DNA from: Bacteroidales bacterium
GTDB lineage: Bacteria > Bacteroidota > Bacteroidia > Bacteroidales > UBA932
Reading direction: 5' to 3'
Length of the DNA stretch: 64,000 bases
Assembly (NCBI GenBank): GCA_017400135.1
Contig: JAFPVJ010000019.1
Span: 62,001 to 126,000 of the forward strand
Part shown: positions 1 through 64,000 of the stretch, piece after piece
Position numbering within the stretch: the stretch's first letter is position 1
How the letters are laid out: every line of letters starts with the position of its first letter
Translations under genes and position numbers: made by a program
Notes under the pieces: model-generated
The model's input: only the letters and a program-made list of their open reading frames with translations
What the model was told of the DNA's origin: nothing
Databases searched by the model: none

Positions 1-329
1 TCCGGCAGGATCTCGTAGCCGCGGCGCCGGTAGGGCATCACGAAACGGATCACGTCGCCCGGGCGGATGATGAGGTTGGCCTTGGCGACCTTGTCGTTCA
101 CGCGCACGTACCCCTGCCTGATGGAGGACTGGATGCGGTTGCGGGAAGTGTCTTCCAGATGCGAAGACATGTATTTGTCCACCCGGACGGGCGCCTGGCC
201 GGCATCGACGGTCAGCCGGAAATGCTCGAACATTCCCTGCTCCTCGTCGCTGGCTCCTTCTTCCAGGATGGCGCCGTTGTAGGCGACGGCTCCGGTCTCG
301 AGCTCGTCGTCCGGATAGATCTTTTCCAT
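1..329 (-). CDS. RluD-family pseudouridine synthase, N-terminal part
   Basis: Partial gene: only the first about 109 residues lie inside the window. After a short acidic leader (MEKIYPDDELE) comes an S4 RNA-binding domain, recognisable from VRVDKYMSSHLED, SRNRIQSSIRQGYVRVN and IRPGDVIRF. This is the usual N-terminus of RluA/RluD-type enzymes that isomerise uridines in 23S rRNA; the catalytic domain with its HRLD motif would lie beyond base 1, so the exact specificity cannot be read. The ATG overlaps the TGA of the upstream PASTA gene by one base (TGATG), which suggests translational coupling. The PASTA-then-rluD order is a common Bacteroidales arrangement. Confidence 0.85.
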   Translation of the reverse strand, partial: MEKIYPDDELETGAVAYNGAILEEGASDEEQGMFEHFRLTVDAGQAPVRVDKYMSSHLEDTSRNRIQSSIRQGYVRVNDKVAKANLIIRPGDVIRFVMPYRRRGYEILP

Positions 330-1126
330 CAGTTCTGGCCTGTCACTTCGGCGACTTTGGCCACCTTCTCAGGATCGATGCTGAGCGCGAGGGTCACTTC
401 GGAACCGATGCGCATGGGCATGCGGGAGGCAGCCGGCGACTGGTTCAGCACGACGGCATTGAGGGAGTCGGCGTAGTTCTTGACGGAAGAGTCGAACTTG
501 AGTTTGCCGATGTTGAGCGAATTGTTCTGGATGGCGTCGATGGCGCGCAGGCACTTCATGCCGCGGACATCGGGGACGTTGGTCATGCTCTCGGTCTCGC
601 TGAGGCCTGCGACCAGATCCACGGTGGCGCCGCTCTCGATCATCCGACCGGGCCGGATCTCGGCATTGCGGTAGAGCTGCTTGAGGACGTTGTTGGTCGC
701 GATGTCGCTGACATAGACGATTTTGCCCAGATACAGGCCCTTGGAGGCCAGCTCAGCCTTCGCCTGGCGGATGGAATAGCCGACCAGGTTGGGCATCGTG
801 ACCTTCTTGGCGATGGTGGCGTTGATGGTAAGGCGGATCTTGCGCCCGTGCTTGACGGAGGCCCCGGCCTTGGGATTCTGGCTGAAGACGGCGCCCTTCT
901 GCATCCGGCGCACATAGACGGAGTCGTAGACGACGGTCCGCAGGCCGGCGTCGGAGGCGATCTTGGCCGCCTCGGCGACGGAGACGTTGGTCAGGTCAGG
1001 AACGGCGACGACCTGTCCGTGGCGGGTGATGCGGCCGAGCACGAAGCTGGCGATCAGGACCAGGGCCAGGACGAAGGCGATGGCGCCGAGGATATTCTTT
1101 ACGATCCAGTTATTCAGCACTTTCAT
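329..1126 (-). CDS. PASTA-domain membrane protein
   Basis: A 265-residue protein with one N-terminal membrane segment (about residues 12-32) followed by three PASTA domains (about 38-105, 106-180 and 181-250). The repeats are marked by VPDLTNVSVAEA, MPNLVGYSIRQAKAEL and VPDVRGMKCLRAID, each followed by a GxxV-type turn. PASTA domains bind peptidoglycan stem peptides or serve as spacers in penicillin-binding proteins and Ser/Thr kinases. Here no kinase or transpeptidase domain is attached, the usual state of this Bacteroidetes protein encoded next to rluD. It is predicted to sit in the inner membrane facing the periplasm. A role in sensing or binding the cell wall is inference. The ATG at 1126 is 24 bases below a good promoter. 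Confidence 0.85.
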   Translation of the reverse strand: MKVLNNWIVKNILGAIAFVLALVLIASFVLGRITRHGQVVAVPDLTNVSVAEAAKIASDAGLRTVVYDSVYVRRMQKGAVFSQNPKAGASVKHGRKIRLTINATIAKKVTMPNLVGYSIRQAKAELASKGLYLGKIVYVSDIATNNVLKQLYRNAEIRPGRMIESGATVDLVAGLSETESMTNVPDVRGMKCLRAIDAIQNNSLNIGKLKFDSSVKNYADSLNAVVLNQSPAASRMPMRIGSEVTLALSIDPEKVAKVAEVTGQN

Positions 1127-1380
1127 AATGATCCGAAACTTAGTATCTGCAAATGTAACAATAATGTCGCAGAAATGAAAGGTGTGGAAGGGTTCCCAAT
1201 TCGATCATCGTGACGCCCAGAAGCGCCAAGGCAGCACCTCTGGCCATCCAACTTCAGTTTAACTGCTGGCCAGGTCTGTCCATTCGTCATCAGAATCGTA
1301 TCCGTCTGCCCGAAGACCGTCAGCGCTCCGGCAAAACTCAACACCGCCGGAAGGATCCATTTCAAAAGTGAGTGAGACAT
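1123..1380 (-). pseudogene. Remnant of a secreted protein gene
   Basis: An 85-codon open frame starting at a good ATG (1380). The first about 25 residues form a clean Sec signal peptide (LLKWILPAVLSFAGALTVFG). They are followed by QTDTILMTNGQTWPAVKL, a start often seen in Bacteroidetes exported proteins. After about residue 48 the sequence becomes Cys/Arg/His-rich and loses protein-like character, and the frame runs through the promoter of the PASTA gene. I read it as a decayed or truncated gene at the edge of the Rhs island. It could instead be a very small secreted protein. Function unknown. Confidence 0.3.
1150..1180 (-). promoter_or_regulatory. Promoter for the PASTA-rluD operon
   Basis: On the minus strand a TACATTTG box (1157 down to 1150) matches the Bacteroidetes -7 consensus TAnnTTTG. 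A TTTC element at 1180-1177 lies 19 bp upstream, where TTTG is expected. The start codon follows about 24 bases downstream of the -7 box. Confidence 0.55.
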
Positions 1381-1422
1381 TATGACGATGTTATTACACG
1401 CTCAAATATGAGAATATATATA

Positions 1423-1430
1423 TATTTTTG
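1423..1430 (+). promoter_or_regulatory. -7 box in front of the Rhs gene
   Basis: TATTTTTG fits TAnnTTTG. No convincing TTTG -33 element is visible upstream. The box lies 18 bases before the ATG at 1449 and overlaps an in-frame upstream TTG at 1428, which is one reason to prefer 1449 as the Rhs start. Confidence 0.45.
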
Positions 1431-1448
1431 CAAAGAAGACTTTATTCT

Positions 1449-4400
1449 ATGAAAAAGACAACGCTTCTTAAAAGACACAAAAACTTACCACCTTTCATAT
1501 TATGGAAGGGGCTTATAGTCGTAGGACTGTTCATATCATCTCCTATTTTATTTGCTCAGTCAGGTTGGCAAAAGGATAGTACTGTAACAATAACGCCCGA
1601 AGGGGATACAATCATTTCATATAAGCTAAAAGACATAGATTTCGGCCAAAATGTCATTTGTAGCTACGCTGAAAAGAAAACCCTGACGGAGAAAGAAAAG
1701 GAGAAGATTTACAAGCAAAACCGCGAGGACAAGAAGGCGGCACATCTTCGTCAACTGGAGGCTCTTCGAGAAAAGAGAGCAAGCGAACCTTCCCGGAGTG
1801 GAAGTTATTCTGTTGGGGAGATTCCTCTGTCTTCTGGAGTCTCTCCATCCGGAGCCAGGACATATCAGATTCCTATTCCCACCGCTCCAGGTATCCCATT
1901 TTCTCCAACGGTTTCACTGGTCTACAACAGTCAGGGGGGTGATGGTGCAGCTGGGTATGGGTGGGATATTGCCGGCGTTCCAGCTATCTGTTTAATCAAC
2001 CAGAATGTATATTATCACGGGCAGGCCAAAGCTGCCAATGTTAATAACACGATTGATCCGGTTTTTGCTCTCGATGGCGTTCCAATCGTTGAGAACGACG
2101 ATCCCGCTACTTCCCAAAACTATCCATTTGCTACTGCCAGGGGTCATATCCTTGTTTCACGGCAGCTGAATAATCAAGGATATATCAAGTCCTTCACAGT
2201 TCTCTACCCGGATGGCAACAAAGGAGTTTTCGGATCTGTTGTGAACGATCTTGACTCTAATCTTCCGAGTTATCCTCTTGTTCGTTTGGAAAACAGTCAA
2301 CAAGATAGTATTGTTTTTCGCTATTTGCCGGGATTATTCCATTTCGAGCGCATTCTTACATCCATTCGTTATGGGCATGACTCATCCGGATCGCCATCGG
2401 CAACAATTGAATTTACCTCTCAATCATCCATCAATTATGTTCGCAAATTCTTTGCTGGTTTGGATGTCTCTTGCTGGGAAACTATATCGAGTATTGAATC
2501 TCGTTTCGGAACTTCGGTTTTAAGTCGTTATGATCTGACTCATGAAGTCCGTGATAATGTTCGCTTGCTTACCCGGGTTGATTGTTCTTCCGGAGGAGAA
2601 CAGATTCCGCCACTGACCTTCACCTATATGGCGCAGGCTATGCTCCCAGAGTATCCGGATACCCTTATCGTCGATTCAACCAAGCGGGTGTGGTCTTCCT
2701 ATCCTTCCCAAGTCGGGGTCCATACGAAACGGGGAAAGTTCATCAGGGGCCGTTTCGAAGACGGTATACTGTCGTATCCGTATGGTTCCACCTATGATGC
2801 CGTTAAAAAGGTGTTGTGGAACCGTAAGTATGGGAGTCCTTACCCCGAAGATCAGCCAATTCTCGTCGCGGCCCTATTGCAGGATATTTCCTTGGTGGAT
2901 AACACGATCCTCTCCGGTGCGGGATTTCAGACCGTCGAGTGCGTTGACGTTGACGGAGACGGGGCGGACGAGATCGTACGTGTTAACTTTGGTGAATCCA
3001 GCGCAACGCGCAGTCCGTTGAATCTGTCTGTATACAAAGTCAATCCATACGGAAGTCCAGTTCTCCAGTATTCCTTCACTGTCCAGTTACAGGGGGTTAT
3101 TACGGAAGGCAATTTTCACAGCCCCTATCGGAGACAATATTTCTGGGGAGATTATGACGGTGACGGAAAAGTGGAGCTTCTGACTATTGCTCATGATAAG
3201 AATAGCCATGATAAGGCGCAGACCTGTTATGCTGCGCTGATTGACATTGACGGCAGGCAACTCCTGTCGGAAGATGTTCTTTTTACCTTCACGAAAGAAG
3301 ATGATGAAATCGGGAACATCTTCACTTTCGACTATGACGGAGATTCCAGGACAGAACTTTGCCAGATTATGTCTTCGGGACTGCGGGTTTACCGTCTGGG
3401 AAATAATGGTCATTTTACACTGGGCGGAAGTTATTCCAATGTTTACTTATACACCTCAACTCTACCTCGTTTTACAACGGACCTGAACGGCGACGGTTAT
3501 TTAGATTTGCTTAATCCTCCAGCTTGGGGTGGAGATGTATGGAATGTGTATGTCTTCAACGGGAACAGTTTTGAGATTCTCTCCTTTCATTTGACGGATT
3601 ATGATTCCGAAGCAAACTATCTTTTCATTGACGTCAATCGAGATGGCCTTTCCGATCTTGTCAAAGTCCACGAAAGCACGACTGATATTTTCCTGAATAA
3701 AACCGGATTTGAGTTCGATTCGGCTCACACGTCTCGCGGAATCCTTTCCGGGACGAACGGAATTGCGGTCGCCAATGTTGCAGATCCATCAGGAATGAGC
3801 GCTTTTATCAAGTTGGATGGATTGGACCTTAAAGTCTACACGTGGCCCAATTCTTCCCAGGAGATTCGTTCCGTTTACTATTCCGAAGACAGCCACTCCC
3901 GGGTCACTTTCAATGATTACACCTACCTCCCGGGAAAAAGTGGATGCTGGTCAGACAACATTACCGTCGACAACTCCGCTGGATTCATTCAGCGTTCCAT
4001 TCCCATCCACGTGCTTCAGCAGGAGATATCAAATCAATCCCTTTCCGGAAGCGAGTATGTCTGGATGGATTATGAGTACCGCGACCCTGTCGTCCATAGC
4101 TTCGGCCTGGGTTTTTGCGGCTTTTCCCATATCCGAACCTATGACAACCTGGGTGGCCCTCCCGAACGTGTCACGGAAACATTCTATGATCCCCAGCGTA
4201 TGGGGATTGTCACGGAAGAGCGCCATAAGGTCGGAGTTCTTTCCTCTCCTTGGTCCACGACCACCTATACCTACGATGACCACTCGACCCCACATGGGAA
4301 ACTCTCTCCCCGACTGACTCGTACCGTATCGACGGATAGCAGGACCGGCATAGGTACGGACATCATTTATGGCCCATACGACAATTATGACTTCCCGCTA

Positions 4401-7400
4401 CAAGTATTGACGCAGAAATATGTCACCCCGGACACGGTTGCGACCTACGAGATACTGTATCGCACCTACCTGCACAGTACTTCTCCCTCTAAATACGTCC
4501 TCGGAGTTGTGACCGAAGAGTCCGTTGTCCGAGAAAGGGACGGTGATGCGTGTTACTCCTGGAAGGAGCGGGACACTACGTCCTACGACAGCCTGTTGCG
4601 TCCGGTCAGACGTCGGCATCTGGTGGGGGAATATAACTATGCCACAGATACTGTCGCTTATGATCCGACAGGGTTACGGGCACGGATCCGGGCCGCCAGG
4701 CAGGCCAGAAGGGAAACCCTGCGAGAAGTGATCGATTCCGTGACAATAGAAATCCTCGACGCGGACAGCCTGGTTTCCGAGACCCGCTGGACCTACGACG
4801 CTCACGGTAACGTCATCTCCGAAAAGACAGCTCCCCATGGCGCAAGCGTTTTTACCGGAGATACGCTGGTCTATGACAGTCTTGGACGGAATCTCCTTTC
4901 CAAAACCGACGGCCTCGGCCGGACCATTTCCTTTTCAAACTACGACAAGTTCGGCAACCCGGCTTCTTCCACCGACCACAAGGGACGTACGACATCCTAT
5001 ACCTACGATGCCTGGGGCCGCCTGATCCAGACGATTCTGCCTGACGGAACGGTCGAGGCAACTTCCACCGCCTGGGGTGGATCAGGCCTCTATACCGTCA
5101 CCCGTACAGTCACGGGGGCGCCCGAATCCATTACCCATTATGACGCCCTTGGGCGCGAAATCCGGGGCGGGGTAAAACGCTTCGACGGTCAGTGGCAGTA
5201 CATGGACAAAGAATATGATGCCCGGGGACGGCTGTATCGCGTATCTCTTCCATATCGTGGAGCATCGCCCTCCCTCTGGAACGTCTATGTCTATGACGAC
5301 TACGACCGTCCGACCAGCATCACCGAAGCCTCCGGCAAAGTCTCAACCTGGTCCTATTCCGGAAGAAGTACGACGATGTTCAAGGAGGGTATTACCTCTA
5401 CCTCCACGACCGATGCTTTCGGGGCTGTTTATGAAGTGGAAGACGGAGGAGGAACCATTCTCTATGGGTTGCGTGATGACGGGCAGCCGTATCTGATTAC
5501 GGCGCCGGGTGAGGTCTCTACCACCTTTGCTTATGATGGCTTCGGGAGGCAGATCGAAATCTCCGATCCCAGCGCCGGCACCCGGACCGAACAGTGGACC
5601 TGGAACCCGGATGGCTCATCCACGGTGGTCAGGACCAATCCCAATGGCTCCGTCACGACCCATGCGGACCGCTTCGGCCGGACGACCCTCGTGGAGCGCA
5701 GCGGGGGGCACAGCACTGCCTATACATACGGCAGTGATGGCCTGCTTCAGTCGATGATCTCCAGCAACGGAGCCGACCGGGTCTATACGTACGACGCTTA
5801 TGACCGGGTGGCGACTGCCACGGACAGCGTGGCTTGTTTCGTGGGGACCCGCTGGATCCGCAAGACGTTCACCTATGGGGCGGGAAGTGTCGTGTCGAGC
5901 ATCAAGTACACCTCCCCGGACGGAGACATAACGACCGAGACCTATACCTACGCCAACGGGCACAACACCGGGATTACCCTGCCGGACAACACGAAAGTCT
6001 GGTCCCTGGTCTCGGAAAATGACCTGGGCGCTCCGACCCAAATCCAGTCCGGCCAGGTTACGCGCGAGTACGGTTACACTGCTACGGGACTGCCCACTTA
6101 TCGAAAGATGGGGAACCCCTTCAACGGGGGCCTCGGTGCGCTCCAGCACTTTACCTATCAGTTTGACCCACAAACGGGCAACCTGATGTCCCGTGCCGAC
6201 GTCAACCATAACCAGGCTGAAACCTTTACCTACGATGCCCTGGACCGGCTCTCATCCATCAACGGACGGACGATCACATACGACAACGCCAAGGGTAACA
6301 TCACTGCCATCGGCGGAGTCGGGACGATGACCTACGGCAACTCGTTGCACCCCTATCGGATCACAGGGATGACACCGGTGGCTGACTCGTTGATTTCCTT
6401 CGGGACACAAAGGATTACCTACACATCTTTCGACCGACCGGCGACCATCAACGAGGGGGCCGATTCCGTAACATTCAGTTACGGATGTGACGGGGAGAGG
6501 GTGTCGATGAATGGAATTGTGACAAACGGGATATTCGTCTCCACCTACGCGACTGATTACATCGGGGACCGCTATGAATGTAAATGGGATGATAGTATAG
6601 AGCCGATTCGGGAAATCCTGTATCTCGGTGGCGATGCCTATTCAGCCCCGATGGTCTACGTCAAGCAGGGGTATGGCAACTGGACGCTGTACAACATCGG
6701 ACGGGACTATTTGGGAAACATCACGCAGATAGCCTATGCCAACGGATTGCCCTTCGCCGAATACAGCTATGATCCCTGGGGTCGTCTGCGTGACCCGCAG
6801 ACCCTCTCGATCTATGGCCGGGGACACGAGCCGACGCTCTTCCTCGACCGGGGCTTTACTGGCCACGAGCACCTTCCCCAGTTTGGGCTGATCAACATGA
6901 ACGCCCGGCTCTACGATCCGCTTGTGGGGCGTTTCCTTTCTCCGGATCCCTTCGTCCAGGATCCCGGCTTCTCCCAGAACTACAATCGCTACTCCTATGC
7001 GCTCAATAATCCACTAAAGTATAGCGATGAAAGTGGCGAGATTTTTTTCTGGAGTTTTAATGGTAAAACATTGGAATTAGGATGTAGTTTTCTTTTCTTT
7101 GAAGTAGGTATTAGTTATACGTTCGGGACAAAAGAGGATCAATCCTTGGGTTTTTTCGTTGGTATAGGATTTCGAACGGGTAGCTTTTTTTATGAGTTAT
7201 CTGCATCAGCCCGGATTACTATTGAGTATAAGTTATATAGTAGAGAAGCAACTTTTTCATCTCAATTACAGGCAACCGCATCTTTGGGGGATTTTCGAGC
7301 AAATGCCGCTATTACATATAGCATGCTATTAGATCAAACCCGCAAAGAATCTGTCAGTGCCTCTTTGGGATTATCGTATAACCGATTTAAGAATATTAAT

Positions 7401-7775
7401 CTTAGTTCCTCTTATAAATATTCGAGAGATTTTGATGAAGATTATGGTGAACACAAACTTTCTATGGGACTTGATAGTCCCATCTATCTTAAGACGTTAA
7501 AAACCGGACTTGCACTAGGTGTTGAGGCATCTATGACTTTCAAAAAGAATGAAGATATAAAATATACGTTAGATTTTACCTCTTTAGCCATGCCTCAAAA
7601 TGAGCCATCAAGAAAAGGCCTCAATGCCGACTATATTTATAATAAAGTTCAGCCGCTAAAAAAGAGTTTTGGAGGGATGAACAACAAAACTCTAAAATCT
7701 TTTTATGAGCTGGAGTTTCGTTCAATTATTGATCAATTAGAAAGAAATAGAGACAAATCATCCCATAAAAAATGA
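1449..7775 (+). CDS. SpvB/VCBS-Rhs (YD-repeat) surface protein with variable C-terminus
   Basis: A 2108-residue exported protein. It has a signal peptide ending near SSPILFAQ (about residues 1-37), a charged linker, and an SpvB/TcB-like block at about 125-200 (GARTYQIPIPTAPG, SLVYNSQGG, GYGWDIAG). Calcium-type FG-GAP/VCBS repeats follow at about 499, 568, 628, 678 and 728 (DVDGDGADE, DYDGDGKVE, FDYDGDSRTE, DLNGDGYLD, DVNRDGLSD). A long run of YD repeats (YTYDAWGRL, YAYDGFGRQ, FTYDALDRL) closes with the Rhs core end RLYDPLVGRFLSPDP and YALNNPLKYSD at about 1820-1858. The last about 250 residues are unlike the rest: AT-rich DNA and alternating short beta strands of no family I recognise. In known Rhs proteins the core forms a shell around such a tip, which is often a toxin. 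The stop overlaps the next start (ATGA). Use of Sec export makes a T6SS effector unlikely. Confidence 0.9.
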   Translation: MKKTTLLKRHKNLPPFILWKGLIVVGLFISSPILFAQSGWQKDSTVTITPEGDTIISYKLKDIDFGQNVICSYAEKKTLTEKEKEKIYKQNREDKKAAHLRQLEALREKRASEPSRSGSYSVGEIPLSSGVSPSGARTYQIPIPTAPGIPFSPTVSLVYNSQGGDGAAGYGWDIAGVPAICLINQNVYYHGQAKAANVNNTIDPVFALDGVPIVENDDPATSQNYPFATARGHILVSRQLNNQGYIKSFTVLYPDGNKGVFGSVVNDLDSNLPSYPLVRLENSQQDSIVFRYLPGLFHFERILTSIRYGHDSSGSPSATIEFTSQSSINYVRKFFAGLDVSCWETISSIESRFGTSVLSRYDLTHEVRDNVRLLTRVDCSSGGEQIPPLTFTYMAQAMLPEYPDTLIVDSTKRVWSSYPSQVGVHTKRGKFIRGRFEDGILSYPYGSTYDAVKKVLWNRKYGSPYPEDQPILVAALLQDISLVDNTILSGAGFQTVECVDVDGDGADEIVRVNFGESSATRSPLNLSVYKVNPYGSPVLQYSFTVQLQGVITEGNFHSPYRRQYFWGDYDGDGKVELLTIAHDKNSHDKAQTCYAALIDIDGRQLLSEDVLFTFTKEDDEIGNIFTFDYDGDSRTELCQIMSSGLRVYRLGNNGHFTLGGSYSNVYLYTSTLPRFTTDLNGDGYLDLLNPPAWGGDVWNVYVFNGNSFEILSFHLTDYDSEANYLFIDVNRDGLSDLVKVHESTTDIFLNKTGFEFDSAHTSRGILSGTNGIAVANVADPSGMSAFIKLDGLDLKVYTWPNSSQEIRSVYYSEDSHSRVTFNDYTYLPGKSGCWSDNITVDNSAGFIQRSIPIHVLQQEISNQSLSGSEYVWMDYEYRDPVVHSFGLGFCGFSHIRTYDNLGGPPERVTETFYDPQRMGIVTEERHKVGVLSSPWSTTTYTYDDHSTPHGKLSPRLTRTVSTDSRTGIGTDIIYGPYDNYDFPLQVLTQKYVTPDTVATYEILYRTYLHSTSPSKYVLGVVTEESVVRERDGDACYSWKERDTTSYDSLLRPVRRRHLVGEYNYATDTVAYDPTGLRARIRAARQARRETLREVIDSVTIEILDADSLVSETRWTYDAHGNVISEKTAPHGASVFTGDTLVYDSLGRNLLSKTDGLGRTISFSNYDKFGNPASSTDHKGRTTSYTYDAWGRLIQTILPDGTVEATSTAWGGSGLYTVTRTVTGAPESITHYDALGREIRGGVKRFDGQWQYMDKEYDARGRLYRVSLPYRGASPSLWNVYVYDDYDRPTSITEASGKVSTWSYSGRSTTMFKEGITSTSTTDAFGAVYEVEDGGGTILYGLRDDGQPYLITAPGEVSTTFAYDGFGRQIEISDPSAGTRTEQWTWNPDGSSTVVRTNPNGSVTTHADRFGRTTLVERSGGHSTAYTYGSDGLLQSMISSNGADRVYTYDAYDRVATATDSVACFVGTRWIRKTFTYGAGSVVSSIKYTSPDGDITTETYTYANGHNTGITLPDNTKVWSLVSENDLGAPTQIQSGQVTREYGYTATGLPTYRKMGNPFNGGLGALQHFTYQFDPQTGNLMSRADVNHNQAETFTYDALDRLSSINGRTITYDNAKGNITAIGGVGTMTYGNSLHPYRITGMTPVADSLISFGTQRITYTSFDRPATINEGADSVTFSYGCDGERVSMNGIVTNGIFVSTYATDYIGDRYECKWDDSIEPIREILYLGGDAYSAPMVYVKQGYGNWTLYNIGRDYLGNITQIAYANGLPFAEYSYDPWGRLRDPQTLSIYGRGHEPTLFLDRGFTGHEHLPQFGLINMNARLYDPLVGRFLSPDPFVQDPGFSQNYNRYSYALNNPLKYSDESGEIFFWSFNGKTLELGCSFLFFEVGISYTFGTKEDQSLGFFVGIGFRTGSFFYELSASARITIEYKLYSREATFSSQLQATASLGDFRANAAITYSMLLDQTRKESVSASLGLSYNRFKNINLSSSYKYSRDFDEDYGEHKLSMGLDSPIYLKTLKTGLALGVEASMTFKKNEDIKYTLDFTSLAMPQNEPSRKGLNADYIYNKVQPLKKSFGGMNNKTLKSFYELEFRSIIDQLERNRDKSSHKK

Positions 7776-8887
7776 AACGATTTTTTTTATTATTGCTTAT
7801 CATACACCTCCAGGTGGCCATTCTTTCTGGTCAGAACTGTAGGTTATGGAAGGATGGCGCTTTGTTACAAAGTGATTTTGTGGAAATAAAGAGAGATTTG
7901 TCCATAGGAGAATTGAAATGGGGCATCTCTCTAGAAAAAGCCACTGCAAGAAGTGGAAATTTACGAGTCCATTACCATACTTCTGCTACTTATATGGATC
8001 CCAGTCGCTCTTGGGTCAGCCCTAATGGTTGGAATGAACCTACCAGGGAGTATTTGCAAACGGGTTTTGATTGGCTGGAACTTAATCGAAGAAAGGCCCA
8101 GCATGTGTTTTATACGGATCCGTCGGTAGATTTCTATAAACTGAAGAGTGAGTTAAGAACGGCTATGGAAACATATCGCAGAAACTGCGATAGTGGCAAT
8201 AACCTTACGGCAGTTTCCTCTTATCGGCAAATTGTTGACGAACAGATGGGTCTTTATGCTGATGACATGGACTCTCTATTTGTGTTAGCAAAACGTATTT
8301 CTCAAGTCCCATCTTCTTTTGGCTTTTTTGCCGGTTTCAGAAGCGACTGGAGCAGAGTATTCCCTCCAGGGATGACATATATTCCTTTCCTTGCATTCGG
8401 AGCAGACTGGCAGTACAAGAAGATTTGTCTTGAATTTGAGGCTATGTTTAATTTCGGACACATAAACAGCCCAAATGTTTCTTACAGAGATTCAGAACTG
8501 TCCTATGATTGGGAAAAAGATAAACCGTTTGGTGCGACAGGCTGGTGTTTCCGTGGCGGATACAGAGTATGTGACGGAAATTTTATGGTTATTATACCAT
8601 TTGCTGGTTTGAAAAAAGAAAACCTTTTTCAGCGCACCATTATTCCGAACGAGAAAGGAGATGGCATGGCGTCCAGTTGGATTGAAGGCATTGGAGGGCA
8701 AGTCGGATGTGCATTTCGCTTTAACTTGCGACGAGATTGTTTCTTATCAATTAAAGCGAACTCTCTTTATGAAACGGATATTACAATCTCCCTCTTTGGT
8801 GATCGACTTCAGTACAAAGGTGCCGGTTCAAGTTGGTCTATCAATCTTGGTCTATTGATTAATGTTTTTGAACACCTGTCTTTTTGA
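7772..8887 (+). CDS. Exported protein with predicted outer-membrane beta-barrel, Rhs partner
   Basis: A 371-residue protein with a signal peptide (MKRFFLLLLIIHLQVAILSG). Residues about 25-175 form a domain shared with the gene at 23049-24224: both contain GEL-W-IS, R-GNLR, MD---SW, QT-F---E--RRK-Q, and a D-GN---AV--Y segment. The C-terminal about 200 residues alternate short amphipathic strands and end in INLGLLINVFEHLSF, as in small outer-membrane barrels. The start codon overlaps the Rhs stop by 4 bases, so the two are translationally coupled. Position right after a variable Rhs tip would fit an immunity or presentation role, but the paralogue elsewhere has no Rhs gene beside it, so that role is only inference. 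No named family recognised. Confidence 0.8.
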   Translation: MKRFFLLLLIIHLQVAILSGQNCRLWKDGALLQSDFVEIKRDLSIGELKWGISLEKATARSGNLRVHYHTSATYMDPSRSWVSPNGWNEPTREYLQTGFDWLELNRRKAQHVFYTDPSVDFYKLKSELRTAMETYRRNCDSGNNLTAVSSYRQIVDEQMGLYADDMDSLFVLAKRISQVPSSFGFFAGFRSDWSRVFPPGMTYIPFLAFGADWQYKKICLEFEAMFNFGHINSPNVSYRDSELSYDWEKDKPFGATGWCFRGGYRVCDGNFMVIIPFAGLKKENLFQRTIIPNEKGDGMASSWIEGIGGQVGCAFRFNLRRDCFLSIKANSLYETDITISLFGDRLQYKGAGSSWSINLGLLINVFEHLSF

Positions 8888-8907
8888 ATTAAAAAAAATA
8901 TCTAAGA

Positions 8908-9255
8908 ATGATTCCTATTGTTAAATCATCCAGTCTTTTACGAAGATATTTGTCATTTCTTTTTATATTTCTGGCTCTATCTTCTAATGCACAAGAGCTT
9001 GTATTACCTTCTGTTGCATACACCTACGTTGCTGCCGGAAACCGGGTGACAACTATCTTAACGCTAGGGAACGATGGGTCGAGGTCCGCCTCTTCGATTG
9101 TTTCGCCTCTCAGCGGACAAAATGTCGAGAACGCGGTCACCAATTCCCGGAAAAATGACGTTTCTTCTGCAGATAATCCACAGAAACTCGTGGGTAATAT
9201 CGCCGATGAAAGAAAGAATCATCAGTCTTCAGAGAACAAACAACACGATTCTTAA
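8908..9255 (+). CDS. Small secreted protein with one YD-like motif
   Basis: A 115-residue protein with a signal peptide ending near LALSSNAQE. The mature part begins with VAYTYVAAGNRVTT, which resembles a single Rhs YD repeat (YxYDAAGNR) with Val in place of Asp. The rest is polar, low in hydrophobic residues and probably disordered (Ser/Asn/Lys-rich). From memory, small signal-peptide proteins with a YTYDAxGNR start are found beside Rhs genes in Bacteroides, sometimes with a T9SS sorting tail. No such tail is visible here. It is third in the Rhs operon, 20 bp after the barrel gene and 1 base before the FGE-like lipoprotein gene. Function unknown. Confidence 0.65.
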   Translation: MIPIVKSSSLLRRYLSFLFIFLALSSNAQELVLPSVAYTYVAAGNRVTTILTLGNDGSRSASSIVSPLSGQNVENAVTNSRKNDVSSADNPQKLVGNIADERKNHQSSENKQHDS

Positions 9256-9256
9256 C

Positions 9257-10426
9257 ATGAAACGAGTCGCTTTCATTTCCTTGATTCTGTTCTTCTTCGT
9301 CTGTTGTGACAGAGAGAAGGACGTCCCCGTAAGATGGTACGCTTACGGAATCCCAATCTCCGAACTATTCCTGCATGTATCAGATACAGAGAAGCTTCAA
9401 GTAGAAGATTCACCCGCTCAATACGGGCTTCCCGACATCTGGACCAGCGAGGACCCGGATATTGTTTCCGTGGATAGGAATGGGGTTATTACGGCTCTCG
9501 CGATAGGAGAGACAACCATCACAGTAAGGAGTTCCAGTAAAAAACTGAAGGAAGGGGTAGATTATGCGAACGCGTATTCCGCGCTTCGGGTTCATGTCGT
9601 GAGCGACGATGTCATTACATTTCGGATTTGCTGCCTGGAAATGATTCCCGTCAAAGGCGGAACCTTTGTGATGGGGAAAGAAGGTTACTCCATCAATCCT
9701 GCTCAGGAGGTTACTGTGAAAGATTTCAGGATTGCAAAATTCGAACTGAATCATCTTCTATATGACTTGTATAAGGGGAGTTATGGCCCCTTACTTGGAG
9801 ATAAAGAAGTCGATAATTATCGCGTGTACACCCATCATCCGGCCATAGGACCCTATGGCGCATTCGAAGAGATGATCAATCTCCTTAATGAAAAGACAGG
9901 GAAACGGTTCCGTTTTCCTACCGAAGCCGAATGGGAATGGGCGGCCAGAGGTGGCGTGATGGGCTTGGGTACTGAATATGCCGGAAGCAATGATTTGTCG
10001 CAGGTCGGATTATGGGGTGGCTCGCTCAATCTAAAAAGAGATATCAGGGGCTTCTATATCCCCTTCTCTCCCGACCGTTTTGGTTGGTGGGATGGATCGT
10101 CAAACTGGGGTTTGGATAATAGTCGTTTTGAGAGCGGACTATTCAGTCCCAATGAATTAGGCATTTATGATATGAGTGGGGGTGTCTCCGAGTGGGTTTC
10201 GGACCTGTTTCCGGATATAACGATCCAAACGGAAGACCTGGATCCTGATAACGGGGCACTCAGTAATTTGGTGAAAGGATGCCACTTTACAAAAGGGGGA
10301 TGTTTTTATTCGACCGCATCAGGATGTACTGTTTATGCAAGAGAGAATGATATCTATGGTGGGATCGTGGGGAGGGAGTCTCGTGTCGCCGGTCTTCGTA
10401 TAGTCCTTGACGGCCTGTCTGATTGA
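9257..10426 (+). CDS. Lipoprotein with Big_2 and formylglycine-enzyme-like (SUMF1) domains
   Basis: A 389-residue lipoprotein with a signal ending LFFFVCC (lipid Cys at 16 or 17). A Big_2-type immunoglobulin domain spans about 40-105 (WTSEDPDIVSVDRNGVIT, GETTITV). An FGE-sulfatase (SUMF1-like) domain spans about 125-385, with MIPVKGGTFVMG, RFPTEAEWEWAARGG, LGIYDMSGGVSEWV and RVAGLRIVL. True formylglycine-generating enzymes use a Cys pair near the C-terminus. Here the corresponding stretch shows one Cys, so catalytic activity is doubtful; in Bacteroidetes this fold commonly serves as a surface scaffold or binding domain. The ATG at 9257 follows the previous TAA by one base, so I chose it over longer in-frame options. 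Last gene of the Rhs operon. Confidence 0.85.
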   Translation: MKRVAFISLILFFFVCCDREKDVPVRWYAYGIPISELFLHVSDTEKLQVEDSPAQYGLPDIWTSEDPDIVSVDRNGVITALAIGETTITVRSSSKKLKEGVDYANAYSALRVHVVSDDVITFRICCLEMIPVKGGTFVMGKEGYSINPAQEVTVKDFRIAKFELNHLLYDLYKGSYGPLLGDKEVDNYRVYTHHPAIGPYGAFEEMINLLNEKTGKRFRFPTEAEWEWAARGGVMGLGTEYAGSNDLSQVGLWGGSLNLKRDIRGFYIPFSPDRFGWWDGSSNWGLDNSRFESGLFSPNELGIYDMSGGVSEWVSDLFPDITIQTEDLDPDNGALSNLVKGCHFTKGGCFYSTASGCTVYARENDIYGGIVGRESRVAGLRIVLDGLSD

Positions 10427-10444
10427 TAGACAGGCATTGAAGAC

Positions 10445-10480
10445 AAAAAAGAGAGGCCCGCTAGTCGAGCCTCTCTCATT
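10445..10480. terminator. Bidirectional terminator
   Basis: An 8-bp perfect stem, AGAGAGGC (10450-10457) with GCCTCTCT (10469-10476), has a run of A on its left (a T-run for the minus strand) and CATTTTC on its right. It lies between the convergent Rhs operon and the TonB-plug protein gene. Confidence 0.8.
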
Positions 10481-10484
10481 TTCT

Positions 10485-13475
10485 CTATCTCGGACCTCGT
10501 CCGCCCATCGGCTGGCCACCCATCGGCGGACCACCGAAACCACGGCCGCCGGGACCGCCCGGACCGCGCATACCCTCCCGGTTCATCGTGCCGAAACGCC
10601 AGGTCAGGGAAACGATGATATAACGGCCGAGGGTGTTGTTGAGCACCTCGGAATGATAGTTGGAAGCGTCCGTGACCATCAGGTTCTTCGACTGACCGAG
10701 GATGTCATAACCCTTCACGGCCAGGGTGAATTTCTTCTTAAAGAGAAGCTTCTGGATCTCGGCATTCCAGATATACTCCGAAGGCTGAGCGGTCGTATAG
10801 CCGCGGTACCAGTTATAGTTGAAATCGCTCTTGAGCGTCAGCCCGGCGAGATCCCAAGTCCAGGTGAGGGCCGCGTTGACCTGGTTGTTCCAGGTTGTGG
10901 TCAAGTCGTTGCCCGTCACGATCGTGTACCAGGAACGGCTTACCCGCGTGCGGCCGGAGGTGGAAACTTCGATCGCATCATTGCGGTACGTCAAGCGCAG
11001 GCGCTCCACGACATTGAGGTTATTGATGGTATTCAGGCCGAAATCGGAAGACTTCGCGATGTCCTTGTACTTGGCGAGGAACTGCTCCATGAAGTCATAA
11101 TAGTCCACGGTCGGATCCGGCATTCCGCTCATGTCGATGTTGGAACCCACGTAGTTGGAGGAATGGGACCAGCCCGTGCGGGCGAAATTCATCACGGTGA
11201 AGCCGGACTGACCGATCGGGATATTCAGATAGCCGTTGAGGCCGGCGTTACCGGAGGTGGGACCGTTGAAGGGCATCGAATACTGGGTACCCGTCTTGCT
11301 GCTCCAGGTTGCATTCACGATGGGATCCTGGACAAATCCACCCTCGTAATTGATATTGGCCGTAAAGAAGGTCTTCTTGTTGTTGTAGCGGAACTCGCCC
11401 CGGATCGAATGCGAGAAATAGGGCTTGAGGTCCGGATTACCGAAGGAGATGTTGAGCGGGTTGGTGATATCCGGCACCGGCATCAACTGGGAAGTCGAAG
11501 GCTGGTTGGAGTTGCCCCAATAGAAGGTCCGCAGGTTGGCGTTGTCATTGATTTCCCAGAAGATGCGGGCGCGGGGCGACCAGTTCCACGTGGGATTCTC
11601 ATACACTTTCGGCTCATAGGCCTGCCGCGTCGCATCCCACTTGGTCGTGCTGTTGTAGGTGTAGGTCGGGATGGCGGCAAAGCCGATCTGCGCGTTCAGG
11701 CCCTCTTTCTGGTACACCAGGTTGGCACCCATATCGTGACGCCGGGACAGGTTGATGATGCTGTTGGAATAGGTATAGTCCACGACGCCGCCCCGGGTCA
11801 GGTCGAGCGTCTCCTTGTTGGAAGTCGACTTGTTCCAGTTGTAACCATAATTGACTTCTGCGAAGAAGTGCTCGGCGATCGGCTCGGTGTAAGTCACGCG
11901 CCCCATCAGGGAATAACTCTTCTGGTTGCTGGTATAGGACTGGTCGATCACTTCCTTCGCCACCTCGCCTCCGTCATAGGTGTTGGTCAGGGACTGGTTC
12001 GCACCGACGAGATCGTTGTTGGACAGGCTGTAACGCGTCATCACGGTCATCGTGCGGCCGGGCTTGCCCAGGCGCTGGCGGAAGAGGAAGAAACCGCTGG
12101 TGGAAATGTTCTTGTTGGAGCCGTTGTTGAAACTGTTGCCGTCGTTGGTGTCGGAGGTGACGCCGCTGGCCGCATCACGGATCCGGGTCGCATAGTCGCT
12201 CTTTTCCCAGAAACTGCCCGTACCGAAGTTGAGACGGGGTTCGAAGAGGATGGAGGTATTCTCACTGAACTTATGCTCGAGACGGACACCGATGCGGTGG
12301 CCCGAAGAAGTCGTGTTGCTGGAGCCTTCGTTGTCGGACAGCAAGGTCCGGTCATCGTAATAGGTTTCCTTGTAGCTCTTCTCCGCGACATCCCGGGAAG
12401 TGTGGTTATAGAGATAATTGCCTCCCAGGTCCATCTTGTCGTCGAAAAGGGTCCAGGCACCGTTTCCACCGATCATATAGGAAGTGGTGATGCCGTTGCC
12501 GCCACCCCAACCGCCACGGCCGCGTCCCATGCCGCCGCCACCGCCGCGCATGCCCTGCATCATGGAGCCGGACAGGTCGTTGAAACCGCGGTTGTTGGTG
12601 TTGTTGGCGTTGATGACGAGGCTGAGCTGCTGCTTATCCGTGAAATTACCCATGAATCCGGCGGCCTGATAACGGTAGTCGTTGGGGACTTCGCCGACCG
12701 AGGAAGACTTGGACGCAGGCACGTCGTGGCCGCCGCCGAGGGAGAAGTTGCCGAACATGCCCTTCATCATGCCGGGCTTGATGTTGAGGTCGAGGATCGT
12801 TTCTTCCTCACCGTCATCGATGCCGGTGAATTCGGCCTGCTCGGACTTCTTGTTGACCACCTTCACCTTGTTGATGATCTTGGCGGGCAGGTTCTTGGTC
12901 GCCAGCGAAGGGTCGTCCAGGAAGAAGGTCTTGCCTTCGATCGTGATCTTCTTGATCTCCTGGCCGTTGACCGTCACGGTACCGCTTTCGTCCACTTCCA
13001 CGCCGGGAAGCTTCTTGAGCAGGTCTTCCAGCACGTCATTGTCCGTGGTCTTGAAGGAGGTGGCGTTGTATTCGACCGTATCCTTCTTGATGACGATGGG
13101 GTTGCCGACGGCCGAGACGTTGGCCGCATCGAGCACTTCCTTGTCGTCCGCCATTTTCAGCGTACCGAGATCCAGGACATCCTTGATCTCGAGCTCCGTG
13201 GAAATCGGCTTGTAGCCCATCAGCTCGGCCTTAAAGGTATATTGGCCCTTCTTGACCCCTTCGAACTTGACACGGCCGTCCTCCCCGCTGAGCACATACT
13301 TGTAGACCTTGGTCGAGCCTTTCGGCGTCAGGGATACCGTCGCGAACGGGACCGGATCGCCCGTCGACTCTTCGACCAGCGTCGCGGTGACGACATGATG
13401 GGACTGGGCGGCTGCCGGGATACCGGCGATCAGGAAACACACTGCGGCAACGGCCGCCAACAAAACTCTTTTCAT
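10485..13475 (-). CDS. Outer-membrane beta-barrel protein (carboxypeptidase-regulatory plus TonB plug-like)
   Basis: A 996-residue outer-membrane protein. It has a signal peptide (residues 1-24, ending AAAQ), a CarboxypepD_reg-like beta sandwich at about 27-105 (PVPFATVSLTPKG, GVKKGQYTFKAEL), a plug-like region at about 110-230 (LKKLPGVEVDESGTVTVNG, VNGQEIKKITIEGKTFF), and a long barrel rich in aromatic strands. A Gly/Arg loop (about residues 310-330) and a Gly/Pro/Met/Arg tail of about 30 residues follow the strand YIIVSLTWRFG. This belongs with the 'outer membrane beta-barrel, TonB-plug' proteins rather than SusC proper, and no SusD partner is nearby. The substrate is unknown. An in-frame TTG one codon upstream exists, but the ATG at 13475 is the better start. 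Confidence 0.88.
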   Translation of the reverse strand: MKRVLLAAVAAVCFLIAGIPAAAQSHHVVTATLVEESTGDPVPFATVSLTPKGSTKVYKYVLSGEDGRVKFEGVKKGQYTFKAELMGYKPISTELEIKDVLDLGTLKMADDKEVLDAANVSAVGNPIVIKKDTVEYNATSFKTTDNDVLEDLLKKLPGVEVDESGTVTVNGQEIKKITIEGKTFFLDDPSLATKNLPAKIINKVKVVNKKSEQAEFTGIDDGEEETILDLNIKPGMMKGMFGNFSLGGGHDVPASKSSSVGEVPNDYRYQAAGFMGNFTDKQQLSLVINANNTNNRGFNDLSGSMMQGMRGGGGGMGRGRGGWGGGNGITTSYMIGGNGAWTLFDDKMDLGGNYLYNHTSRDVAEKSYKETYYDDRTLLSDNEGSSNTTSSGHRIGVRLEHKFSENTSILFEPRLNFGTGSFWEKSDYATRIRDAASGVTSDTNDGNSFNNGSNKNISTSGFFLFRQRLGKPGRTMTVMTRYSLSNNDLVGANQSLTNTYDGGEVAKEVIDQSYTSNQKSYSLMGRVTYTEPIAEHFFAEVNYGYNWNKSTSNKETLDLTRGGVVDYTYSNSIINLSRRHDMGANLVYQKEGLNAQIGFAAIPTYTYNSTTKWDATRQAYEPKVYENPTWNWSPRARIFWEINDNANLRTFYWGNSNQPSTSQLMPVPDITNPLNISFGNPDLKPYFSHSIRGEFRYNNKKTFFTANINYEGGFVQDPIVNATWSSKTGTQYSMPFNGPTSGNAGLNGYLNIPIGQSGFTVMNFARTGWSHSSNYVGSNIDMSGMPDPTVDYYDFMEQFLAKYKDIAKSSDFGLNTINNLNVVERLRLTYRNDAIEVSTSGRTRVSRSWYTIVTGNDLTTTWNNQVNAALTWTWDLAGLTLKSDFNYNWYRGYTTAQPSEYIWNAEIQKLLFKKKFTLAVKGYDILGQSKNLMVTDASNYHSEVLNNTLGRYIIVSLTWRFGTMNREGMRGPGGPGGRGFGGPPMGGQPMGGRGPR

Positions 13476-13504
13476 CAAAAACCAACAATAACGTACTTTC
13501 CTTT

Positions 13505-13520
13505 GACACGCGCGCGTGTC
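13505..13520. repeat. Perfect 16-bp palindrome GACACGCGCGCGTGTC
   Basis: An inverted repeat without a gap lies between ruvC and the outer-membrane protein gene, about 30 bases upstream of the latter's ATG. Neither side has a proper T-run directly after it, so it is a poor intrinsic terminator. It could be an operator, a processing hairpin, or a weak stem ending ruvC transcription. Confidence 0.45.
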
Positions 13521-13538
13521 GAAGGTTTAAAGCGTTTT

Positions 13539-14099
13539 TTACTTTTTTACCCTATCCGGGTTGGCCGCCAGGAACTTTTCCCAGCTGGTAGCCGCCTGGG
13601 TACTGGTCAGCGGACTGGTCAACTGGTAAAAATGGCACATCGCAATGGCCAGCGCATCGGTGGCATCCAGCCATTTCTCGTCGATGCTGATCCCCAGCGT
13701 GCGTTGCACGATGAGGCTGACCTGCTCCTTGGAAGCGGCGCCGTTGCCGCAGATGGCCATCTTGGCCTTGCGGGGTGCATATTCGAAGACTGGGATGCCG
13801 CGGCTCAGCGCGGCCATCATCGCAGCTCCCTGGGCCCGGCCGAGCTTGAGGATGACCTGGGCGTTGTGCCCGTAGAACGGGGATTCGATCGCCAGGTCGT
13901 CCGGCCGGTGCAGTTCGCACAGGGCGCCAACCTTCTCGAAGATGCGGCGCAGCTTGACGTATGAATCCTTCTCCTTCCGCAGGTCCAGGACGCCCATGTC
14001 CACGAAACTGGGACGGCCCTTCCCATCCACACGGACAATCCCGAAACCAAGGATGTTGGTTCCGGGATCGATGCCGAGTATGGTGCGCGAATCAGTCAA
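13539..14099 (-). CDS. ruvC: Holliday junction endonuclease RuvC
   Basis: 186 residues, the usual RuvC length. It resolves four-way DNA junctions together with RuvAB during recombinational repair. The RNase-H-like fold is visible from ILGIDPGTNILGFGIV with the first catalytic Asp at residue 11, LAIESPF with Glu72, GRAQGAA, and the C-terminal DATDALAIAMCH acidic/His motif. The best start is a TTG at 14099, which overlaps the serS stop by 8 bases and gives the standard distance to the first Asp; no in-frame ATG is available at a sensible place. The overlap suggests coupling to serS. Confidence 0.93.
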   Translation of the reverse strand: MTDSRTILGIDPGTNILGFGIVRVDGKGRPSFVDMGVLDLRKEKDSYVKLRRIFEKVGALCELHRPDDLAIESPFYGHNAQVILKLGRAQGAAMMAALSRGIPVFEYAPRKAKMAICGNGAASKEQVSLIVQRTLGISIDEKWLDATDALAIAMCHFYQLTSPLTSTQAATSWEKFLAANPDRVKK

Positions 14100-15363
14100 T
14101 CTTGTCGAAGCCAGTGTACGGGCGAAGGACTTCGGGAATGACGATGCCTTCGGGGGTCTGGTTGTCCTCCAACAGGGCGGCGACCACGCGAGGAAGCGCG
14201 AGGGAACTGCCGTTGAGCGTATGGCAGAGCTGGATCTTGCCGTTCTCGTCCCGGTAGCGGAGGTGCAGGCGGTTGGCCTGGAAGGATTCGAAATTAGAGA
14301 CCGAAGAGATCTCGAGCCAGCGGCCCTGGGCGGCGCTCCAGAGTTCGAAGTCGTAGGTGATCGCGGAGGTGAAACTCATGTCCCCGCCGCAGAGACGGAG
14401 GATGCGATAGCGCAGGCCGAGCTTGTTCACGATTTCCTCCACGTGGGCGACCATGCGGTCCAGGGCGGCATAGCTGTCCTGGGGCTTCTCGACGCGGACG
14501 ATCTCGACCTTGTCGAACTGGTGCAGCCGGTTCAGGCCGCGGACGTCCTTACCGTAGGAGCCAGCCTCCCTGCGGAAACAGGGCGTGTAGGCGGTCAGCG
14601 CCTGGGGCAGCTCCTCATTCTGGAGGATGACGTCCCGGAAAATGTTGGTCACAGGGACCTCGGCGGTCGGAACCATGTAGAAATCATCCAGCGTGGCGTG
14701 GTACATCTGACCCTCCTTGTCGGGAAGCTGACCTGTGCCGAAGCCGGACGCCTGATTGACCATCACGGGCGGCTCGACCTCCTTGTAACCGTCGGCGGTG
14801 TTGCAGTCCAGGAAGAAATTGATCAGCGCGCGCTGGAGCTTGGCACCCTTGCCCTTGTAGACGGGGAAACCGGCGCCGGTGATCTTCACGCCCAGGTCGA
14901 AATCGATGATGTCGTACTTCTTGCAGAGCTCCCAGTGCGGCAGGGCGCCTTCCGGCAGCTGCACTTCGGGACCACCCATCTTGACGATCTCGTTGTCCTC
15001 GGCGCCTTTGCCGGGAGCGACGAGGTCGCAGGGGATGTTGGGCAGCAGGACCAGTTTGGCTTCCAGGTCACGGGCGGCCTGTTCGCCCCGGGCGAGCAGC
15101 GCGGAGGACTTGGCCTTCAACTCGGCGACCGCGGCCTTGGCGGTCTCGGCTTCCTCGCGTTTGCCCTGCTTCATCAAGGCTCCGATCTCGGCGGCCTTCT
15201 GCTTCTGGACGGAGAGGAGGGCGTCGCTCTCGGTCTGGCAGTTTCTGCGCTCGGCATCCAGGGCGAGGACCTCGTCCACGATGGCGGCGGCATCGAAATT
15301 CTTGATAGCGAGCTTCTTGATGACGAACTGCGGGTCGTCGCGAAGCATTTTCAGCGTCAGCAT
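14092..15363 (-). CDS. serS: Seryl-tRNA synthetase
   Basis: A 423-residue class II aminoacyl-tRNA synthetase that charges tRNA-Ser (and tRNA-Sec where present). The N-terminal about 110 residues form the long helical arm (alternating Ala/Glu/Lys, about 27-100) that grips the tRNA variable arm. The catalytic core shows TAEVPVTNIFRD, motif 2 FRREAGSYGKDVRGLNR, HQFDKVE, and motif 3 near NGSSLALPRVVAALLEDNQ. Length and motifs are normal. It lies upstream of ruvC, overlapping it, and downstream of rpmA by 84 bp. No clear promoter was seen in that gap. Confidence 0.96.
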   Translation of the reverse strand: MLTLKMLRDDPQFVIKKLAIKNFDAAAIVDEVLALDAERRNCQTESDALLSVQKQKAAEIGALMKQGKREEAETAKAAVAELKAKSSALLARGEQAARDLEAKLVLLPNIPCDLVAPGKGAEDNEIVKMGGPEVQLPEGALPHWELCKKYDIIDFDLGVKITGAGFPVYKGKGAKLQRALINFFLDCNTADGYKEVEPPVMVNQASGFGTGQLPDKEGQMYHATLDDFYMVPTAEVPVTNIFRDVILQNEELPQALTAYTPCFRREAGSYGKDVRGLNRLHQFDKVEIVRVEKPQDSYAALDRMVAHVEEIVNKLGLRYRILRLCGGDMSFTSAITYDFELWSAAQGRWLEISSVSNFESFQANRLHLRYRDENGKIQLCHTLNGSSLALPRVVAALLEDNQTPEGIVIPEVLRPYTGFDKID

Positions 15364-15447
15364 AGCTTTGATTCTTTATGTAAAGAGGACCTGCACCTTT
15401 TTCAAAGCGCAAGTCCCCTATCTTCTCACAAAAACGCTACGGTGCGG

Positions 15448-15708
15448 TTAGTTCTCGAAGGGAATGACCGAAACGTAGGATTTGTCCTCTTTCTTGCGGG
15501 TGAACTTCACGGTGCCGTCGACGAGCGCATACAGCGTGTGGTCCTTGCCCATACCGACGTTCTTGTCGGGATTGTGGACCGTACCCCTCTGGCGGACGAT
15601 GATGTTGCCGGCCTTGACAGCCTCACCGCCGAATTTCTTGAGTCCGAGACGCTTGCTATGGGACTCACGACCGTTCTTTGAACTGGATTGACCTTTCTTG
15701 TGTGCCAT
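15448..15708 (-). CDS. rpmA: 50S ribosomal protein bL27
   Basis: 86 residues starting [22 protein letters not shown], the standard bL27 N-terminus that reaches the peptidyl-transferase centre, then [17 protein letters not shown] and [14 protein letters not shown]. No N-terminal leader peptide of the type cleaved in Firmicutes is present. It follows rplU by 21 bp on the same strand, the universal L21-L27 pair, and is transcribed from the rplU promoter. Confidence 0.97.
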
Positions 15709-15729
15709 AATGTTTCTCTGACTAAAAAA

Positions 15730-16044
15730 TTAAGCGATTTCGTTGATCTGGACCTTGGTGAGTTTCTGACGGTGGCCGTTGCACTTCTGGAAGCCCTTGC
15801 GGCGGATCTTCTTGAAGACAAGCACCTTGTCAGCGCGGCACTGGTCGTCAAGCACGGTAGCCCGGACCACGGCGCCGTCAACATACGGAGCACCGACCTT
15901 CACGGCATCGTCATCGGCGGCGATGAGAAGGACCTTGTCAAACTCCACGGAATCACCCTTGGCAGCCGCGAGGCGGTTGACAAAGATTTCGTTGCCAGCT
16001 TCCACCTTGAACTGCTGGCCTGCAATGTCTACGATTGCGTACAT
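15730..16044 (-). CDS. rplU: 50S ribosomal protein bL21
   Basis: 104 residues with the normal start MYAIVDIAGQQFKVEAG and the conserved C-terminal KIRRKGFQKCNGHRQ...TKVQI segment. It binds 23S rRNA in the large subunit. First gene of the rplU-rpmA operon, with a consensus Bacteroidetes promoter about 95 bases upstream of its ATG, leaving a leader of roughly 90 bases. Confidence 0.97.
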   Translation of the reverse strand: MYAIVDIAGQQFKVEAGNEIFVNRLAAAKGDSVEFDKVLLIAADDDAVKVGAPYVDGAVVRATVLDDQCRADKVLVFKKIRRKGFQKCNGHRQKLTKVQINEIA

Positions 16045-16139
16045 AAAAACAAACTTATTAAAAGTTTCGGCCGCAAGCGTCTGTAACTAAACAGCTCTTT
16101 TTCAATGGCTTAACGGTCATCTACATATTTTTTGGACTG

Positions 16140-16170
16140 CAAAGATAGATTTTTTGGAGCAAATCGCAAA
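16140..16170 (-). promoter_or_regulatory. Consensus promoter of rplU-rpmA
   Basis: On the minus strand TTTG (16170-16167) is separated by exactly 19 bp from TATCTTTG (16147-16140), an essentially perfect Bacteroidetes sigma-ABfr promoter. Confidence 0.85.
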
Positions 16171-16190
16171 ATTATTTCGCGACTATTACT

Positions 16191-16198
16191 TATTTTTG
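16191..16198 (+). promoter_or_regulatory. -7 box of the NTPase-like gene
   Basis: TATTTTTG fits TAnnTTTG and lies 18 bases upstream of the ATG at 16217. No TTTG is found at the right distance upstream. It is divergent from the rplU promoter, the two -7 boxes being about 43 bp apart. Confidence 0.5.
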
Positions 16199-16216
16199 TG
16201 TGAAAACATTTTTGTT

Positions 16217-17380
16217 ATGGACTCTGCGTTCTCCTACGGTTCCACCGTCACCGGCAAGGGCTTCCTCGGCCGGAGAAAAGATGTCAACATCCTCTCGAAC
16301 CTGATCGCCCAGCGCGAGAACGTCGCGCTCATCAGCGGTCCGAAAGGAGGGAAGAACTCCCTCATCCAGCAGGTCTTTCTCCAGATGCGGATGGACAAGA
16401 AGGTCTTCGACGCCGTCGAGGTGGACCTGCGGGACGTACGCGACCGGGTGACCTTCCTCCGAAGGCTGGGCGATGCCGTGATCCGGCAGTATGCCACGAC
16501 GCCGGGCGAATTCCGGGACATCATCTCCACGCAGCTGGGCGGTACGCATTTCATCTTCGACCAGCGGAGCTTCTCGGAGGACGGCTGCGTCCTCTCGCTC
16601 AACTGGGACCCGGACGAGAAGGACACCCGTGCCATCCTCACCCTCCCCTACACGCTCTCACGCATCCGGGAACGGCGGCTGATCGTCATCCTGCGCGAAT
16701 TCCAGAACCTCCGTTTCACCGACGACTGGGAGAAACTGTTCAAGCTGATGGAGGACATCATCAAGGAGCAGCGTTCCTTCCTGGAAGAGCCGCAGTTCTC
16801 CTACATCTTCACGGGGTCCCAGCTCAATGCGATGAAGGATCTCTTCGAGCATTGGCGCTGGTTCCACCGTCTCTGTGAAGTCCACTACCCCAGCCCCATC
16901 GAGGAAAACGAGATCACCGAGTATGTCATCCGGGGCTTCCTCGCCGGCGGCAAGGTCGTGGACCGCGAAATGCTGAAGGGAGCCATCACCCTGATGCGGG
17001 GCAACCTCCACTATATCAATCACTTCTTCGCGATCTGCGACCACCTCTCCAAGGGCTACATCATGGAGCCCATCCTCATCGAAGCCCTCGAGAACCTGAT
17101 CTCCATCCACGAGCCGCGTTTCGAGGCCACGGTATACGACCTGACCAATTATCAGGTGAGCCTGCTGCGCGCGATCACGGACGGGCACACGAAGTTCAGC
17201 AGCGCGGAAGTGATCCGCCGTTACGGTCTCAACTCCTCGGCCAACGTCAAGCGTCTGAAAGACGCCCTGGCCAAAAAGGAAATCATCGCCTTCGACGACA
17301 GCGACGAGCCTTCTTTCATCGATCCGCTGTTCGAATATTGGGTCAAGAAATATTTTTTCCGGCAAAAGCTTGACATTTAG
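16217..17380 (+). CDS. AAA/archaeal-type ATPase-like protein with altered Walker motifs
   Basis: 387 residues. The N-terminal half resembles the STAND/archaeal-ATPase fold: FLGRRKDVNILSNLI, then VALISGPKGGKNSLIQQ in the Walker A position and RLIVILREFQNL in the Walker B position. The end (about 310-385) is a winged-helix-like segment (FSSAEVIRRYGLNSSANVKRLKDAL, FIDPLFEYWVKKYF). The P-loop Ser/Thr after Lys is Asn, with Ser one later, and the Walker B Asp is Arg, so ATP hydrolysis is uncertain. I recall similar deviations in Bacteroidetes relatives. Role unknown; DNA binding by the winged helix is inference. The start at 16217 is chosen because the -7 box lies just upstream. Confidence 0.8.
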   Translation: MDSAFSYGSTVTGKGFLGRRKDVNILSNLIAQRENVALISGPKGGKNSLIQQVFLQMRMDKKVFDAVEVDLRDVRDRVTFLRRLGDAVIRQYATTPGEFRDIISTQLGGTHFIFDQRSFSEDGCVLSLNWDPDEKDTRAILTLPYTLSRIRERRLIVILREFQNLRFTDDWEKLFKLMEDIIKEQRSFLEEPQFSYIFTGSQLNAMKDLFEHWRWFHRLCEVHYPSPIEENEITEYVIRGFLAGGKVVDREMLKGAITLMRGNLHYINHFFAICDHLSKGYIMEPILIEALENLISIHEPRFEATVYDLTNYQVSLLRAITDGHTKFSSAEVIRRYGLNSSANVKRLKDALAKKEIIAFDDSDEPSFIDPLFEYWVKKYFFRQKLDI

Positions 17381-17398
17381 TTTTTTTTGCTACCTTTG
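17369..17398 (+). promoter_or_regulatory. Promoter of rpsU
   Basis: CTTG (17369-17372) and TACCTTTG (17391-17398) are spaced by 18 bp, a near-consensus Bacteroidetes promoter. The -33 element overlaps the last codons of the upstream NTPase-like gene. Confidence 0.75.
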
Positions 17399-17413
17399 CA
17401 GCCGCTAAAAGAA

Positions 17414-17425
17414 AAAGGAGGTGAT
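17414..17425 (+). promoter_or_regulatory. Exceptionally strong Shine-Dalgarno of rpsU
   Basis: AAAGGAGGTGAT is a 12-base perfect complement to the 16S 3' end (ATCACCTCCTTT) and sits 6 bases before the rpsU ATG at 17432. Other starts in this window lack such sites. In Bacteroidetes bS21 helps sequester the anti-Shine-Dalgarno, so this site is expected to make rpsU translation depend on ribosomes lacking bS21. Confidence 0.9.
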
Positions 17426-17431
17426 AAAGAA

Positions 17432-17626
17432 ATGATTGTCGTACCGATTAAAGAAGGCGAAAACATCGAGCGCGCTCTGAAAAAGTTCAAGAGAAAGTTC
17501 GAAAAGACAGGTGCCGTCCGTGAGCTCCGCTCCCGGAAGAACTTCGAGAAGCCGTCTGAGATCAAGAGGAAGGCTATGCAGAAAGCCATCTACGTGCAGC
17601 ACCTCCGTCTTCAGGACGAGCAGTAA
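17432..17626 (+). CDS. rpsU: 30S ribosomal protein bS21
   Basis: 64 residues, MIVVPIKEGENIERALKKFKRKFEKTG at the start and an Arg/Lys-rich helical end, the normal bS21 length and sequence. It binds the small-subunit platform next to the 16S 3' end. The ATG at 17432 is fixed by the perfect Shine-Dalgarno 6 bases upstream. A longer in-frame reading from 17387 would start inside the -7 box and is rejected. It is monocistronic: its own promoter lies just upstream and an intrinsic terminator follows at 17648-17680. Confidence 0.96.
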   Translation: MIVVPIKEGENIERALKKFKRKFEKTGAVRELRSRKNFEKPSEIKRKAMQKAIYVQHLRLQDEQ

Positions 17627-17647
17627 TTTTTACTTGCGATAAGTCAG

Positions 17648-17680
17648 CCGGCTGGATGAAAGTCCAGCCGGTATTTTTTT
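17648..17680 (+). terminator. Intrinsic terminator after rpsU
   Basis: Nine-base perfect stem CCGGCTGGA / TCCAGCCGG with a six-base TGAAAG loop, followed by TATTTTTTT. It begins 22 bases after the rpsU stop. Confidence 0.93.
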
Positions 17681-17708
17681 GCCGTTCCCGTATTTTTCCG
17701 TACTTTTG
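17678..17708 (+). promoter_or_regulatory. Promoter of the MBL-fold gene
   Basis: TTTG (17678-17681), 19 bp, TACTTTTG (17701-17708): a consensus Bacteroidetes promoter whose -33 element is the end of the rpsU terminator T-run. The ATG follows 19 bases after the -7 box. Confidence 0.8.
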
Positions 17709-17727
17709 AAAGAATGATTCACGTATC

Positions 17728-18957
17728 ATGAAAGGAAAGAAAAAGCTCTTGCTCCTGCTTACGGTCCTCCTGCTGGGGACGGGCGTCCGCGCCGCCACGG
17801 CTTACGTGTGGGAGGCGGTCCCCAACGAAGTCCTGTACGCCAACCTGCTGACTTACCTGAAGACGGTCCAGAACGAGCTGGTCGGCGAACCGGTCTATTA
17901 CATGGTCCAGCAACTGACCATCGAGATAGAGGCGACCTTCAGGAAAGACCCTTACGCCTGGATGACGCAGGTGCACAATTTCTGTAACACTCTGGAGAAC
18001 ATCTACCCGCCGGCTCTCGCCCATCCGAGCGTCACGCGCAGCGCCGACGACCCATACGAGAAGATCCGTCGCCACATCTTCCGTCTCCGCGACTTCCCCA
18101 TGCACCAGGTTTCCCTGACCAACGATGTCATCCAGCCCGCGGCAGGACAGGCCGACGCCTTCAACAAGGCCAACAAGCAGTGGCTGCAGCACAAGCGGGA
18201 GGAATTCTTCCAGTTCCTGAACGGCCCGCGCCCGAGCGGCGGCGAGTTGCAGCTCTTCAAACTCTACAGTTCCGGTTACGTCATGCGCACGAAAGATGCC
18301 TGCATCGGCATCGACCTCTGCTACGGGGAAGGCCTGTACGACGGCGCCCGCAAGGAGGAACTGGCCGACAAGCTGGACGCCGTATTCACCACCCACGGCC
18401 ACGGCGACCATTACGACATCGAACTCCTGCGCATGCTGCTACAGAAAGGGAAGGCCATCGTGATTCCTCCCCGGATGGAGTCATTCTTTACCGACTATCC
18501 CGGTGAAAAACACGTCTGGCGAGACAGCCAGCTGGAGCCGGTCCGGGTCGGCGGCGTCGCGGACGCCCAGGCCCAGATGTCCGGCCAGGGCGAAGAACCT
18601 TGCCTGCTCTATCTGATCCAGATCGGGGACTGGCGCATCGCCCACGTCGGAGATAATTCCTATCACGAGAACGAGAAGGCCTTTTACCCCAACCAACCGC
18701 CCGTCGACGTGATGATGAACCCCGTCTTCCAGGGCATCTTCGATTTCGCGAACAACCTCCGGACACCTTCCACCCCGGACAACACGTACCAGATTTACTT
18801 CAACCTGCACGAAAACGAGTGGCACCATACCATCGACGGACGCATGTCCTTCGAGTTCATGTACTGCCACAACGGGGCCCTGGGCCATCAGACTTTCGTT
18901 TACCCCTGCACCGCCATCTGTGACAACGGCGAGCACATTACCCTTTACAAGCCATGA
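17728..18957 (+). CDS. Exported MBL-fold (metallo-beta-lactamase superfamily) protein
   Basis: 409 residues with a signal peptide (MKGKKKLLLLLTVLLLGTGVRA). About 150 residues of predicted helix follow, then an MBL core. FTTHGHGDHYD at about 223-233 is the HxHxDH zinc motif. WRIAHVGDNSYH at about 309-320 supplies the later Asp, and a His-containing stretch (NLHENEWHH) lies near the end. Such enzymes hydrolyse esters, lactones, phosphodiesters and similar bonds; the substrate cannot be read here. The helical N-terminal half is not a domain I recognise. Its stop overlaps the next start by 4 bases (ATGA), forming an operon with a lipoprotein and a sulfatase gene. Confidence 0.82.
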   Translation: MKGKKKLLLLLTVLLLGTGVRAATAYVWEAVPNEVLYANLLTYLKTVQNELVGEPVYYMVQQLTIEIEATFRKDPYAWMTQVHNFCNTLENIYPPALAHPSVTRSADDPYEKIRRHIFRLRDFPMHQVSLTNDVIQPAAGQADAFNKANKQWLQHKREEFFQFLNGPRPSGGELQLFKLYSSGYVMRTKDACIGIDLCYGEGLYDGARKEELADKLDAVFTTHGHGDHYDIELLRMLLQKGKAIVIPPRMESFFTDYPGEKHVWRDSQLEPVRVGGVADAQAQMSGQGEEPCLLYLIQIGDWRIAHVGDNSYHENEKAFYPNQPPVDVMMNPVFQGIFDFANNLRTPSTPDNTYQIYFNLHENEWHHTIDGRMSFEFMYCHNGALGHQTFVYPCTAICDNGEHITLYKP

Positions 18958-19841
18958 GACAACCTATATCCCTTACCCTCATTGCATTGATGCTTGTCCT
19001 CACCGTTTCCTGCGGCGAGAAGCCAAATGGCGGCGGCGGAAAGACCCCCGAGGAAAAGACAGGTGCCGTCTGGAGCCTCCCGGCTCCCCTCGTCCAGAAG
19101 GTCGAAGTCAGCGCAGACGGCACCGTAATCGAGTCCTACGAATATACCTACGACGACCAGGGCCGCATGCTTTCGCTCCGCAAGACAGACAAGCTGTCGA
19201 ACACGGTGCTGCTGGACCTGCAGTACAGTTATCCCGACGACAAGGGGATGAAAGCGACCGGCAAGTTCTACCCGGTCACCAGCAACCGTTTCATCACGGC
19301 CGTCAAGGATAACGCCCAGAAGACCGTGAGTTACAACGGAAGCTGGTCGGGCGCCTGGTCATACGTCACCACCTTCGATGCAGGAGGCACGGCGACCGGC
19401 ACTTCCACGGATCCGGAATTCGCCGCCAAGGGAGGCCAGTATTCCTCCCAGGCGCATTACAGCGAGGTCTATACCGTTTCGGGGGGCTGCATCAGCCAGT
19501 CCGTGATGGGGACGGACATCGAATCGCGGACTTCCCTCAAATCTGCAAAGGCCTCCTCCGCTCTGACGGTCAACTATACCTACTCGAGCCGGGATGACAG
19601 GCAGAATTTCGCCGTCTATCTCTTCCCCAGCGAGTTCCCCGTGTGGGTCGCCGCCGGCCTGCCCGGTTGCAAGAAACTAATCACCGGGATCTCGATGGCC
19701 AGCGGCAGCGTCCCCTCCCCCGTCAAGACACAGATCGACTATTCCTTCGATACCAGCGGCAACATCGACACCGCCATCCGCACCGACCTCAACAACGGCG
19801 AAACCGTCCTGGTCCGGAACTACAAGTTCTTCTATCAATGA
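18954..19841 (+). CDS. Lipoprotein, DUF4595-like
   Basis: 295 residues with a lipobox (LVLTVSC, lipid Cys20) and a Gly/Lys spacer (PNGGGGKTPEEK). The mature part has many short strands with alternating polar and aromatic residues. The segment SYEYTYDDQGRMLSLRKTD recalls the repeated Y-YD--GR strands of the Bacteroidetes DUF4595 lipoprotein family, which is predicted to form a beta-rich sheet. I make the family link from this pattern only. It overlaps both the MBL-fold gene before it and the sulfatase gene after it by 4 bases, so the three are translationally coupled. Function unknown; likely at the cell surface. Confidence 0.7.
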   Translation: MRQPISLTLIALMLVLTVSCGEKPNGGGGKTPEEKTGAVWSLPAPLVQKVEVSADGTVIESYEYTYDDQGRMLSLRKTDKLSNTVLLDLQYSYPDDKGMKATGKFYPVTSNRFITAVKDNAQKTVSYNGSWSGAWSYVTTFDAGGTATGTSTDPEFAAKGGQYSSQAHYSEVYTVSGGCISQSVMGTDIESRTSLKSAKASSALTVNYTYSSRDDRQNFAVYLFPSEFPVWVAAGLPGCKKLITGISMASGSVPSPVKTQIDYSFDTSGNIDTAIRTDLNNGETVLVRNYKFFYQ

Positions 19842-21289
19842 GACCCGCTGCCCTTCTTTCCATCTGCGCCCTGGGATCCTGTATCACGGGGATGGCTCAG
19901 GAAGCCAGACAGCCCAACATCCTCTTCATCGAGGTCGACCAGCACCGGTATGACTGCACCGAGATGACCTCCGACGCAGTCCGGACGCCCCATCTGGACA
20001 GACTTGCCCGACAGGGGACCCAGTTTTCCAACGCCTATTGTCCCATCCCGACCAGTTGCCCGGCCCGCCAGTGCCTGCTCAGCGGCCTGTGGCCGGAACA
20101 GCACCACGGACTGTGGAACTGGGACATCACGCTCAAGGCTCCGGAGTTTGACGCGCCGACCTGGAGCGAAGCCCTGGCGGCACAAGGCCGATACAAATTC
20201 GGCTATGTCGGGAAATGGCACGTGCACCCCGAAAAGACTCCCTTGGACTACGGGTTCGACGATTATATCCCGGAAAAGGGCCCTTACGACGAGTGGCGGA
20301 AATTCCATCAGCTTCCCGCTTTCGTGAATTTCCATGACGGGCCCTATTTCGGCGGTTATGATCCGGTCGGGAAAGACTCCACCAAGACACACTGGCTGGC
20401 ACGCCAGGCCATTGCTCTCATCCGGGAATATGCAGAAAGCGGACAGCCCTGGCTCGTCCGTCTCGAGTTTTCCGAACCTCATCTCCCCTGCTTTCCCGCC
20501 AAGGAGTTCTTCGACCGCTACGACCCCGATGCCATCCCGGCCTGGGCCAATTTTTCCGAGGATTTCACGGACAAGCCCTACATCCAGGAGCAGCAACTCT
20601 ACAACTGGGGCATCGAAGACTTCACCTGGGACAACTGGAAAGAATATGTCCGGCGCTATTATGCTATGATCACCCAGGTGGACGATGCGGTCGGCCTGGT
20701 TCTGAAAGAACTGAAGAAAAGCGGATTGGACAAGAATACGCTGGTCATCTACACCTCGGACCACGGAGATGCCTGCGGCAGCCACCGGATGATCGACAAG
20801 CATTATGTCCTTTACGATGAGGAAGTCCGGGTCCCGCTGGTCATGCGATGGCCCGGAGTCATCCGCAAGGGAATCACGGACAAGCGTTTCATCATCAGCG
20901 CCCTGGACCTGGCGGCGACGATCGCCGAAGTCACGGGACTGGATTTCCCTACGCAGGGGCAGTCACTCCTGCCCTTATTCTCCGGCGACCCCATACCCTG
21001 GAGAGACTGTGCCTTCAGCAATTACAACGGGCAGCAATTCGGTCTGGTGACACAACGGATGATACGGACGGAACATACGAAATATGTATGGAACCTGACG
21101 GATGTGGACGAGTTGTACGACCTGGATGCCGATCCGGCCGAACTGCACAACCTGATCCATGATCCGGCCTATGCCCCGATCCTCGCAGAATTGAGGAAAA
21201 GACTCTACGAAAGCCTGTTGGAAAGGAAAGATCCGATCGCCAGGCAAGAGGCAGCGAAATACCAACTGCTCCAGGGAAAGAAAAAGTAG
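19838..21289 (+). CDS. S1-type sulfatase (Ser-type active site)
   Basis: 483 residues with a signal peptide (ending GMAQEA). The arylsulfatase fold is visible from PNILFIEVDQHRYD, TPHLDRLARQGTQFSNAYC, the active-site motif SCPARQCLLSG (73-83), VGKWHV, YTSDHGD and DELYDLDADPAELHNL. The residue in the formylglycine position of the S/C-x-P-S/A-R motif is Ser73, so maturation would need a radical-SAM anaerobic sulfatase-maturating enzyme. None is obvious in the window. It removes sulfate esters from glycans or mucins in the periplasm or outside; the exact substrate is unknown. The ATG at 19838 overlaps the previous stop by 4 bases, which decides the start. Confidence 0.92.
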   Translation: MRPAALLSICALGSCITGMAQEARQPNILFIEVDQHRYDCTEMTSDAVRTPHLDRLARQGTQFSNAYCPIPTSCPARQCLLSGLWPEQHHGLWNWDITLKAPEFDAPTWSEALAAQGRYKFGYVGKWHVHPEKTPLDYGFDDYIPEKGPYDEWRKFHQLPAFVNFHDGPYFGGYDPVGKDSTKTHWLARQAIALIREYAESGQPWLVRLEFSEPHLPCFPAKEFFDRYDPDAIPAWANFSEDFTDKPYIQEQQLYNWGIEDFTWDNWKEYVRRYYAMITQVDDAVGLVLKELKKSGLDKNTLVIYTSDHGDACGSHRMIDKHYVLYDEEVRVPLVMRWPGVIRKGITDKRFIISALDLAATIAEVTGLDFPTQGQSLLPLFSGDPIPWRDCAFSNYNGQQFGLVTQRMIRTEHTKYVWNLTDVDELYDLDADPAELHNLIHDPAYAPILAELRKRLYESLLERKDPIARQEAAKYQLLQGKKK

Positions 21290-21307
21290 GGCTTCCCCAG
21301 GAAACTC

Positions 21308-22972
21308 CTATTCCTTCCGCCAATTCCAGTTGCGGGCCTCATAGACTTCCTCCAGGCGATCCAGCCGCTCGAGGAAGTCTTTTTTGTCCCTTCCGAAGGG
21401 ACCTGTCCAGGAGAGTTCGGCCAGGGCGGCGAGGCGCGGGAGGAGTTTCCATTCCAAATCATCCCGGTCCGCGACCCGTTCCGCCCAGATGCAGGCCTGC
21501 ATGCCCAGGATGCGGTCCGCCTCCGCTTCGGTCAGGCCGTCAAAGAGCGAAGGCATGTCGTAGACGCGCTCCAGGGCCTCCTGCACCGGCAGGGCGTTGA
21601 ATTCCCGGGCGCTGAAATACAGGTAACCACAAGGGCAGAAGACGGCCCGGTAGCCCGCCTGGGCGGCAATGCGTGTCGAGGAGGGCCGCATCCAGCCGGC
21701 GATGATAGTCCCTTCCGGATCCGGCGTTCCGCAGATGGAATCGCTCCAGTCGCAGAGCACATCGTTCCAGGCAATCATCTTGCGTCCGCGGGCGGCCAGG
21801 ATCTCCGCCGCCCGGTCCATCAGCCAGGACTGGAGCCGGTTCTCCTTGGACTTGCCGTCCGCATCCGTCAGGCCCAGTTCCCGGATCTTCGCCTGGCAGT
21901 CCGGGCACTGCTCCCAGCGCACTTTCGGGCATTCGTCCCCGCCCAGGTGGATGTATTCCGAAGGGAAAAGGTCCATCACTTCCTCCAGGACGGTTTTGAT
22001 GAAGGTGAGGGTCGATTCCTTGCCGGCGCAGAGAACGTCATCCAGCACGCCGTAACGAGTCGCCACTTCGTAGGGACCTCCGGTACAGCCGAGTTCCGGA
22101 TAGGAGGCCAGGGCGGCCATCATGTGCCCAGGCAGGTCGATTTCCGGGATGACGGTGATCCCGTGGTCAGCGGCATAGCGCACCACTTCGCGGATCTCGT
22201 CTTTGGTATAGCAGCCGCTGACCGGCACGCCGTCGTGGTGCTCTCCATCCTCCGGCGTGGCCTCGAAAGGCGTTCCGGCACGCCAGGATCCTTTTTTCGT
22301 CAACTCAGGCCAGGCGTCAATCGGAATGCGCCAGCCCTGGTCATCAGTCAGGTGCCAGTGGAAGACATTCAAGTTGTGCAGGGCCAGGATGTCGATCACT
22401 TCCTTGACGGTCGCGGCATCGAAGAAATGGCGGCTGACGTCCAGCATGAAGCCCCGGTAGCCGAAATAAGGCCAGTCTCGGATCGTGGCGGCAGGCAGGG
22501 CGGGGATATTCTTTCCCTTGTCAATCAGCGGTAAGGCCTTGCAGAGGGTGTGGCAGCCGTTCAGAACGCCCTGGACCGTGGCGCCGGTGATGCGGACGGC
22601 CTCGGATGAAGCCTCAAGCCGATAGGCGCCGTCCTTCTTCGTGACAGACAGGTTCTCCCCCACCGCCGGATCGACGGAAAGGTGGATCGCCGGAGCCTTG
22701 ACCGTCTTTGCAACAGGAAGGGTTGCCGTCTTGAAGGCAATTCCCGTGGCCTGTTTCAGATCGGCGGCAAGCAGACGGGCGGCCGTGCCGAGCGAATCAC
22801 CTTCGTAAAAAATCCGTGAATCCTTTCCCAGGACGAAAGGGGCCGCGTCCGGAGCGAGCCGGACCTCTTTCGGCTTCGGAATGACGTCCCAAGTCCCCGT
22901 CACGACAGGAGCCTGGGAACAAGCGGTGCAACTCAATACAAAAGCGGCAAGAAGAAAGAACGGATGTCTCAT
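21308..22972 (-). CDS. Beta-N-acetylhexosaminidase, GH20
   Basis: 554-residue exported enzyme; the signal shows a possible lipobox (LSCTAC, Cys15-18). A GH20b-type N-terminal domain lies at about 25-150 (WDVIPKPKEVRLAP, VQGVLNGCHTL). The catalytic barrel follows with RGFMLDVSRHFF, NLNVFHWHLTDDQGW and HLGGDECP, where Asp346-Glu347 are the substrate-assisted catalytic pair, and WMR/WTGPFG near the end. It cleaves terminal beta-GlcNAc or GalNAc from host or dietary glycans. ATG 22972 is chosen because it starts the signal peptide; a longer in-frame reading to 23269 would enter the opposite gene. Convergent with the sulfatase gene. Confidence 0.93.
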   Translation of the reverse strand: MRHPFFLLAAFVLSCTACSQAPVVTGTWDVIPKPKEVRLAPDAAPFVLGKDSRIFYEGDSLGTAARLLAADLKQATGIAFKTATLPVAKTVKAPAIHLSVDPAVGENLSVTKKDGAYRLEASSEAVRITGATVQGVLNGCHTLCKALPLIDKGKNIPALPAATIRDWPYFGYRGFMLDVSRHFFDAATVKEVIDILALHNLNVFHWHLTDDQGWRIPIDAWPELTKKGSWRAGTPFEATPEDGEHHDGVPVSGCYTKDEIREVVRYAADHGITVIPEIDLPGHMMAALASYPELGCTGGPYEVATRYGVLDDVLCAGKESTLTFIKTVLEEVMDLFPSEYIHLGGDECPKVRWEQCPDCQAKIRELGLTDADGKSKENRLQSWLMDRAAEILAARGRKMIAWNDVLCDWSDSICGTPDPEGTIIAGWMRPSSTRIAAQAGYRAVFCPCGYLYFSAREFNALPVQEALERVYDMPSLFDGLTEAEADRILGMQACIWAERVADRDDLEWKLLPRLAALAELSWTGPFGRDKKDFLERLDRLEEVYEARNWNWRKE

Positions 22973-23022
22973 AATGGGCTTGGGGTCTTTCCAGCAAGAT
23001 ATCAATTTTTGCCGGGATTTGC

Positions 23023-23030
23023 TATATTTG
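23023..23030 (+). promoter_or_regulatory. -7 box of the barrel-protein paralogue
   Basis: TATATTTG matches TAnnTTTG 18 bases upstream of the ATG at 23049. A TTTG at 23008-23011 is too close (11 bp) to be the proper -33 element, so the promoter is incomplete. Confidence 0.5.
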
Positions 23031-23048
23031 GACAAAAGTTTCTCTTTT

Positions 23049-24224
23049 ATGAAAAGAATCGCACCTATCTGCCTGCTGCTTGCACTGAGCCTCAACGCCT
23101 TGGCGCAGAACTTCAAGGGAAGGGAAGAGAGTTTCAAGAACTGGAGCGACGGTCCGCTGACGGAAGCGGATTTCGTCGAACGCCATGTTTCCGGTCCTGC
23201 GCAAGGAACCACGGTCGGGGAATTGGATTGGCTCATATCTTTCGATCCCGTCACGGACCGGATCGGCAATCTCCGTTTTCGTCATGTCCAGTCGTCGACC
23301 CGCATGGACCGCCTGAGTTCCTGGCGCGATCCTTCCGTGGACAAGCCTTGGTCTCTCGACTATTTCCAGACGGAATTCAACATGGTGGAGATATACCGGA
23401 GGAAGGTGCAGGATGAACTGAATACCAATCCGCTGGACTATCAGGACATAAAAGATTACTACATGCGCCTCCTCTCCAGCGCCTCGGACACCTACCACAT
23501 GGAGACCGACCACGGCAATGATGCGGCGGCGGTGGCCCGCTATTCCGTGCAATACCGGGAGGAGTTGGACGGCTGGGAGCCGAAGCCGCTCACCGAGCCC
23601 CAGTTCACCCGGAGGGCGCTCGGCTACGGCATATTTGCAGGTTACATGGGAGAGTGCTACGGCGCCCCCGTTTCCACAGCCATCGGTCCCCTCTTCCATG
23701 GGTTCAGCTTTGGCTTTGACTTCCCTGTCCATCGGGTCTATCTGGGATTCGAAGGGACCCTGGGCGCCGGCAGCGCCCTCAAGCAGGATAACTTCTATTA
23801 TGACCCATACGATGATTATTATTGGGTTAAAGGGAAGAAATGCACCAACGGCGAGATGAGTGCCCTTCTCGGCTATACTTTCCTGGATACCCCTCGCATC
23901 GCCCTGTGCCCGGTCGCAGGCGTCGGCGTCAGTTTCCTGGATCAGAAAACGGGCACTCAGAATAGCGGCGGCTCGGACAGCAGTGAGATTCACGGCCTTC
24001 GCCTGCAGGCAGGCATGAACGTCAGCGTCAAGCTGAAACGCACCCTCGATGTCGGCAACTATTACGGAGGAGGGTCCTATGACGAGACCAATCTGGTCTT
24101 CAAGGTCTACGGCGCCCATTCGCAATTCACGGGCCTGGGAGAAGTCTGGTCTGTCCAGTTCGGAGTAGCTCTCGATTTCGTCGGATGGATCTTGAAGAAC
24201 AACCGCGACGTGGAAACCAGATAA
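23049..24224 (+). CDS. Exported protein, paralogue of the Rhs-island barrel protein
   Basis: 391 residues with a signal peptide ending LNALAQ. Residues about 40-185 align by eye with the protein at 7772-8887: VGELDWLIS, RIGNLRFRHVQSST, MDRLSSW, YFQTEFNMVEIYRRKVQ and DHGNDAAAVARYSVQY have direct counterparts. The C-terminal about 200 residues alternate glycine-rich amphipathic strands (GYGIFAGYMG, FSFGFDF, VYLGFEGTLGAG) and look like an eight- to ten-strand outer-membrane barrel. No named family recognised. It precedes the CE15 fusion gene, overlapping it by one base (TAATG), so the pair may be an operon linked to glycan use. The start at 23049 is set by the signal peptide and -7 box. Confidence 0.8.
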   Translation: MKRIAPICLLLALSLNALAQNFKGREESFKNWSDGPLTEADFVERHVSGPAQGTTVGELDWLISFDPVTDRIGNLRFRHVQSSTRMDRLSSWRDPSVDKPWSLDYFQTEFNMVEIYRRKVQDELNTNPLDYQDIKDYYMRLLSSASDTYHMETDHGNDAAAVARYSVQYREELDGWEPKPLTEPQFTRRALGYGIFAGYMGECYGAPVSTAIGPLFHGFSFGFDFPVHRVYLGFEGTLGAGSALKQDNFYYDPYDDYYWVKGKKCTNGEMSALLGYTFLDTPRIALCPVAGVGVSFLDQKTGTQNSGGSDSSEIHGLRLQAGMNVSVKLKRTLDVGNYYGGGSYDETNLVFKVYGAHSQFTGLGEVWSVQFGVALDFVGWILKNNRDVETR

Positions 24225-26173
24225 TGAAGAAGACGCTCCTGCTCTTATCCCTGATTCTCGCAACGGGGCTGTCCTCTGCGGCCGCTCCGGCGAAGGAGTT
24301 TCGCGTGCTGGTGGCCGGGGATGTGTCCTGGGACCCGGAAATCGGTCGGCATCTGGCGGGACTCGGGGCGCAGGACGGCCTGTCTTTCCGGATCGAGCAG
24401 ACGGACCGGCTCTCCCCCACGCTTTTCATGCTGAAAAAGGGAACGTTCGACGCCATCGTGCTCAGCCGTACGATGATGGAAGAAACTCCGGCCGCCCAGA
24501 TCCGGAAACTGCACCGGCGCATCGGCGAAAGGCTGCTGCTTCACCAGGACTGGGCCTGGGCCGTGGATTATTTCCGGGAGCCCTGCATCGAGCCAGCCTT
24601 CGCAGCCTACGGCTACGACCAGCAGCGGATGTACGACGACCTGACGAGACGCACGCAAGCCCTGACCGGACGCTGGGAGTTGGAAGTGCTGCCGGTCGGC
24701 ACGGCCGTCCAGAATGTGCGCGGCACCTTCGACCGGGACAACCTGACCCGGGACGGGGTGCATCTCAACTACAGCATCGGCAGCTATCTGGCGGCCTGCA
24801 CCTGGTACGAAGCCCTGACGGGCCGGGATGTCACCAAGAACCACTACGACCCGGGGCGGCTGTTCCCGGAACGGGCGGCGCTGGCCCGGGGAGCGGCCCA
24901 CGCGGCGGTGGAACATCCCTATGTCGTGACCGACTACGGTTTCCGGGCGCTGAATTCCAACTACGACGAATCCCTGATTCCCCCGTATTACCTACCCGAC
25001 CCTCTGACGATGCAGGACGGAACGCCCGTCACTTCGGCAGCGCAGTGGTTTGACCAGCGGCGGCCGGAGCTGCTTTCGCTTTTCGAAACCGAGATGTATG
25101 GGCGCAAGCCGGGACGGCCGGAAGGGCTTCATTTCCAGGTACTTTCCTGCGAAGACGGGGCGCTTGGAGGGACCGCCGTCCGCAAGGAAATCCGCATCTT
25201 CTTCGATGCCGGGGACCAGCATTACATGACGGTGCTCCTCTATCTGCCGCGGGGGGCTTCCGGTCCCGTGCCGGTGGTGGTCGGAGCCAATTTCCGGGGC
25301 AATACGTCCATCATCTTTGACACCGGCGTGTCACTGCCCGATTCCGCGCAGATTGCTCGCTACCGGCTCTATCGGGAGCCGTTCCGCGGGCAGGATGCCT
25401 CCGAATGGCCCGTCGGGCTGCTGCTCAGCCGCGGATACGGACTAGCGACCTTCTTCAAGGGGGACCTGGATCCGGAGTGGGACGACAGTTTCACGAACGG
25501 GGTGCAGCCACTTTTTTACCGTGAGGGTCAGACCTACCCCGACCCGGACCAGTGGGGTGCCATCGGTGCCTGGGCCTGGGGGTATAGCCGCGTGCTGGAC
25601 TATCTGGAGACCGATCCGGCGGTGGACGCTACGCGCATCATAACGGCCGGACACTCGCGTCTGGGCAAGACTGCCCTCTGGGCTGCGGTGGCCGACACGC
25701 GTTTCGCCATGGCTTTTCCCAACAATTCAGGCTGCTGCGGGGCTGCCCTGTCGCGCCGGGCCTACGGGGAGAGCATCCGCACGATGATACGCCACTACCA
25801 TTACTGGTACTGTGGCAATTTCGCGAAATATGCGGGGCACGAGGATAGGCTACCCTTCGACCAGCACGAACTGCTGGCCCTGATGGCGCCGCGTCCGGTG
25901 TATGTCACCAGCGGTTCCGAGGACCGGTGGTCTGACCCGAAAGGCGAATTCCTTTCCGCCGCCGAGGCGTCGAAAGTCTATGAATTCCTGGGACTTCCGG
26001 GGCTTCGGGACGGAGAAAACCGTCCGCTCAGCCCCGACGACATGCCTCCTGTCTGGCAGCCGCAGCAGGCGGGGCGCATCGGCTACCACCTCCGCCAGGG
26101 CCCCCATGCCCTGACAGCCTGGGACTGGGCCCGCTTCCTCGACTTCGCCGACCGCTGGTTTGAAATTAATTAA
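24224..26173 (+). CDS. DUF4886 (SGNH-like) - CE15 glucuronoyl esterase fusion
   Basis: 649 residues, signal peptide 1-21. Residues about 26-200 resemble DUF4886, an SGNH-hydrolase-like family. The end motif LTRDGVHLNYSIGSYLAACTWYEAL (Asp177, His180) is well kept, but the start reads VLVAGDVSW where relatives have a GNS-type nucleophile motif. Val34 replaces the Ser, so this domain is probably inactive. Residues about 215-648 are a CE15 alpha/beta hydrolase. The nucleophile motif GHSRLGKTALW has Ser478, followed by FPNNSGCCGAALSRR, an LMAPRPVYVTSGSEDRW segment, and the catalytic His in QGPHALTAWDW. CE15 enzymes split glucuronate esters linking lignin to xylan. The fusion is unusual. Confidence 0.88.
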   Translation: MKKTLLLLSLILATGLSSAAAPAKEFRVLVAGDVSWDPEIGRHLAGLGAQDGLSFRIEQTDRLSPTLFMLKKGTFDAIVLSRTMMEETPAAQIRKLHRRIGERLLLHQDWAWAVDYFREPCIEPAFAAYGYDQQRMYDDLTRRTQALTGRWELEVLPVGTAVQNVRGTFDRDNLTRDGVHLNYSIGSYLAACTWYEALTGRDVTKNHYDPGRLFPERAALARGAAHAAVEHPYVVTDYGFRALNSNYDESLIPPYYLPDPLTMQDGTPVTSAAQWFDQRRPELLSLFETEMYGRKPGRPEGLHFQVLSCEDGALGGTAVRKEIRIFFDAGDQHYMTVLLYLPRGASGPVPVVVGANFRGNTSIIFDTGVSLPDSAQIARYRLYREPFRGQDASEWPVGLLLSRGYGLATFFKGDLDPEWDDSFTNGVQPLFYREGQTYPDPDQWGAIGAWAWGYSRVLDYLETDPAVDATRIITAGHSRLGKTALWAAVADTRFAMAFPNNSGCCGAALSRRAYGESIRTMIRHYHYWYCGNFAKYAGHEDRLPFDQHELLALMAPRPVYVTSGSEDRWSDPKGEFLSAAEASKVYEFLGLPGLRDGENRPLSPDDMPPVWQPQQAGRIGYHLRQGPHALTAWDWARFLDFADRWFEIN

Positions 26174-26184
26174 TTCTTGTTTCC

Positions 26185-26754
26185 ATGCATATCAATCCCA
26201 TCCTTTTATCCATCCTGTTTGTTATCGTCGTCGTAGTGATCCTCTCGATCCGCAAGACCAATACGAAAACATCTCCCGACTGTACTGCCACTTTCCCCTG
26301 TCCTCAGGACCAGACACCCGGCGGACTCAAGCTGGTGCGCGTGAAAGAGATCGACCCCGCCCTGTTGGACCAGGTCGTCAAGGAATTTGTAGAGAACTAT
26401 CAGTTAGGGCAGATGCCGGAAGTCCAGCATGAAGAGGGTGTTTCCTTCGTCACGGCCGACTCGGAAATGCCATACATGACCTTTGCCTTTCTGGTCAACG
26501 CCCTCCGTTACTGCGACAAATCCCGCAAATATGATGTAACAGGCTGGTATTCAATGCAACTTAATCGGGAAGACGGAGACGGGCTCGAATTGAGTCACCA
26601 AACCTTAATGATGTATATTCCGGAAGAGGATGACGAATACGACAACGTGTTTTTCGTCGCGCCCGACGGCCGCTTCTTCAAGCAGCCCTTTTACGGTCGA
26701 TGCACTTTGGAACTACTCTCTCGCTCCCACCTTCCCTACGAGCCTGCGAACTAA
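26185..26754 (+). CDS. Single-pass membrane protein of unknown function
   Basis: 189 residues. An N-terminal membrane helix (about 4-21, ILLSILFVIVVVVILSI) is followed by a soluble domain with mixed helix and strand (DPALLDQVVKEFVENYQ, SFVTADSEMPYMTFAFLVNALRY, MMYIPEEDDEYDNVFFVAPDG). No family recognised. It starts 11 bp after the CE15 fusion gene on the same strand and ends 23 bp before the convergent nucleotidyltransferase gene. Its base composition is slightly more AT-rich than its neighbours. Confidence 0.65.
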   Translation: MHINPILLSILFVIVVVVILSIRKTNTKTSPDCTATFPCPQDQTPGGLKLVRVKEIDPALLDQVVKEFVENYQLGQMPEVQHEEGVSFVTADSEMPYMTFAFLVNALRYCDKSRKYDVTGWYSMQLNREDGDGLELSHQTLMMYIPEEDDEYDNVFFVAPDGRFFKQPFYGRCTLELLSRSHLPYEPAN

Positions 26755-26777
26755 CTCTATTATTCCGTCGTCGGGTT

Positions 26778-27506
26778 TCATTTCTCAAACAGCGCGCAGA
26801 CGGCGCGGTAGCTGTCCAGGGTGCCGATGTCGTAGCGAGGACCAGGCATCTTCATGGCATAGACCGGAGAGACCGATGCGATCCAGGCGGCAAGGCTGCC
26901 GGGAGCGTCGATGCCGCAGCCGACGGCCAGCGCCTCGTCCAGGCGGGCCAGGTCGGCCTTCTTGTAGAAATAAAACGGCGGACAGCACCAGTGCGACTGA
27001 GGGGCCAAAGGCTTTTCCTCCATGGATAGTACCCGGCCGTCCCGCGCAATCTTCACGACGCCCGATTTGCGCAGCCGGCGCACGGAAGGCTCGTGGTAGC
27101 GCATGATGCAGGAAGTGCCCTTCGCGGCGGCATAATCCAAAAAGGAAGAAAGGCTGAAAGACAGCAGATTGTCCCCCGCCAGCACCAGCAGGTCGTCGTC
27201 CAAGCCCAGTGCATCAACGGCGAACTTAATGTCCCGAACAGCGCCCAGGCGCGTTTCATTGGTTGAAGTGCCGTCGTCCACCACCTGGATGCGTCCCTTG
27301 TAGGAGGCTGCCCAATCCCGGAAATGCCCGGCGAATTTATGATTGGTCACGACCGCATAGCCGTCGATCAGCCCCGTCGCATCCAGGTCGTCGATCAGCC
27401 GGTCCAGGATCGAACGTCCCGCCACGTCCAGCAGCGGTTTGGGGAAATTCTCCGTCAGGGGATACAGGCGCGTGGCATAGCCCGCAGCCAGGAAAAGGCA
27501 CTTCAT
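26778..27506 (-). CDS. Sugar-1-phosphate nucleotidyltransferase
   Basis: 242 residues of the NTP_transferase family. FLAAGYATRLYPLTENFPKPLL is the nucleotide-binding signature. LVLAGDNLLSF holds the metal-binding Asp, MEEKP follows, and the end RYDIGTLDSYRA is the usual closing motif. Such enzymes activate sugar phosphates to UDP-, GDP- or dTDP-sugars for glycan synthesis. At 242 residues it lacks the left-handed helix of GlmU. The sugar is not readable. It is 3 bp downstream of the epimerase gene in the same operon, which suggests a role in making the precursors used by this polysaccharide cluster. Confidence 0.85.
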   Translation of the reverse strand: MKCLFLAAGYATRLYPLTENFPKPLLDVAGRSILDRLIDDLDATGLIDGYAVVTNHKFAGHFRDWAASYKGRIQVVDDGTSTNETRLGAVRDIKFAVDALGLDDDLLVLAGDNLLSFSLSSFLDYAAAKGTSCIMRYHEPSVRRLRKSGVVKIARDGRVLSMEEKPLAPQSHWCCPPFYFYKKADLARLDEALAVGCGIDAPGSLAAWIASVSPVYAMKMPGPRYDIGTLDSYRAVCALFEK

Positions 27507-27509
27507 ACG

Positions 27510-28580
27510 CTACAGATAAAACTCCTTGTACCAGCGGGCGAAACGCCGCAGACCCTCGCGCAGCGGGGTGGAAGGCTTGAAGCCGAAATCGCGCTCCAGC
27601 GCAGACGTGTCGGCGTAGGTCACCGGCACGTCGCCGGCCTGCATGGGCACGAGCTCCTTGTGCGCTTCGAAATCATAGTCGGCAGGCAACACCCCCGCGG
27701 CGATCAGTTCCTGCTGCAGGATATCCACGAACTCCAGCAGGTTCTCCGGATGGCTGTTGCCGATGTTATACACGGTGTAGGGCGGCACCGGCAGCCCGTC
27801 TTCACCCTTGCGGCGCTCCGGCGGCCGGGCGATCACCCGCATCACGCCTTCCACGATATCATCCACGTATGTGAAATCCCGCAGGCAGTTGCCGTAGTTG
27901 AAAATCCGTATCTTCTCCCCTGCCCGCAACTTGTTCGTAAAGCTGAAATAAGCCATATCCGGACGTCCGGCGGGACCGTAGACGGTAAAGAAACGCAGGC
28001 CCGTCGAGGGGATGTCATACAGCTTGGAATAGGCGTGCGCCATCAGCTCGTTGCTCTTCTTGGTCGCCGCGTAGAGGCTGATCGGGTTGTCCACCTTGTC
28101 CTCCGTCGAGTAAGGCACCTTGGGATTGGCTCCGTACACGGAAGAGCTGGAGGCATAGACCAGGTGCTCCACCCCGGTCGCGCCACCATCGTAGGAATGC
28201 CGGCAGGCCTCCAGGATGTTATAGAATCCGATCAGATTGCTCTCGATATAGGCATCAGGATTGGTGATGCTGTAGCGGACCCCCGCCTGAGCGGCCAGGT
28301 TGACCACTACCGCAGGATTGTACCGCGCAAACAAATCGGTAACCAGCGCCTTGTCGGCGATGTTGCCCTTGACAAAATGCCACGCCTTCCCCGGCTGCCG
28401 GGCCGCTTCCTCCGCGAGGAGAGACAGGCGGTATTCCTTGATCCGGACGTCGTAATAGTCGTTGAGCGAGTCGACGCCGACCACGCAGTCGAACGAGCCC
28501 TCTTGCAAGAGGCGCTTCACGAGATTGGCGCCGATGAAACCGGCCGCTCCCGTGACAAGTATGCTCCTTTTATTATCCAT
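27510..28580 (-). CDS. NAD-dependent UDP-glucuronate 4-epimerase-like protein
   Basis: 356 residues, extended short-chain dehydrogenase fold: TGAAGFIGANLVKRL (Rossmann glycine motif), Ser-Ser-Ser-Val-Tyr (YASSSSVYG), a YAATKKSNE Tyr-x3-Lys catalytic pair, LRFFTVYGPAGRPDMA, and RDFTYVDDIVEGV. The RPDMA stretch and length resemble UDP-glucuronate 4-epimerases, which interconvert UDP-GlcA and UDP-GalA for capsular polysaccharide. The specificity is inference. ATG 28580 (MDNKRSILV) is chosen over an in-frame upstream codon because the -7 box lies at 28587-28594. First gene of a two-gene operon with the nucleotidyltransferase. Confidence 0.88.
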   Translation of the reverse strand: MDNKRSILVTGAAGFIGANLVKRLLQEGSFDCVVGVDSLNDYYDVRIKEYRLSLLAEEAARQPGKAWHFVKGNIADKALVTDLFARYNPAVVVNLAAQAGVRYSITNPDAYIESNLIGFYNILEACRHSYDGGATGVEHLVYASSSSVYGANPKVPYSTEDKVDNPISLYAATKKSNELMAHAYSKLYDIPSTGLRFFTVYGPAGRPDMAYFSFTNKLRAGEKIRIFNYGNCLRDFTYVDDIVEGVMRVIARPPERRKGEDGLPVPPYTVYNIGNSHPENLLEFVDILQQELIAAGVLPADYDFEAHKELVPMQAGDVPVTYADTSALERDFGFKPSTPLREGLRRFARWYKEFYL

Positions 28581-28586
28581 GTCTGA

Positions 28587-28594
28587 CAAAGTTA
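28587..28594 (-). promoter_or_regulatory. -7 box of the epimerase operon
   Basis: TAACTTTG on the minus strand fits TAnnTTTG. No TTTG at 19-20 bp upstream was seen. It lies 6 bases from the start codon, so the transcript would be almost leaderless. Confidence 0.45.
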
Positions 28595-28635
28595 CGAAAA
28601 AAAGCACTAACTTAGCGAGTCAAGCATATACCTGT

Positions 28636-31077
28636 ATGGATTTCGGATCGTTTTTCAAGAAATATGGCGCCTATCTGCTCGCAGCCGTTTTATTCATAGC
28701 CGCAACCATTATCTACTGCTTCCCCGTCACCCAGGGCAAGGTCATTTTCGCCGCCGACAGCCAGACGGCCCAGGCCGCGGTCCAGGAGTCCGTGGAATAT
28801 ACCCAGCAGACCGGCCGGCACAGCTGGTGGAACAGTGCGATGTTCTGCGGCATGCCGAACTACCAGATCGGCGGCGGGCAGTACAAGTCCGCCAAGTTTC
28901 TCAATCCGCTGAAGAGGGTCCTCCAGCGGGGACACTGGCACACCCCCTGGATCTTCATCATCTATTTCTTCTGCTTCTTCATCCTGATGCTGTCGTTCGA
29001 CATTAACAAGTGGCTCGCCATCGTGGGCTCGTTCGCGCTCACGCTGTCGTCCTACTTCATCGTAATCATCGCGGCAGCCCATAACTCCAAGACCTCCACC
29101 ATCGCCCTGATGAGTGTGGTGCTGGCGGGTTTCTATCTCATCTTCCGGAAGAAATACGGGGTCGGCGTCGTCCTGACGATGATTTTCACTGCCGTCGGAT
29201 TCAGCGCCCATCCCCAGATGGCCTATTATATCTTCATGCTGATCGGCCTGCTCTGGCTGGCCGAACTGGTCACCCATCTGAAAGAGAAACGGACCCGCGA
29301 TTTCCTCATCGCGACGGCCCTCTTCGTCTGCGCCGTCGGCATCGGCGTGGGCGCCAACTGTTCCAATGTGTTCGCCAACGCAGAATATGCCGCGGAAACG
29401 ATGCGCGGCGGCCACAGCGACCTGGTGCAGGACAACCAGGAGAACGCTTCCAAGGGCCTGGACATCGAGTACGCGACCCAATGGAGCTACGGGGTCGACG
29501 AATCCTTCTCCTTCCTCATCCCGGGATTTATGGGAGGATCTTCCACCTCCTGTCTGAAAAAGGATTCGGGGCTGTACAAGGCCCTCGTCTCCCACGGAGT
29601 CGACAAGCGCAGCGCCACGGCCTTCTGCACCATGGCCCCGCTGTACTGGGGCGAGCAGCCTTTCACCGCCGGCAACGTCTATATGGGGGCCATCGTGTGT
29701 TTCCTCTTCCTCCTGGGCCTGCTGATCGTACCCGGCCCCTATAAATGGGCCCTGCTGATCGCCACGCTCCTCTCCTCCGCCCTCGCGCTCGGACACAACT
29801 GCATGTGGCTGACGGAATTCTTCTTCAAGTATTTCCCGCTGTACAACAAGTTCCGCGCAGTCTCGTCCATCCTGATCGTGGCAGAGATCACCATGCCCCT
29901 GCTGGGCTTCCTCGCCGTCAAGGCGCTGATGGACGGCAGCGTGCCGAAAGAGAAGGCGTCCAAGAGCATCCTGATTGCCGGTGGCATCACCGGCGGCCTC
30001 TGTCTCTTTTTCGCCCTGCTCGGCCCTTCGCTCTTCTCCTTCACCTCCAGTTTCGACTCGATGCTGACGCAGCAGATGCCCGGATGGGCATACGACGCCA
30101 TCATCGACGAACGGATCAAGCTTTTCCGCAGCGATTCCTTCCGTTCCTTCCTTTTCATCGCCGCGGCAGCGCTGGTCCTGTACCTTTTCTGCAGGGAGAA
30201 ACTGAAGACCGGATGGATGATCGCGGCCCTCGGCGTACTGGTCGTGCTGGACATGTGGCCGGTGGACCGGCGTTATTTCAACGACAACAACTTCGTCTCC
30301 AAGAAAGAGAACCGGACCCTGTTCGAGATGCAGCCGTACGAGGAACTGATCTTGAAGGATCCCGATTATTTCCGCGTCCTGAACTGGAGCGAAAGCACCT
30401 TCAGCGAGTCCAGGACCTCCTACCGGCTCAAGTCCCTCGGCGGCTACAGCGCCGCCAAACTGCGCCGCTACCAGGATCTGATCGACCGCCATATCAGCCA
30501 GATGCATCTGCCGGTCATCGGCATGCTCAATGCCAAATACCTCATCACGCCGGACGGTGAAGGCAAACCCAAGGTCCGCCTGAATCCGTTCGCGCTGGGC
30601 AACGCCTGGTTCGTCGGAAAACTCGTGCCCGTGGACGGCGCCAACGCCGAGATCGACGCGCTGATGACCGTTCCCCTCCAGACCGAGGCGGTGATCGACA
30701 AGGAGTTCGTCCCGATGGCATCGAGCCTCGAACCCGGCATTCCGGAAGGGGCGCAGATCAAGCTGACGGCCCATACTCCAGAATCCCTGGATTACGACGT
30801 GACGACTCCGGAGCCTGGCATCGTCGTCTTCTCGGAGATCTATTACCCCCACGGTTGGAAGGCTACGATCGACGGACAGAGCGCGGATCATTTCCGCGTC
30901 AACTATATGCTGCGGGCCATGAACGTGCCCGCCGGACAGCACAAGATCCACTTCGTTTTCGACCCGGACAGCGTGCGGAAGGGCGACACGATCGCCGTCA
31001 TCTTCTGCATCCTGATGTACCTGATCACCTTCGGCATCATCGCGGCCGCACTGGTAAAACGTTTCAAGAAAGCCTGA
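28636..31077 (+). CDS. YfhO-family multi-spanning membrane protein
   Basis: 813 residues with about 12 membrane helices through residue about 560, then a large soluble domain and a final helix (about 785-805, AVIFCILMYLITFGIIAAALV). YfhO-family proteins are GT-C-like membrane proteins. In Gram-positives they are linked to glycosylation of lipoteichoic acid; in Bacteroidetes they are common and mostly unstudied. Motifs seen: FAADSQTAQ, WWNSAMFCGMPNYQIGG, a conserved region in YfhO relatives, and SEIYYPHGWKATIDG near the end. The start at 28636 is the first ATG with a plausible membrane topology. Followed with one base between by the GT10 gene, hinting at linked roles in surface glycan assembly. 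Confidence 0.85.
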   Translation: MDFGSFFKKYGAYLLAAVLFIAATIIYCFPVTQGKVIFAADSQTAQAAVQESVEYTQQTGRHSWWNSAMFCGMPNYQIGGGQYKSAKFLNPLKRVLQRGHWHTPWIFIIYFFCFFILMLSFDINKWLAIVGSFALTLSSYFIVIIAAAHNSKTSTIALMSVVLAGFYLIFRKKYGVGVVLTMIFTAVGFSAHPQMAYYIFMLIGLLWLAELVTHLKEKRTRDFLIATALFVCAVGIGVGANCSNVFANAEYAAETMRGGHSDLVQDNQENASKGLDIEYATQWSYGVDESFSFLIPGFMGGSSTSCLKKDSGLYKALVSHGVDKRSATAFCTMAPLYWGEQPFTAGNVYMGAIVCFLFLLGLLIVPGPYKWALLIATLLSSALALGHNCMWLTEFFFKYFPLYNKFRAVSSILIVAEITMPLLGFLAVKALMDGSVPKEKASKSILIAGGITGGLCLFFALLGPSLFSFTSSFDSMLTQQMPGWAYDAIIDERIKLFRSDSFRSFLFIAAAALVLYLFCREKLKTGWMIAALGVLVVLDMWPVDRRYFNDNNFVSKKENRTLFEMQPYEELILKDPDYFRVLNWSESTFSESRTSYRLKSLGGYSAAKLRRYQDLIDRHISQMHLPVIGMLNAKYLITPDGEGKPKVRLNPFALGNAWFVGKLVPVDGANAEIDALMTVPLQTEAVIDKEFVPMASSLEPGIPEGAQIKLTAHTPESLDYDVTTPEPGIVVFSEIYYPHGWKATIDGQSADHFRVNYMLRAMNVPAGQHKIHFVFDPDSVRKGDTIAVIFCILMYLITFGIIAAALVKRFKKA

Positions 31078-31078
31078 G

Positions 31079-32107
31079 ATGGAGCCTCGCAGGATCAAGA
31101 TCGCCTTCACGGACTTCTGGGACGGATTTGACCCGAAGGACAACTTCTTCACGCCCATCCTTTCCCGGCTGGGAGAGGTGGAGCTGAGCGATGAGCCGGA
31201 CTACCTTTTCTATTCGGTTTTCGGCAATGACCACCTGGCCTACGACTGCGTCAAGATCTTCTATTCCGGCGAGAATCAGGCCCCGGACTTCAATCTCTGC
31301 GACTACGCCCTGGGCTTCGAGCGCCTGGAGTTCGGCGACCGCTACCTGCGTCTGCCGAACTGGATGCTGTACCCGGCCGACGTGGCGCGGATGGAGCACA
31401 AGCACGACATCCCCGACGGGGAATGGCTGGCGGGACGGGACGGATTCTGCGCCTTCATCTGCTCCAATGACAACGCCTCCCCCGAGAGAGACCTGTTTTT
31501 CGACCGCCTGTCGGCTTGGAAGCAGGTCTCGTCCGGCGGACGCCACCGCAACAACGTGGGCGGTCCCGTCGCCGACAAGCAGGCCTTCCTGAAAGGATAC
31601 CGCTTCTCGATCGCTTTTGAAAACTGTTCGCATCCGGGTTATACCACGGAAAAGATCGTCCAGGCTTTCGGGGCCGGCAACATCCCCATCTACTGGGGAG
31701 ACCCGCTGATTGCCGAAACCTTCAACCGGGAGTCCTTCATCAACTGTCACGACTATGACGATTGGGACGGGGTTGTGAAGGCGGTTCAGGCCATCGAGGC
31801 CGATCCGGCCCGCCAGCTGGCCATGCTCCACGCCCCCGCCCTGGCCGATCCCGCTACGCCGCAGCGGTTCCTGGAGGATCTGACGGCTTTCCTGGAGGCT
31901 ATCCTCTCCCAGACGCCCGATCAAGCGCGCCGTTTCAGCCGCGACTACTGGGGCGCCCGCTACCGCAAGCAGGCAACCCTTCGGGAAAAGGCATACCGCT
32001 GCAGCCTGAGGGGACTCGCGGAGACCTTTTACAAGAAAACGCTGTGGAAAGCGCGCCGCAGCAATTCCCTTCTCTGGAAGCTGGACCGCCTGCTCAAACG
32101 GAAATAA
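31079..32107 (+). CDS. GT10 fucosyltransferase
   Basis: 342 residues of glycosyltransferase family 10 (alpha-1,3/1,4-fucosyltransferases). The hallmark is FAFENCSHPGYTTEKI-type sequence, here IAFENCSHPGYTTEKIVQAF, followed by GAGNIPIYWGDP. An upstream CAFICSNDNASPERDLFF stretch matches the family's N-terminal Rossmann lobe. It transfers fucose from GDP-fucose to GlcNAc or Glc in surface glycans, giving Lewis-type structures in Helicobacter and Bacteroides. No heptad-repeat or amphipathic tail like that of the H. pylori enzymes is obvious, though the end is basic. GDP-fucose synthesis genes are not in this window. Confidence 0.9.
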   Translation: MEPRRIKIAFTDFWDGFDPKDNFFTPILSRLGEVELSDEPDYLFYSVFGNDHLAYDCVKIFYSGENQAPDFNLCDYALGFERLEFGDRYLRLPNWMLYPADVARMEHKHDIPDGEWLAGRDGFCAFICSNDNASPERDLFFDRLSAWKQVSSGGRHRNNVGGPVADKQAFLKGYRFSIAFENCSHPGYTTEKIVQAFGAGNIPIYWGDPLIAETFNRESFINCHDYDDWDGVVKAVQAIEADPARQLAMLHAPALADPATPQRFLEDLTAFLEAILSQTPDQARRFSRDYWGARYRKQATLREKAYRCSLRGLAETFYKKTLWKARRSNSLLWKLDRLLKRK

Positions 32108-32110
32108 ACC

Positions 32111-33100
32111 CTAGAATCCGATCCATTCTTTCGGCCGCCGGTTCCACGCATCCAGGATCCGGCAGAAGATGAATTCGGCGACCGCCACGAGGAGGCAGAC
32201 CGCAGCCGGAGCCAGGGCCGCCGGAGCGTGGAAAACCGAACACAGAGCCCCCACCGGGACGACATGCGTCAGATATACCGTGTAGCTGTAGCGGCTGAGC
32301 GCCGTGGTCTCGCGGCGCAGCCTACCCTCGGGGATTTCCAGCGAGGACAGCCACAGGAACAGGCAGACCACCTCCGACATTTCCACAATGCGGACCGGAT
32401 GGCCCGTGGCGCGCAGCAGCATGCTCAGGGCCGCACAGGCCAGGAAACCGAGGGATCCGTAGCGCCGCCGGACTTCCCGGTCCGTCATGTAACGGCGGAT
32501 ATACGCTCCGGCCAGGTAATAGCCCAGGAACACATCCGCGGAAAAAGCGTAATACTTGACGGGTAGGAAGGCAGGATAGAGGTCCCTTAGCAACTGCACC
32601 GCCACCCAGATCACCAGGCAGTAACCGAGCAACTTCCGGCTGTCCGGATTGTCGGGACGGAATGCCCGCTGCAGGATGGGGGTGACCAGGTACAGGCCCG
32701 CCAGCATGTAGACATACCAATAGGCCTGGTTGATCCCGCCTTCCAGCAAGCCGGTGAAATAGGCGGTGACACCCGAACGGAACCCGCGGACTTCGGGATA
32801 TTTGCCGACAAAGGCGGAAATAAGGAAGACGACCGTCGCCCAAAGGAAGAACGGAAGAAGGATGCGGCGGAAACGTCTTTTCAGGAAAGAGCCGGTCTCT
32901 TCGACCTTGCCCAGGTTGAGCGCGCCGGACAGCATCACGAAAAGCGGCACGCCGATGCAGAGCGCCGAATAAAACCAATAGCTGAAAGCGCCCGACTGCA
33001 CATCCAGGTCCAGTCCGGACCAGCTGTGCTGGAGGATGACCAGCAGAATGGCCACGCTGCGGACGATGTCCAGGCCGATGTCTCTCTTGCTCTGATCCAT
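32111..33100 (-). CDS. Acyltransferase-3 family membrane protein
   Basis: 329 residues with about ten predicted membrane helices. The family 3 signature is at the N-terminus (GLDIVRSVAILLVILQHSW, carrying the catalytic His) and in the region RRFRRILLPFFLWATVVF. Such proteins O-acetylate or succinylate sugars of exopolysaccharide or O-antigen in the inner membrane. Within this cluster a sugar-modifying role is likely; the acyl group and target are unknown. It ends 3 bp from the convergent GT10 gene and is the last gene of a six-gene minus-strand run that begins at glf. Confidence 0.88.
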   Translation of the reverse strand: MDQSKRDIGLDIVRSVAILLVILQHSWSGLDLDVQSGAFSYWFYSALCIGVPLFVMLSGALNLGKVEETGSFLKRRFRRILLPFFLWATVVFLISAFVGKYPEVRGFRSGVTAYFTGLLEGGINQAYWYVYMLAGLYLVTPILQRAFRPDNPDSRKLLGYCLVIWVAVQLLRDLYPAFLPVKYYAFSADVFLGYYLAGAYIRRYMTDREVRRRYGSLGFLACAALSMLLRATGHPVRIVEMSEVVCLFLWLSSLEIPEGRLRRETTALSRYSYTVYLTHVVPVGALCSVFHAPAALAPAAVCLLVAVAEFIFCRILDAWNRRPKEWIGF

Positions 33101-33111
33101 GGGAAAAGACT

Positions 33112-34125
33112 CTATGCCTCAGGGGCGTTCTTCCGGACCCGGCGCCGCAGGGCCCAGAGGGCCAGACGGGGGTGCCTGGCGATCCATTTCGTCATCTTGC
33201 GCGCCTTGAAATTCTTCTTGAGATAGCGGTTGGACAAAGGGGCGGGAACGTTTTTGACCAGAGCCGCATAGATCTCGTCCTGAAGGACTTTCGGGTCCGG
33301 TTTCAGTTCATTGGCCACGTAGGTCTGCGCCGCCATCAGGAAGGCCTTCTTGATGTAGAGAAAGTCAATCTCATCCTTGTATTTGTCATAGAGATCGTGG
33401 CGCCGGGCATAGCCGAGGAAGTCGTCGAACGAAACCAGTTTCTGCCGATACTTCGTCGGATCCACCTTGGTCGACAGCGAACGGCTGCGCTGCACATAAT
33501 GATAGAGCGACTTCTCCACGCTGGCGATCCGTTCCGCCGCGAGGATGCAGGACGCCAGGAAACTGCTGTCCTCACTGCTCCGCGTATCCGGGAAACGGAG
33601 GGCATTCTTGGCCAGGAAGTCCCTCCGGTACAGGAAGGTCGTGAAATAGGAGACAAACTGTGTCAGGAAGACTTTGTGCTTCTTCTCATTGAAGTCCCCG
33701 GAATTCACCTTCGGGTTGAAGAGTTCGACCGACGAACCGCTCCGCAGGTTGTCCTGGCGGAGGTTGCAGTATGCGAGATCCGCATTCTTGCGGGAGGTAG
33801 CCTTGTACAGCGACTCGCAGAAATCATTCTCCACCCAGTCGTCGCTGTCCACAAAAGCGACATATTCGCCTTCCGCGGCATCGATTCCTACGTTGCGCGC
33901 CACACCAGGGCCGGCATTGGAAGAAGTTTCCAGGAAGCGGAATTTCTTCTTGCCGCCGTAGCCCTCGGCGTAATTCCGGACGGCGTCCATGCTGTCGTCC
34001 GTCCCGTGATCATCCACGAACAGGAGCTCGATGTCCTCGAGGCTCTGATTGGTCAGCGACTCCACGCAGGGAATGATGTAATCCCTTGCATTATAGACTG
34101 GTACAATGACAGAAACTTTGATCAT
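33112..34125 (-). CDS. Glycosyltransferase family 2
   Basis: 337 residues. The GT-A fold is visible from KVSVIVPVYNARDYI, ELLFVDDHGTDDS and GVARNVGIDAAEGEYVAFVDSDDW, where the DSD metal motif is at about 96-98. The C-terminal third is basic (NRYLKKNFKARKMTKW, RRRVRKN), suiting peripheral membrane attachment. It adds one sugar to a lipid-linked repeat unit; donor and acceptor unknown. It starts 15 bp after the licD gene on the same strand and belongs to the glf-to-acyltransferase operon. Confidence 0.88.
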   Translation of the reverse strand: MIKVSVIVPVYNARDYIIPCVESLTNQSLEDIELLFVDDHGTDDSMDAVRNYAEGYGGKKKFRFLETSSNAGPGVARNVGIDAAEGEYVAFVDSDDWVENDFCESLYKATSRKNADLAYCNLRQDNLRSGSSVELFNPKVNSGDFNEKKHKVFLTQFVSYFTTFLYRRDFLAKNALRFPDTRSSEDSSFLASCILAAERIASVEKSLYHYVQRSRSLSTKVDPTKYRQKLVSFDDFLGYARRHDLYDKYKDEIDFLYIKKAFLMAAQTYVANELKPDPKVLQDEIYAALVKNVPAPLSNRYLKKNFKARKMTKWIARHPRLALWALRRRVRKNAPEA

Positions 34126-34139
34126 GGGAAAGACGTACT

Positions 34140-34979
34140 TTATAGGTTGGATCCTTGGAAATCTCGGGTGGTATCCGTGCTGATGAAGCAGGCATGGATC
34201 TTCCGTTTCTCAATGGGAGGCAGTTGCATGTAATCTCCCCACATGTCCCGCAGACGCCGGTCCGGATCGTTCGGACAAGGGAAAAGATGCCCCTCGAACG
34301 CAATCTCCTTCAAGGGATAGATCGCCGTACGGGGGGAAGGATAGCCATACAGGACCCGCGGCAGCGGCGTGAATTCGCAATCCTTCCTGCTGAACAGGCA
34401 AATCGCTCCCCAGACCAGCTTGTAAAAGAAGAAATAAGACACGGGGAATACGAACCAGCGGACTATGTTGCCGAAGTTCAACCGCTTGTTGTAGTGCATG
34501 AATCCGTGGGCCTTGCAGATGCGCCGGGCCAGGAAAGAAAAGACTTTCCTGTTGATGGCAGGCGTGGGGACACTCTCGAAGATGTCTATGAAAATGCCCT
34601 TGCTGTACGGTTGGGACAGGTCGTCATAACCCATCAGGTACAGGGTATCCTTCATCCGGACCTTGAATACGCCGTCGCCCTGCTGCGAGGAAGGTTCGGT
34701 CACCTCCGTCTGCAACACGAATCCCGGCCCCAACTCCCCCGCCGCGATCTCCTTGAAACGACGGTAGTCCTCCGGCGGCATCGACAGGTCGATGTCATCG
34801 TCCCAGGGAATGAAGCCGCCGTGGCGTACGGCTCCCAGCAAGGAGCCGAAATCAATCCAATAGGTCAGGCCGTTCTTCTTGCAGACCCGGTCGAACTCCA
34901 GCAGCACCTCCAGCATCTTCAACTGGGCCTTGCGCAAGGGCGTTCCCTCACCGTTGTATTTCGAAAAATCTTCTTCCAT
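34140..34979 (-). CDS. LicD-family phosphotransferase
   Basis: 279 residues of the LicD/fukutin-like nucleotidyltransferase fold: YWIDFGSLLGAVRHGGFIPWDDDIDLSM holds the G-S and D-D-D-I-D metal motif (about 42-69). LicD proteins move phosphocholine, or more generally a phospho-alditol, from a CDP-linked donor onto a surface sugar. A hydrophobic segment at about 165-190 (VFPVSYFFFYKLVWGAICLF) may associate with the membrane. It sits 3 bp after an IspD-like cytidylyltransferase, an arrangement that suggests the latter supplies its CDP-activated donor (inference). No choline uptake or kinase genes (LicA/LicB) are nearby. Confidence 0.87.
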   Translation of the reverse strand: MEEDFSKYNGEGTPLRKAQLKMLEVLLEFDRVCKKNGLTYWIDFGSLLGAVRHGGFIPWDDDIDLSMPPEDYRRFKEIAAGELGPGFVLQTEVTEPSSQQGDGVFKVRMKDTLYLMGYDDLSQPYSKGIFIDIFESVPTPAINRKVFSFLARRICKAHGFMHYNKRLNFGNIVRWFVFPVSYFFFYKLVWGAICLFSRKDCEFTPLPRVLYGYPSPRTAIYPLKEIAFEGHLFPCPNDPDRRLRDMWGDYMQLPPIEKRKIHACFISTDTTRDFQGSNL

Positions 34980-34982
34980 CTG

Positions 34983-35666
34983 TCAGACAAGCAAGGTCAG
35001 GGCCCGGAGGTCCTCGACGGTCGTTATTTTGAAATTCTGTTCCGTACCCGGGATCAGGGAGACCCGCAGGCCCGCGCGATGCGCCAGTTCGGAGCAGCCG
35101 CGGATCCCGGCGATTTCCTCGTCCGAGAACCGGGCATGGGCCCGCACGAAGGGACCGAAACGCATGCACTCGGGAGACTGTCCGGAAAACAACTCCGAAC
35201 GGGGCAGGATGGCAGTCAGGCTTTTTCCATCCGCACTGCGGTAGGTCGCATCCTTGACGGAAATCACGGGAAGGGCCATATCTGCCTCCGCACAGGCCGC
35301 GATTCCGTCCCCGATGACGGACACGGGGAAAAGAGGCCGCACGGAGTCGTGTACGAAGACCAGGTCCTCCTCCCCCGCCCTGCCGTTCAAGGCCTCCAGG
35401 CCGTTCCAGACGGAGTGCTGGCGCGAACGACCGGCAGGCGCATACAGGACTTCCTGCCGGATGTCCTCCCCGGAGAGCGCATCCGCCACGAAACCCCGCC
35501 ACTCGTCGGAGACGACGAAAACGAGGGTGGAGATGCGGCTGTCCGCGGCGAATTTGCGGACCGAATAGACAAAAAGCGGCACTCCCTTGACGGGAATGTA
35601 CTGCTTGGGAATATCTCCCCCCATCCTTCTGCCGACACCGCCGGCCAGTATGATCGCGTGGTTCAT
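34983..35666 (-). CDS. IspD/TarI-type cytidylyltransferase
   Basis: 227 residues with the IspD-family signature: AIILAGGVGRRMGGDIPKQYI (CTP-binding loop, Gly-rich plus Lys-Gln), LVFVHDSVRPLF, SVKDATYR and a C-terminal KITTVEDLRAL. IspD makes CDP-methylerythritol for isoprenoids; close relatives such as TarI/Bcs1 make CDP-ribitol for polymer decoration. Lying between a GT2 and a licD gene in a polysaccharide operon with 3-bp gaps, it more likely serves glycan decoration. However, no alcohol dehydrogenase (TarJ) or other alditol-phosphate gene is beside it, and I cannot exclude that it is the cell's only IspD. Confidence 0.8.
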   Translation of the reverse strand: MNHAIILAGGVGRRMGGDIPKQYIPVKGVPLFVYSVRKFAADSRISTLVFVVSDEWRGFVADALSGEDIRQEVLYAPAGRSRQHSVWNGLEALNGRAGEEDLVFVHDSVRPLFPVSVIGDGIAACAEADMALPVISVKDATYRSADGKSLTAILPRSELFSGQSPECMRFGPFVRAHARFSDEEIAGIRGCSELAHRAGLRVSLIPGTEQNFKITTVEDLRALTLLV

Positions 35667-35669
35667 ATT

Positions 35670-36755
35670 CTATTTGCGGAATAAACGGGTATAGACGAAT
35701 GTGGCCCAGCGGTCCACCACCCGGTTGACAGCCTCCAGCCAGGCCGGCAGGCGCCTGTGATGCTTCTCCCAGTAGCGGTAGGCATCGATGCGGATGACCT
35801 TGTTGGCCGGAAATATCTTGATCTGCGGAATGTCCAGCTCCCGCCGGTAAGCCTGCAGCTTTTCATCCACTGCGGCGAAGCGGTCCTTGTCGAACATCTC
35901 CCTGGGCAGGTCCGTCAGATGGCATTTCGTCATGATGCGGATGCGGTTGCGGTAATACTGCTGGAGGAAAGCCTTCCGCTCCGGGCTCAACGTCTCCCGG
36001 TCGAGGGCCGCATAATGATCCAGGAGGGAGAAAGTCATCTTCTCCATCTGGGGCAGGCTGCGGGCGAGTACCTTGGGATCCATCGTCTGTCCCTCGCGGG
36101 CGAGGTTGTAGCGGTAGACGACCAGGTCGTGGAAGACGATGTCGCGCGCGTGGAAAAGCGGGAAGGTCGCCCATTCCGTGTCCGTATAGGATATGCCCTC
36201 CGTCTGTCTGTAACCGTGCTCCCGGAGCAGATCCGTCCGATAGGCCAGGGAGTGCATGAGAAAGAAACGGATATGTCCGCCGGAGAGGACTTCGTCCAGG
36301 TCATACACTTTCCCGTACTCATACGGCTCGCGGCCGTAGACATTGTATCTCGCGATCTCTTCGCTCCCGTCCTCGTGGAGGATGCGGAAATGGGTTACCG
36401 ACATGTCAACCGGCTTGGGAAGGCCCTCCAGCGCATCCAGATATGCTACCAGAGCGTCGGAATCGAAACTGTCATCCGAATCCAGGATTTTCACATACAG
36501 TCCGCGGGCGACGGGAAGGGCCGCGTTGACGGTGGAACCGTAATTGCCGTTCGGCTTGTCGATGACGACCACCGTTCCCGGATACTCCGCCTCATAGCGG
36601 CGCGCCACTTCCAGGGAATCGTCCTTGCTTCCGTCGTTGACGACGATGGCCTCCAGCCGGTCCAGGGTCCCGGGCTTCAGCAGGGAATCCAGGCACCTGG
36701 GGAGGTACGCCGCCATGTTGTAGGTCGGAATGATCAGGGACAGCAGCTTCTCCAT
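35670..36755 (-). CDS. Glycosyltransferase family 2
   Basis: 361 residues. GT-A motifs: LLSLIIPTYNMAAYLPRCLDSLL, AIVVNDGSKDDSLE, YGSTVNAALPVARGLYVKILDSDDSF (metal DSD). A longer C-terminal half with DTEWATFPLF and many Arg/His residues may bind acceptor. It starts one base after the glf gene, whose product makes UDP-galactofuranose, so it is a fair candidate galactofuranosyltransferase, but the sequence does not prove this. Middle of the minus-strand operon running from glf to the acyltransferase. Confidence 0.87.
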   Translation of the reverse strand: MEKLLSLIIPTYNMAAYLPRCLDSLLKPGTLDRLEAIVVNDGSKDDSLEVARRYEAEYPGTVVVIDKPNGNYGSTVNAALPVARGLYVKILDSDDSFDSDALVAYLDALEGLPKPVDMSVTHFRILHEDGSEEIARYNVYGREPYEYGKVYDLDEVLSGGHIRFFLMHSLAYRTDLLREHGYRQTEGISYTDTEWATFPLFHARDIVFHDLVVYRYNLAREGQTMDPKVLARSLPQMEKMTFSLLDHYAALDRETLSPERKAFLQQYYRNRIRIMTKCHLTDLPREMFDKDRFAAVDEKLQAYRRELDIPQIKIFPANKVIRIDAYRYWEKHHRRLPAWLEAVNRVVDRWATFVYTRLFRK

Positions 36756-36756
36756 G

Positions 36757-37854
36757 TCAGTCGAGGTCGATGTCCAGCGCCCGGGCGATCACCGGAGCCA
36801 TGTCGTAATACTTATACTCGGCCAGACGGCCGCCGAAGATCGTCTTCTCCTCCCGGTCCGCCAGTTCCTTATAGCGGAGATACAAGGCGGAGTTGGTCCC
36901 GTCATTGACCGGGTAGAAAGGTTCCATCCCTTCCTTCCATTCTGTCGAGAACTCCCTGGAAATCACGGTCTTGGGAACATCATAGACCGCCTGCCCGAAC
37001 AGTTCGAAATGCTTGTGCTCGATGATACGGGTGAAGGGCTGCTCGTGGGAGGTATAGTTCACCACCGCATTCCCCTGGTAATTGGGCGTGTCCAGGACTT
37101 CCGTCTCAAAGCGGACGGTCCGGTAGGCCAGTTTCCCGAAACGGTAGTCGAAATAAGCGTCGATCGGACCCGTGTACAGGACCTTCTCTGCCACGCTTTC
37201 CCAGTATGGCCGGTCCGCGAAGAAATCCGCGTCCAGTTTCACCTCCACGCCCGACAGCAGGCCGTCGATCAGACGGTTGTATCCTCCGATCGGGATACCC
37301 TGATAGGCATCGTTGAAATAATTGTTGTCATAGACGAAACGGACGGGCAGCCGCTTGATGATGAAGGGGGGCAGTTCCGTGCAGGGACGTCCCCACTGTT
37401 TCTCCGTATATTCCTTGACCAGCGTCTCGTAGATGTCCCGGCCGACCAGCTTGAGCGCCTGCTCCTCCAGGTTGGCGGGGTTTTCGATATCCAGCCGTTG
37501 AGACTCTATCATCCGTCGCGCTTCCTCGGGCGTACGGACGCCCCACATCTGATAGAACGTGTTCATGTTGAACGGCAGGTTGAACAGACGTCCGTGGTAG
37601 GATGCGAGCGGAGAGTTGGTATAGCGGTTGAAGGGGACGATCGCATTGACGAAATCCCAGACGCGCTTGTCGGAAGTATGGAAGATGTGGGCCCCGTACT
37701 GATGGACGTGGATGCCCTCGACCGTCGCGCAATGCACATTGCCGCCGGTATGGGAACGGCGGTCGATCACCAGGCATCTCTTCCCCGCCTGCCTGAGCCG
37801 GAACGCGCAGGTCGCGCCAAACAGGCCGGATCCGACGATCAGATAATCATACAT
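36757..37854 (-). CDS. glf: UDP-galactopyranose mutase
   Basis: 365 residues, the normal Glf length. The FAD-binding start YLIVGSGLFGATCAFRLRQAG is followed by RRSHTGGNV, QYGAHIFHTSDKRVW, FNLPFNMNTFYQMWG, YTEKQWGRP and the C-terminal GRLAEYKYYDM. It converts UDP-Galp to UDP-Galf using reduced FAD in the cytoplasm, the only route to galactofuranose in bacterial glycans. First gene of a six-gene minus-strand operon and divergent from the flippase gene, with promoters in the 62-bp gap. Galf is absent from mammals, so it marks a distinctly bacterial epitope. Confidence 0.95.
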   Translation of the reverse strand: MYDYLIVGSGLFGATCAFRLRQAGKRCLVIDRRSHTGGNVHCATVEGIHVHQYGAHIFHTSDKRVWDFVNAIVPFNRYTNSPLASYHGRLFNLPFNMNTFYQMWGVRTPEEARRMIESQRLDIENPANLEEQALKLVGRDIYETLVKEYTEKQWGRPCTELPPFIIKRLPVRFVYDNNYFNDAYQGIPIGGYNRLIDGLLSGVEVKLDADFFADRPYWESVAEKVLYTGPIDAYFDYRFGKLAYRTVRFETEVLDTPNYQGNAVVNYTSHEQPFTRIIEHKHFELFGQAVYDVPKTVISREFSTEWKEGMEPFYPVNDGTNSALYLRYKELADREEKTIFGGRLAEYKYYDMAPVIARALDIDLD

Positions 37855-37882
37855 GGTAGGAACGGATATTTGATCACTTCTA

Positions 37883-37890
37883 CAAATATA
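37883..37890 (-). promoter_or_regulatory. -7 box of the glf operon
   Basis: TATATTTG on the minus strand fits TAnnTTTG and lies about 28 bases upstream of the glf ATG. No clear -33 element was found. Confidence 0.5.
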
Positions 37891-37902
37891 CTGAAAAAAA
37901 CG

Positions 37903-37910
37903 TATCTTTG
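37903..37910 (+). promoter_or_regulatory. -7 box of the flippase operon
   Basis: TATCTTTG is the optimal -7 sequence and lies 6 bases before the ATG at 37917, implying an almost leaderless message. An in-frame TTG at 37908 lies inside the box and is rejected as a start. It is only 12 bp from the oppositely directed glf box. Confidence 0.55.
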
Positions 37911-37916
37911 TTCTTG

Positions 37917-39479
37917 ATGAGCGGTTCGCAGAACTACTTAAGGACCAAGAAGAGTCTGAGGAACAGCGTTGTTGCGCTGTCCCTCCAAATCGTGACGCTC
38001 CTGGTGGGCTTCTTCTCCCGGAAGATTTTCCTGGACTATCTGGGTACGGAAATCCTGGGCCTCAACACGACGGCGACCAGCCTGCTCAACTTCCTCAACC
38101 TGGCGGAGCTGGGCATCGGGTCGGCCATCGCCGTGACCCTGTACAAGCCCCTGTTCGACCAGGACCGGAACGCGATCCGGGAAATCGTGGCCCTGCAGGG
38201 ATGGCTCTACAAGCGGATCGCTTTCTTCGTTTTGGGCGGAAGCCTCGTCCTGATGTGCTTCTTCCCGAAGATCTTCAGCAAGATGGACCTGCCCCTCTGG
38301 TATGCCTACGCATCCTACGCGGTCCTCCTCTTCAGTTCCCTGCTGAGCTATTTTGTCAACTACAAGCAGATCGTCCTGTCCGCAGACCAGAACGATTACA
38401 AGATCCAATACAGCTACAAACTGGTCTGGACGCTCAAACTGGTTGTCCAGGCACTGGCCGTCCGTTTCTTCTCCCACCCCTATCTCTGGTGGATCGGGCT
38501 GGAAGCCGCCTTCGCCATCCTGGCCTCCCTCTCCCTCAGCCGGACGGTCTTCAAATCCTATCCCTATCTGAAGGAAAAGGTCCCCGAGCCCGGAAAGCTG
38601 GCTGCCAGATATCCCGACGTGGTCACGAAAGTCAAGCAGGTGTTTTTCCACAAGATCGGGGGCTTTGTCCTTACCCAGACCAGTCCGATCATCATCTACG
38701 CCTTCGCCTCGCTGACCACGGTCGCCCTGTACGGCAACTACCTGCTTATCACGGGCAACCTCTCCACGCTCCTGACCGCCGTATTCGTCAGTATGACGCC
38801 CAGCGTGGGAAACATGGTGGCCGAAGGTGACAAAAAACTGATCATGAAGGTGTTCCGCGAGCTGTTTTCTTCGCGATTCCTCATCGTCGGCGTCTGCTGT
38901 ATCTGCACCTGGTTCCTGACGGAACCCTTCATCACCCTGTGGATCGGCCCCGGCTACCTGCTGGACCGCAGCACCCTGCTGCTGATTGTCATCCTTTTCT
39001 ACATCTCGGCATCCGTCCCCACCGTGGAAGGGTTCCTGGTCGCGTACGGCTTGTTCCGGGATATCTGGTCCCCCATCGCGGAAGCGATCCTCAACCTGGG
39101 ATTCTCCATCCTGCTGGGGCATTTCTACGGCCTGAACGGCATCCTGACCGGCGTCATCATCAGCCAGGTAATCATCAAACTGTTCTGGAAGCCCTACTTC
39201 CTGTTCCGCAGCGGACTGCAGGAGCCGGTGCGCATCTATGTGGGCATCTACCTGAAACACCTGGCGGCGCTCGCCGTCTGCTACCTGATCATCGTGCCCT
39301 TCACGAAAGTCATCCCCATCGACCCGGGCCACTCCCTGGGCTCTTTCCTCCTCTACGCCCTCATCCTGTTCGCCGCCTGTTGCGTGTGCCTCGGCGTCAT
39401 TCTGTATGCGACGGAAAGCGGGCTGCGGGGATTCTTCCAGCGCATGAGACACGTTCTTTCCGACGTTATTTCAAAATGA
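37917..39479 (+). CDS. Oligosaccharide flippase (Wzx-like, MATE/MOP superfamily)
   Basis: 520 residues with 12-14 predicted membrane helices. N-terminal SLRNSVVALSLQIVTLLVGFFSRKIFLDYLG is typical of polysaccharide flippases, and ILGLNTTATSLLNFLNLAELGIGSAIAVTLY follows closely. It carries undecaprenyl-linked repeat units across the inner membrane. The presence of a Wzx-type flippase implies a Wzx/Wzy-dependent glycan, although I see no polymerase or ligase gene in the window. The stop overlaps the next GT2 start (ATGA). Confidence 0.9.
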   Translation: MSGSQNYLRTKKSLRNSVVALSLQIVTLLVGFFSRKIFLDYLGTEILGLNTTATSLLNFLNLAELGIGSAIAVTLYKPLFDQDRNAIREIVALQGWLYKRIAFFVLGGSLVLMCFFPKIFSKMDLPLWYAYASYAVLLFSSLLSYFVNYKQIVLSADQNDYKIQYSYKLVWTLKLVVQALAVRFFSHPYLWWIGLEAAFAILASLSLSRTVFKSYPYLKEKVPEPGKLAARYPDVVTKVKQVFFHKIGGFVLTQTSPIIIYAFASLTTVALYGNYLLITGNLSTLLTAVFVSMTPSVGNMVAEGDKKLIMKVFRELFSSRFLIVGVCCICTWFLTEPFITLWIGPGYLLDRSTLLLIVILFYISASVPTVEGFLVAYGLFRDIWSPIAEAILNLGFSILLGHFYGLNGILTGVIISQVIIKLFWKPYFLFRSGLQEPVRIYVGIYLKHLAALAVCYLIIVPFTKVIPIDPGHSLGSFLLYALILFAACCVCLGVILYATESGLRGFFQRMRHVLSDVISK

Positions 39480-40213
39480 GCCCGACCATCACGATTGTCA
39501 CCGTCTGCCGCAATGCGGAGGCGACGCTGGAGCGGGCGGTCCTCTCCGTACTGAACCAGACTTACTCCCAGGTCGAGTATGTCATCGTCGACGGCGCCAG
39601 CACGGACGGGACCCTGGCCATCCTGGAGCGCTACCGGGACCGGATCCGCTTTGTCAGCGAAGCGGACAAAGGCGTCTATGACGCCATGAACAAGGCGTTG
39701 AAACTCTCACACGGAGACTGGTTGCTTTTCCTGGGTGCGGACGATTATCTGGTCAAGGATACGATACTGGAAGAGGTGGCGGGACAACTGAAGGATCCCG
39801 ATGCCGTCTATTACGGGGACGTTTATTATGGTTCCGAAGAAGACCGGCGTTTCGGGAAAGTGTCCCGTTATACGGTCATGTGCAAGCTGATTTCCCACCA
39901 GGCGACGTTCTATCCCAAATCCTCTTACAGCCAGCTGGACTATGACATCCGCTATCCCGTAGCCGCCGACCGTGTCTACAACATTACCTTGTTTTCCCGG
40001 GGAGTCCGTTTCCGCTACCTGGACAGGGTGATCAGTTTCTTCAGCACCAGCGGCCTGAGTTTCCAAGTCCGGGACCGGGTGTTCCTGAAGGACCGCTTCC
40101 GTCTCGCCTGGAAACTGGGACCGATCCCCTTCCTGGTCTTCCTGGGCTACTTCCTCTATTTCCACACCCACCATTTCCTGCACCTGTGCAAGGTCCGCAT
40201 CAAGGGGCAGTGA
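39476..40213 (+). CDS. Glycosyltransferase family 2
   Basis: 245 residues: TITIVTVCRNAEATLERAVLSVL, YVIVDGASTDGTL, EADKGVYDAMNKAL and LLFLGADDYLV, in which the metal motif reads GADD. These are typical of short WcaA/WbbD-like GT2 enzymes with KGVYDAMNKG-type segments. A hydrophobic C-terminus (about 220-238, FLVFLGYFLYFHTHHFLHL) may contact the membrane. The ATG overlaps the flippase stop by 4 bases. Its last 14 bases overlap the end of the convergent GT4 gene. Confidence 0.9.
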   Translation: MSPTITIVTVCRNAEATLERAVLSVLNQTYSQVEYVIVDGASTDGTLAILERYRDRIRFVSEADKGVYDAMNKALKLSHGDWLLFLGADDYLVKDTILEEVAGQLKDPDAVYYGDVYYGSEEDRRFGKVSRYTVMCKLISHQATFYPKSSYSQLDYDIRYPVAADRVYNITLFSRGVRFRYLDRVISFFSTSGLSFQVRDRVFLKDRFRLAWKLGPIPFLVFLGYFLYFHTHHFLHLCKVRIKGQ

Positions 40214-41405
40214 TTTCCTCAAACAGACGGAGATAAGCGTCCTGCATCTGTCTGCCGGAGAACCGTAACGCCCGGGCCCGACAGACTTCCGGCGAATAAG
40301 GGCGCGTCGTTGCGATCCGCTCAATTTCAGCCTTCAGGGCATCATAATCATCCCTTGCGACGACGTTTCCACAACCAGCGTCAAGGCTCTCGGGGCTGCC
40401 GCCGGTATCGTATGTCAGGACAGGGGTTCCGCAGGCCAGGGCTTCGACGTTGACCAGGCCGAAGACTTCTTCCCGGGTGGGATTGACAAACAGGTCCGCC
40501 GCCGTATAAATGGCGGCAAGTTCGCGCTGGTCCATCGTACGATGGATGGAAACCACGCGCGCGGGCAAGCTTTTATCCACGTCGTCATCCGTCCCCACCA
40601 GGACAAAACCGTAGCGGTCGTCCAGCTCATGGGCCAGCCGGACAAACACATCGAGCCCCTTTTTCATGCCCCAGAGCATCGCGACGCCGAGGAGGATGGT
40701 CTTTCCTTCCAGATGCCAGCGGGCGCGGAAATCCGATTCCGTCGGGCGGAACACCTCCGTGTCGATCCCGTTGTAGATGACGGAGACGGGGCTCTCTTTC
40801 AGATAGGACTTCCTTGCAAGGGACGCCAGCCATTCGGAAGGGGCCACGAGCGTCAGGCCGGGGGTGCCTTCGATGAAGCGGCGCTTGACGCGCAGCAGGC
40901 GCCGGGCATTGTCGATCCGGCTGTGCGGATAATCCCGGTACTGGGGACAGCCCTTGCAGTCCGCCTTCCACTTCTCACATCCGATCCGCTCGAAATGCGC
41001 GCAATGCCCCGTCAGGGCCCAGCAGTCGTGCAGCGTCCAGACCACCGGGATCTTCTTCTTTCGAAGATAACGGAACAGGACCGGGATGTTGACATACCAG
41101 CCGTGGAGGTTGTGGAGATGGACCAGGTCCACCCCGAAACGGTCCATCTTCCGGACCAGACGCCAGGTCGACAGGCGGAAAAACAAATCCTCACAACCCA
41201 GCCACCGCGACAGGATCATGCCCAGCTTCCGTTCGACCCGCGTGCGCATCCAGTACGAATCCGTCACTTCTTTCATACGGTTCCGCCTGATCGCCGGATA
41301 GCAGACCAGTACCCGGTGCCCCGCTTCCCTCAGCCGTTCGCTGACTTCCAGCATGATGGTCCCCGTAGAACCGAAATTATAGGTATTGATTTCGACGACG
41401 TTCAC
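40200..41405 (-). CDS. Glycosyltransferase family 4
   Basis: 401 residues of the GT-B fold. N-terminal VVEINTYNFGSTGTIMLEV is the Gly loop, DLVHLHNLHGWYVN and WTLHDCWALTGHCAHF follow, and the C-terminal lobe shows SVIYNGIDTEVF, LLGVAMLW, FVNPTREEVFGLVNVEALACGTPV (the E-x7-E motif) and YDTGGSPE. It resembles WcaC-like retaining glycosyltransferases. The only fitting start is a GTG at 41405, since the nearby ATG is out of frame and stops at once. It is convergent with the preceding GT2 and probably has its own promoter in the AT-rich 41406-41510 gap. Confidence 0.88.
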   Translation of the reverse strand: MNVVEINTYNFGSTGTIMLEVSERLREAGHRVLVCYPAIRRNRMKEVTDSYWMRTRVERKLGMILSRWLGCEDLFFRLSTWRLVRKMDRFGVDLVHLHNLHGWYVNIPVLFRYLRKKKIPVVWTLHDCWALTGHCAHFERIGCEKWKADCKGCPQYRDYPHSRIDNARRLLRVKRRFIEGTPGLTLVAPSEWLASLARKSYLKESPVSVIYNGIDTEVFRPTESDFRARWHLEGKTILLGVAMLWGMKKGLDVFVRLAHELDDRYGFVLVGTDDDVDKSLPARVVSIHRTMDQRELAAIYTAADLFVNPTREEVFGLVNVEALACGTPVLTYDTGGSPESLDAGCGNVVARDDYDALKAEIERIATTRPYSPEVCRARALRFSGRQMQDAYLRLFEEITAP

Positions 41406-41456
41406 ATCTTAAAGGTAAGCAAAAAAACAACAATCTCAAAAAAGTTGAAATAATTA

Positions 41457-41486
41457 TTGTTTTTCAATAATTTCTTTCTATATTTG
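41457..41486 (+). promoter_or_regulatory. Promoter of the NfeD-flotillin operon
   Basis: ATTG (TTG at 41457-41459), 19 bp, TATATTTG (41479-41486). The ATG at 41511 follows after a 24-base leader. The surrounding 41406-41510 gap is strongly AT-rich and holds no gene. Confidence 0.7.
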
Positions 41487-41510
41487 CATAAAACCAATAC
41501 ACAAGATACC

Positions 41511-42128
41511 ATGCTTACCGATCTGTGGAATATCCTTACTCCTTTCATGAAGGTCATGTGGTGCATCACGCTTGCCGCTTCCCTGATCTTCATCATCCAG
41601 ACCATCCTGACCTTCATTGGGGCCGACACCGACGGCGCGACAGACATCGACGCCAGTTTCGACACCGACGTGGACATGGCGGACTTTGACGCGGCCGTCG
41701 GAGCCGGTGGCGTCAATCTCTACACCTTCCGCAACTTCGTCAACTTCTTCCTCGGTTTCGGCTGGACCGCCGTACTGCTGAACGGAAGCGTCAAGTCCAC
41801 GGGACTGTTGCTGCTCATCGCCATCCTCGTCGGCATCATCTTCGTCGCCCTGGTCATGTGGCTCTTCAAGTGGCTGTACTCGATGCAGCAGACCGGCAAC
41901 ATCAACGTATACAAGTCTGCCGTCGGCTGCACCGGCACCGTCTACCTTCCCATTCCTGCGGAGCGCGGCGGTGAAGGCAAGGTCCAGATCACCATCCAGG
42001 GCGCCGTGCGCGAGTACAACGCCCTCACGGAAGGAGATGCCCTGCCCACCGGCAAGCCGATCAAGGTCGTCGAGGTCATCAACCCCGGCACCCTGCTCGT
42101 CGAGCCTCTCGATTCTCTGATCATTTAA
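41511..42128 (+). CDS. NfeD-like membrane protein
   Basis: 205 residues. A first membrane helix lies at about 15-35 (WCITLAASLIFIIQTILTF), then an Asp-rich loop (about 37-65, many D/A/T), two more helices (about 80-97 and 102-125), and a C-terminal OB-fold domain (GCTGTVYLPIPAERGGEGKV, KVVEVINPGTLLVEPL). NfeD proteins partner with flotillin/SPFH proteins, which here are encoded 32 bp downstream. The pair is thought to organise membrane microdomains or help protein quality control. The start at 41511 is set by the promoter; an upstream in-frame reading begins inside the promoter. Confidence 0.85.
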   Translation: MLTDLWNILTPFMKVMWCITLAASLIFIIQTILTFIGADTDGATDIDASFDTDVDMADFDAAVGAGGVNLYTFRNFVNFFLGFGWTAVLLNGSVKSTGLLLLIAILVGIIFVALVMWLFKWLYSMQQTGNINVYKSAVGCTGTVYLPIPAERGGEGKVQITIQGAVREYNALTEGDALPTGKPIKVVEVINPGTLLVEPLDSLII

Positions 42129-42160
42129 GAAAACAATACAACATCAAAAACGAATCCACC

Positions 42161-43585
42161 ATGTCTGTCACTTACATCATCCTGATCGCCGTCGTCGTCC
42201 TCTTCGTGACCCTGTCGGCCATCCTGAGGCGCTATCGCCGCTGCCCTTCCGACAAGATCCTTGTCATCTATGGTAAAACCGGCAAGAACGCCACCGGCAG
42301 CATCTCTTCCGCCCGCTGCATCCACGGCGGCGCCGCTTTCATCTGGCCCGTGTTCCAGGACTATGCCTTCCTCGACCTGAAACCCATCTCGATCGAGTGC
42401 AACCTGACCAACGCCCTGTCCAAGCAGAACATCCGCGTCGACGTGCCCTGCCGCTTCACCGTCGGTATCTCCACGGAGCCCGAGAACATGACCAACGCCG
42501 CCGAGCGCCTGCTCGGCCTGAGCGTGGACAGCATCCAGAACATCGCCACCGATATCCTCTTCGGCCAGCTTCGTCTCGTCATTGCGACCATGGACATCGA
42601 GGAAATCAACGCCGACCGTGACAAGTTCCTTGCCAACGTCTCCACGAACGTCGAGGCCGAGCTGCGCAAGATCGGTCTGAAGCTCATCAACGTCAACGTG
42701 ACCGATATCCGGGACGAGTCCGGCTATATCGAGGCCCTCGGTAAGGAAGCCGCCGCCAAGGCCATCAACGACGCGAAGAAGAGCGTCGCGGAGCAGAACC
42801 GTTACGGTGAAATCGGTAAGGCCGAGGCCGACCGGGACAAGGACATCCGTATCGCCGAGACCAGCCGTGACACCCGTATCAAGACCGCCGAGGCCAACGC
42901 CCTCGCCGTCGAAGGTGAAAACAGTTCCAAGATCGCCATCGCGAATTCCGACGCCATGCGCCGTGAGAAGACCGCTGAGGCCGAGCGCCTTGCCGTCGCC
43001 GCGGAAAAGGTCCAGGCCGCAAAGGCCCTCGAGGAGGCCTACAAGTCCGAGCGTGACGCTGAACTGGCCCGCGCCGAGCGCGAAAAGGCCACGCAGTCTG
43101 CCAACATCGTCGTCGCAGCCCAGATTGAGAAGGAAAAGCTCATCATCGAAGCGGAAGCGGAAGCCGAGCGCGTCCGCCGCGAGGCGAAGGGTCAGGCCGA
43201 CGCCATCTATGCCAAGATGGACGCCCAGGCGCGCGGTACCCTCGAGATCCTGTCCAAGCAGGCGGAAGGTTTCGGCAAACTCGTGGAGGCCGCCGGCGGC
43301 AATGCCCAGGAAGCCATCACGATGCTGATCACCGACAAGCTGCCTGAGCTCGTCAAGACCCAGGTCGAGGCTGTCAAGGGCATCAAGATCGACAAGGTCA
43401 CCGTCTGGGATGCCAACGGCAAGGACGGCAAGACCGCCACGTCCAACTTCATTTCCGGGCTGATGGGCTCCGTCCCTCCGCTCACGGACCTGTTCAAGAT
43501 GGCCGGTCTGGAACTGCCTTCGTATCTCGCCGGAAAGGCTGCTGACGTGCAGCCTGCCGCTGAAGAGAAAAAGGAGGGTGAATAA
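42161..43585 (+). CDS. Flotillin-family (SPFH/band 7) protein
   Basis: 474 residues. An N-terminal membrane anchor (about 2-20, VTYIILIAVVVLFVTLSAIL), then the SPFH domain (about 30-200: CPSDKILVIYGK, KPISIECNLTNALSKQNIRVDVPCRFTVGIST, AERLLGLSVDSIQNI, GLKLINVNVTDIRDESGY), then a long Ala/Glu-rich coiled coil (about 205-360, with EAEAERVRREA) and a flotillin-type end. It forms ring or cage assemblies at membrane microdomains. Membrane-anchored, coupled to NfeD upstream, and followed after 2 bases by a small XRE regulator gene. Confidence 0.93.
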   Translation: MSVTYIILIAVVVLFVTLSAILRRYRRCPSDKILVIYGKTGKNATGSISSARCIHGGAAFIWPVFQDYAFLDLKPISIECNLTNALSKQNIRVDVPCRFTVGISTEPENMTNAAERLLGLSVDSIQNIATDILFGQLRLVIATMDIEEINADRDKFLANVSTNVEAELRKIGLKLINVNVTDIRDESGYIEALGKEAAAKAINDAKKSVAEQNRYGEIGKAEADRDKDIRIAETSRDTRIKTAEANALAVEGENSSKIAIANSDAMRREKTAEAERLAVAAEKVQAAKALEEAYKSERDAELARAEREKATQSANIVVAAQIEKEKLIIEAEAEAERVRREAKGQADAIYAKMDAQARGTLEILSKQAEGFGKLVEAAGGNAQEAITMLITDKLPELVKTQVEAVKGIKIDKVTVWDANGKDGKTATSNFISGLMGSVPPLTDLFKMAGLELPSYLAGKAADVQPAAEEKKEGE

Positions 43586-43587
43586 TC

Positions 43588-43803
43588 ATGGCCATCATCG
43601 TCAATGTCGATGTCATGCTCGCCCGGAGGAAAATGTCCTCCGGGGAGCTGGCCGAAAAGGTGGGCATCTCACCGGCCAACCTGTCGATCCTCAAGACCGG
43701 CAAGGCGAAGGCAGTGCGGTTCACCACCCTGAGCGCACTCTGCAAGGCCCTGGACTGCCAACCCGGTGACCTGCTGGAGTATCAACCCGACGACGGCACC
43801 TAG
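43588..43803 (+). CDS. XRE-family helix-turn-helix regulator
   Basis: 71 residues, a Cro/CI-type HTH of the short YozG-like group: LARRKMSSGELAEKVGISPANLSILKTGKAKAVRF shows the helix-turn-helix and FTTLSALCKALDCQPGDLLEYQPDDG is the standard closing motif. It binds DNA, but its targets are unknown. It lies 2 bases after the flotillin stop and 3 bases before the DUF5672 gene, so it is probably co-transcribed with NfeD-flotillin and may regulate that operon (inference). Confidence 0.9.
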   Translation: MAIIVNVDVMLARRKMSSGELAEKVGISPANLSILKTGKAKAVRFTTLSALCKALDCQPGDLLEYQPDDGT

Positions 43804-43806
43804 GCC

Positions 43807-44616
43807 ATGCCCTCCCCCGTCGTCCTCTTACCTGTCTACAACGGGACGCCGACCCGCACCGAGTCGGCGTCCCTGCGACAGTGTCTGGAGGTACTGGGAC
43901 GCCATCCCATCGTCTTCGTGACCTTCCCGGAACTGGATCTGACGGCCTACCGGGCCGTCGTCGAATCCTATGGTCTCCCGTTCCGGATGGAATGTTTCGA
44001 CAAATCCTTTTTCGACTCGCTGGAGGCCTACAACCGTCTCTGTCTCTTGCCCGACTTCTACCGGCGCTTCGCCGCCAGCCATGACTATCTTCTCATCTAC
44101 CAGCTGGATGCCTGGGTCTTCCGGGATGAGCTGGATGAATGGTGCAGCAAGGGCTACGATTATGTCGGCGCCCCCTGGATCCTGGGGCAGCCCCAGAAAA
44201 CGTCGCAGCTCCGCTTCAAGGCCGTCGGCAACGGCGGTTTCTCCCTCCGCAAGATATCTTTCTGTCTCCGGACGCTCGAGGATTCCGGAAGCATCCTGAC
44301 CCCCACGGTGCTGAAAGCCCTGATCCGAGACCGCGCCTGCGGAGCCGTCGCCCGCAAATTCCCCATCTACCGCACCCAGGAGCGGCTTCTGAAAGCCGCC
44401 CGGGACGGTCGCATCTACGAAGACACCGTCTTCTCCCTGCAGAAATACACTTCCCTTCAAGCCGCCATTCCTTCCCCGGACGAGGCAATGCGTTTCTCCT
44501 TCGAGCGGCAGCCGGCTTTATTGTATGAATACAGCGGAGGGCAACTGCCCTTCGGCTGTCACGCCTGGCAATTGCCCTCCCATCTTGCCTTCTGGCAATC
44601 CTGGATCAGCTATTGA
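43807..44616 (+). CDS. DUF5672-family, glycosyltransferase-like protein
   Basis: 269 residues. YDYVGAPWILG and VGNGGFSLRKISFCL are the hallmark of DUF5672. The preceding LLIYQLDAWVFRDELDEW resembles a GT-A metal site (Leu-Asp-Ala-Trp). The family is found in polysaccharide loci and is suspected to be glycosyltransferases, but no activity is established for this one. No signal peptide or membrane segment, so probably cytoplasmic. Last gene of the NfeD operon by spacing; convergent with the isomerase-like lipoprotein gene 6 bp away. Confidence 0.8.
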   Translation: MPSPVVLLPVYNGTPTRTESASLRQCLEVLGRHPIVFVTFPELDLTAYRAVVESYGLPFRMECFDKSFFDSLEAYNRLCLLPDFYRRFAASHDYLLIYQLDAWVFRDELDEWCSKGYDYVGAPWILGQPQKTSQLRFKAVGNGGFSLRKISFCLRTLEDSGSILTPTVLKALIRDRACGAVARKFPIYRTQERLLKAARDGRIYEDTVFSLQKYTSLQAAIPSPDEAMRFSFERQPALLYEYSGGQLPFGCHAWQLPSHLAFWQSWISY

Positions 44617-44622
44617 TCCCAC

Positions 44623-45582
44623 CTACATCAGGTCAAGTCCTTTCAGGTACTGGACGCTCTTGGCGACGCCTTCGAGACGGGTGAGACCCTGGTTGGGCTC
44701 ATCCTGCTCGACGCAGAGCCACTGGGTGCCGCCGTCCATCGCAGCCTGGATGCAGGCAGGGATGTCGACCTGGCCGTCGCCCAGCGGACGGTACTCGAAC
44801 CAGCCGCCGTCATCTTTCATCGAATTGTCCGTGGAGATGCCGATCAGGGCATACGGGGCCTTGCTGAGCTTGCCCTCGAGATAGTAGTCCTTCATGTGGA
44901 CGACCGGGATGTTGCCCGCATATTTCTTCAGGACCTCGGCCGGATCGAAACCGGCGTAGGCCGCCCAGCAGACATCCAGCTCGTTCTGCAGGTTGCTGCG
45001 GTCGTTGGTGCTGAAGATGTAGTCGTAACCGACCGTGCCGTCCGCCAGCGTCACGAACTCGAAATCGTGGTTGTGGTACAGCAGTTGGAAACCGGCCGCC
45101 TTGACCTTGGCGCCGATTTCGCCGATCTTGGCCACCGTTGCCTTGAACTGCTCGGGATCGATGCCCGGACGGGAAGCCTCGTCCATGTACGGGAAGACGA
45201 TGTACTGCACGCCCAGGACGGTATTTTCGGCAATCACCTTGTCCACGTCATCGATCATCTGCTGGAACGGAACGTGATTGGAGAACGGGATCAGGCCCAG
45301 CTCCGTGCACCAGGTCTTGACCTGGACGGGCGTGTTGCCGTAATACTCGCCGTAGAACTCGACGCCGGCGTAACCCATGTCGCGGATGGCCTTCAGGGTG
45401 CCGTAGAAATCCTTCTCCAGATCGGTGCGCACACTGTAGAGTTGCACACCCACAGGGAGTTTCTTGGAGAACTGCGTCTGGCAGCACTCCTTCTTGCAGC
45501 ACTTGCCGCCTTTTCCGGCGCAAGCGACCAGCAGGGCGGCCATCGCCACGCCTGCCAACAAACGGAATAATTTGGTTTTCAT
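44623..45582 (-). CDS. Sugar-phosphate isomerase/epimerase-like lipoprotein
   Basis: 319 residues. A lipoprotein signal (ALLVAC, Cys21) is followed by a Cys-rich spacer (CCKKECC at 28-34). The rest is an AP-endonuclease-2/xylose-isomerase-like TIM barrel: VGVQLYSVRTDLEKDFYGTLKAIRDMGYAGVEFYGEYYG, FQLLYHNHDFEF, LDVCWAAYAGFDP, VHMKDYY and QDEPNQG carry the usual Glu/His/Asp metal ligands. Exported versions are common beside Bacteroidetes glycan hydrolases; their substrates are mostly unknown, although some relatives are 3-keto-glycoside-active. It follows the GH29 gene by 12 bp on the same strand. Confidence 0.87.
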   Translation of the reverse strand: MKTKLFRLLAGVAMAALLVACAGKGGKCCKKECCQTQFSKKLPVGVQLYSVRTDLEKDFYGTLKAIRDMGYAGVEFYGEYYGNTPVQVKTWCTELGLIPFSNHVPFQQMIDDVDKVIAENTVLGVQYIVFPYMDEASRPGIDPEQFKATVAKIGEIGAKVKAAGFQLLYHNHDFEFVTLADGTVGYDYIFSTNDRSNLQNELDVCWAAYAGFDPAEVLKKYAGNIPVVHMKDYYLEGKLSKAPYALIGISTDNSMKDDGGWFEYRPLGDGQVDIPACIQAAMDGGTQWLCVEQDEPNQGLTRLEGVAKSVQYLKGLDLM

Positions 45583-45594
45583 TGCAATAAGGTA

Positions 45595-46968
45595 TTATTT
45601 GACTTTGATCTTGACACACCATATATGGTCGCAGGGCAGCTGCTTGCGGACGGACGCCGGCACGTCGATCACGACGCCGTCCTCCGTCTTCGCCCATTTG
45701 AGCGCGCGCTTGCTTCCCATCAGGGTCACGGCACGCGACGACACGGGCTTGAAGGTGCCGATGCGGATCTGCTCAGGCAGCGCCTGGCCCTCCTCTTCCG
45801 GCACCCAGAAGGCATAGACATAATCGTCCTTGGCAGTATAGTACACGTTGCCCTCCTGATAGGGGGCGACGGCTTTGGTTCCATAGATTCCTTCCCCGTT
45901 GACCTGCATCCAGTCACCGATTTCGTGAAGGCGCACATACGCATCGGCATCCCATTCACCATTTCCGTTCGGGCCGACGTTCAACAGCAGGTTGCCGCCC
46001 CGGGAGACGATCTTCACCAGCATCGACAGGATGGTATAGGTGGACTTGTAGGTGAGGTTCGGCCGCCAGGACCAGCTGTAAGTCATCGTGATGCAGGACT
46101 CCCAGGGATGGTCGAGCGCCTCTTCGGGAATCTCCTGCTCGGGTGTCGTGTAATTCTCATACTCGTTCTTCATCCCGCGGCCGACCATGATCATGCCCGG
46201 CTGGTTGCCCCGCACGATGCGGGCGAAACGCGCCCAGTCGTACTCCACGGTCCGGCCGGGATCCGTAACAGGCATGTCGTACCACATCAGCATCAGGTCA
46301 CCGTACTCCCCGCCCGTCAGCTCATCCAGCTGGGCGGCGATGAAATCCTGATAGGCGGCCCACTTTTCCGGATGCTTGGCCGGATCGTAATTGATATGCC
46401 GGCTCTTGGGCGGGAAACGGCGCCACCAGAAATCGTTGTTGTGCCAGTCCGGGAAAGAGAAGTACAGACCGGTCTTGATCCCCTGTGCCCGATAGGCGGC
46501 AAGGACTTCCTTGGCTACGTTGGCCCGGGGATCCGTATGGAAGGGACACTCCTCCGAGGTGATCTTGTAGTCCGTCTGGTGCGTGTCGAACATGCAGAAG
46601 CCGTCGTGGTGCTTGGCCGAGAAGACGACATACTTCATCCCCGCGTATGCAGCCGCGGCAGCCCATTTGTCCGGGTTGAAACCGACGGGATTGAAGGTCA
46701 TCTTCAGGTTCTCGTATTGGTTCCTGTATTCGAAATAGTCCAAATCCTTTCGGGCTTTGTACTGCCAGTCGATGTCGTCCGGGCAGAGGGACCAGGACTC
46801 GATGATCCCCCACTGGCTATAAGCGCCCCAGTGGATGAACATGCCGAATTTGAGGTCCTGCCAAGCGGCCAGGTTGGCCCGGACATCCTCCTCCACGGGA
46901 GCGACATACTGCCCCGCCGCCGTCAGGCACAGCGCGGAAAACAGCAGGAAAGCGAGAATCTTCTTCAT
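45595..46968 (-). CDS. Alpha-L-fucosidase, GH29
   Basis: 457 residues with a signal peptide (ending LTAAGQ). GH29 motifs: WQDLKFGMFIHWGAYSQWG, YVVFSAKHHDGFCMFDT, YFSFPDWHNNDFWW and LMLMWYDMP, where Asp231 is the expected nucleophile, then GGNLLLNVGPNGNGEWD. Lengths of about 450 residues are normal for GH29-A enzymes. It releases alpha-linked fucose in the periplasm from host or plant glycans. A -7 box just upstream suggests its own transcription start. Together with the sulfatase and GH20 it points to mucin-like or fucosylated glycan use. Confidence 0.94.
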   Translation of the reverse strand: MKKILAFLLFSALCLTAAGQYVAPVEEDVRANLAAWQDLKFGMFIHWGAYSQWGIIESWSLCPDDIDWQYKARKDLDYFEYRNQYENLKMTFNPVGFNPDKWAAAAAYAGMKYVVFSAKHHDGFCMFDTHQTDYKITSEECPFHTDPRANVAKEVLAAYRAQGIKTGLYFSFPDWHNNDFWWRRFPPKSRHINYDPAKHPEKWAAYQDFIAAQLDELTGGEYGDLMLMWYDMPVTDPGRTVEYDWARFARIVRGNQPGMIMVGRGMKNEYENYTTPEQEIPEEALDHPWESCITMTYSWSWRPNLTYKSTYTILSMLVKIVSRGGNLLLNVGPNGNGEWDADAYVRLHEIGDWMQVNGEGIYGTKAVAPYQEGNVYYTAKDDYVYAFWVPEEEGQALPEQIRIGTFKPVSSRAVTLMGSKRALKWAKTEDGVVIDVPASVRKQLPCDHIWCVKIKVK

Positions 46969-46973
46969 AAAGA

Positions 46974-46981
46974 CAAAGATA
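46974..46981 (-). promoter_or_regulatory. -7 box of the GH29 gene
   Basis: TATCTTTG on the minus strand ends 5 bases from the GH29 ATG, so the transcript would be nearly leaderless. No -33 TTTG was found at 19-20 bp. Confidence 0.5.
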
Positions 46982-46989
46982 GCAAAAAA

Positions 46990-49764
46990 CTAATAACCGA
47001 GCGTGAGCCCCTTCTTCGTGGCGGGGACGCCCTTCTCCATCCATTCCGGCATCGGCTCGTCCTTCAGGAAGTGGCCGAAGAACTGATCCAGGCGCCGGCT
47101 GAGGTCCTTGGAGTTCCAGCGCCCGTTGAGGTTGTGCGCCTCCTTGTTGTACTGCAGCATCCACGCAGGCTTGCCGCAGCGGCGCAGGGCCGTGAAGAAT
47201 TCGATCCCCTGCCACCACGGCACGGCGCCGTCCGCATCGTTGTGCATGATCAGCACGGGCGTCTTCACGTTGGGTACGAAGAAGACCGGTGAATTGTCAT
47301 AATACAAGTCATACCCGCTCCACAGGTCCTTGCCGATGCGGCTCTGGCCCTGCTCATACTGGACTTCGCGCACGATGCCACTGCCCCAGCGGATACCGCC
47401 GTAGGCCGAGGTCATGTTGGATACAGGGGCACCGGCGCCCGCTGCGGCATAACGGTCGGTCTGCGTGATGATATAGGCCACCTGATAACCGCCCCAGCTC
47501 TGGCCCTGGATGCCCATGCGGGCCTGGTCGACCCAGGCGTTCTTGCACAACTCATCCGTCGCCGCCATCACGGACTCCAGGCCGTCCCGACCGGGATGAC
47601 CGTCCAGCTTGTAGTAAATGTCCGGATCGCAGACCACATAGCCGTTGCTGACGAACCAGGGGATGTTGACGACCGAGCGGCTGGGTGCCGGCGTGCGGGC
47701 GTTGAACAGAGTCTGGGAGTCTTTTTCGTAGAAATAGAAAATGACCGGATACTTCTTCGACGGGTCGAAATTCTCCGGCTTGTAGACCATCGCTTCGGCC
47801 TCAATCCCGTCCGGACGGGTCCATTGCATCAGTTCCACCGTGCCCCAGTTGTAGTCGTGCATCTGGGGGTTGATGTCGGTCAGGCGCTCCGAGGTCTTGA
47901 AGCCGTCGGCGGTCGTGTACAGGTCCTTGCCCGTCTCGAAAGACTCGCGGGTATAGAAGAGTCTGGGGTTCTTCGGGGCCCGGGAAACGGCATTCAGTTC
48001 ATATTTGTACGGTCCGCTGACCAGGGTCTTCAGGACCGGTTTGCGGGCACTCAGGTCCTTGACCGCGACGCTCCATTCCTTGGTCTTCTCGCTCTGGGCG
48101 TGGAAATACAGGGGCTTGGCAGGGTCGATGCGCGGACCGCGGCTGGCATAGTCGGGCTTGCTGTAGGGCAAGGAAAGGTTGTAGGCCGTCTTCTCAGCGC
48201 GGCCCCGGCCCTCGGTCAGGAGGTACGGTGCCTCTTTTCCGTCCGTGTCGAACACCCAGACGTCGTAGCGGTCCCGCAGGGTCACGCGACGGCTGTCCTC
48301 AAACCAGGTCGCTCCGCCTGCAGGCGGCGGCAGGCAGGGATGGTCGTCCTTTTCGTCATGGAAGTTGACATCCAGACCGCCGGTCAGGTCCCGCAGGACG
48401 CCTTCGGCCGTCGTGTAGCAGAACCAGGCGCGTTTCACGGCATCGTAGAAGACATAGCGGGAGCCGTCCGGGGAAGCGGCGATGCGCGTATAGGGCGCCG
48501 CCTCGGCCAGCAAGGTCCGGCTGCCGTCCCGCAGGTCCACCACGTATGCATCGTGGCAGGGGTTCTGATTCCATTGCTGCTGGATCCGGTAGGGTTTGTC
48601 CGACCAGGCCAGCACCTTGTCGCCGGAGAAGTCCACCCCCACGCTCACGTCCGGCAGGTTCTCGTCGGCAATCTGGATCAGGCTGCCGTCCGCCAGGTGC
48701 AGGAGCGCCAGGTAGCTGCGGTTCTTTTCCGTATTGGCCCGCATTTTCTGGACGGGCTGCAGATAATCCTCGTTCCAGGTCCAGATGTCCAGCTGCGGCT
48801 GCTCGAAGTCCACGAGGGAGGTATCTTTCTCCATGGGGATGGGACAGGTGCCGACCGTCAGGACCCGGTCGCCGAAACGCCAGCCGAGACCGGGCTTGTC
48901 GCTCAGTTTCCAGCCCTCGGGGATGGCGGCGTGCGCGTGATCCAGCGCTTTGCGAACTTCCCCATCCTCATACACATATATATCGATGAATTTGGAAGCC
49001 GCCTTGGCGGTATCCAGGTTGGCATAGAAGGCGAACCGGTCGCCGTTCTCATTCCAGAAGATCCTGCCCAGTTTCGCCTTCTTGTCGGCCGTGAGCAGGG
49101 TGTCCGTGATGCCGGCCGCTGGGTCGTACAGGCACACGCCGGGACACCGGAGCGTATCCTTGGCGTCCGGCTTGCATTCGTAGGCGATACGCCAGCCGGG
49201 GCGGTTGAACGTCAGGTTGGTGACGGCACGCAGGGTATCCCGGCCCAGGTTCTTGATGTTGAGAACGATGATGTCATCCTTCTTCAGGAGACTGTCTTTC
49301 TTGGTGACGTGCCGGGCGTAAGCGACCCAGTCCGCAAGTAGGAAGGGCACGTGGAGTGCGGTGAGGTCGGCAATCTTCTCCACTTCGCCGCTCTGCAGGT
49401 CCAGCACGGCCAGGGTGTCGCGGGGCATCTCCTCGGGCTTTTTCTTCTTGATCCGGGCCTGGCGCGTCTCCTGGTACGCAGGCTTGATCTTGTACACGGC
49501 CTTCTTCCCGTCGGCGGATATCTTGAAATCCGTCGCGCGCGGGCAGGTCCACTCGCGTCCGTCCACCACGTTGCGCACGGTCAGCACCCCGTCGCCCTGC
49601 TGCGGCGAGACGGTGTAATAAAGCCACGGTCCGTCATAGGGCACCGAGGCCCGGCTCAGGCTTTTCCAGTCATCATAGACCGAATGGTCCAGGGCAGGCT
49701 TCTGTGCCTGCAAGGCGAGGGCCCCCAAGGCCGTCGCCGCGATACATGCCAGCAATTTCCTCAT
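46990..49764 (-). CDS. S9 family prolyl-oligopeptidase-type serine peptidase
   Basis: 924 residues with a signal peptide (LLACIAATALGALALQAQ). The first about 600 residues contain repeated beta-propeller-like blades (for example SPDGSRYVFYDAVKRAW and DVWVFDTDGKEAPYLLTEG). The C-terminal alpha/beta hydrolase has MGIQGQSWGGYQVAYI with the catalytic Ser756, IMHNDADGAVPWWQ with Asp, and a late His in YNKEAHNLNG. Such exported peptidases degrade proline-containing or general oligopeptides in the periplasm. The large size is typical of Bacteroidetes members. Not obviously linked to its glycan neighbours; it starts 40 bp after the MFS gene. Confidence 0.92.
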   Translation of the reverse strand: MRKLLACIAATALGALALQAQKPALDHSVYDDWKSLSRASVPYDGPWLYYTVSPQQGDGVLTVRNVVDGREWTCPRATDFKISADGKKAVYKIKPAYQETRQARIKKKKPEEMPRDTLAVLDLQSGEVEKIADLTALHVPFLLADWVAYARHVTKKDSLLKKDDIIVLNIKNLGRDTLRAVTNLTFNRPGWRIAYECKPDAKDTLRCPGVCLYDPAAGITDTLLTADKKAKLGRIFWNENGDRFAFYANLDTAKAASKFIDIYVYEDGEVRKALDHAHAAIPEGWKLSDKPGLGWRFGDRVLTVGTCPIPMEKDTSLVDFEQPQLDIWTWNEDYLQPVQKMRANTEKNRSYLALLHLADGSLIQIADENLPDVSVGVDFSGDKVLAWSDKPYRIQQQWNQNPCHDAYVVDLRDGSRTLLAEAAPYTRIAASPDGSRYVFYDAVKRAWFCYTTAEGVLRDLTGGLDVNFHDEKDDHPCLPPPAGGATWFEDSRRVTLRDRYDVWVFDTDGKEAPYLLTEGRGRAEKTAYNLSLPYSKPDYASRGPRIDPAKPLYFHAQSEKTKEWSVAVKDLSARKPVLKTLVSGPYKYELNAVSRAPKNPRLFYTRESFETGKDLYTTADGFKTSERLTDINPQMHDYNWGTVELMQWTRPDGIEAEAMVYKPENFDPSKKYPVIFYFYEKDSQTLFNARTPAPSRSVVNIPWFVSNGYVVCDPDIYYKLDGHPGRDGLESVMAATDELCKNAWVDQARMGIQGQSWGGYQVAYIITQTDRYAAAGAGAPVSNMTSAYGGIRWGSGIVREVQYEQGQSRIGKDLWSGYDLYYDNSPVFFVPNVKTPVLIMHNDADGAVPWWQGIEFFTALRRCGKPAWMLQYNKEAHNLNGRWNSKDLSRRLDQFFGHFLKDEPMPEWMEKGVPATKKGLTLGY

Positions 49765-49803
49765 AGATATGTCGTTTGCCTGGTAAATATAAGCATTCTT
49801 CCC

Positions 49804-50982
49804 CTATTTCCGCGCCACCTTGATCGTGGCGGCGTAGGCACTGTTGCACAGGCCCAGGACGGCAGAAAGGATGAAGAGCGTCTCGATCCCCAGCGTCTTC
49901 CAGATCCAGCCGCCCAGGAGGGCGATCAGGATGGTGATCAGATGGTTGACGGAGATGCCCGTCGAGATGGTGGCGCGCATCTCCTCGGGACTGTCGGAAA
50001 TGTCCTGTACATAGACGTTGGAAGCCATCGAAGCCAGCGAGATCACGGAATCCAGGACATAGTTGACGCAACAGACCACGAAAGCGGTGTGCATGGAGAA
50101 AAGGTGGTGCGCGAAACCGTAGAAGAAGCAGACGATGACCAGCACCAGGGTGTCGCCTATCATCACCGGCTTGTAGCCCACCCGGTCGATCAATTTTCCG
50201 ATCAGGGGAGAAAAGATGAAGCAGGAGATCGCGGAGATGGCGAAAAGCAGGCTGATCACCCCGGCATCCGCCCCGTAAAAGAGGATCAGCACGTAGGGAC
50301 CGAAAGTGAAGAACACCTGCTTGCGGGCGCCGTAGAAGACCTCCAGCATATAATATTTCCGAAACTTGCGGCGGAAATAAAAGCGCCGTTTCGAAGGGTC
50401 GGTCGTGCTGCTGCCGGTCAGTCGGAAAGAGACCAGCGCCGCCACCCCCAGGATGGCGGCCGCCACGACAAAGACCGGCTTGAAGATGCGCGTTCCCGCG
50501 AAAACGGCCACGATGACCACCACGGCGATGTAGCCGGCCAACTGGCCGATCTGCTGCGCCGCATTCTGGTAACCCAGCGCCTGCCCGCCCCGTCCGGAGT
50601 GCGAATACTCCAGGGAGAGGGTGTTTTTCATTCCCAGTTGGAGATGCTCGCCCATTGAGAAAAAGAAAATGACGGCGATGACCATCGCCTTGGCGGGCGC
50701 TATGAGGGCTTGGAGCAGCAGGCCCAGAGCCATGATGACCAGGCCGGCCTTGTACATCTTCTCCGCGGAAGAACGGTAGAAAACCGCCAGGACGAGAATC
50801 AGCAGCAAGCCCGGCAACTCGCGGAAGAACTCCGCGACGCCCCGGTCCATCTCCCCCATCCCGACCACTTCGGCCAGATAGTTGTCGATGACCCCTTTGT
50901 ACAAGCCGAAGCCGATGGCCGAGAGGAGCAGGGACAGCAGGAAGGCCTTGTAACGCGTGTTCCTTTTGTAGATTTCCGTCAT
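49804..50982 (-). CDS. MFS transporter
   Basis: 392 residues with about 12 membrane helices. MFS features include a loop between helices 2 and 3 (YRSSAEKMYKAG) and a second copy after the central loop (GKLIDRVGYKPVM, G-x3-D-R-x-G type motif). The substrate cannot be read. Its place between a peptidase and an esterase gene, downstream of which lie a fucosidase and an isomerase, would fit sugar or peptide uptake (inference). Confidence 0.88.
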   Translation of the reverse strand: MTEIYKRNTRYKAFLLSLLLSAIGFGLYKGVIDNYLAEVVGMGEMDRGVAEFFRELPGLLLILVLAVFYRSSAEKMYKAGLVIMALGLLLQALIAPAKAMVIAVIFFFSMGEHLQLGMKNTLSLEYSHSGRGGQALGYQNAAQQIGQLAGYIAVVVIVAVFAGTRIFKPVFVVAAAILGVAALVSFRLTGSSTTDPSKRRFYFRRKFRKYYMLEVFYGARKQVFFTFGPYVLILFYGADAGVISLLFAISAISCFIFSPLIGKLIDRVGYKPVMIGDTLVLVIVCFFYGFAHHLFSMHTAFVVCCVNYVLDSVISLASMASNVYVQDISDSPEEMRATISTGISVNHLITILIALLGGWIWKTLGIETLFILSAVLGLCNSAYAATIKVARK

Positions 50983-50990
50983 ACGGACGA

Positions 50991-50998
50991 CAAAAATA
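50991..50998 (-). promoter_or_regulatory. Possible -7 box of the MFS gene
   Basis: TATTTTTG on the minus strand, 8 bases from the MFS ATG; no -33 element was found. Weak support. Confidence 0.35.
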
Positions 50999-51003
50999 CT
51001 ATT

Positions 51004-51903
51004 TTACGCTTGAATCTCCATCGCTTCGGCGAAGAAGGCGACAAGTGCGTCGCAGATCTCGTAATAGCGCGGCGTAAGCCGGCCCTCCCTGTCCATGTGC
51101 AGGCGATGGCGCTTCTCCGGGCAGGGATGGAGAGCGCAGCGTATGCCCAGTTCCTCGGCTCGGGCACAGGTGGCCCGGGTGCCGTACACTTCGTCCGAAA
51201 ACGTTTTCGCATTCATCGGGTAACCGCGGTCGAACGGAACGACGGGATCTTGCTCCGACTGGAACGCAAGGATAGGGACGCGCGCATTTTCCAGGATTGC
51301 CAAGTCCCGGACATAGCCCCAGAGATCCCCCACCGCGCAGATCCGGAAATCCGGACCAAGACGGGACTGGGCGCCCTTTGGAGGCCGTTCGCCGTAAAAG
51401 ATGTAGGCCAGGCCCATGGACAGGATGGCACCCGCGCTCGTGCCGGCCGCGAACACCCGTTTGGGGTCGATGCGCAGATCGCCGCGGTCCAGCAAAAATT
51501 TCAGCGCGCTGTCGGCATCGTCCAACGCGTCCGCCTCCGCCTGCAGCAAGCCGTGCTTCGAAGGCCAGAAGCCCAGGCGATAGTCGATCGAGGCCGCTAC
51601 ATAGCCCAACGAAGCAAAATGGCGGCACCAAGCGACCTGGCCGACCTCCTCCCGATTTCCAAAGAGGAAGGAACCGCCGTGCATCATCAGCAGCAAGGGC
51701 CTTGCTTCAGAGTCGTCATCGGCAGGCATATAGATGTCCATCTTCAGCTCCAGCGGATGCCGCCACAGCGCCACTTGGGACAGTTGTGGCCCGGCGGATG
51801 AACCCTGACTCCAATAGCCATCCTTTTCCGCATATACCACACCCGCCTCGAGTTCAACCTCGAAGGCCGGAGTCCTATAGGAAATATGGGCAGGCTTGAT
51901 CAT
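51004..51903 (-). CDS. Alpha/beta hydrolase (carboxylesterase-like)
   Basis: 299 residues. LLLMMHGGSFLFGN is the HGG oxyanion-hole motif of the hormone-sensitive-lipase/BD-FAE-like group. VFAAGTSAGAILSM carries the Ser nucleophile (GTSAG), and VPFDRGYPM and a late His (KRHRLHMD) complete the set. No signal peptide is visible. It hydrolyses esters such as acetyl or feruloyl groups on carbohydrates; the substrate is not readable. 21 bp upstream of the MFS gene on the same strand and divergent from the symporter gene. Confidence 0.85.
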   Translation of the reverse strand: MIKPAHISYRTPAFEVELEAGVVYAEKDGYWSQGSSAGPQLSQVALWRHPLELKMDIYMPADDDSEARPLLLMMHGGSFLFGNREEVGQVAWCRHFASLGYVAASIDYRLGFWPSKHGLLQAEADALDDADSALKFLLDRGDLRIDPKRVFAAGTSAGAILSMGLAYIFYGERPPKGAQSRLGPDFRICAVGDLWGYVRDLAILENARVPILAFQSEQDPVVPFDRGYPMNAKTFSDEVYGTRATCARAEELGIRCALHPCPEKRHRLHMDREGRLTPRYYEICDALVAFFAEAMEIQA

Positions 51904-51978
51904 GAAAGAATATTCAAGCTTTTACAAGAAACAAATATCGCATATTTTTCTTACTTTTACGAAGAAGTATTTCCCGCC

Positions 51979-53145
51979 ATGAGAAAATTCAAACCGGGTC
52001 TTTTCCTCAAGGTTCTGATCGCCATCGCCGGCGGCGCGCTGCTGGGTCTGGTGGCGCCCGACTTTCTGGTCCGCATCTTCAAGACCTTCAACGTCCTCTT
52101 CGCCCAGATCCTCAAGTTCATCATTCCCCTGCTGATCCTGGGACTCGTGACGCCCGCCATCGCCCACGTCGGCAAGGGCGCCGGCAAGATGCTCCTGGCC
52201 GTGCTGGGCATCGCCTACCTGTCCACAATCTGCTCGGGCTTTTTCGCCCATCTGTGCGCGTCCAACACCCTGCCCCTGTACCTGAAGGCGGGCGAACTTT
52301 CCTCCGACGCCGTCGCGGCCAAGGAGTTCCTCCCCTACTTCGACCTCAAAATCCCGCCGGTCTGCGATGTCCTGACGGCCCTGCTGCTGTCCTTCCTGAT
52401 CGGCGTGGGCATTATTTTCACCGACTCGCAGGCCCTGCGCAAGGGGTTTGACGAATTTGGGGGCATTATCCGGCTGACGATCGAAAAGGTAATCATTCCC
52501 CTGCTGCCCTGGTACGTATTCACGATGATCTGCGAGATGAGCGCCCGGGGCGTGATCTCCACCGTGCTGGCCTCCGGCTTCAAGATCATCCTCACCGGCA
52601 TCGTCCTTTCCATCCTATACCTGGTCATCCAGTACTGCATCGCGGGCGCCATTGCCGGGAAAAACCCCTTCAAGTGCCTCTGGAACATGTTGCCGGCCTA
52701 TTTCACGGCGTTCTCGATCTGTTCTTCGTCCGCGGCCATTCCCGTCACTTCGGAGTGCGCGAGAAAGAATGACATCCCGGATGATATCGTCGACTTCACC
52801 ATCCCGCTCTGCTCCACCGTCCACATGTGCGGCTCGACCATCAAACTGGCCGTCTCCGCCATCGCGGTCGCTTACCTGACCGGGACGCCCCTGCCCTTCG
52901 CGGTCTATGTCCATTTCGTGCTGATGCAGGGCATCGCGGCGGTCGCCGCGCCGGGCGTAATGGGTGGCGTGCTGATGGCTTCCATCGGCCTGCTGGAATC
53001 CATCATGGGCTTCACACCGGACCAGACGGCCCTGGTGATGACGCTCTACCTGGCGCTCGACGGCTACGGCCCGGCCTGCAATGTGACGGGCGACGGAGCC
53101 ATTGCCCTGATTATCAATAAATTGTTCAAAAAGAACCCCGCATAG
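51979..53145 (+). CDS. Dicarboxylate/amino acid:cation symporter (DAACS)
   Basis: 388 residues with about eight to nine membrane helices plus re-entrant loops. Family motifs: AFSICSSSAAIPVTSEC is the serine-rich HP1 loop, DFTIPLCSTVHMCGSTIKL the conserved helix 7, and PGVMGGVLMAS the HP2 region. These Na+/H+-coupled carriers take up glutamate, aspartate, serine or C4-dicarboxylates. ATG 51979 is chosen because it gives MRKFKPGLFLK before the first helix. An in-frame upstream extension overlaps the divergent esterase gene and is rejected. One base separates it from the nitrilase-family gene. Confidence 0.9.
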   Translation: MRKFKPGLFLKVLIAIAGGALLGLVAPDFLVRIFKTFNVLFAQILKFIIPLLILGLVTPAIAHVGKGAGKMLLAVLGIAYLSTICSGFFAHLCASNTLPLYLKAGELSSDAVAAKEFLPYFDLKIPPVCDVLTALLLSFLIGVGIIFTDSQALRKGFDEFGGIIRLTIEKVIIPLLPWYVFTMICEMSARGVISTVLASGFKIILTGIVLSILYLVIQYCIAGAIAGKNPFKCLWNMLPAYFTAFSICSSSAAIPVTSECARKNDIPDDIVDFTIPLCSTVHMCGSTIKLAVSAIAVAYLTGTPLPFAVYVHFVLMQGIAAVAAPGVMGGVLMASIGLLESIMGFTPDQTALVMTLYLALDGYGPACNVTGDGAIALIINKLFKKNPA

Positions 53146-53146
53146 C

Positions 53147-54394
53147 ATGAAACGTTTCCTTACCCTGGCCCTGCTGCTCGCAGCGGCCCTTCCGTCTTTC
53201 GCGGCGCCGATGAAGGCCCGCGTGATCCAGCCCCTGTTCGGCCAGGACCGGGCCGCCCTGGACAAGAGTTACGAATGGACGCTGCGCGAACTGCAGCGTT
53301 GCAACAAGAGCCTCGACATCGTCGTCCTGCCCGAATTCAGCGAGGTGCCGGGCGCCACGCCCCAGCCGGAGGATTTCCTCAAGATCGCGCGCGAATACGG
53401 TCCTGCGCTGCTGAAGGAATGCTCCGAGACGGCCCGGCGCTGCTCGACCCTGGTGTTCTGCGGGGCGATCGACACGGAGTGCGAGGTCCCGCGCAACGCG
53501 ACCTTCGTCTACGGGCGCGACGGCGAATTGATCGGCAAATACTACAAGGAGCACCTGACCGCCGGCGAATGGAAAAAATACGGCCTGGACAAGTCCTACA
53601 CCGAGGAATGGACCAAGCCCCTGATGATGGACATCGAGGGCGTGCGCTACGCCTTCCTGACCTGCTACGACTTCTATTTCTATGAGAATTATTCCAACAT
53701 CGCGCGCTGGAAGCCGGACGTGATCATCGGCTGTTCCCATCAGCGCAGCGACACCTTCCGGGCCCTGGACATCATCAACACCTTCTGCGCCTACAACACC
53801 GGCGCCTACCTGGTCCGGGCTTCCGTCTCCATGGGCCGGCGCAGCAAACTCGGCGGCTGCTCCTGCGTGGTCGCCCCGACGGGCAAGATCCTGGGCAAGC
53901 TCCGCTCGCAGGTCCGCCATCTGGATGTGAAGTTCGATCCGAAGGCCAAATACCTCAAGCCCGCGGGCTACGGCAATCCGCCGGCAATGCATTCGGAGTA
54001 CATCGAGATTGGCCGCCGTCCCTGGAAGTACCGCCCGGGCGGCAGCGCCATCTGCCCGCCGCTGGCCGAAATGCCCGCGGAGCGGAATTACTTCTTCAGC
54101 AATGACTTGGGAGCCCTGGGCGCCGCCGTGGCGACGGGGGCGCAGGAGATCGGATTCTCCCTAACCGCCGGAGACTGGGCCCCGACGCTGGAGGGGATCC
54201 TGCGCAAGCTTTCCTGCCACGCCGTCATGGACATCCATCTGGATGGTGAAGGTTGGGATGAGGAGGCCCTGAAGGGAGTCGCCGGACTATTGTTCGACTA
54301 CGACGCCATGGCCCACGCCCGCTTTACCGTCTCCGACCCCGCCCTCCGCGAGCGCCTCGCCGCCCTCGCCCCCGACATTCCCTGCGGGGAATAG
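53147..54394 (+). CDS. Exported nitrilase-superfamily (C-N hydrolase) protein with C-terminal extension
   Basis: 415 residues with a signal peptide (residues 1-20, ending FAA). The Glu-Lys-Cys triad is visible as IVVLPEFSE (Glu63), IGKYYKEHL (Lys134) and LTCYDFYF (Cys173). The nitrilase domain ends near residue 290. The last about 110 residues (GALGAAVATGAQEIG, EGILRKLSCHAVMDI, DYDAMAHARFTVSDPALRER) are an extra alpha/beta segment I do not recognise. Nitrilase-type enzymes hydrolyse amides or nitriles; a periplasmic place is unusual. One base after the symporter gene, which suggests uptake of the released amine or acid (inference). Confidence 0.85.
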   Translation: MKRFLTLALLLAAALPSFAAPMKARVIQPLFGQDRAALDKSYEWTLRELQRCNKSLDIVVLPEFSEVPGATPQPEDFLKIAREYGPALLKECSETARRCSTLVFCGAIDTECEVPRNATFVYGRDGELIGKYYKEHLTAGEWKKYGLDKSYTEEWTKPLMMDIEGVRYAFLTCYDFYFYENYSNIARWKPDVIIGCSHQRSDTFRALDIINTFCAYNTGAYLVRASVSMGRRSKLGGCSCVVAPTGKILGKLRSQVRHLDVKFDPKAKYLKPAGYGNPPAMHSEYIEIGRRPWKYRPGGSAICPPLAEMPAERNYFFSNDLGALGAAVATGAQEIGFSLTAGDWAPTLEGILRKLSCHAVMDIHLDGEGWDEEALKGVAGLLFDYDAMAHARFTVSDPALRERLAALAPDIPCGE

Positions 54395-54411
54395 ATTTGA
54401 AGAGAGAAAAA

Positions 54412-54753
54412 ATGGCAGAGATCAACGTTTATCAGCAATATTTTGCGGCAGAGGGGAGCTTTGGCGGCGTCGAACGCCACGGAGCTTCCGTCCTGCTGAT
54501 TTCCAATTCGGAGGCGGGGCAGATCCGCTATGAGGCGGCCGTCAGTTTCTTTCCGCACAAGGATCAGGAAGATTTCGCCGTCTCGTACGACGCGTTTTTC
54601 AGCAAGGTGCTGTACGAGGCCGCCGGCCGCCGATCCAAGAAGCGCGAAGAACTGTTGCTGAACGGGCTTCGCCAGGAAGTGGATGCTCTCGCTGAGGAGG
54701 CCGGCGCCATTGTCTTTTGGGGCCAGCCTCTCACCGAAGCCCGTCGCGGCTGA
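54412..54753 (+). CDS. Small hypothetical protein
   Basis: 113 residues, soluble, no signal peptide. The first half looks like a beta-strand-rich domain (ASVLLISNSEAGQIRYEAAVSFFPH) and the second like two helices (EELLLNGLRQEVDALAEEAGAI). No family recognised. ATG 54412 is preferred to a TTG five codons upstream. It lies 17 bp after the nitrilase-family gene, and its last 23 bases overlap the end of the convergent radical SAM gene. Confidence 0.6.
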   Translation: MAEINVYQQYFAAEGSFGGVERHGASVLLISNSEAGQIRYEAAVSFFPHKDQEDFAVSYDAFFSKVLYEAAGRRSKKREELLLNGLRQEVDALAEEAGAIVFWGQPLTEARRG

Positions 54754-55801
54754 GTTGCGCGTAATGACACTGTAGAAGGTAAGGAGCGTCGGAGCCGTGC
54801 CAGTTATGCATACCGCCCCCGAGGCAGTTCTTCCATTGCCGGCAGCTCTTGCAGGGGTCTGAGCGGCGGGCCCAGTCGTGGCAGCGGAAGGGCTGGAAGC
54901 GGTGTTCCCAGACTTCGTACAGATTGTCCTCGTAGATGTTGCCCTGAGAGAAGCGGTCGCGGTCGATGTTGGGACAGGCGCAGATGCGTCCGTCGATCAG
55001 GACGGAGGCAATGTTGACGCCGGCGCGGCAGAAGAAGCGGTTGTCCCGGACCTTCTCTTCGTAGGGACCCAGGAAATCCTCGCAGCTGAATGTAACCTTC
55101 ATCGGGCCACCCTCTTTGCGCTTCGAGGCGATGAATTCCATCAGCGCACGCAGCTGCCCGGGGTCCAGGCGCATGTCAGGATCCTGTACCGCGCGCCCGA
55201 TCGGGATGATGGTGAACAGGCGCCATTGCTTCACGCCCAGGCCTTCCAAAACGCGGTGGATTTCAGGGAGTTCGGAGAAATTGCGCCGGTTCACGCAGGT
55301 CACGACGTCGGACGTGAGCCGCGGCTCCTGGGAACAGAGACCGATGGCGCGCAGTGCCCGCTCGTAACTGCCGGGCCGCCCCCGCATCCAGTCGTGGGAC
55401 TCCTGCAGGCCGTCCAGGCTGATGGTCAGGGCGTCCAGACCCGCGCGCAGCAGCCGTTCCTGCATCGCTTCATCGTAGAACCAGCCGTTGGAAACGAGGC
55501 CCCAGTTCAGTCCCCGCTCCCGGAAAGCCCGTCCCGCCGCGTCGAGGTCAGGACGCAGGAGCGGCTCCCCGCCGGTCAGCACGACGACGAAATCCTTCGG
55601 GCGCTTGCCGGCCGGGATGGTGTCCAGGGCTGCAAGGAAGTCCTCCAAGGGCATGTCCTGCTCCCGTTTCGCCATGCCGCAGTCGCTGCCACAGTGGCGG
55701 CAGTGAAGGTTGCAACGGGTCGTGCATTCCCAGAACAGATAACTCAGTTCGTGGACGCGGATCTCGTTGTCGCGGAACAGACGGTAGAGGAAAGGATTCA
55801 C
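54731..55801 (-). CDS. Radical SAM/SPASM enzyme of the rSAM/lipoprotein system
   Basis: 356 residues. The radical SAM motif TRCNLHCRHC puts the cluster cysteines at 30, 34 and 37 (CX3CX2C), with extra Cys26 and Cys41. VVVLTGGEPLLR, VSNGWF and ISLDGLQESHDWMRG follow. A SPASM domain at about 265-350 has seven or more Cys (FFCRAGVNI, ICACPNI, GNIYEDNLYEVW, SCRQWKNCLGGG) for auxiliary 4Fe-4S clusters. It matches, by layout and partner, the TIGR04133-type enzymes encoded next to a small lipoprotein in Bacteroidetes. The chemistry is unknown; modification of the lipoprotein is the standing guess. GTG 55801 (MNPFLYRLF) is the best start, about 16 bases below a -7 box. Confidence 0.88.
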   Translation of the reverse strand: MNPFLYRLFRDNEIRVHELSYLFWECTTRCNLHCRHCGSDCGMAKREQDMPLEDFLAALDTIPAGKRPKDFVVVLTGGEPLLRPDLDAAGRAFRERGLNWGLVSNGWFYDEAMQERLLRAGLDALTISLDGLQESHDWMRGRPGSYERALRAIGLCSQEPRLTSDVVTCVNRRNFSELPEIHRVLEGLGVKQWRLFTIIPIGRAVQDPDMRLDPGQLRALMEFIASKRKEGGPMKVTFSCEDFLGPYEEKVRDNRFFCRAGVNIASVLIDGRICACPNIDRDRFSQGNIYEDNLYEVWEHRFQPFRCHDWARRSDPCKSCRQWKNCLGGGMHNWHGSDAPYLLQCHYAQLSRDGLR

Positions 55802-55813
55802 GGGCGCATGCTT

Positions 55814-55844
55814 TTTGCAAAGATAGGGATAATTCGTAACTTCG
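55814..55844 (+). promoter_or_regulatory. Promoter of the rSAM-associated lipoprotein gene
   Basis: TTTG (55814-55817), 19 bp, TAACTTCG (55837-55844): one mismatch to TAnnTTTG. The ATG lies 5 bases further, so the transcript should be leaderless or nearly so. Confidence 0.6.
55818..55825 (-). promoter_or_regulatory. -7 box of the radical SAM gene
   Basis: TATCTTTG on the minus strand. It directly abuts the TTTG -33 element of the opposing lipoprotein promoter, so the two polymerases cannot bind at the same time. Confidence 0.6.
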
Positions 55845-55849
55845 CAGAT

Positions 55850-56233
55850 ATGAAGTGGCTTCACAACTTGCTGAAAGGGGCCTCGCTGACGACCGCCCTT
55901 TTCATCTTTCAGGCCTGCTATGGCGTGCCTCAGCCGGCGCTGTATGGGGAAAACGGGATCGCTCCGATGTCCTTCTCCCTGGTCTCCCGGACAACCGGGG
56001 AACCCTTGCAGGGAATCCAGATCAAGGCAAGCGCCCTTTCCCCGTCCAATTATTCGGATCTCGGGGTTACCGGCGAGGACGGCCGCTGCCGCGTCCAGAT
56101 ACCCTATTACCGGAACCAGAAGGGCCCCTTCCTCCATTTCGAAGATCCCGAAGGCCGTGTGGCAGCGAAAGACACGACGCTGGCTGACCTGCGCGACCGG
56201 GAGATTCTCATCCAGATGATTCCGCAGGAATGA
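55850..56233 (+). CDS. Radical SAM-associated putative lipoprotein
   Basis: 127 residues. The signal ends in FIFQACYG, giving a lipid Cys followed by YG, and CYGVPQPALYGENG is the Cys-Tyr-Gly-x-Pro-type start of the TIGR04134 family that always accompanies a TIGR04133 radical SAM enzyme. A carboxypeptidase-regulatory-like fold follows (EPLQGIQIKA, GVTGEDGRCRVQIPYY). It is expected at the periplasmic or outer surface. What is modified and when is unknown. The start is divergent from the radical SAM gene with 48 bp between, and its stop overlaps the next gene by 4 bases (ATGA). Confidence 0.85.
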   Translation: MKWLHNLLKGASLTTALFIFQACYGVPQPALYGENGIAPMSFSLVSRTTGEPLQGIQIKASALSPSNYSDLGVTGEDGRCRVQIPYYRNQKGPFLHFEDPEGRVAAKDTTLADLRDREILIQMIPQE

Positions 56234-56889
56234 AGACACGTCTCCTTTCCCTGATCCTCTTCCTGTGCGCGGCCCTTTCCGCATACGCCCAGGACGCATC
56301 TGAGCCGACAAGGGTCAGGCTAAGCCGGAACATGCCCTGGCAAAAGAGTTTCTCCCTGGAGATCGGTACGGGCCTGCCTCCGATCCATGCGCTGATGTTC
56401 CCTTCCTACGCTGACGAGAAGGCCTTGGCCCAGAAAGGCCAGCAGGCCGACAATCAGCAAGTCTTTTCCCCGGTCCTGAGCCTTTCCGGAGTCTGGCGGA
56501 CCGGAGAATTCACGGAATGGGTGCTGACGGGGGGCGTCTCCTGCTGCTACTACGACCTGAAGCAATACGGTACCTTCGGGATTGATCCCAACGGGAATCC
56601 CCGCTACAATCTCAATGAATCCAGGTATATCGGCCGGGCGAGGACCGACTTGAGCCCGACCCTGACGCTGCGCTACCGCCATCTCTGGAATCCCTGGAAC
56701 GCGGTCGTCGTGTATTATGAGCTCGGTCTCGGCATCGGAGATTTCTCCAATCTACTCGATGCGCCAGTTCTCCCTGCCTGGACACCGATTGGATTCCGCT
56801 ATGGCGGTGACCATTTTTATGTCTGGGTGGAAAACACCTACAGTCCCATCGCCACGCTGGTCCACGGAGGCCTGGGCTGGCGCTTCTGA
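56230..56889 (+). CDS. Small outer-membrane barrel protein, third gene of the rSAM/lipoprotein locus
   Basis: 219 residues with a signal peptide (ending LSAYAQ). The mature part has regularly spaced amphipathic strands (KSFSLEIGTGLP, FSPVLSLSGVWR, WVLTGGVSCCYYDL, SPTLTLRYRHLW, AVVVYYELGLGIG) and ends GGLGWRF with the terminal Phe expected of a BAM substrate. I take it as an eight- to ten-strand outer-membrane protein; no named family recognised. Its ATG overlaps the lipoprotein stop, so the two are coupled, which suggests that the lipoprotein acts with this barrel. Confidence 0.75.
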   Translation: MKTRLLSLILFLCAALSAYAQDASEPTRVRLSRNMPWQKSFSLEIGTGLPPIHALMFPSYADEKALAQKGQQADNQQVFSPVLSLSGVWRTGEFTEWVLTGGVSCCYYDLKQYGTFGIDPNGNPRYNLNESRYIGRARTDLSPTLTLRYRHLWNPWNAVVVYYELGLGIGDFSNLLDAPVLPAWTPIGFRYGGDHFYVWVENTYSPIATLVHGGLGWRF

Positions 56890-56934
56890 CCGATTAACCG
56901 CGGCGGGGTCCGGTGAGCGGACAATCTATAAAGA

Positions 56935-58305
56935 CTAAGGAAAGCGCGGAGCGGAATCGTACACGGACTGAAGGGTGTAGGAAGCGTTTTCCGTATACCA
57001 GCCCTTGATCAGGACATCGACGGCTTCCTTGGCGTCGGGATAATACTCACCGGTATCGTGCCGGAAATAGTAATGGTGCTCCGGGCCGGGGACTCCCCTT
57101 CCGCCGCAGTCCCAGAGGACGGCCGGAAGGCAATAGGTGCGGGCCGCCTTGGCGACATATTCCAGATAGTACAGGGAGAATGCCCAGGAACGCGCGTCCT
57201 GCTTGTCCCGCCTGGAGCAGCCGATCTCCCCGACATAGACCGGGATATTCTTGGCAATGTAGGTATCGTGCAACATCCCGAAGATCTCCCGGACATAATC
57301 CTCGTCGTATTTGGAAGCCTTGCGGCCGGCGGCTCCGGTGTGGCCCCAGTCGGAGTAAGGCAGGTAATCCTTACCGTCGGCACCCTCCTTTCCAAGCGTA
57401 TAATCGCTGGGGTCGTAGAAATGGACCGAGAGCATCAGTTTCCCGGCCGGATCGCGGGGCATCACGAGATATTTGGCATATACGGGATTGGCACAGTAGG
57501 GTGAAATGCCGAGCCAACGGGTGGCATTGTTGCCGCCGGTGGCGCGCACGGCATCCACGAAGGTCTGCTGCCATTCGTTCAGCACGTTGCACTGGAGGGT
57601 GGGATTGGCCTTGAACGCCGCGCTGTGGCCCCAGCCGCCGTCGTTGAGCTCGTTGAAGCCCTCGAACATCAGCCAGTCGCCACAGTCCTTGAAGTTATTG
57701 GCAATCTGGGTCCAGACGGCCGTGATCTCTTCCTTGATTTTCTGGTTCAGGGACGGATTGACAGAGGCATTCTTCAGGTCCTGCCAGTGCCCGTTGTCGT
57801 GGTCCTCGTCGTGGTGCGTGTCCACGATGACCGTCTTGAACCCCGCGGTGCGGGCATACCAGACCACCTCGGTGACCCGAGCCATCCATTTCGTATCGAT
57901 GGTGTATGTCGGCGCAGGACCGATCTTGCCCAGCCAGGTGACCGGAATGCGGATGGTGGTGAATCCTGCCGCCCGTACCTTGTTCAGCGCCTGCTGCGTC
58001 ACCTGGGGATTGCCCCAGACGGTCTCGGAAGGCATGAGGTAATCCTTGTCGTTGGGATCTTCCTCGTAGGCATCCAGCTGATTGCCGAGGTTCCAGCCCA
58101 GGCCCATCTCCAGGGTCCGGCGCGTCGCGACATTGTCCAGCGGGGCCGGGTCGGCAGGGCCGGAAGGATTATCCGAACCGCCCGGATTGACAGTCGGAGT
58201 CGTCGAGGGCGGCGCGATGACCATTCCCTTGCTGGTCTCTCCGCAAGCGGATACCAGGCCGCAAAACATCGCGCCGGCCAGCGCAAGCATCATAAAGTTT
58301 CTCAT
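56935..58305 (-). CDS. GH5-family glycanase lipoprotein
   Basis: 456 residues with a lipobox (GLVSAC, Cys21) and a Pro/Gly/Ser linker to residue about 60. A GH5 barrel follows: GLGWNLGNQLD, GFTTIRIPVTW, GFKTVIVDTHHDED, FEGFNELN with the acid/base Glu219, and VYVGEIGCS with the nucleophile Glu360. The GNQLD and FNE motifs are typical of beta-1,4-glucanases of the GH5_2/GH5_4 type. It hydrolyses cellulose, glucomannan or xyloglucan on the cell surface; the subfamily is not certain. It stands alone and convergent with the barrel gene; no SusC/SusD genes are nearby. Confidence 0.93.
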   Translation of the reverse strand: MRNFMMLALAGAMFCGLVSACGETSKGMVIAPPSTTPTVNPGGSDNPSGPADPAPLDNVATRRTLEMGLGWNLGNQLDAYEEDPNDKDYLMPSETVWGNPQVTQQALNKVRAAGFTTIRIPVTWLGKIGPAPTYTIDTKWMARVTEVVWYARTAGFKTVIVDTHHDEDHDNGHWQDLKNASVNPSLNQKIKEEITAVWTQIANNFKDCGDWLMFEGFNELNDGGWGHSAAFKANPTLQCNVLNEWQQTFVDAVRATGGNNATRWLGISPYCANPVYAKYLVMPRDPAGKLMLSVHFYDPSDYTLGKEGADGKDYLPYSDWGHTGAAGRKASKYDEDYVREIFGMLHDTYIAKNIPVYVGEIGCSRRDKQDARSWAFSLYYLEYVAKAARTYCLPAVLWDCGGRGVPGPEHHYYFRHDTGEYYPDAKEAVDVLIKGWYTENASYTLQSVYDSAPRFP

Positions 58306-58354
58306 ATCGTAAAATTACCAAAAGATTGTATCTTTACCAAAAAGAACACCCGCC

Positions 58355-59056
58355 ATGTCCATCAACTTCAGTCTGGGGAAAGCCCTCACCCCCGAGGTCA
58401 AGAGTCCGGAAACGATGCTGGAGCTCATCCGGACGTACCGGTTGATACCCTTTTTTCAAAATGCCATCCCGGGCTATTCCATCGAGGAGCATACCGCGCC
58501 CGAATATTGGTTCACGGAGGAGAGCCTGGGTCCCTGGGACTGGAAGATAGAGTGCATCCGCAGCGGCGAGATTGCCTACGGGAAATTCCTCTGGGGCGGG
58601 AAGGCCGCCTTCGCCACGGTGGACGTCTATCGGGAAATCATGAACTGGCGGCGTTCGCTCCCCAAATATACGCCCAAGGAGGACCAGCAGCAGGTCCTGG
58701 ATCTGATCCGGGAGCAGGGGTCCGTCTCCGTGGCGGAAGTCCGCAAGCTGCTCGGCATCAAGAAAGGCGCCGCGGACGCCCTGCTGGCCAAACTCCAGAT
58801 GCAGACCCGCGTCGTCACCGGAGACATCATCCGGGTCTATCACGGGCCCGACCTCCACTATTCAGGCTGGCAGCGGAGCAGCTTCTGCTCCCCCGACGAA
58901 CTCTTCGACGACCTGGATTTCCCCTTCCCGAGCTTCAAGCCCACGACGCTCCGCTCGGATCGGACTCCCGAACAGTCCCTGGCGTTCCTGAAAAAGACAG
59001 TCCGGGACATCTGCGGTGACGTCCCGGACCAGGTCCTTCTCAAAATGCTGGGCTGA
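58355..59056 (+). CDS. AlkZ-related winged-helix protein
   Basis: 233 residues, no signal. MLELIRTYRLIPFFQNAIPGYSIEEHT and GKFLWGGKAAFATVDVYREIMNWRR resemble the Bacteroidetes 'AlkZ-related' group, distant kin of the YcaQ/AlkZ DNA glycosylases. A winged-helix segment lies at about 112-165 (VLDLIREQGSVSVAEVRKLLGIKKGAADALLAKL). AlkZ unhooks DNA crosslinks through a QxQ motif; I do not see a convincing QxQ in the short sequence, so activity is uncertain. It has a TATCTTTA -7-like box at 58329-58336 and is convergent with the glsB-like gene. Confidence 0.65.
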   Translation: MSINFSLGKALTPEVKSPETMLELIRTYRLIPFFQNAIPGYSIEEHTAPEYWFTEESLGPWDWKIECIRSGEIAYGKFLWGGKAAFATVDVYREIMNWRRSLPKYTPKEDQQQVLDLIREQGSVSVAEVRKLLGIKKGAADALLAKLQMQTRVVTGDIIRVYHGPDLHYSGWQRSSFCSPDELFDDLDFPFPSFKPTTLRSDRTPEQSLAFLKKTVRDICGDVPDQVLLKMLG

Positions 59057-59071
59057 CAGCCCGTTGTCCAA

Positions 59072-60133
59072 TCATTTCCGGCCGGCCTTCTTGAGCAGTC
59101 GCTTGACCTTGCGGCTTCGCAGGTTCAGCCAGTGCTCGATCATCTGATTCTCTATCTCGGGAGCGTCCAAGACCACATTCTTGCGTTTTTTGGAATGGAA
59201 GAAACGAATATAGGCTCCGATGTGGCGTCTCTTCTTTTCATGATAAATGGCGTCGAAGGGAATCAGGATGGCGGTGTCTTCAATGTTGTGCATCAAGCGG
59301 TTCACCGCCGTACCGAACATCAGCATCTCGGGCGTCGCGGAAAGATAGGCCGTCACATTCGGAGGAATGTTCACACCCCGCATCCTGGCCATGGACTTGA
59401 GCAATTTGTAATCCTCTGCCACATCTTCTTTGTTCAAGACCAAATCCATCAGTTCGGGATCCGAATCCGGCAGGACTGCCTGGTCGTCCCAGGGACGGAC
59501 AAGCTCCTCCTTGTCGCCAAAATGCTTCCAGAAGAAATGGTAGATCAGATCCCGGGTGATATGGTCGAAGGAAGGGTAAACCGTAATCTTCCCGAAGAAA
59601 TAAAGCAGGTCCGGATTCTTCATGATAATCGCCACGAGGCCATCCCAGAGGTTGTCCATGGCAAAGATGGATTTCGCGCCGTTCTTGGAGCTCTGGTATT
59701 CCGGAGAAACGAAATTGCGGCCCAGCTCGATCATATACGGCAGATACTCGTCGATGAACTTCTGCGAAAAGCGGAATTGATGGGAACTGGCCAGGACGGG
59801 CTGGTCCTTCTCGTCAAACACCGCATCCGAGCCGAAGAGGAAACGATAGCCGCCGATGATGGCCTCGTTGTCCGGGTCCCAGACAATCAACTGCCGGTAG
59901 GGCTTCTCCATCATGTCATATTCATCCAGGTCGATGGCATTCCCCGTCGAACCGCCGGCTTCGCGGAAGGCCGCCTCACGCAGCCGGCCGATTTCCTTGA
60001 CGACATTGGGAGAATCCTGCCAGGTGACGACATACAGTTCGTTATGTCCCTTGTTGGTGTCTTCCAGTTTTTTGGATTTGGTCAGTTCCGCCTTGAGCAG
60101 GCCGACAGGTACGGGATCAATAATCGCTTCCAT
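59072..60133 (-). CDS. glsB: GNAT-type amino-acid N-acyltransferase, GlsB-like
   Basis: 353 residues of the Acetyltransf_5/hemolysin-like group that acylates amino acids with ACP-bound fatty acids. IGRLREAAFREAGGSTGNAIDLDEYD, QLIVWDPDNEAIIGGYRF and MIELGRNFVSPEYQSSKNGAKSIF are the family motifs. In Bacteroides the pair GlsB and GlsA makes glycine lipids: GlsB makes the N-acyl glycine (commendamide) and GlsA O-acylates it. An ornithine-lipid role is the alternative. The start is ATG 60133, 13 bp after the GlsA-like gene on the same strand. A basic tail (RKVKRLLKKAGRK) may bind membrane phospholipid. Confidence 0.82.
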   Translation of the reverse strand: MEAIIDPVPVGLLKAELTKSKKLEDTNKGHNELYVVTWQDSPNVVKEIGRLREAAFREAGGSTGNAIDLDEYDMMEKPYRQLIVWDPDNEAIIGGYRFLFGSDAVFDEKDQPVLASSHQFRFSQKFIDEYLPYMIELGRNFVSPEYQSSKNGAKSIFAMDNLWDGLVAIIMKNPDLLYFFGKITVYPSFDHITRDLIYHFFWKHFGDKEELVRPWDDQAVLPDSDPELMDLVLNKEDVAEDYKLLKSMARMRGVNIPPNVTAYLSATPEMLMFGTAVNRLMHNIEDTAILIPFDAIYHEKKRRHIGAYIRFFHSKKRKNVVLDAPEIENQMIEHWLNLRSRKVKRLLKKAGRK

Positions 60134-60146
60134 ATAATTTTGAGTG

Positions 60147-61004
60147 TCAATCGATTCCGGATGGCCAGGGATTGGAAACGATCCCCGCCATGTCGAGCAT
60201 GGCCTTATGTGCCAGATCACGCATCCGCGCCGCCTCCTCCTTCCGGGACGCCTTGAGGTCGGGAACGATCGGGTCCCCCACGTGAATGGTCAGCAGCGGT
60301 TCGTCCTTGCAGAAGAACCGGCGCCATCCGGTGCGAGGCCGGAACGTGATGACCATGGGAAGGACCGGAAGGGCATATTTATAAGCCATGTTGAAGGCGC
60401 CTATCTTGAACGGCCGGAGCGGGGCATAATGATACCAGCTGCAACTCTCCGGGAAGATGTGGATCCACTTCTTGCCCTCGTGCAGTTCATCCATCGCCTG
60501 GTCGAACTTCTTCAGTCCGCTGAAGTTTTCGGGAATGGCAACGCCGCCCACATATTTCATCTTGAACCCGTCCTTACCCTTGAAGGGTTCGGCATACATC
60601 GGAATCCAGGCCGTGCGGTAGCGCATCGCCTGCAGGACGCAGACCATATCCCAGCGGTGAACGTGATTGCAGACCGTCATCACGCCGTCGGCAAAAAGTT
60701 TCCGGTTCCGGCGGATTTTCTCACGCCCCTCTATCTTAAGTCCGAAACGGATCCGGTTCAAAGGGAAAGCGATGAACCAGACGACGAAATAGACAAAAGC
60801 GTGCAACAGCTTGAACTTAAGAGACTTGTCAAGATAGGTATACGTCCCGTCGAACTGGATGTCCTTGTTCTTCCCGCGGATGGGCGTCATTCTCTTGAAC
60901 GGATCGTCTCCGGGGAAATCGACATGCGGTTCAGGGACAAATACATCATCCCTGACCTTGAAGTTCCGGTACGCCGGACCGTATGATGAATAATCCCTGG
61001 ACAT
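60147..61004 (-). CDS. glsA: PlsC-type O-acyltransferase, GlsA-like
   Basis: 285 residues. A membrane-associated segment (LHAFVYFVVWFIAFPLNRIRF) precedes the acyltransferase motifs: NHVHRWD is the H-x4-D catalytic motif, and IPMYAEPFKG, VGGVAIPEN and FPESCSW take the roles of motifs II-IV. Together with the GlsB-like gene it should complete glycine- or ornithine-lipid synthesis (inference from the pair). ATG 61004 is only two bases after the 3' end of tRNA-Leu, so the coding message begins where the tRNA is cut off. An in-frame reading further upstream would run through the tRNA and is rejected. Confidence 0.82.
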   Translation of the reverse strand: MSRDYSSYGPAYRNFKVRDDVFVPEPHVDFPGDDPFKRMTPIRGKNKDIQFDGTYTYLDKSLKFKLLHAFVYFVVWFIAFPLNRIRFGLKIEGREKIRRNRKLFADGVMTVCNHVHRWDMVCVLQAMRYRTAWIPMYAEPFKGKDGFKMKYVGGVAIPENFSGLKKFDQAMDELHEGKKWIHIFPESCSWYHYAPLRPFKIGAFNMAYKYALPVLPMVITFRPRTGWRRFFCKDEPLLTIHVGDPIVPDLKASRKEEAARMRDLAHKAMLDMAGIVSNPWPSGID

Positions 61005-61006
61005 CG

Positions 61007-61088
61007 TGCGGATGGGGGGACTCGAACCCCCACGCCTTTCGGCACCAGATCCTAAGTCTGGGTTGTCTACCAATTCCAACACACCCGC
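61007..61088 (-). tRNA. tRNA-Leu (anticodon UAG)
   Basis: 82 nt. The acceptor stem GCGGGTG pairs with CATCCGC (one G-T), with discriminator A. The D arm contains TTGGTAGAC, the anticodon arm CCAGA-CTTAGGA-TCTGG gives UAG, a 10-14-base variable arm is present, and the T arm is GGGGGTTCGAGTCCCCC. CCA is not encoded. UAG reads the CUN family. It is followed after 2 bases by the glsA-like ATG, an unusually tight arrangement. Confidence 0.95.
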
Positions 61089-61098
61089 GAAGTGAAGG

Positions 61099-61106
61099 CA
61101 AAGATA
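61099..61106 (-). promoter_or_regulatory. -7 box of tRNA-Leu and the gls genes
   Basis: TATCTTTG on the minus strand, 10 bases upstream of the mature tRNA 5' end. No TTTG at the expected -33 distance was found. No other promoter is visible before the gls-like genes. Confidence 0.55.
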
Positions 61107-61132
61107 GCAAAAATATCCATGCCTTAAAAAGC

Positions 61133-64000
61133 CTACAGCATCCCTTCGATGATCCGGTCGATCTCCTCGTTGAGGGCGGCCGTTTCTTCTTCCACCTCCT
61201 GCTCGATCAGGATATTCTCCAACTCATTCTGCTCTGCGGCGGAAAGCAGTTCCTCCGCCCCGGAATCATACGCGACGGCCTTCTTGTGCTGGGCGATGGC
61301 CGCCTGTGCCTCGTGACTGTCCCGCAGCACCCGGTCCACACCCTTGGAGAATACGTTTTTGATGGAAGCGACCAGGTTGGCCTGCATGTTGTCCACCTCC
61401 TCGTTGAAGAGCGGGATCTTGGCGTTGCGGTATTTGGGCTTGCCGACGCGGAACTTCCAGGCCTTGAACGTAGGCCCGTAGATGTTGACGCCCACCTTAA
61501 AGAGCATGGGAGACTTGATGATGCTGACATGGTAGTCGAAGCTCCGGTTCAGGCGCTGGACGCCCTGCGGGGCGACGGTATAGCGGTCGATGGCCAGGAG
61601 GAAGGGGAACACTTCCAGCGTATTGTCCGTGATCACGCCGTTGATCGTCATCTCGTCGATACGGCCCGTCATCTGGTCCTTGAATTTCAGCGTCTTGGTA
61701 ATCTCCTTCAGGCTGCCCAGGTCCTCCAGGATCAAGTCGCGGCCGTGGATCTTGAACATTCCGTCCAGGGTCGGCAGCAGGAAGTTCATGTTGGTGTCGA
61801 TCTGGGTGGTGGCCGCCATCTCGCAGTCCAGTTTGCCCTTGAAGGACTTGAGCATCGGCACCACCTCATCGATCTTCGGGAAGAAATCGATCACCTTCTC
61901 CGCCGTGACGTCATTCAGTTTCAGGCCGAATCCGATCGCCAGATCCTTCTTCGTCTTGGTCGAATAGAAGCCGTCCAGGTTGAAACTGCCCATGTCGGTC
62001 GCAGCCCGGGCCCCTTCGATGCGAACGCATCGCTGCTGCATCGACGCGTCTGCATGGAAACCGTTCAACACCGTCGTGGAATAGTCAAGATGGTCCACGT
62101 CGAAATGCACGTCCGCCACCACGTTGGAAGGCACTACGAAAATCGCATACTTTTCGGGAGCCTGCTCCAGGACGATGGAATCGACCGCCACCTTCCTGTC
62201 GTAGGCCAGTGCATCCACCTGCTCCGGTTCCGTTCCGGAGACGGGCCGGTCTTCTGTCTTTCCCTTGTCAAAAGCGGCGATGATCTCGTTGAGATTCAGA
62301 CGCTCCGACTTCGCGTCGGCATTGATCCGAATCGTGGTCCGTCCGCTCGTCAGGCCCCGTTTGATGCCTTCGACCGTCCCGGAAAGAGCCAGGTCGGAGG
62401 TTCCCGAAGTTAGGCGCACCTTGTCGATGCGCACCTTGTCGTCCTTGAGCGAAGCGGACAGGCCCGAGAAGCGCGTCCTCAACGGGAAGGCGGGCGAAGC
62501 GAACAGACCCTCCGACGAACGTACCTGCAAGGAAGGATTCCAGGTGTTCAGCAGTTTCTGCAGCGACTCGTTCACCTTGAACTTGATGTCCGACGCGCGG
62601 AAATCCTTCTCCATCAGATAGTCCGGCACCCCGGTGCTGTCGAGCTGGAAGCGGTGACGCCGCGTCGTGTCGCGAGCAGCCTTCTTCTTCCTGGGATTCA
62701 TCTGCGCGGAGGCGGTGAACGAAGCGTCCTTCGCACCGACGAGCGCCGATGGATTCCGGAAGAACATCCGGGAATTGTCGCTCTCCAGGCGCAGGTACGG
62801 CACGATGCGGTTCTCTTCCTGAGTCTGGGGCGTGATGGTGAAGGTGTTCGCCGTCGTCGAAGTCCCGACCAGCAGGGAATCGGCCGCGCGCACGGACAGG
62901 CGGTCCGCGGTGAATTTGCCGATCAGCGGGTGGAGGTTCGACTCCTTGCCGATAGCCTTGGTGGAATTCTGGGCGAAGATGAGGATGTTGCGGCCCCGGG
63001 CACAGAGCGACCTGCCCAGGTCGAAGTCGATGCTGTCAGCAGTGGCCGTCGCGGCAATGGCGCGGTCCTTGGCATCCACGGAACTCTTCATCGTGCCGAG
63101 GTTGATCACGGGCTTGCGCAAGTAGCAGGAGATGTCGTCCTTCTTGTCTTCGAACGTGACCACATCTCCGGTCACTTTTCCCTTCAGGTCAGCCCCGGCG
63201 CACTTGTAGACGCTCATCTGGGACTGGCGTATCGTGCCGTCCAGCTCCACGTCCACCTTGCCCGAAGCCCGGAACGCGTTCCTCAGGGACTTGGGCAGGT
63301 ACTGGAGCACCTTCTTCAGGTCGGCCTTGCCGTTCGCATCCACCTTGTAGAGCGGATCCTTGCCCAGCAGGTCCTTGACGGCGCCGGCAGCGGAAAGGTC
63401 CAGGCCGTCGAGATGGAAGATGAAATCATCCAGGGAGAGGTTCTTGACATTCTTTTCCGTATTCTCCCCTTGCGCGGTCAGCCGCAGGTCCGCACCGTCA
63501 AAGAGGCCCTTCCAGGACACCTTCGACTTGGGCAGGTCCAGGTTGAGTTTGACCGGCGGCAGGGCGGAGAGCGAATCGAGCCGGATCGGGCCGGCGATGT
63601 CGGCATCCAGGTTCAGGCGTCCGTTGGTGGTGAGGGCGCCCAATACCGGACTGAGCGAAGCGCCCAGGGTGCCCAGCAGGTCGCCGAGTTCCAGCTCCTT
63701 TACGGAGAAACGGGCGTTGACGGAAGACGTGTCGCTCCCCGGCAGGAAGGTCCCCGACGCGAGGAACTTGTCCCAGACCAACTTGGCAGACAGTTTCTTC
63801 GGCTGATCCGAATACAGGATGCGGGGCTTGGAGACCGACAGTTCGTCCAGTTTGATGTCGGCCAGATCGAAGGAAGACTCCCTCACCGTATCTCTGGGCT
63901 GCAGGAACTTCAGGATGTTCCAGTTGGCCGTCGTGTCGTCGAAGCGGCGCGCAAAAGCCAGCGGTCGGTCCAGGAACAGTTTGTGGACCAGCAAGCGTTT
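61133..64000 (-). CDS. AsmA-family protein, N-terminus outside the window
   Basis: The last about 955 codons of a large envelope protein; the reading frame stays open to base 64000 (so the true start is outside). AsmA-like features: repeated beta-rich segments of the type GRLNLDADIAGPIRLDSL, LSLDDFIFHLDGLDLSAAGAVKDL, KGKVTGDVVTF and LDCEMAATTQIDTNMNFLLPTLDGMFKIHGRDL. A C-terminal Glu-rich helical end reads EEETAALNEEIDRIIEG. Family members sit in the inner membrane with a periplasmic beta-rich domain, some of them acting as lipid-transfer bridges. Length above 950 residues fits a Bacteroidetes AsmA. It is a separate unit upstream of the tRNA promoter; co-transcription with tRNA-Leu is possible. 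Confidence 0.82.
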   Translation of the reverse strand, partial: KRLLVHKLFLDRPLAFARRFDDTTANWNILKFLQPRDTVRESSFDLADIKLDELSVSKPRILYSDQPKKLSAKLVWDKFLASGTFLPGSDTSSVNARFSVKELELGDLLGTLGASLSPVLGALTTNGRLNLDADIAGPIRLDSLSALPPVKLNLDLPKSKVSWKGLFDGADLRLTAQGENTEKNVKNLSLDDFIFHLDGLDLSAAGAVKDLLGKDPLYKVDANGKADLKKVLQYLPKSLRNAFRASGKVDVELDGTIRQSQMSVYKCAGADLKGKVTGDVVTFEDKKDDISCYLRKPVINLGTMKSSVDAKDRAIAATATADSIDFDLGRSLCARGRNILIFAQNSTKAIGKESNLHPLIGKFTADRLSVRAADSLLVGTSTTANTFTITPQTQEENRIVPYLRLESDNSRMFFRNPSALVGAKDASFTASAQMNPRKKKAARDTTRRHRFQLDSTGVPDYLMEKDFRASDIKFKVNESLQKLLNTWNPSLQVRSSEGLFASPAFPLRTRFSGLSASLKDDKVRIDKVRLTSGTSDLALSGTVEGIKRGLTSGRTTIRINADAKSERLNLNEIIAAFDKGKTEDRPVSGTEPEQVDALAYDRKVAVDSIVLEQAPEKYAIFVVPSNVVADVHFDVDHLDYSTTVLNGFHADASMQQRCVRIEGARAATDMGSFNLDGFYSTKTKKDLAIGFGLKLNDVTAEKVIDFFPKIDEVVPMLKSFKGKLDCEMAATTQIDTNMNFLLPTLDGMFKIHGRDLILEDLGSLKEITKTLKFKDQMTGRIDEMTINGVITDNTLEVFPFLLAIDRYTVAPQGVQRLNRSFDYHVSIIKSPMLFKVGVNIYGPTFKAWKFRVGKPKYRNAKIPLFNEEVDNMQANLVASIKNVFSKGVDRVLRDSHEAQAAIAQHKKAVAYDSGAEELLSAAEQNELENILIEQEVEEETAALNEEIDRIIEGML

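Follow-up and report, generated by a model that had tools for sequence, protein, structure and literature searches.

Gene organization of the locus

The DNA analyzed (a stretch of 64,000 nucleotides from a Bacteroidales genome, hereafter the window) carried four consecutive genes on its forward strand. These genes and the features associated with them were the following:

1423..1430, + strand: possible Bacteroidetes -7 promoter element (TAnnTTTG, presumably the Bacteroidetes -7 consensus), TATTTTTG, found by pattern match
1449..7775, + strand: putative exported Rhs polymorphic toxin, 2108 aa (Pfam/profile matches)
1449..7037, + strand: shell of the Rhs protein, aa 1-1863, up to the core motif NRYSYALNNPLKYSDESG (conserved in relatives)
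7038..7772, + strand: variable tip of the Rhs protein, 245 aa, 35% GC (AF2 model, fold searches, beta-amphipathy, GC)
7772..8887, + strand: exported 371-aa protein, 41% GC, with barrel strands predicted at its C-terminus; candidate for the cognate immunity or partner protein (ATGA overlap, low-confidence model)
8908..9255, + strand: small protein with a signal peptide and a degenerate YD motif, putative member of the Rhs-linked YD module, lacking the T9SS sorting domain (sequence)
9257..10426, + strand: lipoprotein with Big_2 and FGE-sulfatase domains, probable island cargo (domain matches; relative in the Rhs island of locus L156)
10449..10477, strand unassigned: hairpin, possible terminator common to the operon and to a convergent outer-membrane protein gene (at 10485) (terminator scan)
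23049..24224, + strand: resident gene paralogous to that of the barrel protein (29% identity), of native GC (57%) and with no Rhs gene next to it (sequence comparison, GC)

The Rhs gene started with ATG and its stop overlapped the start of the barrel-protein gene (ATGA); gaps of 20 bp and 1 bp separated the latter from the small-protein gene (115 aa) and this from the lipoprotein gene (389 aa). Signal peptides were read by eye at all four N-termini, and cysteines, also seen by eye, lay beyond the hydrophobic stretch of the lipoprotein; our home-made signal-peptide heuristic missed the signal of the Rhs protein, whose charged start is long. The gene order and the overlaps described in a first-pass annotation of this DNA were thus confirmed by the ORF coordinates, and all four products look exported.

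Two other elements of that description stood only in part. The operon was indeed AT-richer than its flanks, but unevenly so: within the Rhs gene the start of the shell (1449-4100) had 46% GC and the tip 35%, whereas the RHS part had 57%, like the window (57%); the barrel, small-protein and lipoprotein genes had 41, 42 and 48%, respectively. The strong terminator was plausible as the hairpin at 10449-10477 (listed on the minus strand by the scan), but not statistically special, with eight terminator-like sites found versus 8.9 expected in shuffled sequences. PADLOC gave no match for any of the four proteins.

A conserved Rhs shell with an exchangeable tip

The Rhs protein matched SpvB (26.6 bits, cut-off 22; model positions 2-50 of 287), FG-GAP_3 (49.9, cut-off 26.9), RHS_repeat (91.5, cut-off 22) and Rhs_assc_core (63.3, cut-off 32.5). 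A signal peptide followed by SpvB and an integrin-like propeller, central RHS repeats with a core, and C-terminal domains that are exchanged between relatives are the features of the TcdB/TcaC class of polymorphic toxins. The proposal that the system was undescribed was therefore abandoned, since this combination is the one reported for that class in the available part of its description (PMC3482391).

Relatives were collected by scanning 111 sequences (ORFs whose core was missed by the pattern were left out of the counts), and signal peptides among them were called with the home-made heuristic. Among 48 full-length relatives, the shells could be aligned in all 1128 pairs and the tips in only 66 of 1128. 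Both core aspartates (D134 and D161, numbering of alignment A2) were invariant in 10 of 10 rows. The 119 tips recovered were reduced to 104 by removing those with identical first 80 residues, and to 96 by dropping eight that ran off the contig; a next gene occupied the immunity position for 91 of these 96 complete tips. In relatives the tip slot was filled by tips unrelated to this one, among which were known toxin domains. At the sequence level, the locus thus combined this architecture, a conserved shell, a variable tip behind a core with both aspartates, and a tightly linked next gene. Judged from these sequences, its anatomy is that of a toxin shell with an exchangeable tip and its next gene, rather than that of a display system. 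If the protein behaves like the known Rhs and Tc proteins, its RHS part would fold as a cocoon around the tip, and aspartyl self-cleavage at the core would release it.

Export by Sec rather than by a type VI secretion system, as originally proposed, was supported. An ordinary type VI Rhs effector shares the RHS shell and core with the protein described here and nothing more; the latter has a signal peptide and SpvB, and no PAAR family appeared among its Pfam matches (E up to 0.1). TssD, the one type VI component model used, matched in none of 20 Rhs-bearing genomes, including the window's own (88.6% complete), but it did match in 4 of 149 genomes of the order. A type VI effector is accordingly regarded as extremely improbable.

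The tip as a predicted porin-like barrel

The AF2 model of the tip, built from a three-row alignment, showed a porin-like beta meander of 12 strands (approximately residues 1-180), followed by a tail of about 65 residues with one helix (216-241); pLDDT was below 50 for residues 180-245. The beta-amphipathy of the tip ranked third among the 96 tips, five of which, this one included, were predicted to be porin-like barrels. Foldseek searches with the model gave no match at E 0.001 (best E 0.0042). Amphipathic meanders of any kind will resemble porins, which counts against the porin reading of this model. Relatives of the tip by sequence (E ≤ 0.01) were found in 6 of 295 genomes of the order, five of them weak matches and the sixth its own genome. 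In one relative (L213), a barrel-like segment similar to the tip was followed by a longer domain. The prediction for the tip is thus an outer-membrane barrel of porin type that ends in a short tail and may act at the outer membrane of the target, either as a pore or as an entry route for whatever follows the barrel.

Alternatively, the barrel might be no toxin but lodge, after Sec export, in the outer membrane of the producing cell and anchor the Rhs shell on the surface, in the manner of an autotransporter; this is the nearest form of the display idea in the first-pass annotation. A protein that begins with a signal peptide and ends with a predicted 12-strand meander would suit such an anchor, and the lack of a TssD or SprA match in its own genome calls for another way out of the cell. 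Against this, the barrel sits in a slot filled elsewhere by unrelated tips, including known toxin domains; the core aspartates expected to cut it off are conserved; the protein ends on the tail and not on a barrel strand; and L213 has a further domain after its barrel-like segment. Self-anchoring was therefore considered improbable, and a barrel delivered as a toxin tip was preferred.

A candidate partner gene with a predicted barrel end

If the tip is a toxin, the exported, barrel-ended product of 7772-8887, whose gene overlaps the tip, would be its likeliest immunity or protective partner, and was probably imported together with the AT-rich tip. Its structure model was of low confidence (mean pLDDT 44). 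The family was present in 47 of 393 genomes of the order; none of 20 family loci fetched was beside an Rhs gene, and 10 of them were beside an argF-like gene (gene names read by eye), so that the link of this family to a toxin tip was seen only once. No second copy of the tip and barrel-gene pair was found, either among the six of 295 genomes with tip matches (five weak, one its own) or among these 20 loci, and with the barrel protein as single query against genome contigs there was no relative among 14 pattern matches. Relatives of this gene as a general Rhs partner were rejected (0/20 family loci beside Rhs, 0/41 other loci, a majority of which, though not every one, carried this type of Rhs gene, and 0/80 named loci, the last two sets having some genomes in common).

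A second species provided a similar arrangement: locus L139 had the gene order Rhs (with a barrel tip), barrel and YD protein. The L139 partner had no Pfam match and no detectable homology to 7772-8887, and it was called a barrel because its relative in L156 was just over the OprF cut-off. Of the outer-membrane partner initially suggested, what remains is an exported, probable barrel that recurs in one other species; no homologue of 7772-8887 was found at the Rhs loci examined.

Alternatively, the tip may be a toxin while 7772-8887 has no specific immunity role and is either a bystander or an exchanged envelope protein, such as a form of the target barrel that resists the tip, with 23049-24224 as the resident form. 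A similar logic is known from the BSAP proteins, for which a resistant version of the target is encoded beside the secreted antimicrobial. The family is widespread and not linked to Rhs elsewhere (the 0/20 loci above), and the native-GC paralogue lies only about 15 kb away; but, like the next gene of most tips, the gene occupies exactly the immunity position, with its ATGA overlap, and it shares its low GC with the tip. We consider this alternative rather unlikely, and continue to treat 7772-8887 as the candidate partner.

The lipoprotein and the four-gene arrangement

Relatives of the lipoprotein (E ≤ 1e-20) were found in 3 of 199 genomes of the family, its own included; the best relative seen, a close one, lay in L156 near an Rhs cassette. 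This gene is probably island cargo. BLASTP searches (E ≤ 0.001) of 20 loci and of 21 further loci detected nothing related to either the barrel gene or the lipoprotein; among 80 named loci there were none and one, respectively.

These counts do not support the earlier view of the four genes as one system, dedicated to surface display and release. Their spacing fits a single transcription unit, L139 retains three of the four gene kinds in order, and a gene related to the fourth lies near an Rhs cassette in L156; but no examined locus, some of which end before the flanks are complete, contained all four. Such a four-gene system is very unlikely.

The YD protein and the T9SS sorting domain

The small protein at 8908-9255 had been described as a YD-motif protein; it does contain one YD-like motif (AYTYVAAGNR), but a degenerate one, with V in place of D. 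Among relatives, 41 of 50 Rhs genes (those longer than 1800 aa with the start present) had a module with a signal peptide and a YD motif, either as a neighbour or as a fusion, when upstream genes were read with a looser motif that includes L169 (degenerate motif) and with no background count; the strict regular expression gave 32 of 50. In contrast to this module, 8908-9255 lies two genes downstream of Rhs and not upstream.

A T9SS sorting domain was present in 18 of 30 YD-module proteins scanned; a T9SS-bearing gut commensal with such a gene paired to Rhs is Bacteroides cellulosilyticus DSM 14838 (L178). The protein 8908-9255 matched no NCBIfam family (E up to 0.1), the type-A sorting domain included, and the Rhs protein had no TIGR04183 sorting-domain match (E up to 0.1). 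SprA_N, from the T9SS translocon protein SprA, was not found in the genome carrying the window (88.6% complete); 2 of the 20 genomes in that scan had it, as did 11 and 12 genomes, respectively, of two partly overlapping further sets of 21 each (SprA states were entered by hand; for L169, the state was taken from L165, recorded as the same isolate). A home-made model of the sorting domain, for which 10 of these very proteins had served as input, found the domain at 16 of 24 loci with SprA versus 4 of 26 without it (p = 0.0004). At the NCBIfam cut-off, 16 domain-bearing proteins came from genomes with SprA and two from genomes without, versus one and 10 domain-lacking proteins (p = 0.00003); when L161, L199 and L212 were added, the domain-lacking proteins became four and 10 (p = 0.0008).

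These simple counts overstate the link with the T9SS, because SprA has few independent changes on the tree. On a FastTree tree of 50 shells, SprA changed three times and the sorting domain seven times; independent-pairs tests had at most three pairs, which put significance out of reach. Over random pairings with 2 pairs, agreement with SprA amounted to 0.0 and disagreement to 0.4 pairs when any domain was counted, and to 0.7 and 0.4, respectively, for an intact domain. Counter-cases were L161, L199 and L212 (SprA with a YD protein lacking the domain), L202 (SprA, domain below the NCBIfam cut-off), L214 (a MAG) and the Sphingobacterium locus L179 (domain over the cut-off, no SprA), and L193 (SprA with a fused YD motif). 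SprA without a YD gene directly upstream was seen for L191, L218, L211 and L060; of these, L191 had a YD gene at a distance of about 2.3 kb upstream that does carry the sorting domain, L218 had a YD gene at 0.9 kb that does not, and L211 had almost no upstream sequence. The sorting domain goes mostly with T9SS-bearing genomes, with few independent events behind this pattern.

The T9SS reads its sorting domain at the C-terminus of a protein. In the Rhs proteins the C-terminus is the exchangeable tip, so the sorting domain may be carried in trans. The carrier could be a small protein with one YD repeat, encoded upstream and exported by Sec, that docks onto the YD shell and brings the whole cocoon to the cell surface through the T9SS. 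Lineages that lost the T9SS would have retained the YD piece, either dropping the sorting domain or fusing the YD to the Rhs N-terminus, and 8908-9255 would be a T9SS-less remnant of such an escort. In this locus the payload would also be a new kind, a porin-like barrel inserted in the victim's outer membrane and countered by the barrel protein. Taken as a whole, this more detailed proposal is tentative and rather improbable.

Comparison with known systems and significance

We favor the interpretation, with a probability of roughly 0.58, that the Rhs protein is a polymorphic toxin of the TcdB/TcaC (SpvB-propeller-RHS) class exported by Sec, whose predicted porin-like tip acts at the outer membrane of the target and whose likeliest partner is 7772-8887. 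In this interpretation the YD protein 8908-9255 is taken to be a T9SS-less remnant of a shell escort, and 9257-10426 to be probable cargo.

RHS cocoons and aspartyl self-cleavage are also found in the B-C subunits of the Tc toxins, which are loaded on the TcA syringe and are not known to use a signal peptide route. WapA, like the protein described here, is a Sec-exported Rhs protein with a variable toxin and an immunity gene, but its Gram-positive hosts are single-membrane cells with no outer-membrane problem. We take the 2012 polymorphic-toxin paper in Biol Direct to be that of Zhang et al. The TcdB/TcaC-type toxins described there, including those of Bacteroidetes, share with the window's protein the signal peptide, SpvB, integrin-like propeller, RHS and variable C-terminal toxin; the tips listed in the available part of the paper include HExxH metallopeptidase, papain-like and all-beta Ntox23 domains, and a porin-like barrel tip, a barrel immunity protein and a YD escort do not appear in that part (Biol Direct 2012, PMC3482391). 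In Apibacter, SpvB-TcdB Rhs proteins with the same N-terminal domains are encoded beside genes with type-A T9SS sorting domains, from which an association with the T9SS was inferred; a YD repeat in the adjacent protein, fused versions, a barrel tip and a T9SS-less state are absent from the available part of that report (mSystems 2021, PMC8125069). The TANFOR toxins are likewise from Bacteroidetes, with a signal peptide, a downstream immunity gene and T9SS substrates as neighbours, but they have a different N-terminal domain and, in the part of the article available, no RHS shell is described (Jana et al. 2020, PMC7073777). Rhs1 of Photorhabdus laumondii, a type VI effector, has an RHS cocoon around a C-terminal toxin and aspartyl self-cleavage at the core, as proposed here, but according to the portion available it is loaded on VgrG, with no signal peptide route (PMC8636562).

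What looks unusual in the window, judging from models and sequence comparison, is the porin-like tip with a barrel-like partner gene, and the YD neighbour from a family that often bears an export signal. For the export of Sec-exported Rhs toxins in Bacteroidota, the recurrent YD partner with a sorting domain would be a concrete candidate that can be deleted, and its fused versions point to the shell as the place where it docks. If Rhs proteins do deliver an outer-membrane barrel, gut bacteria would have a further class of antibacterial effector, one with no need to enter the cytoplasm.

The Rhs operon and its composition

The four genes proposed by the first-pass annotation were recovered by ORF reading, with a 4-nt overlap followed by gaps of 20 bp and 1 bp:

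1449-7775: Rhs protein, 2108 aa (shell, aa 1-1863, 1449-7037; variable tip, C-terminal 245 aa, 7038-7772)
7772-8887: barrel gene, 371 aa
8908-9255: YD gene, 115 aa
9257-10426: Big_2 and FGE-sulfatase lipoprotein, 389 aa

The Rhs protein carried RHS repeats, FG-GAP repeats and a short SpvB match over the cut-off, with the Rhs core at aa 1774-1863; for the 371-aa and 115-aa proteins, Pfam, NCBIfam and PADLOC gave no match at the thresholds applied. The AT-richness previously assigned to the whole operon was uneven along it: GC content dropped sharply at the tip (35%) and was still low in the barrel and YD genes (41% and 42%), but the RHS part (57%) equalled the window average. Within the shell gene (1449-7037), the first part (1449-4100) had 46% GC vs. 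57% in the RHS part, and this step may reflect a mosaic within the shell.

A relative of the Big_2/FGE lipoprotein (38% identical) was present in an Rhs island of another genome (L156:5508-15284). That island also encoded an HExGH Rhs tip and its lipoprotein, an Rhs-core protein of a second kind and an OprF-like barrel protein. A 295-aa ORF (18954-19841, + strand) with a lipoprotein-like start and the YD-like string YEYTYDDQGR was located 8.5 kb downstream of the operon, with no relation to it seen so far.

Conserved shells and exchanging tips

Rhs relatives (E <= 0.001) were found in 73 of 398 genomes of the family, including the window's own, some of them as core fragments only. A core-profile search of the genome contigs gave 449 places, the best 80 of which were kept as named loci and ranged from uncultured Bacteroidales to Dysgonomonas, Parabacteroides, Bacteroides, Tannerella and Sphingobacterium. 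Likeness to the window Rhs mostly ended at the core, where the tip starts: each of the 1128 shell pairs from 48 full-length proteins could be aligned (median identity of 47% over the last 700 aa), but only 66 of the tip pairs could. Toxin families exceeded the Pfam cut-off in 3 of 20 tips (Ntox23, AHH and TNT). Free-standing tips starting in core sequence formed arrays, three in locus L047 (oriented coordinates 10737-15246) and two in L063 (4648-6961), most with their own next genes; these arrays offer a ready stock of tips for recombinational exchange. The genome of L042 (G000:C27:1-6000) also had a second, short ORF (292 aa) whose Rhs core was of a different type, and in two other loci (L049, G354:C84; L062, G007:C26) the Rhs gene was split into two ORFs in different frames.

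A same-strand gene started between -80 and +250 bp from 91 of 96 complete, non-identical tips, within 30 bp in 75 of them. According to home-made signal-peptide and lipoprotein calls, the next gene of HExGH tips (n = 25) encoded a lipoprotein in 18 cases, another signal-bearing protein in 5 and a signal-less protein in none (2 missing); for tips with a glycine-rich first part (n = 52) the figures were 31 without signal, 16 with signal and 3 lipoproteins (2 missing), and for the remaining tips (n = 19) 8, 5 and 5 respectively (1 missing). The expected location of the next-gene product thus tracked tip type, as immunity would predict. HExGH metallopeptidase tips were nearly always followed by a small lipoprotein gene (loci L055, L153, L156-L158, L173 and others); passages of PMC3482391 describe several such tips without a listed immunity protein, and term a lipoprotein immunity protein exceptional.

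Conserved shells, exchanging tips, toxin-family tips, tip arrays and linked next genes together indicate that the window Rhs and its relatives have polymorphic toxin anatomy. Signal peptide, SpvB, propeller and RHS define the TcdB/TcaC class, which a 2012 paper lists for Bacteroidetes (PMC3482391), and the sequences place these proteins within it. The operon is real and Sec-exported, as first proposed. Rather than an undescribed four-gene surface system, it belongs to an already described class of toxins; its payload is unusual, and its accessory gene is informative. The proposed independence from type VI secretion was supported by a search for the marker TssD, found in none of 20 Rhs-bearing genomes vs. 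4 of 149 in the order.

The YD module and type IX secretion

A module that combines a signal peptide with a single YD-like motif recurred at the starts of Rhs loci. Among 50 full-length Rhs proteins with the start in hand, it was fused to the Rhs N-terminus in 9, encoded directly upstream in 28 (including L169, with a degenerate motif), downstream in 4 (the window, L052, L157 and L139) and in none of these places in 9. A strict regular expression for the motif matched in 32 of the 50; it had no match on either strand of 294,634 bp of Rhs-free DNA, nor on the minus strand across 727,613 bp of Rhs loci. The module being fused in some loci and split in others, the usual sign of physical partnership, suggests that the YD protein and Rhs are partners.

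An NCBIfam scan detected the T9SS type-A sorting domain over the cut-off in 18 of 30 YD proteins (that of L139 being incomplete); the window's 115-aa protein was among the other 12. Two larger proteins directly upstream of Rhs had the motif and a sorting-domain match (home-made model) in their last part:

L188:1094-2989: YD at 478 of 631
L206:139-3249: YD at 923 of 1036

The T9SS translocon marker SprA was found in 2/20, 11/21 and 12/21 Rhs-bearing genomes (partly overlapping sets), but not in the window's genome. The upstream gene had a sorting domain (home-made model) in 16 of 24 SprA loci vs. 4 of 26 without SprA (p = 0.0004, with few independent events on the tree). SprA state changed three times on the tree, the window lying within a SprA-less group of 21 rows, and an independent-pairs test of sorting domain against SprA was without power and gave no clear direction. 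In L161, L199 and L212 the upstream YD protein lacked a sorting domain and had its motif close to the C-terminus, though these genomes have SprA.

The barrel gene

The family of 7772-8887 was present in 47 of 393 genomes of the order, adjoining Rhs in none of 20 fetched loci. Ten of these 20 Bacteroidales loci (L113-L118, L120, L121, L123, L124) had it in a conserved place by argF-like and proAB-like genes (named by eye), possibly as a housekeeping envelope protein. Because the resident member in the window (23049-24224) is 29% identical and at native GC, the low-GC copy that follows the tip was probably acquired along with it rather than by recent duplication in place. Locus L139 (Bacteroidales MAG Tb.RUG.440) had the same order with another protein: an Rhs with a barrel tip, an exported 246-aa protein and a signal-peptide YD protein reaching the contig end. 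The 246-aa protein matched no Pfam family, but a relative in the L156 Rhs island (24% identity, E about 1e-17) was just over the OprF cut-off.

Proposed mechanism

Architecture, tip exchange, next-gene linkage and YD linkage are established at the level of sequence. Tc proteins are a model for an RHS cocoon with self-cleavage, and by analogy the window Rhs would share both. Passages on known Rhs proteins point the same way (PMC8636562). The tip, a predicted barrel, might act as a pore or entry way, with 7772-8887 as its immunity protein and the YD protein as escort of Rhs; these roles are guesses, as would be any route of Rhs out of the apparently T9SS-less window cell.

In Apibacter, SpvB-TcdB Rhs genes lie beside type-A sorting-domain genes, from which passages of PMC8125069 (2021) infer T9SS. 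The YD link was stated in no title or abstract opening found, in a search that covered few subscription journals. Beyond the Apibacter passages, the loci here add the YD motif itself, its fused forms and derivatives that are T9SS-less.
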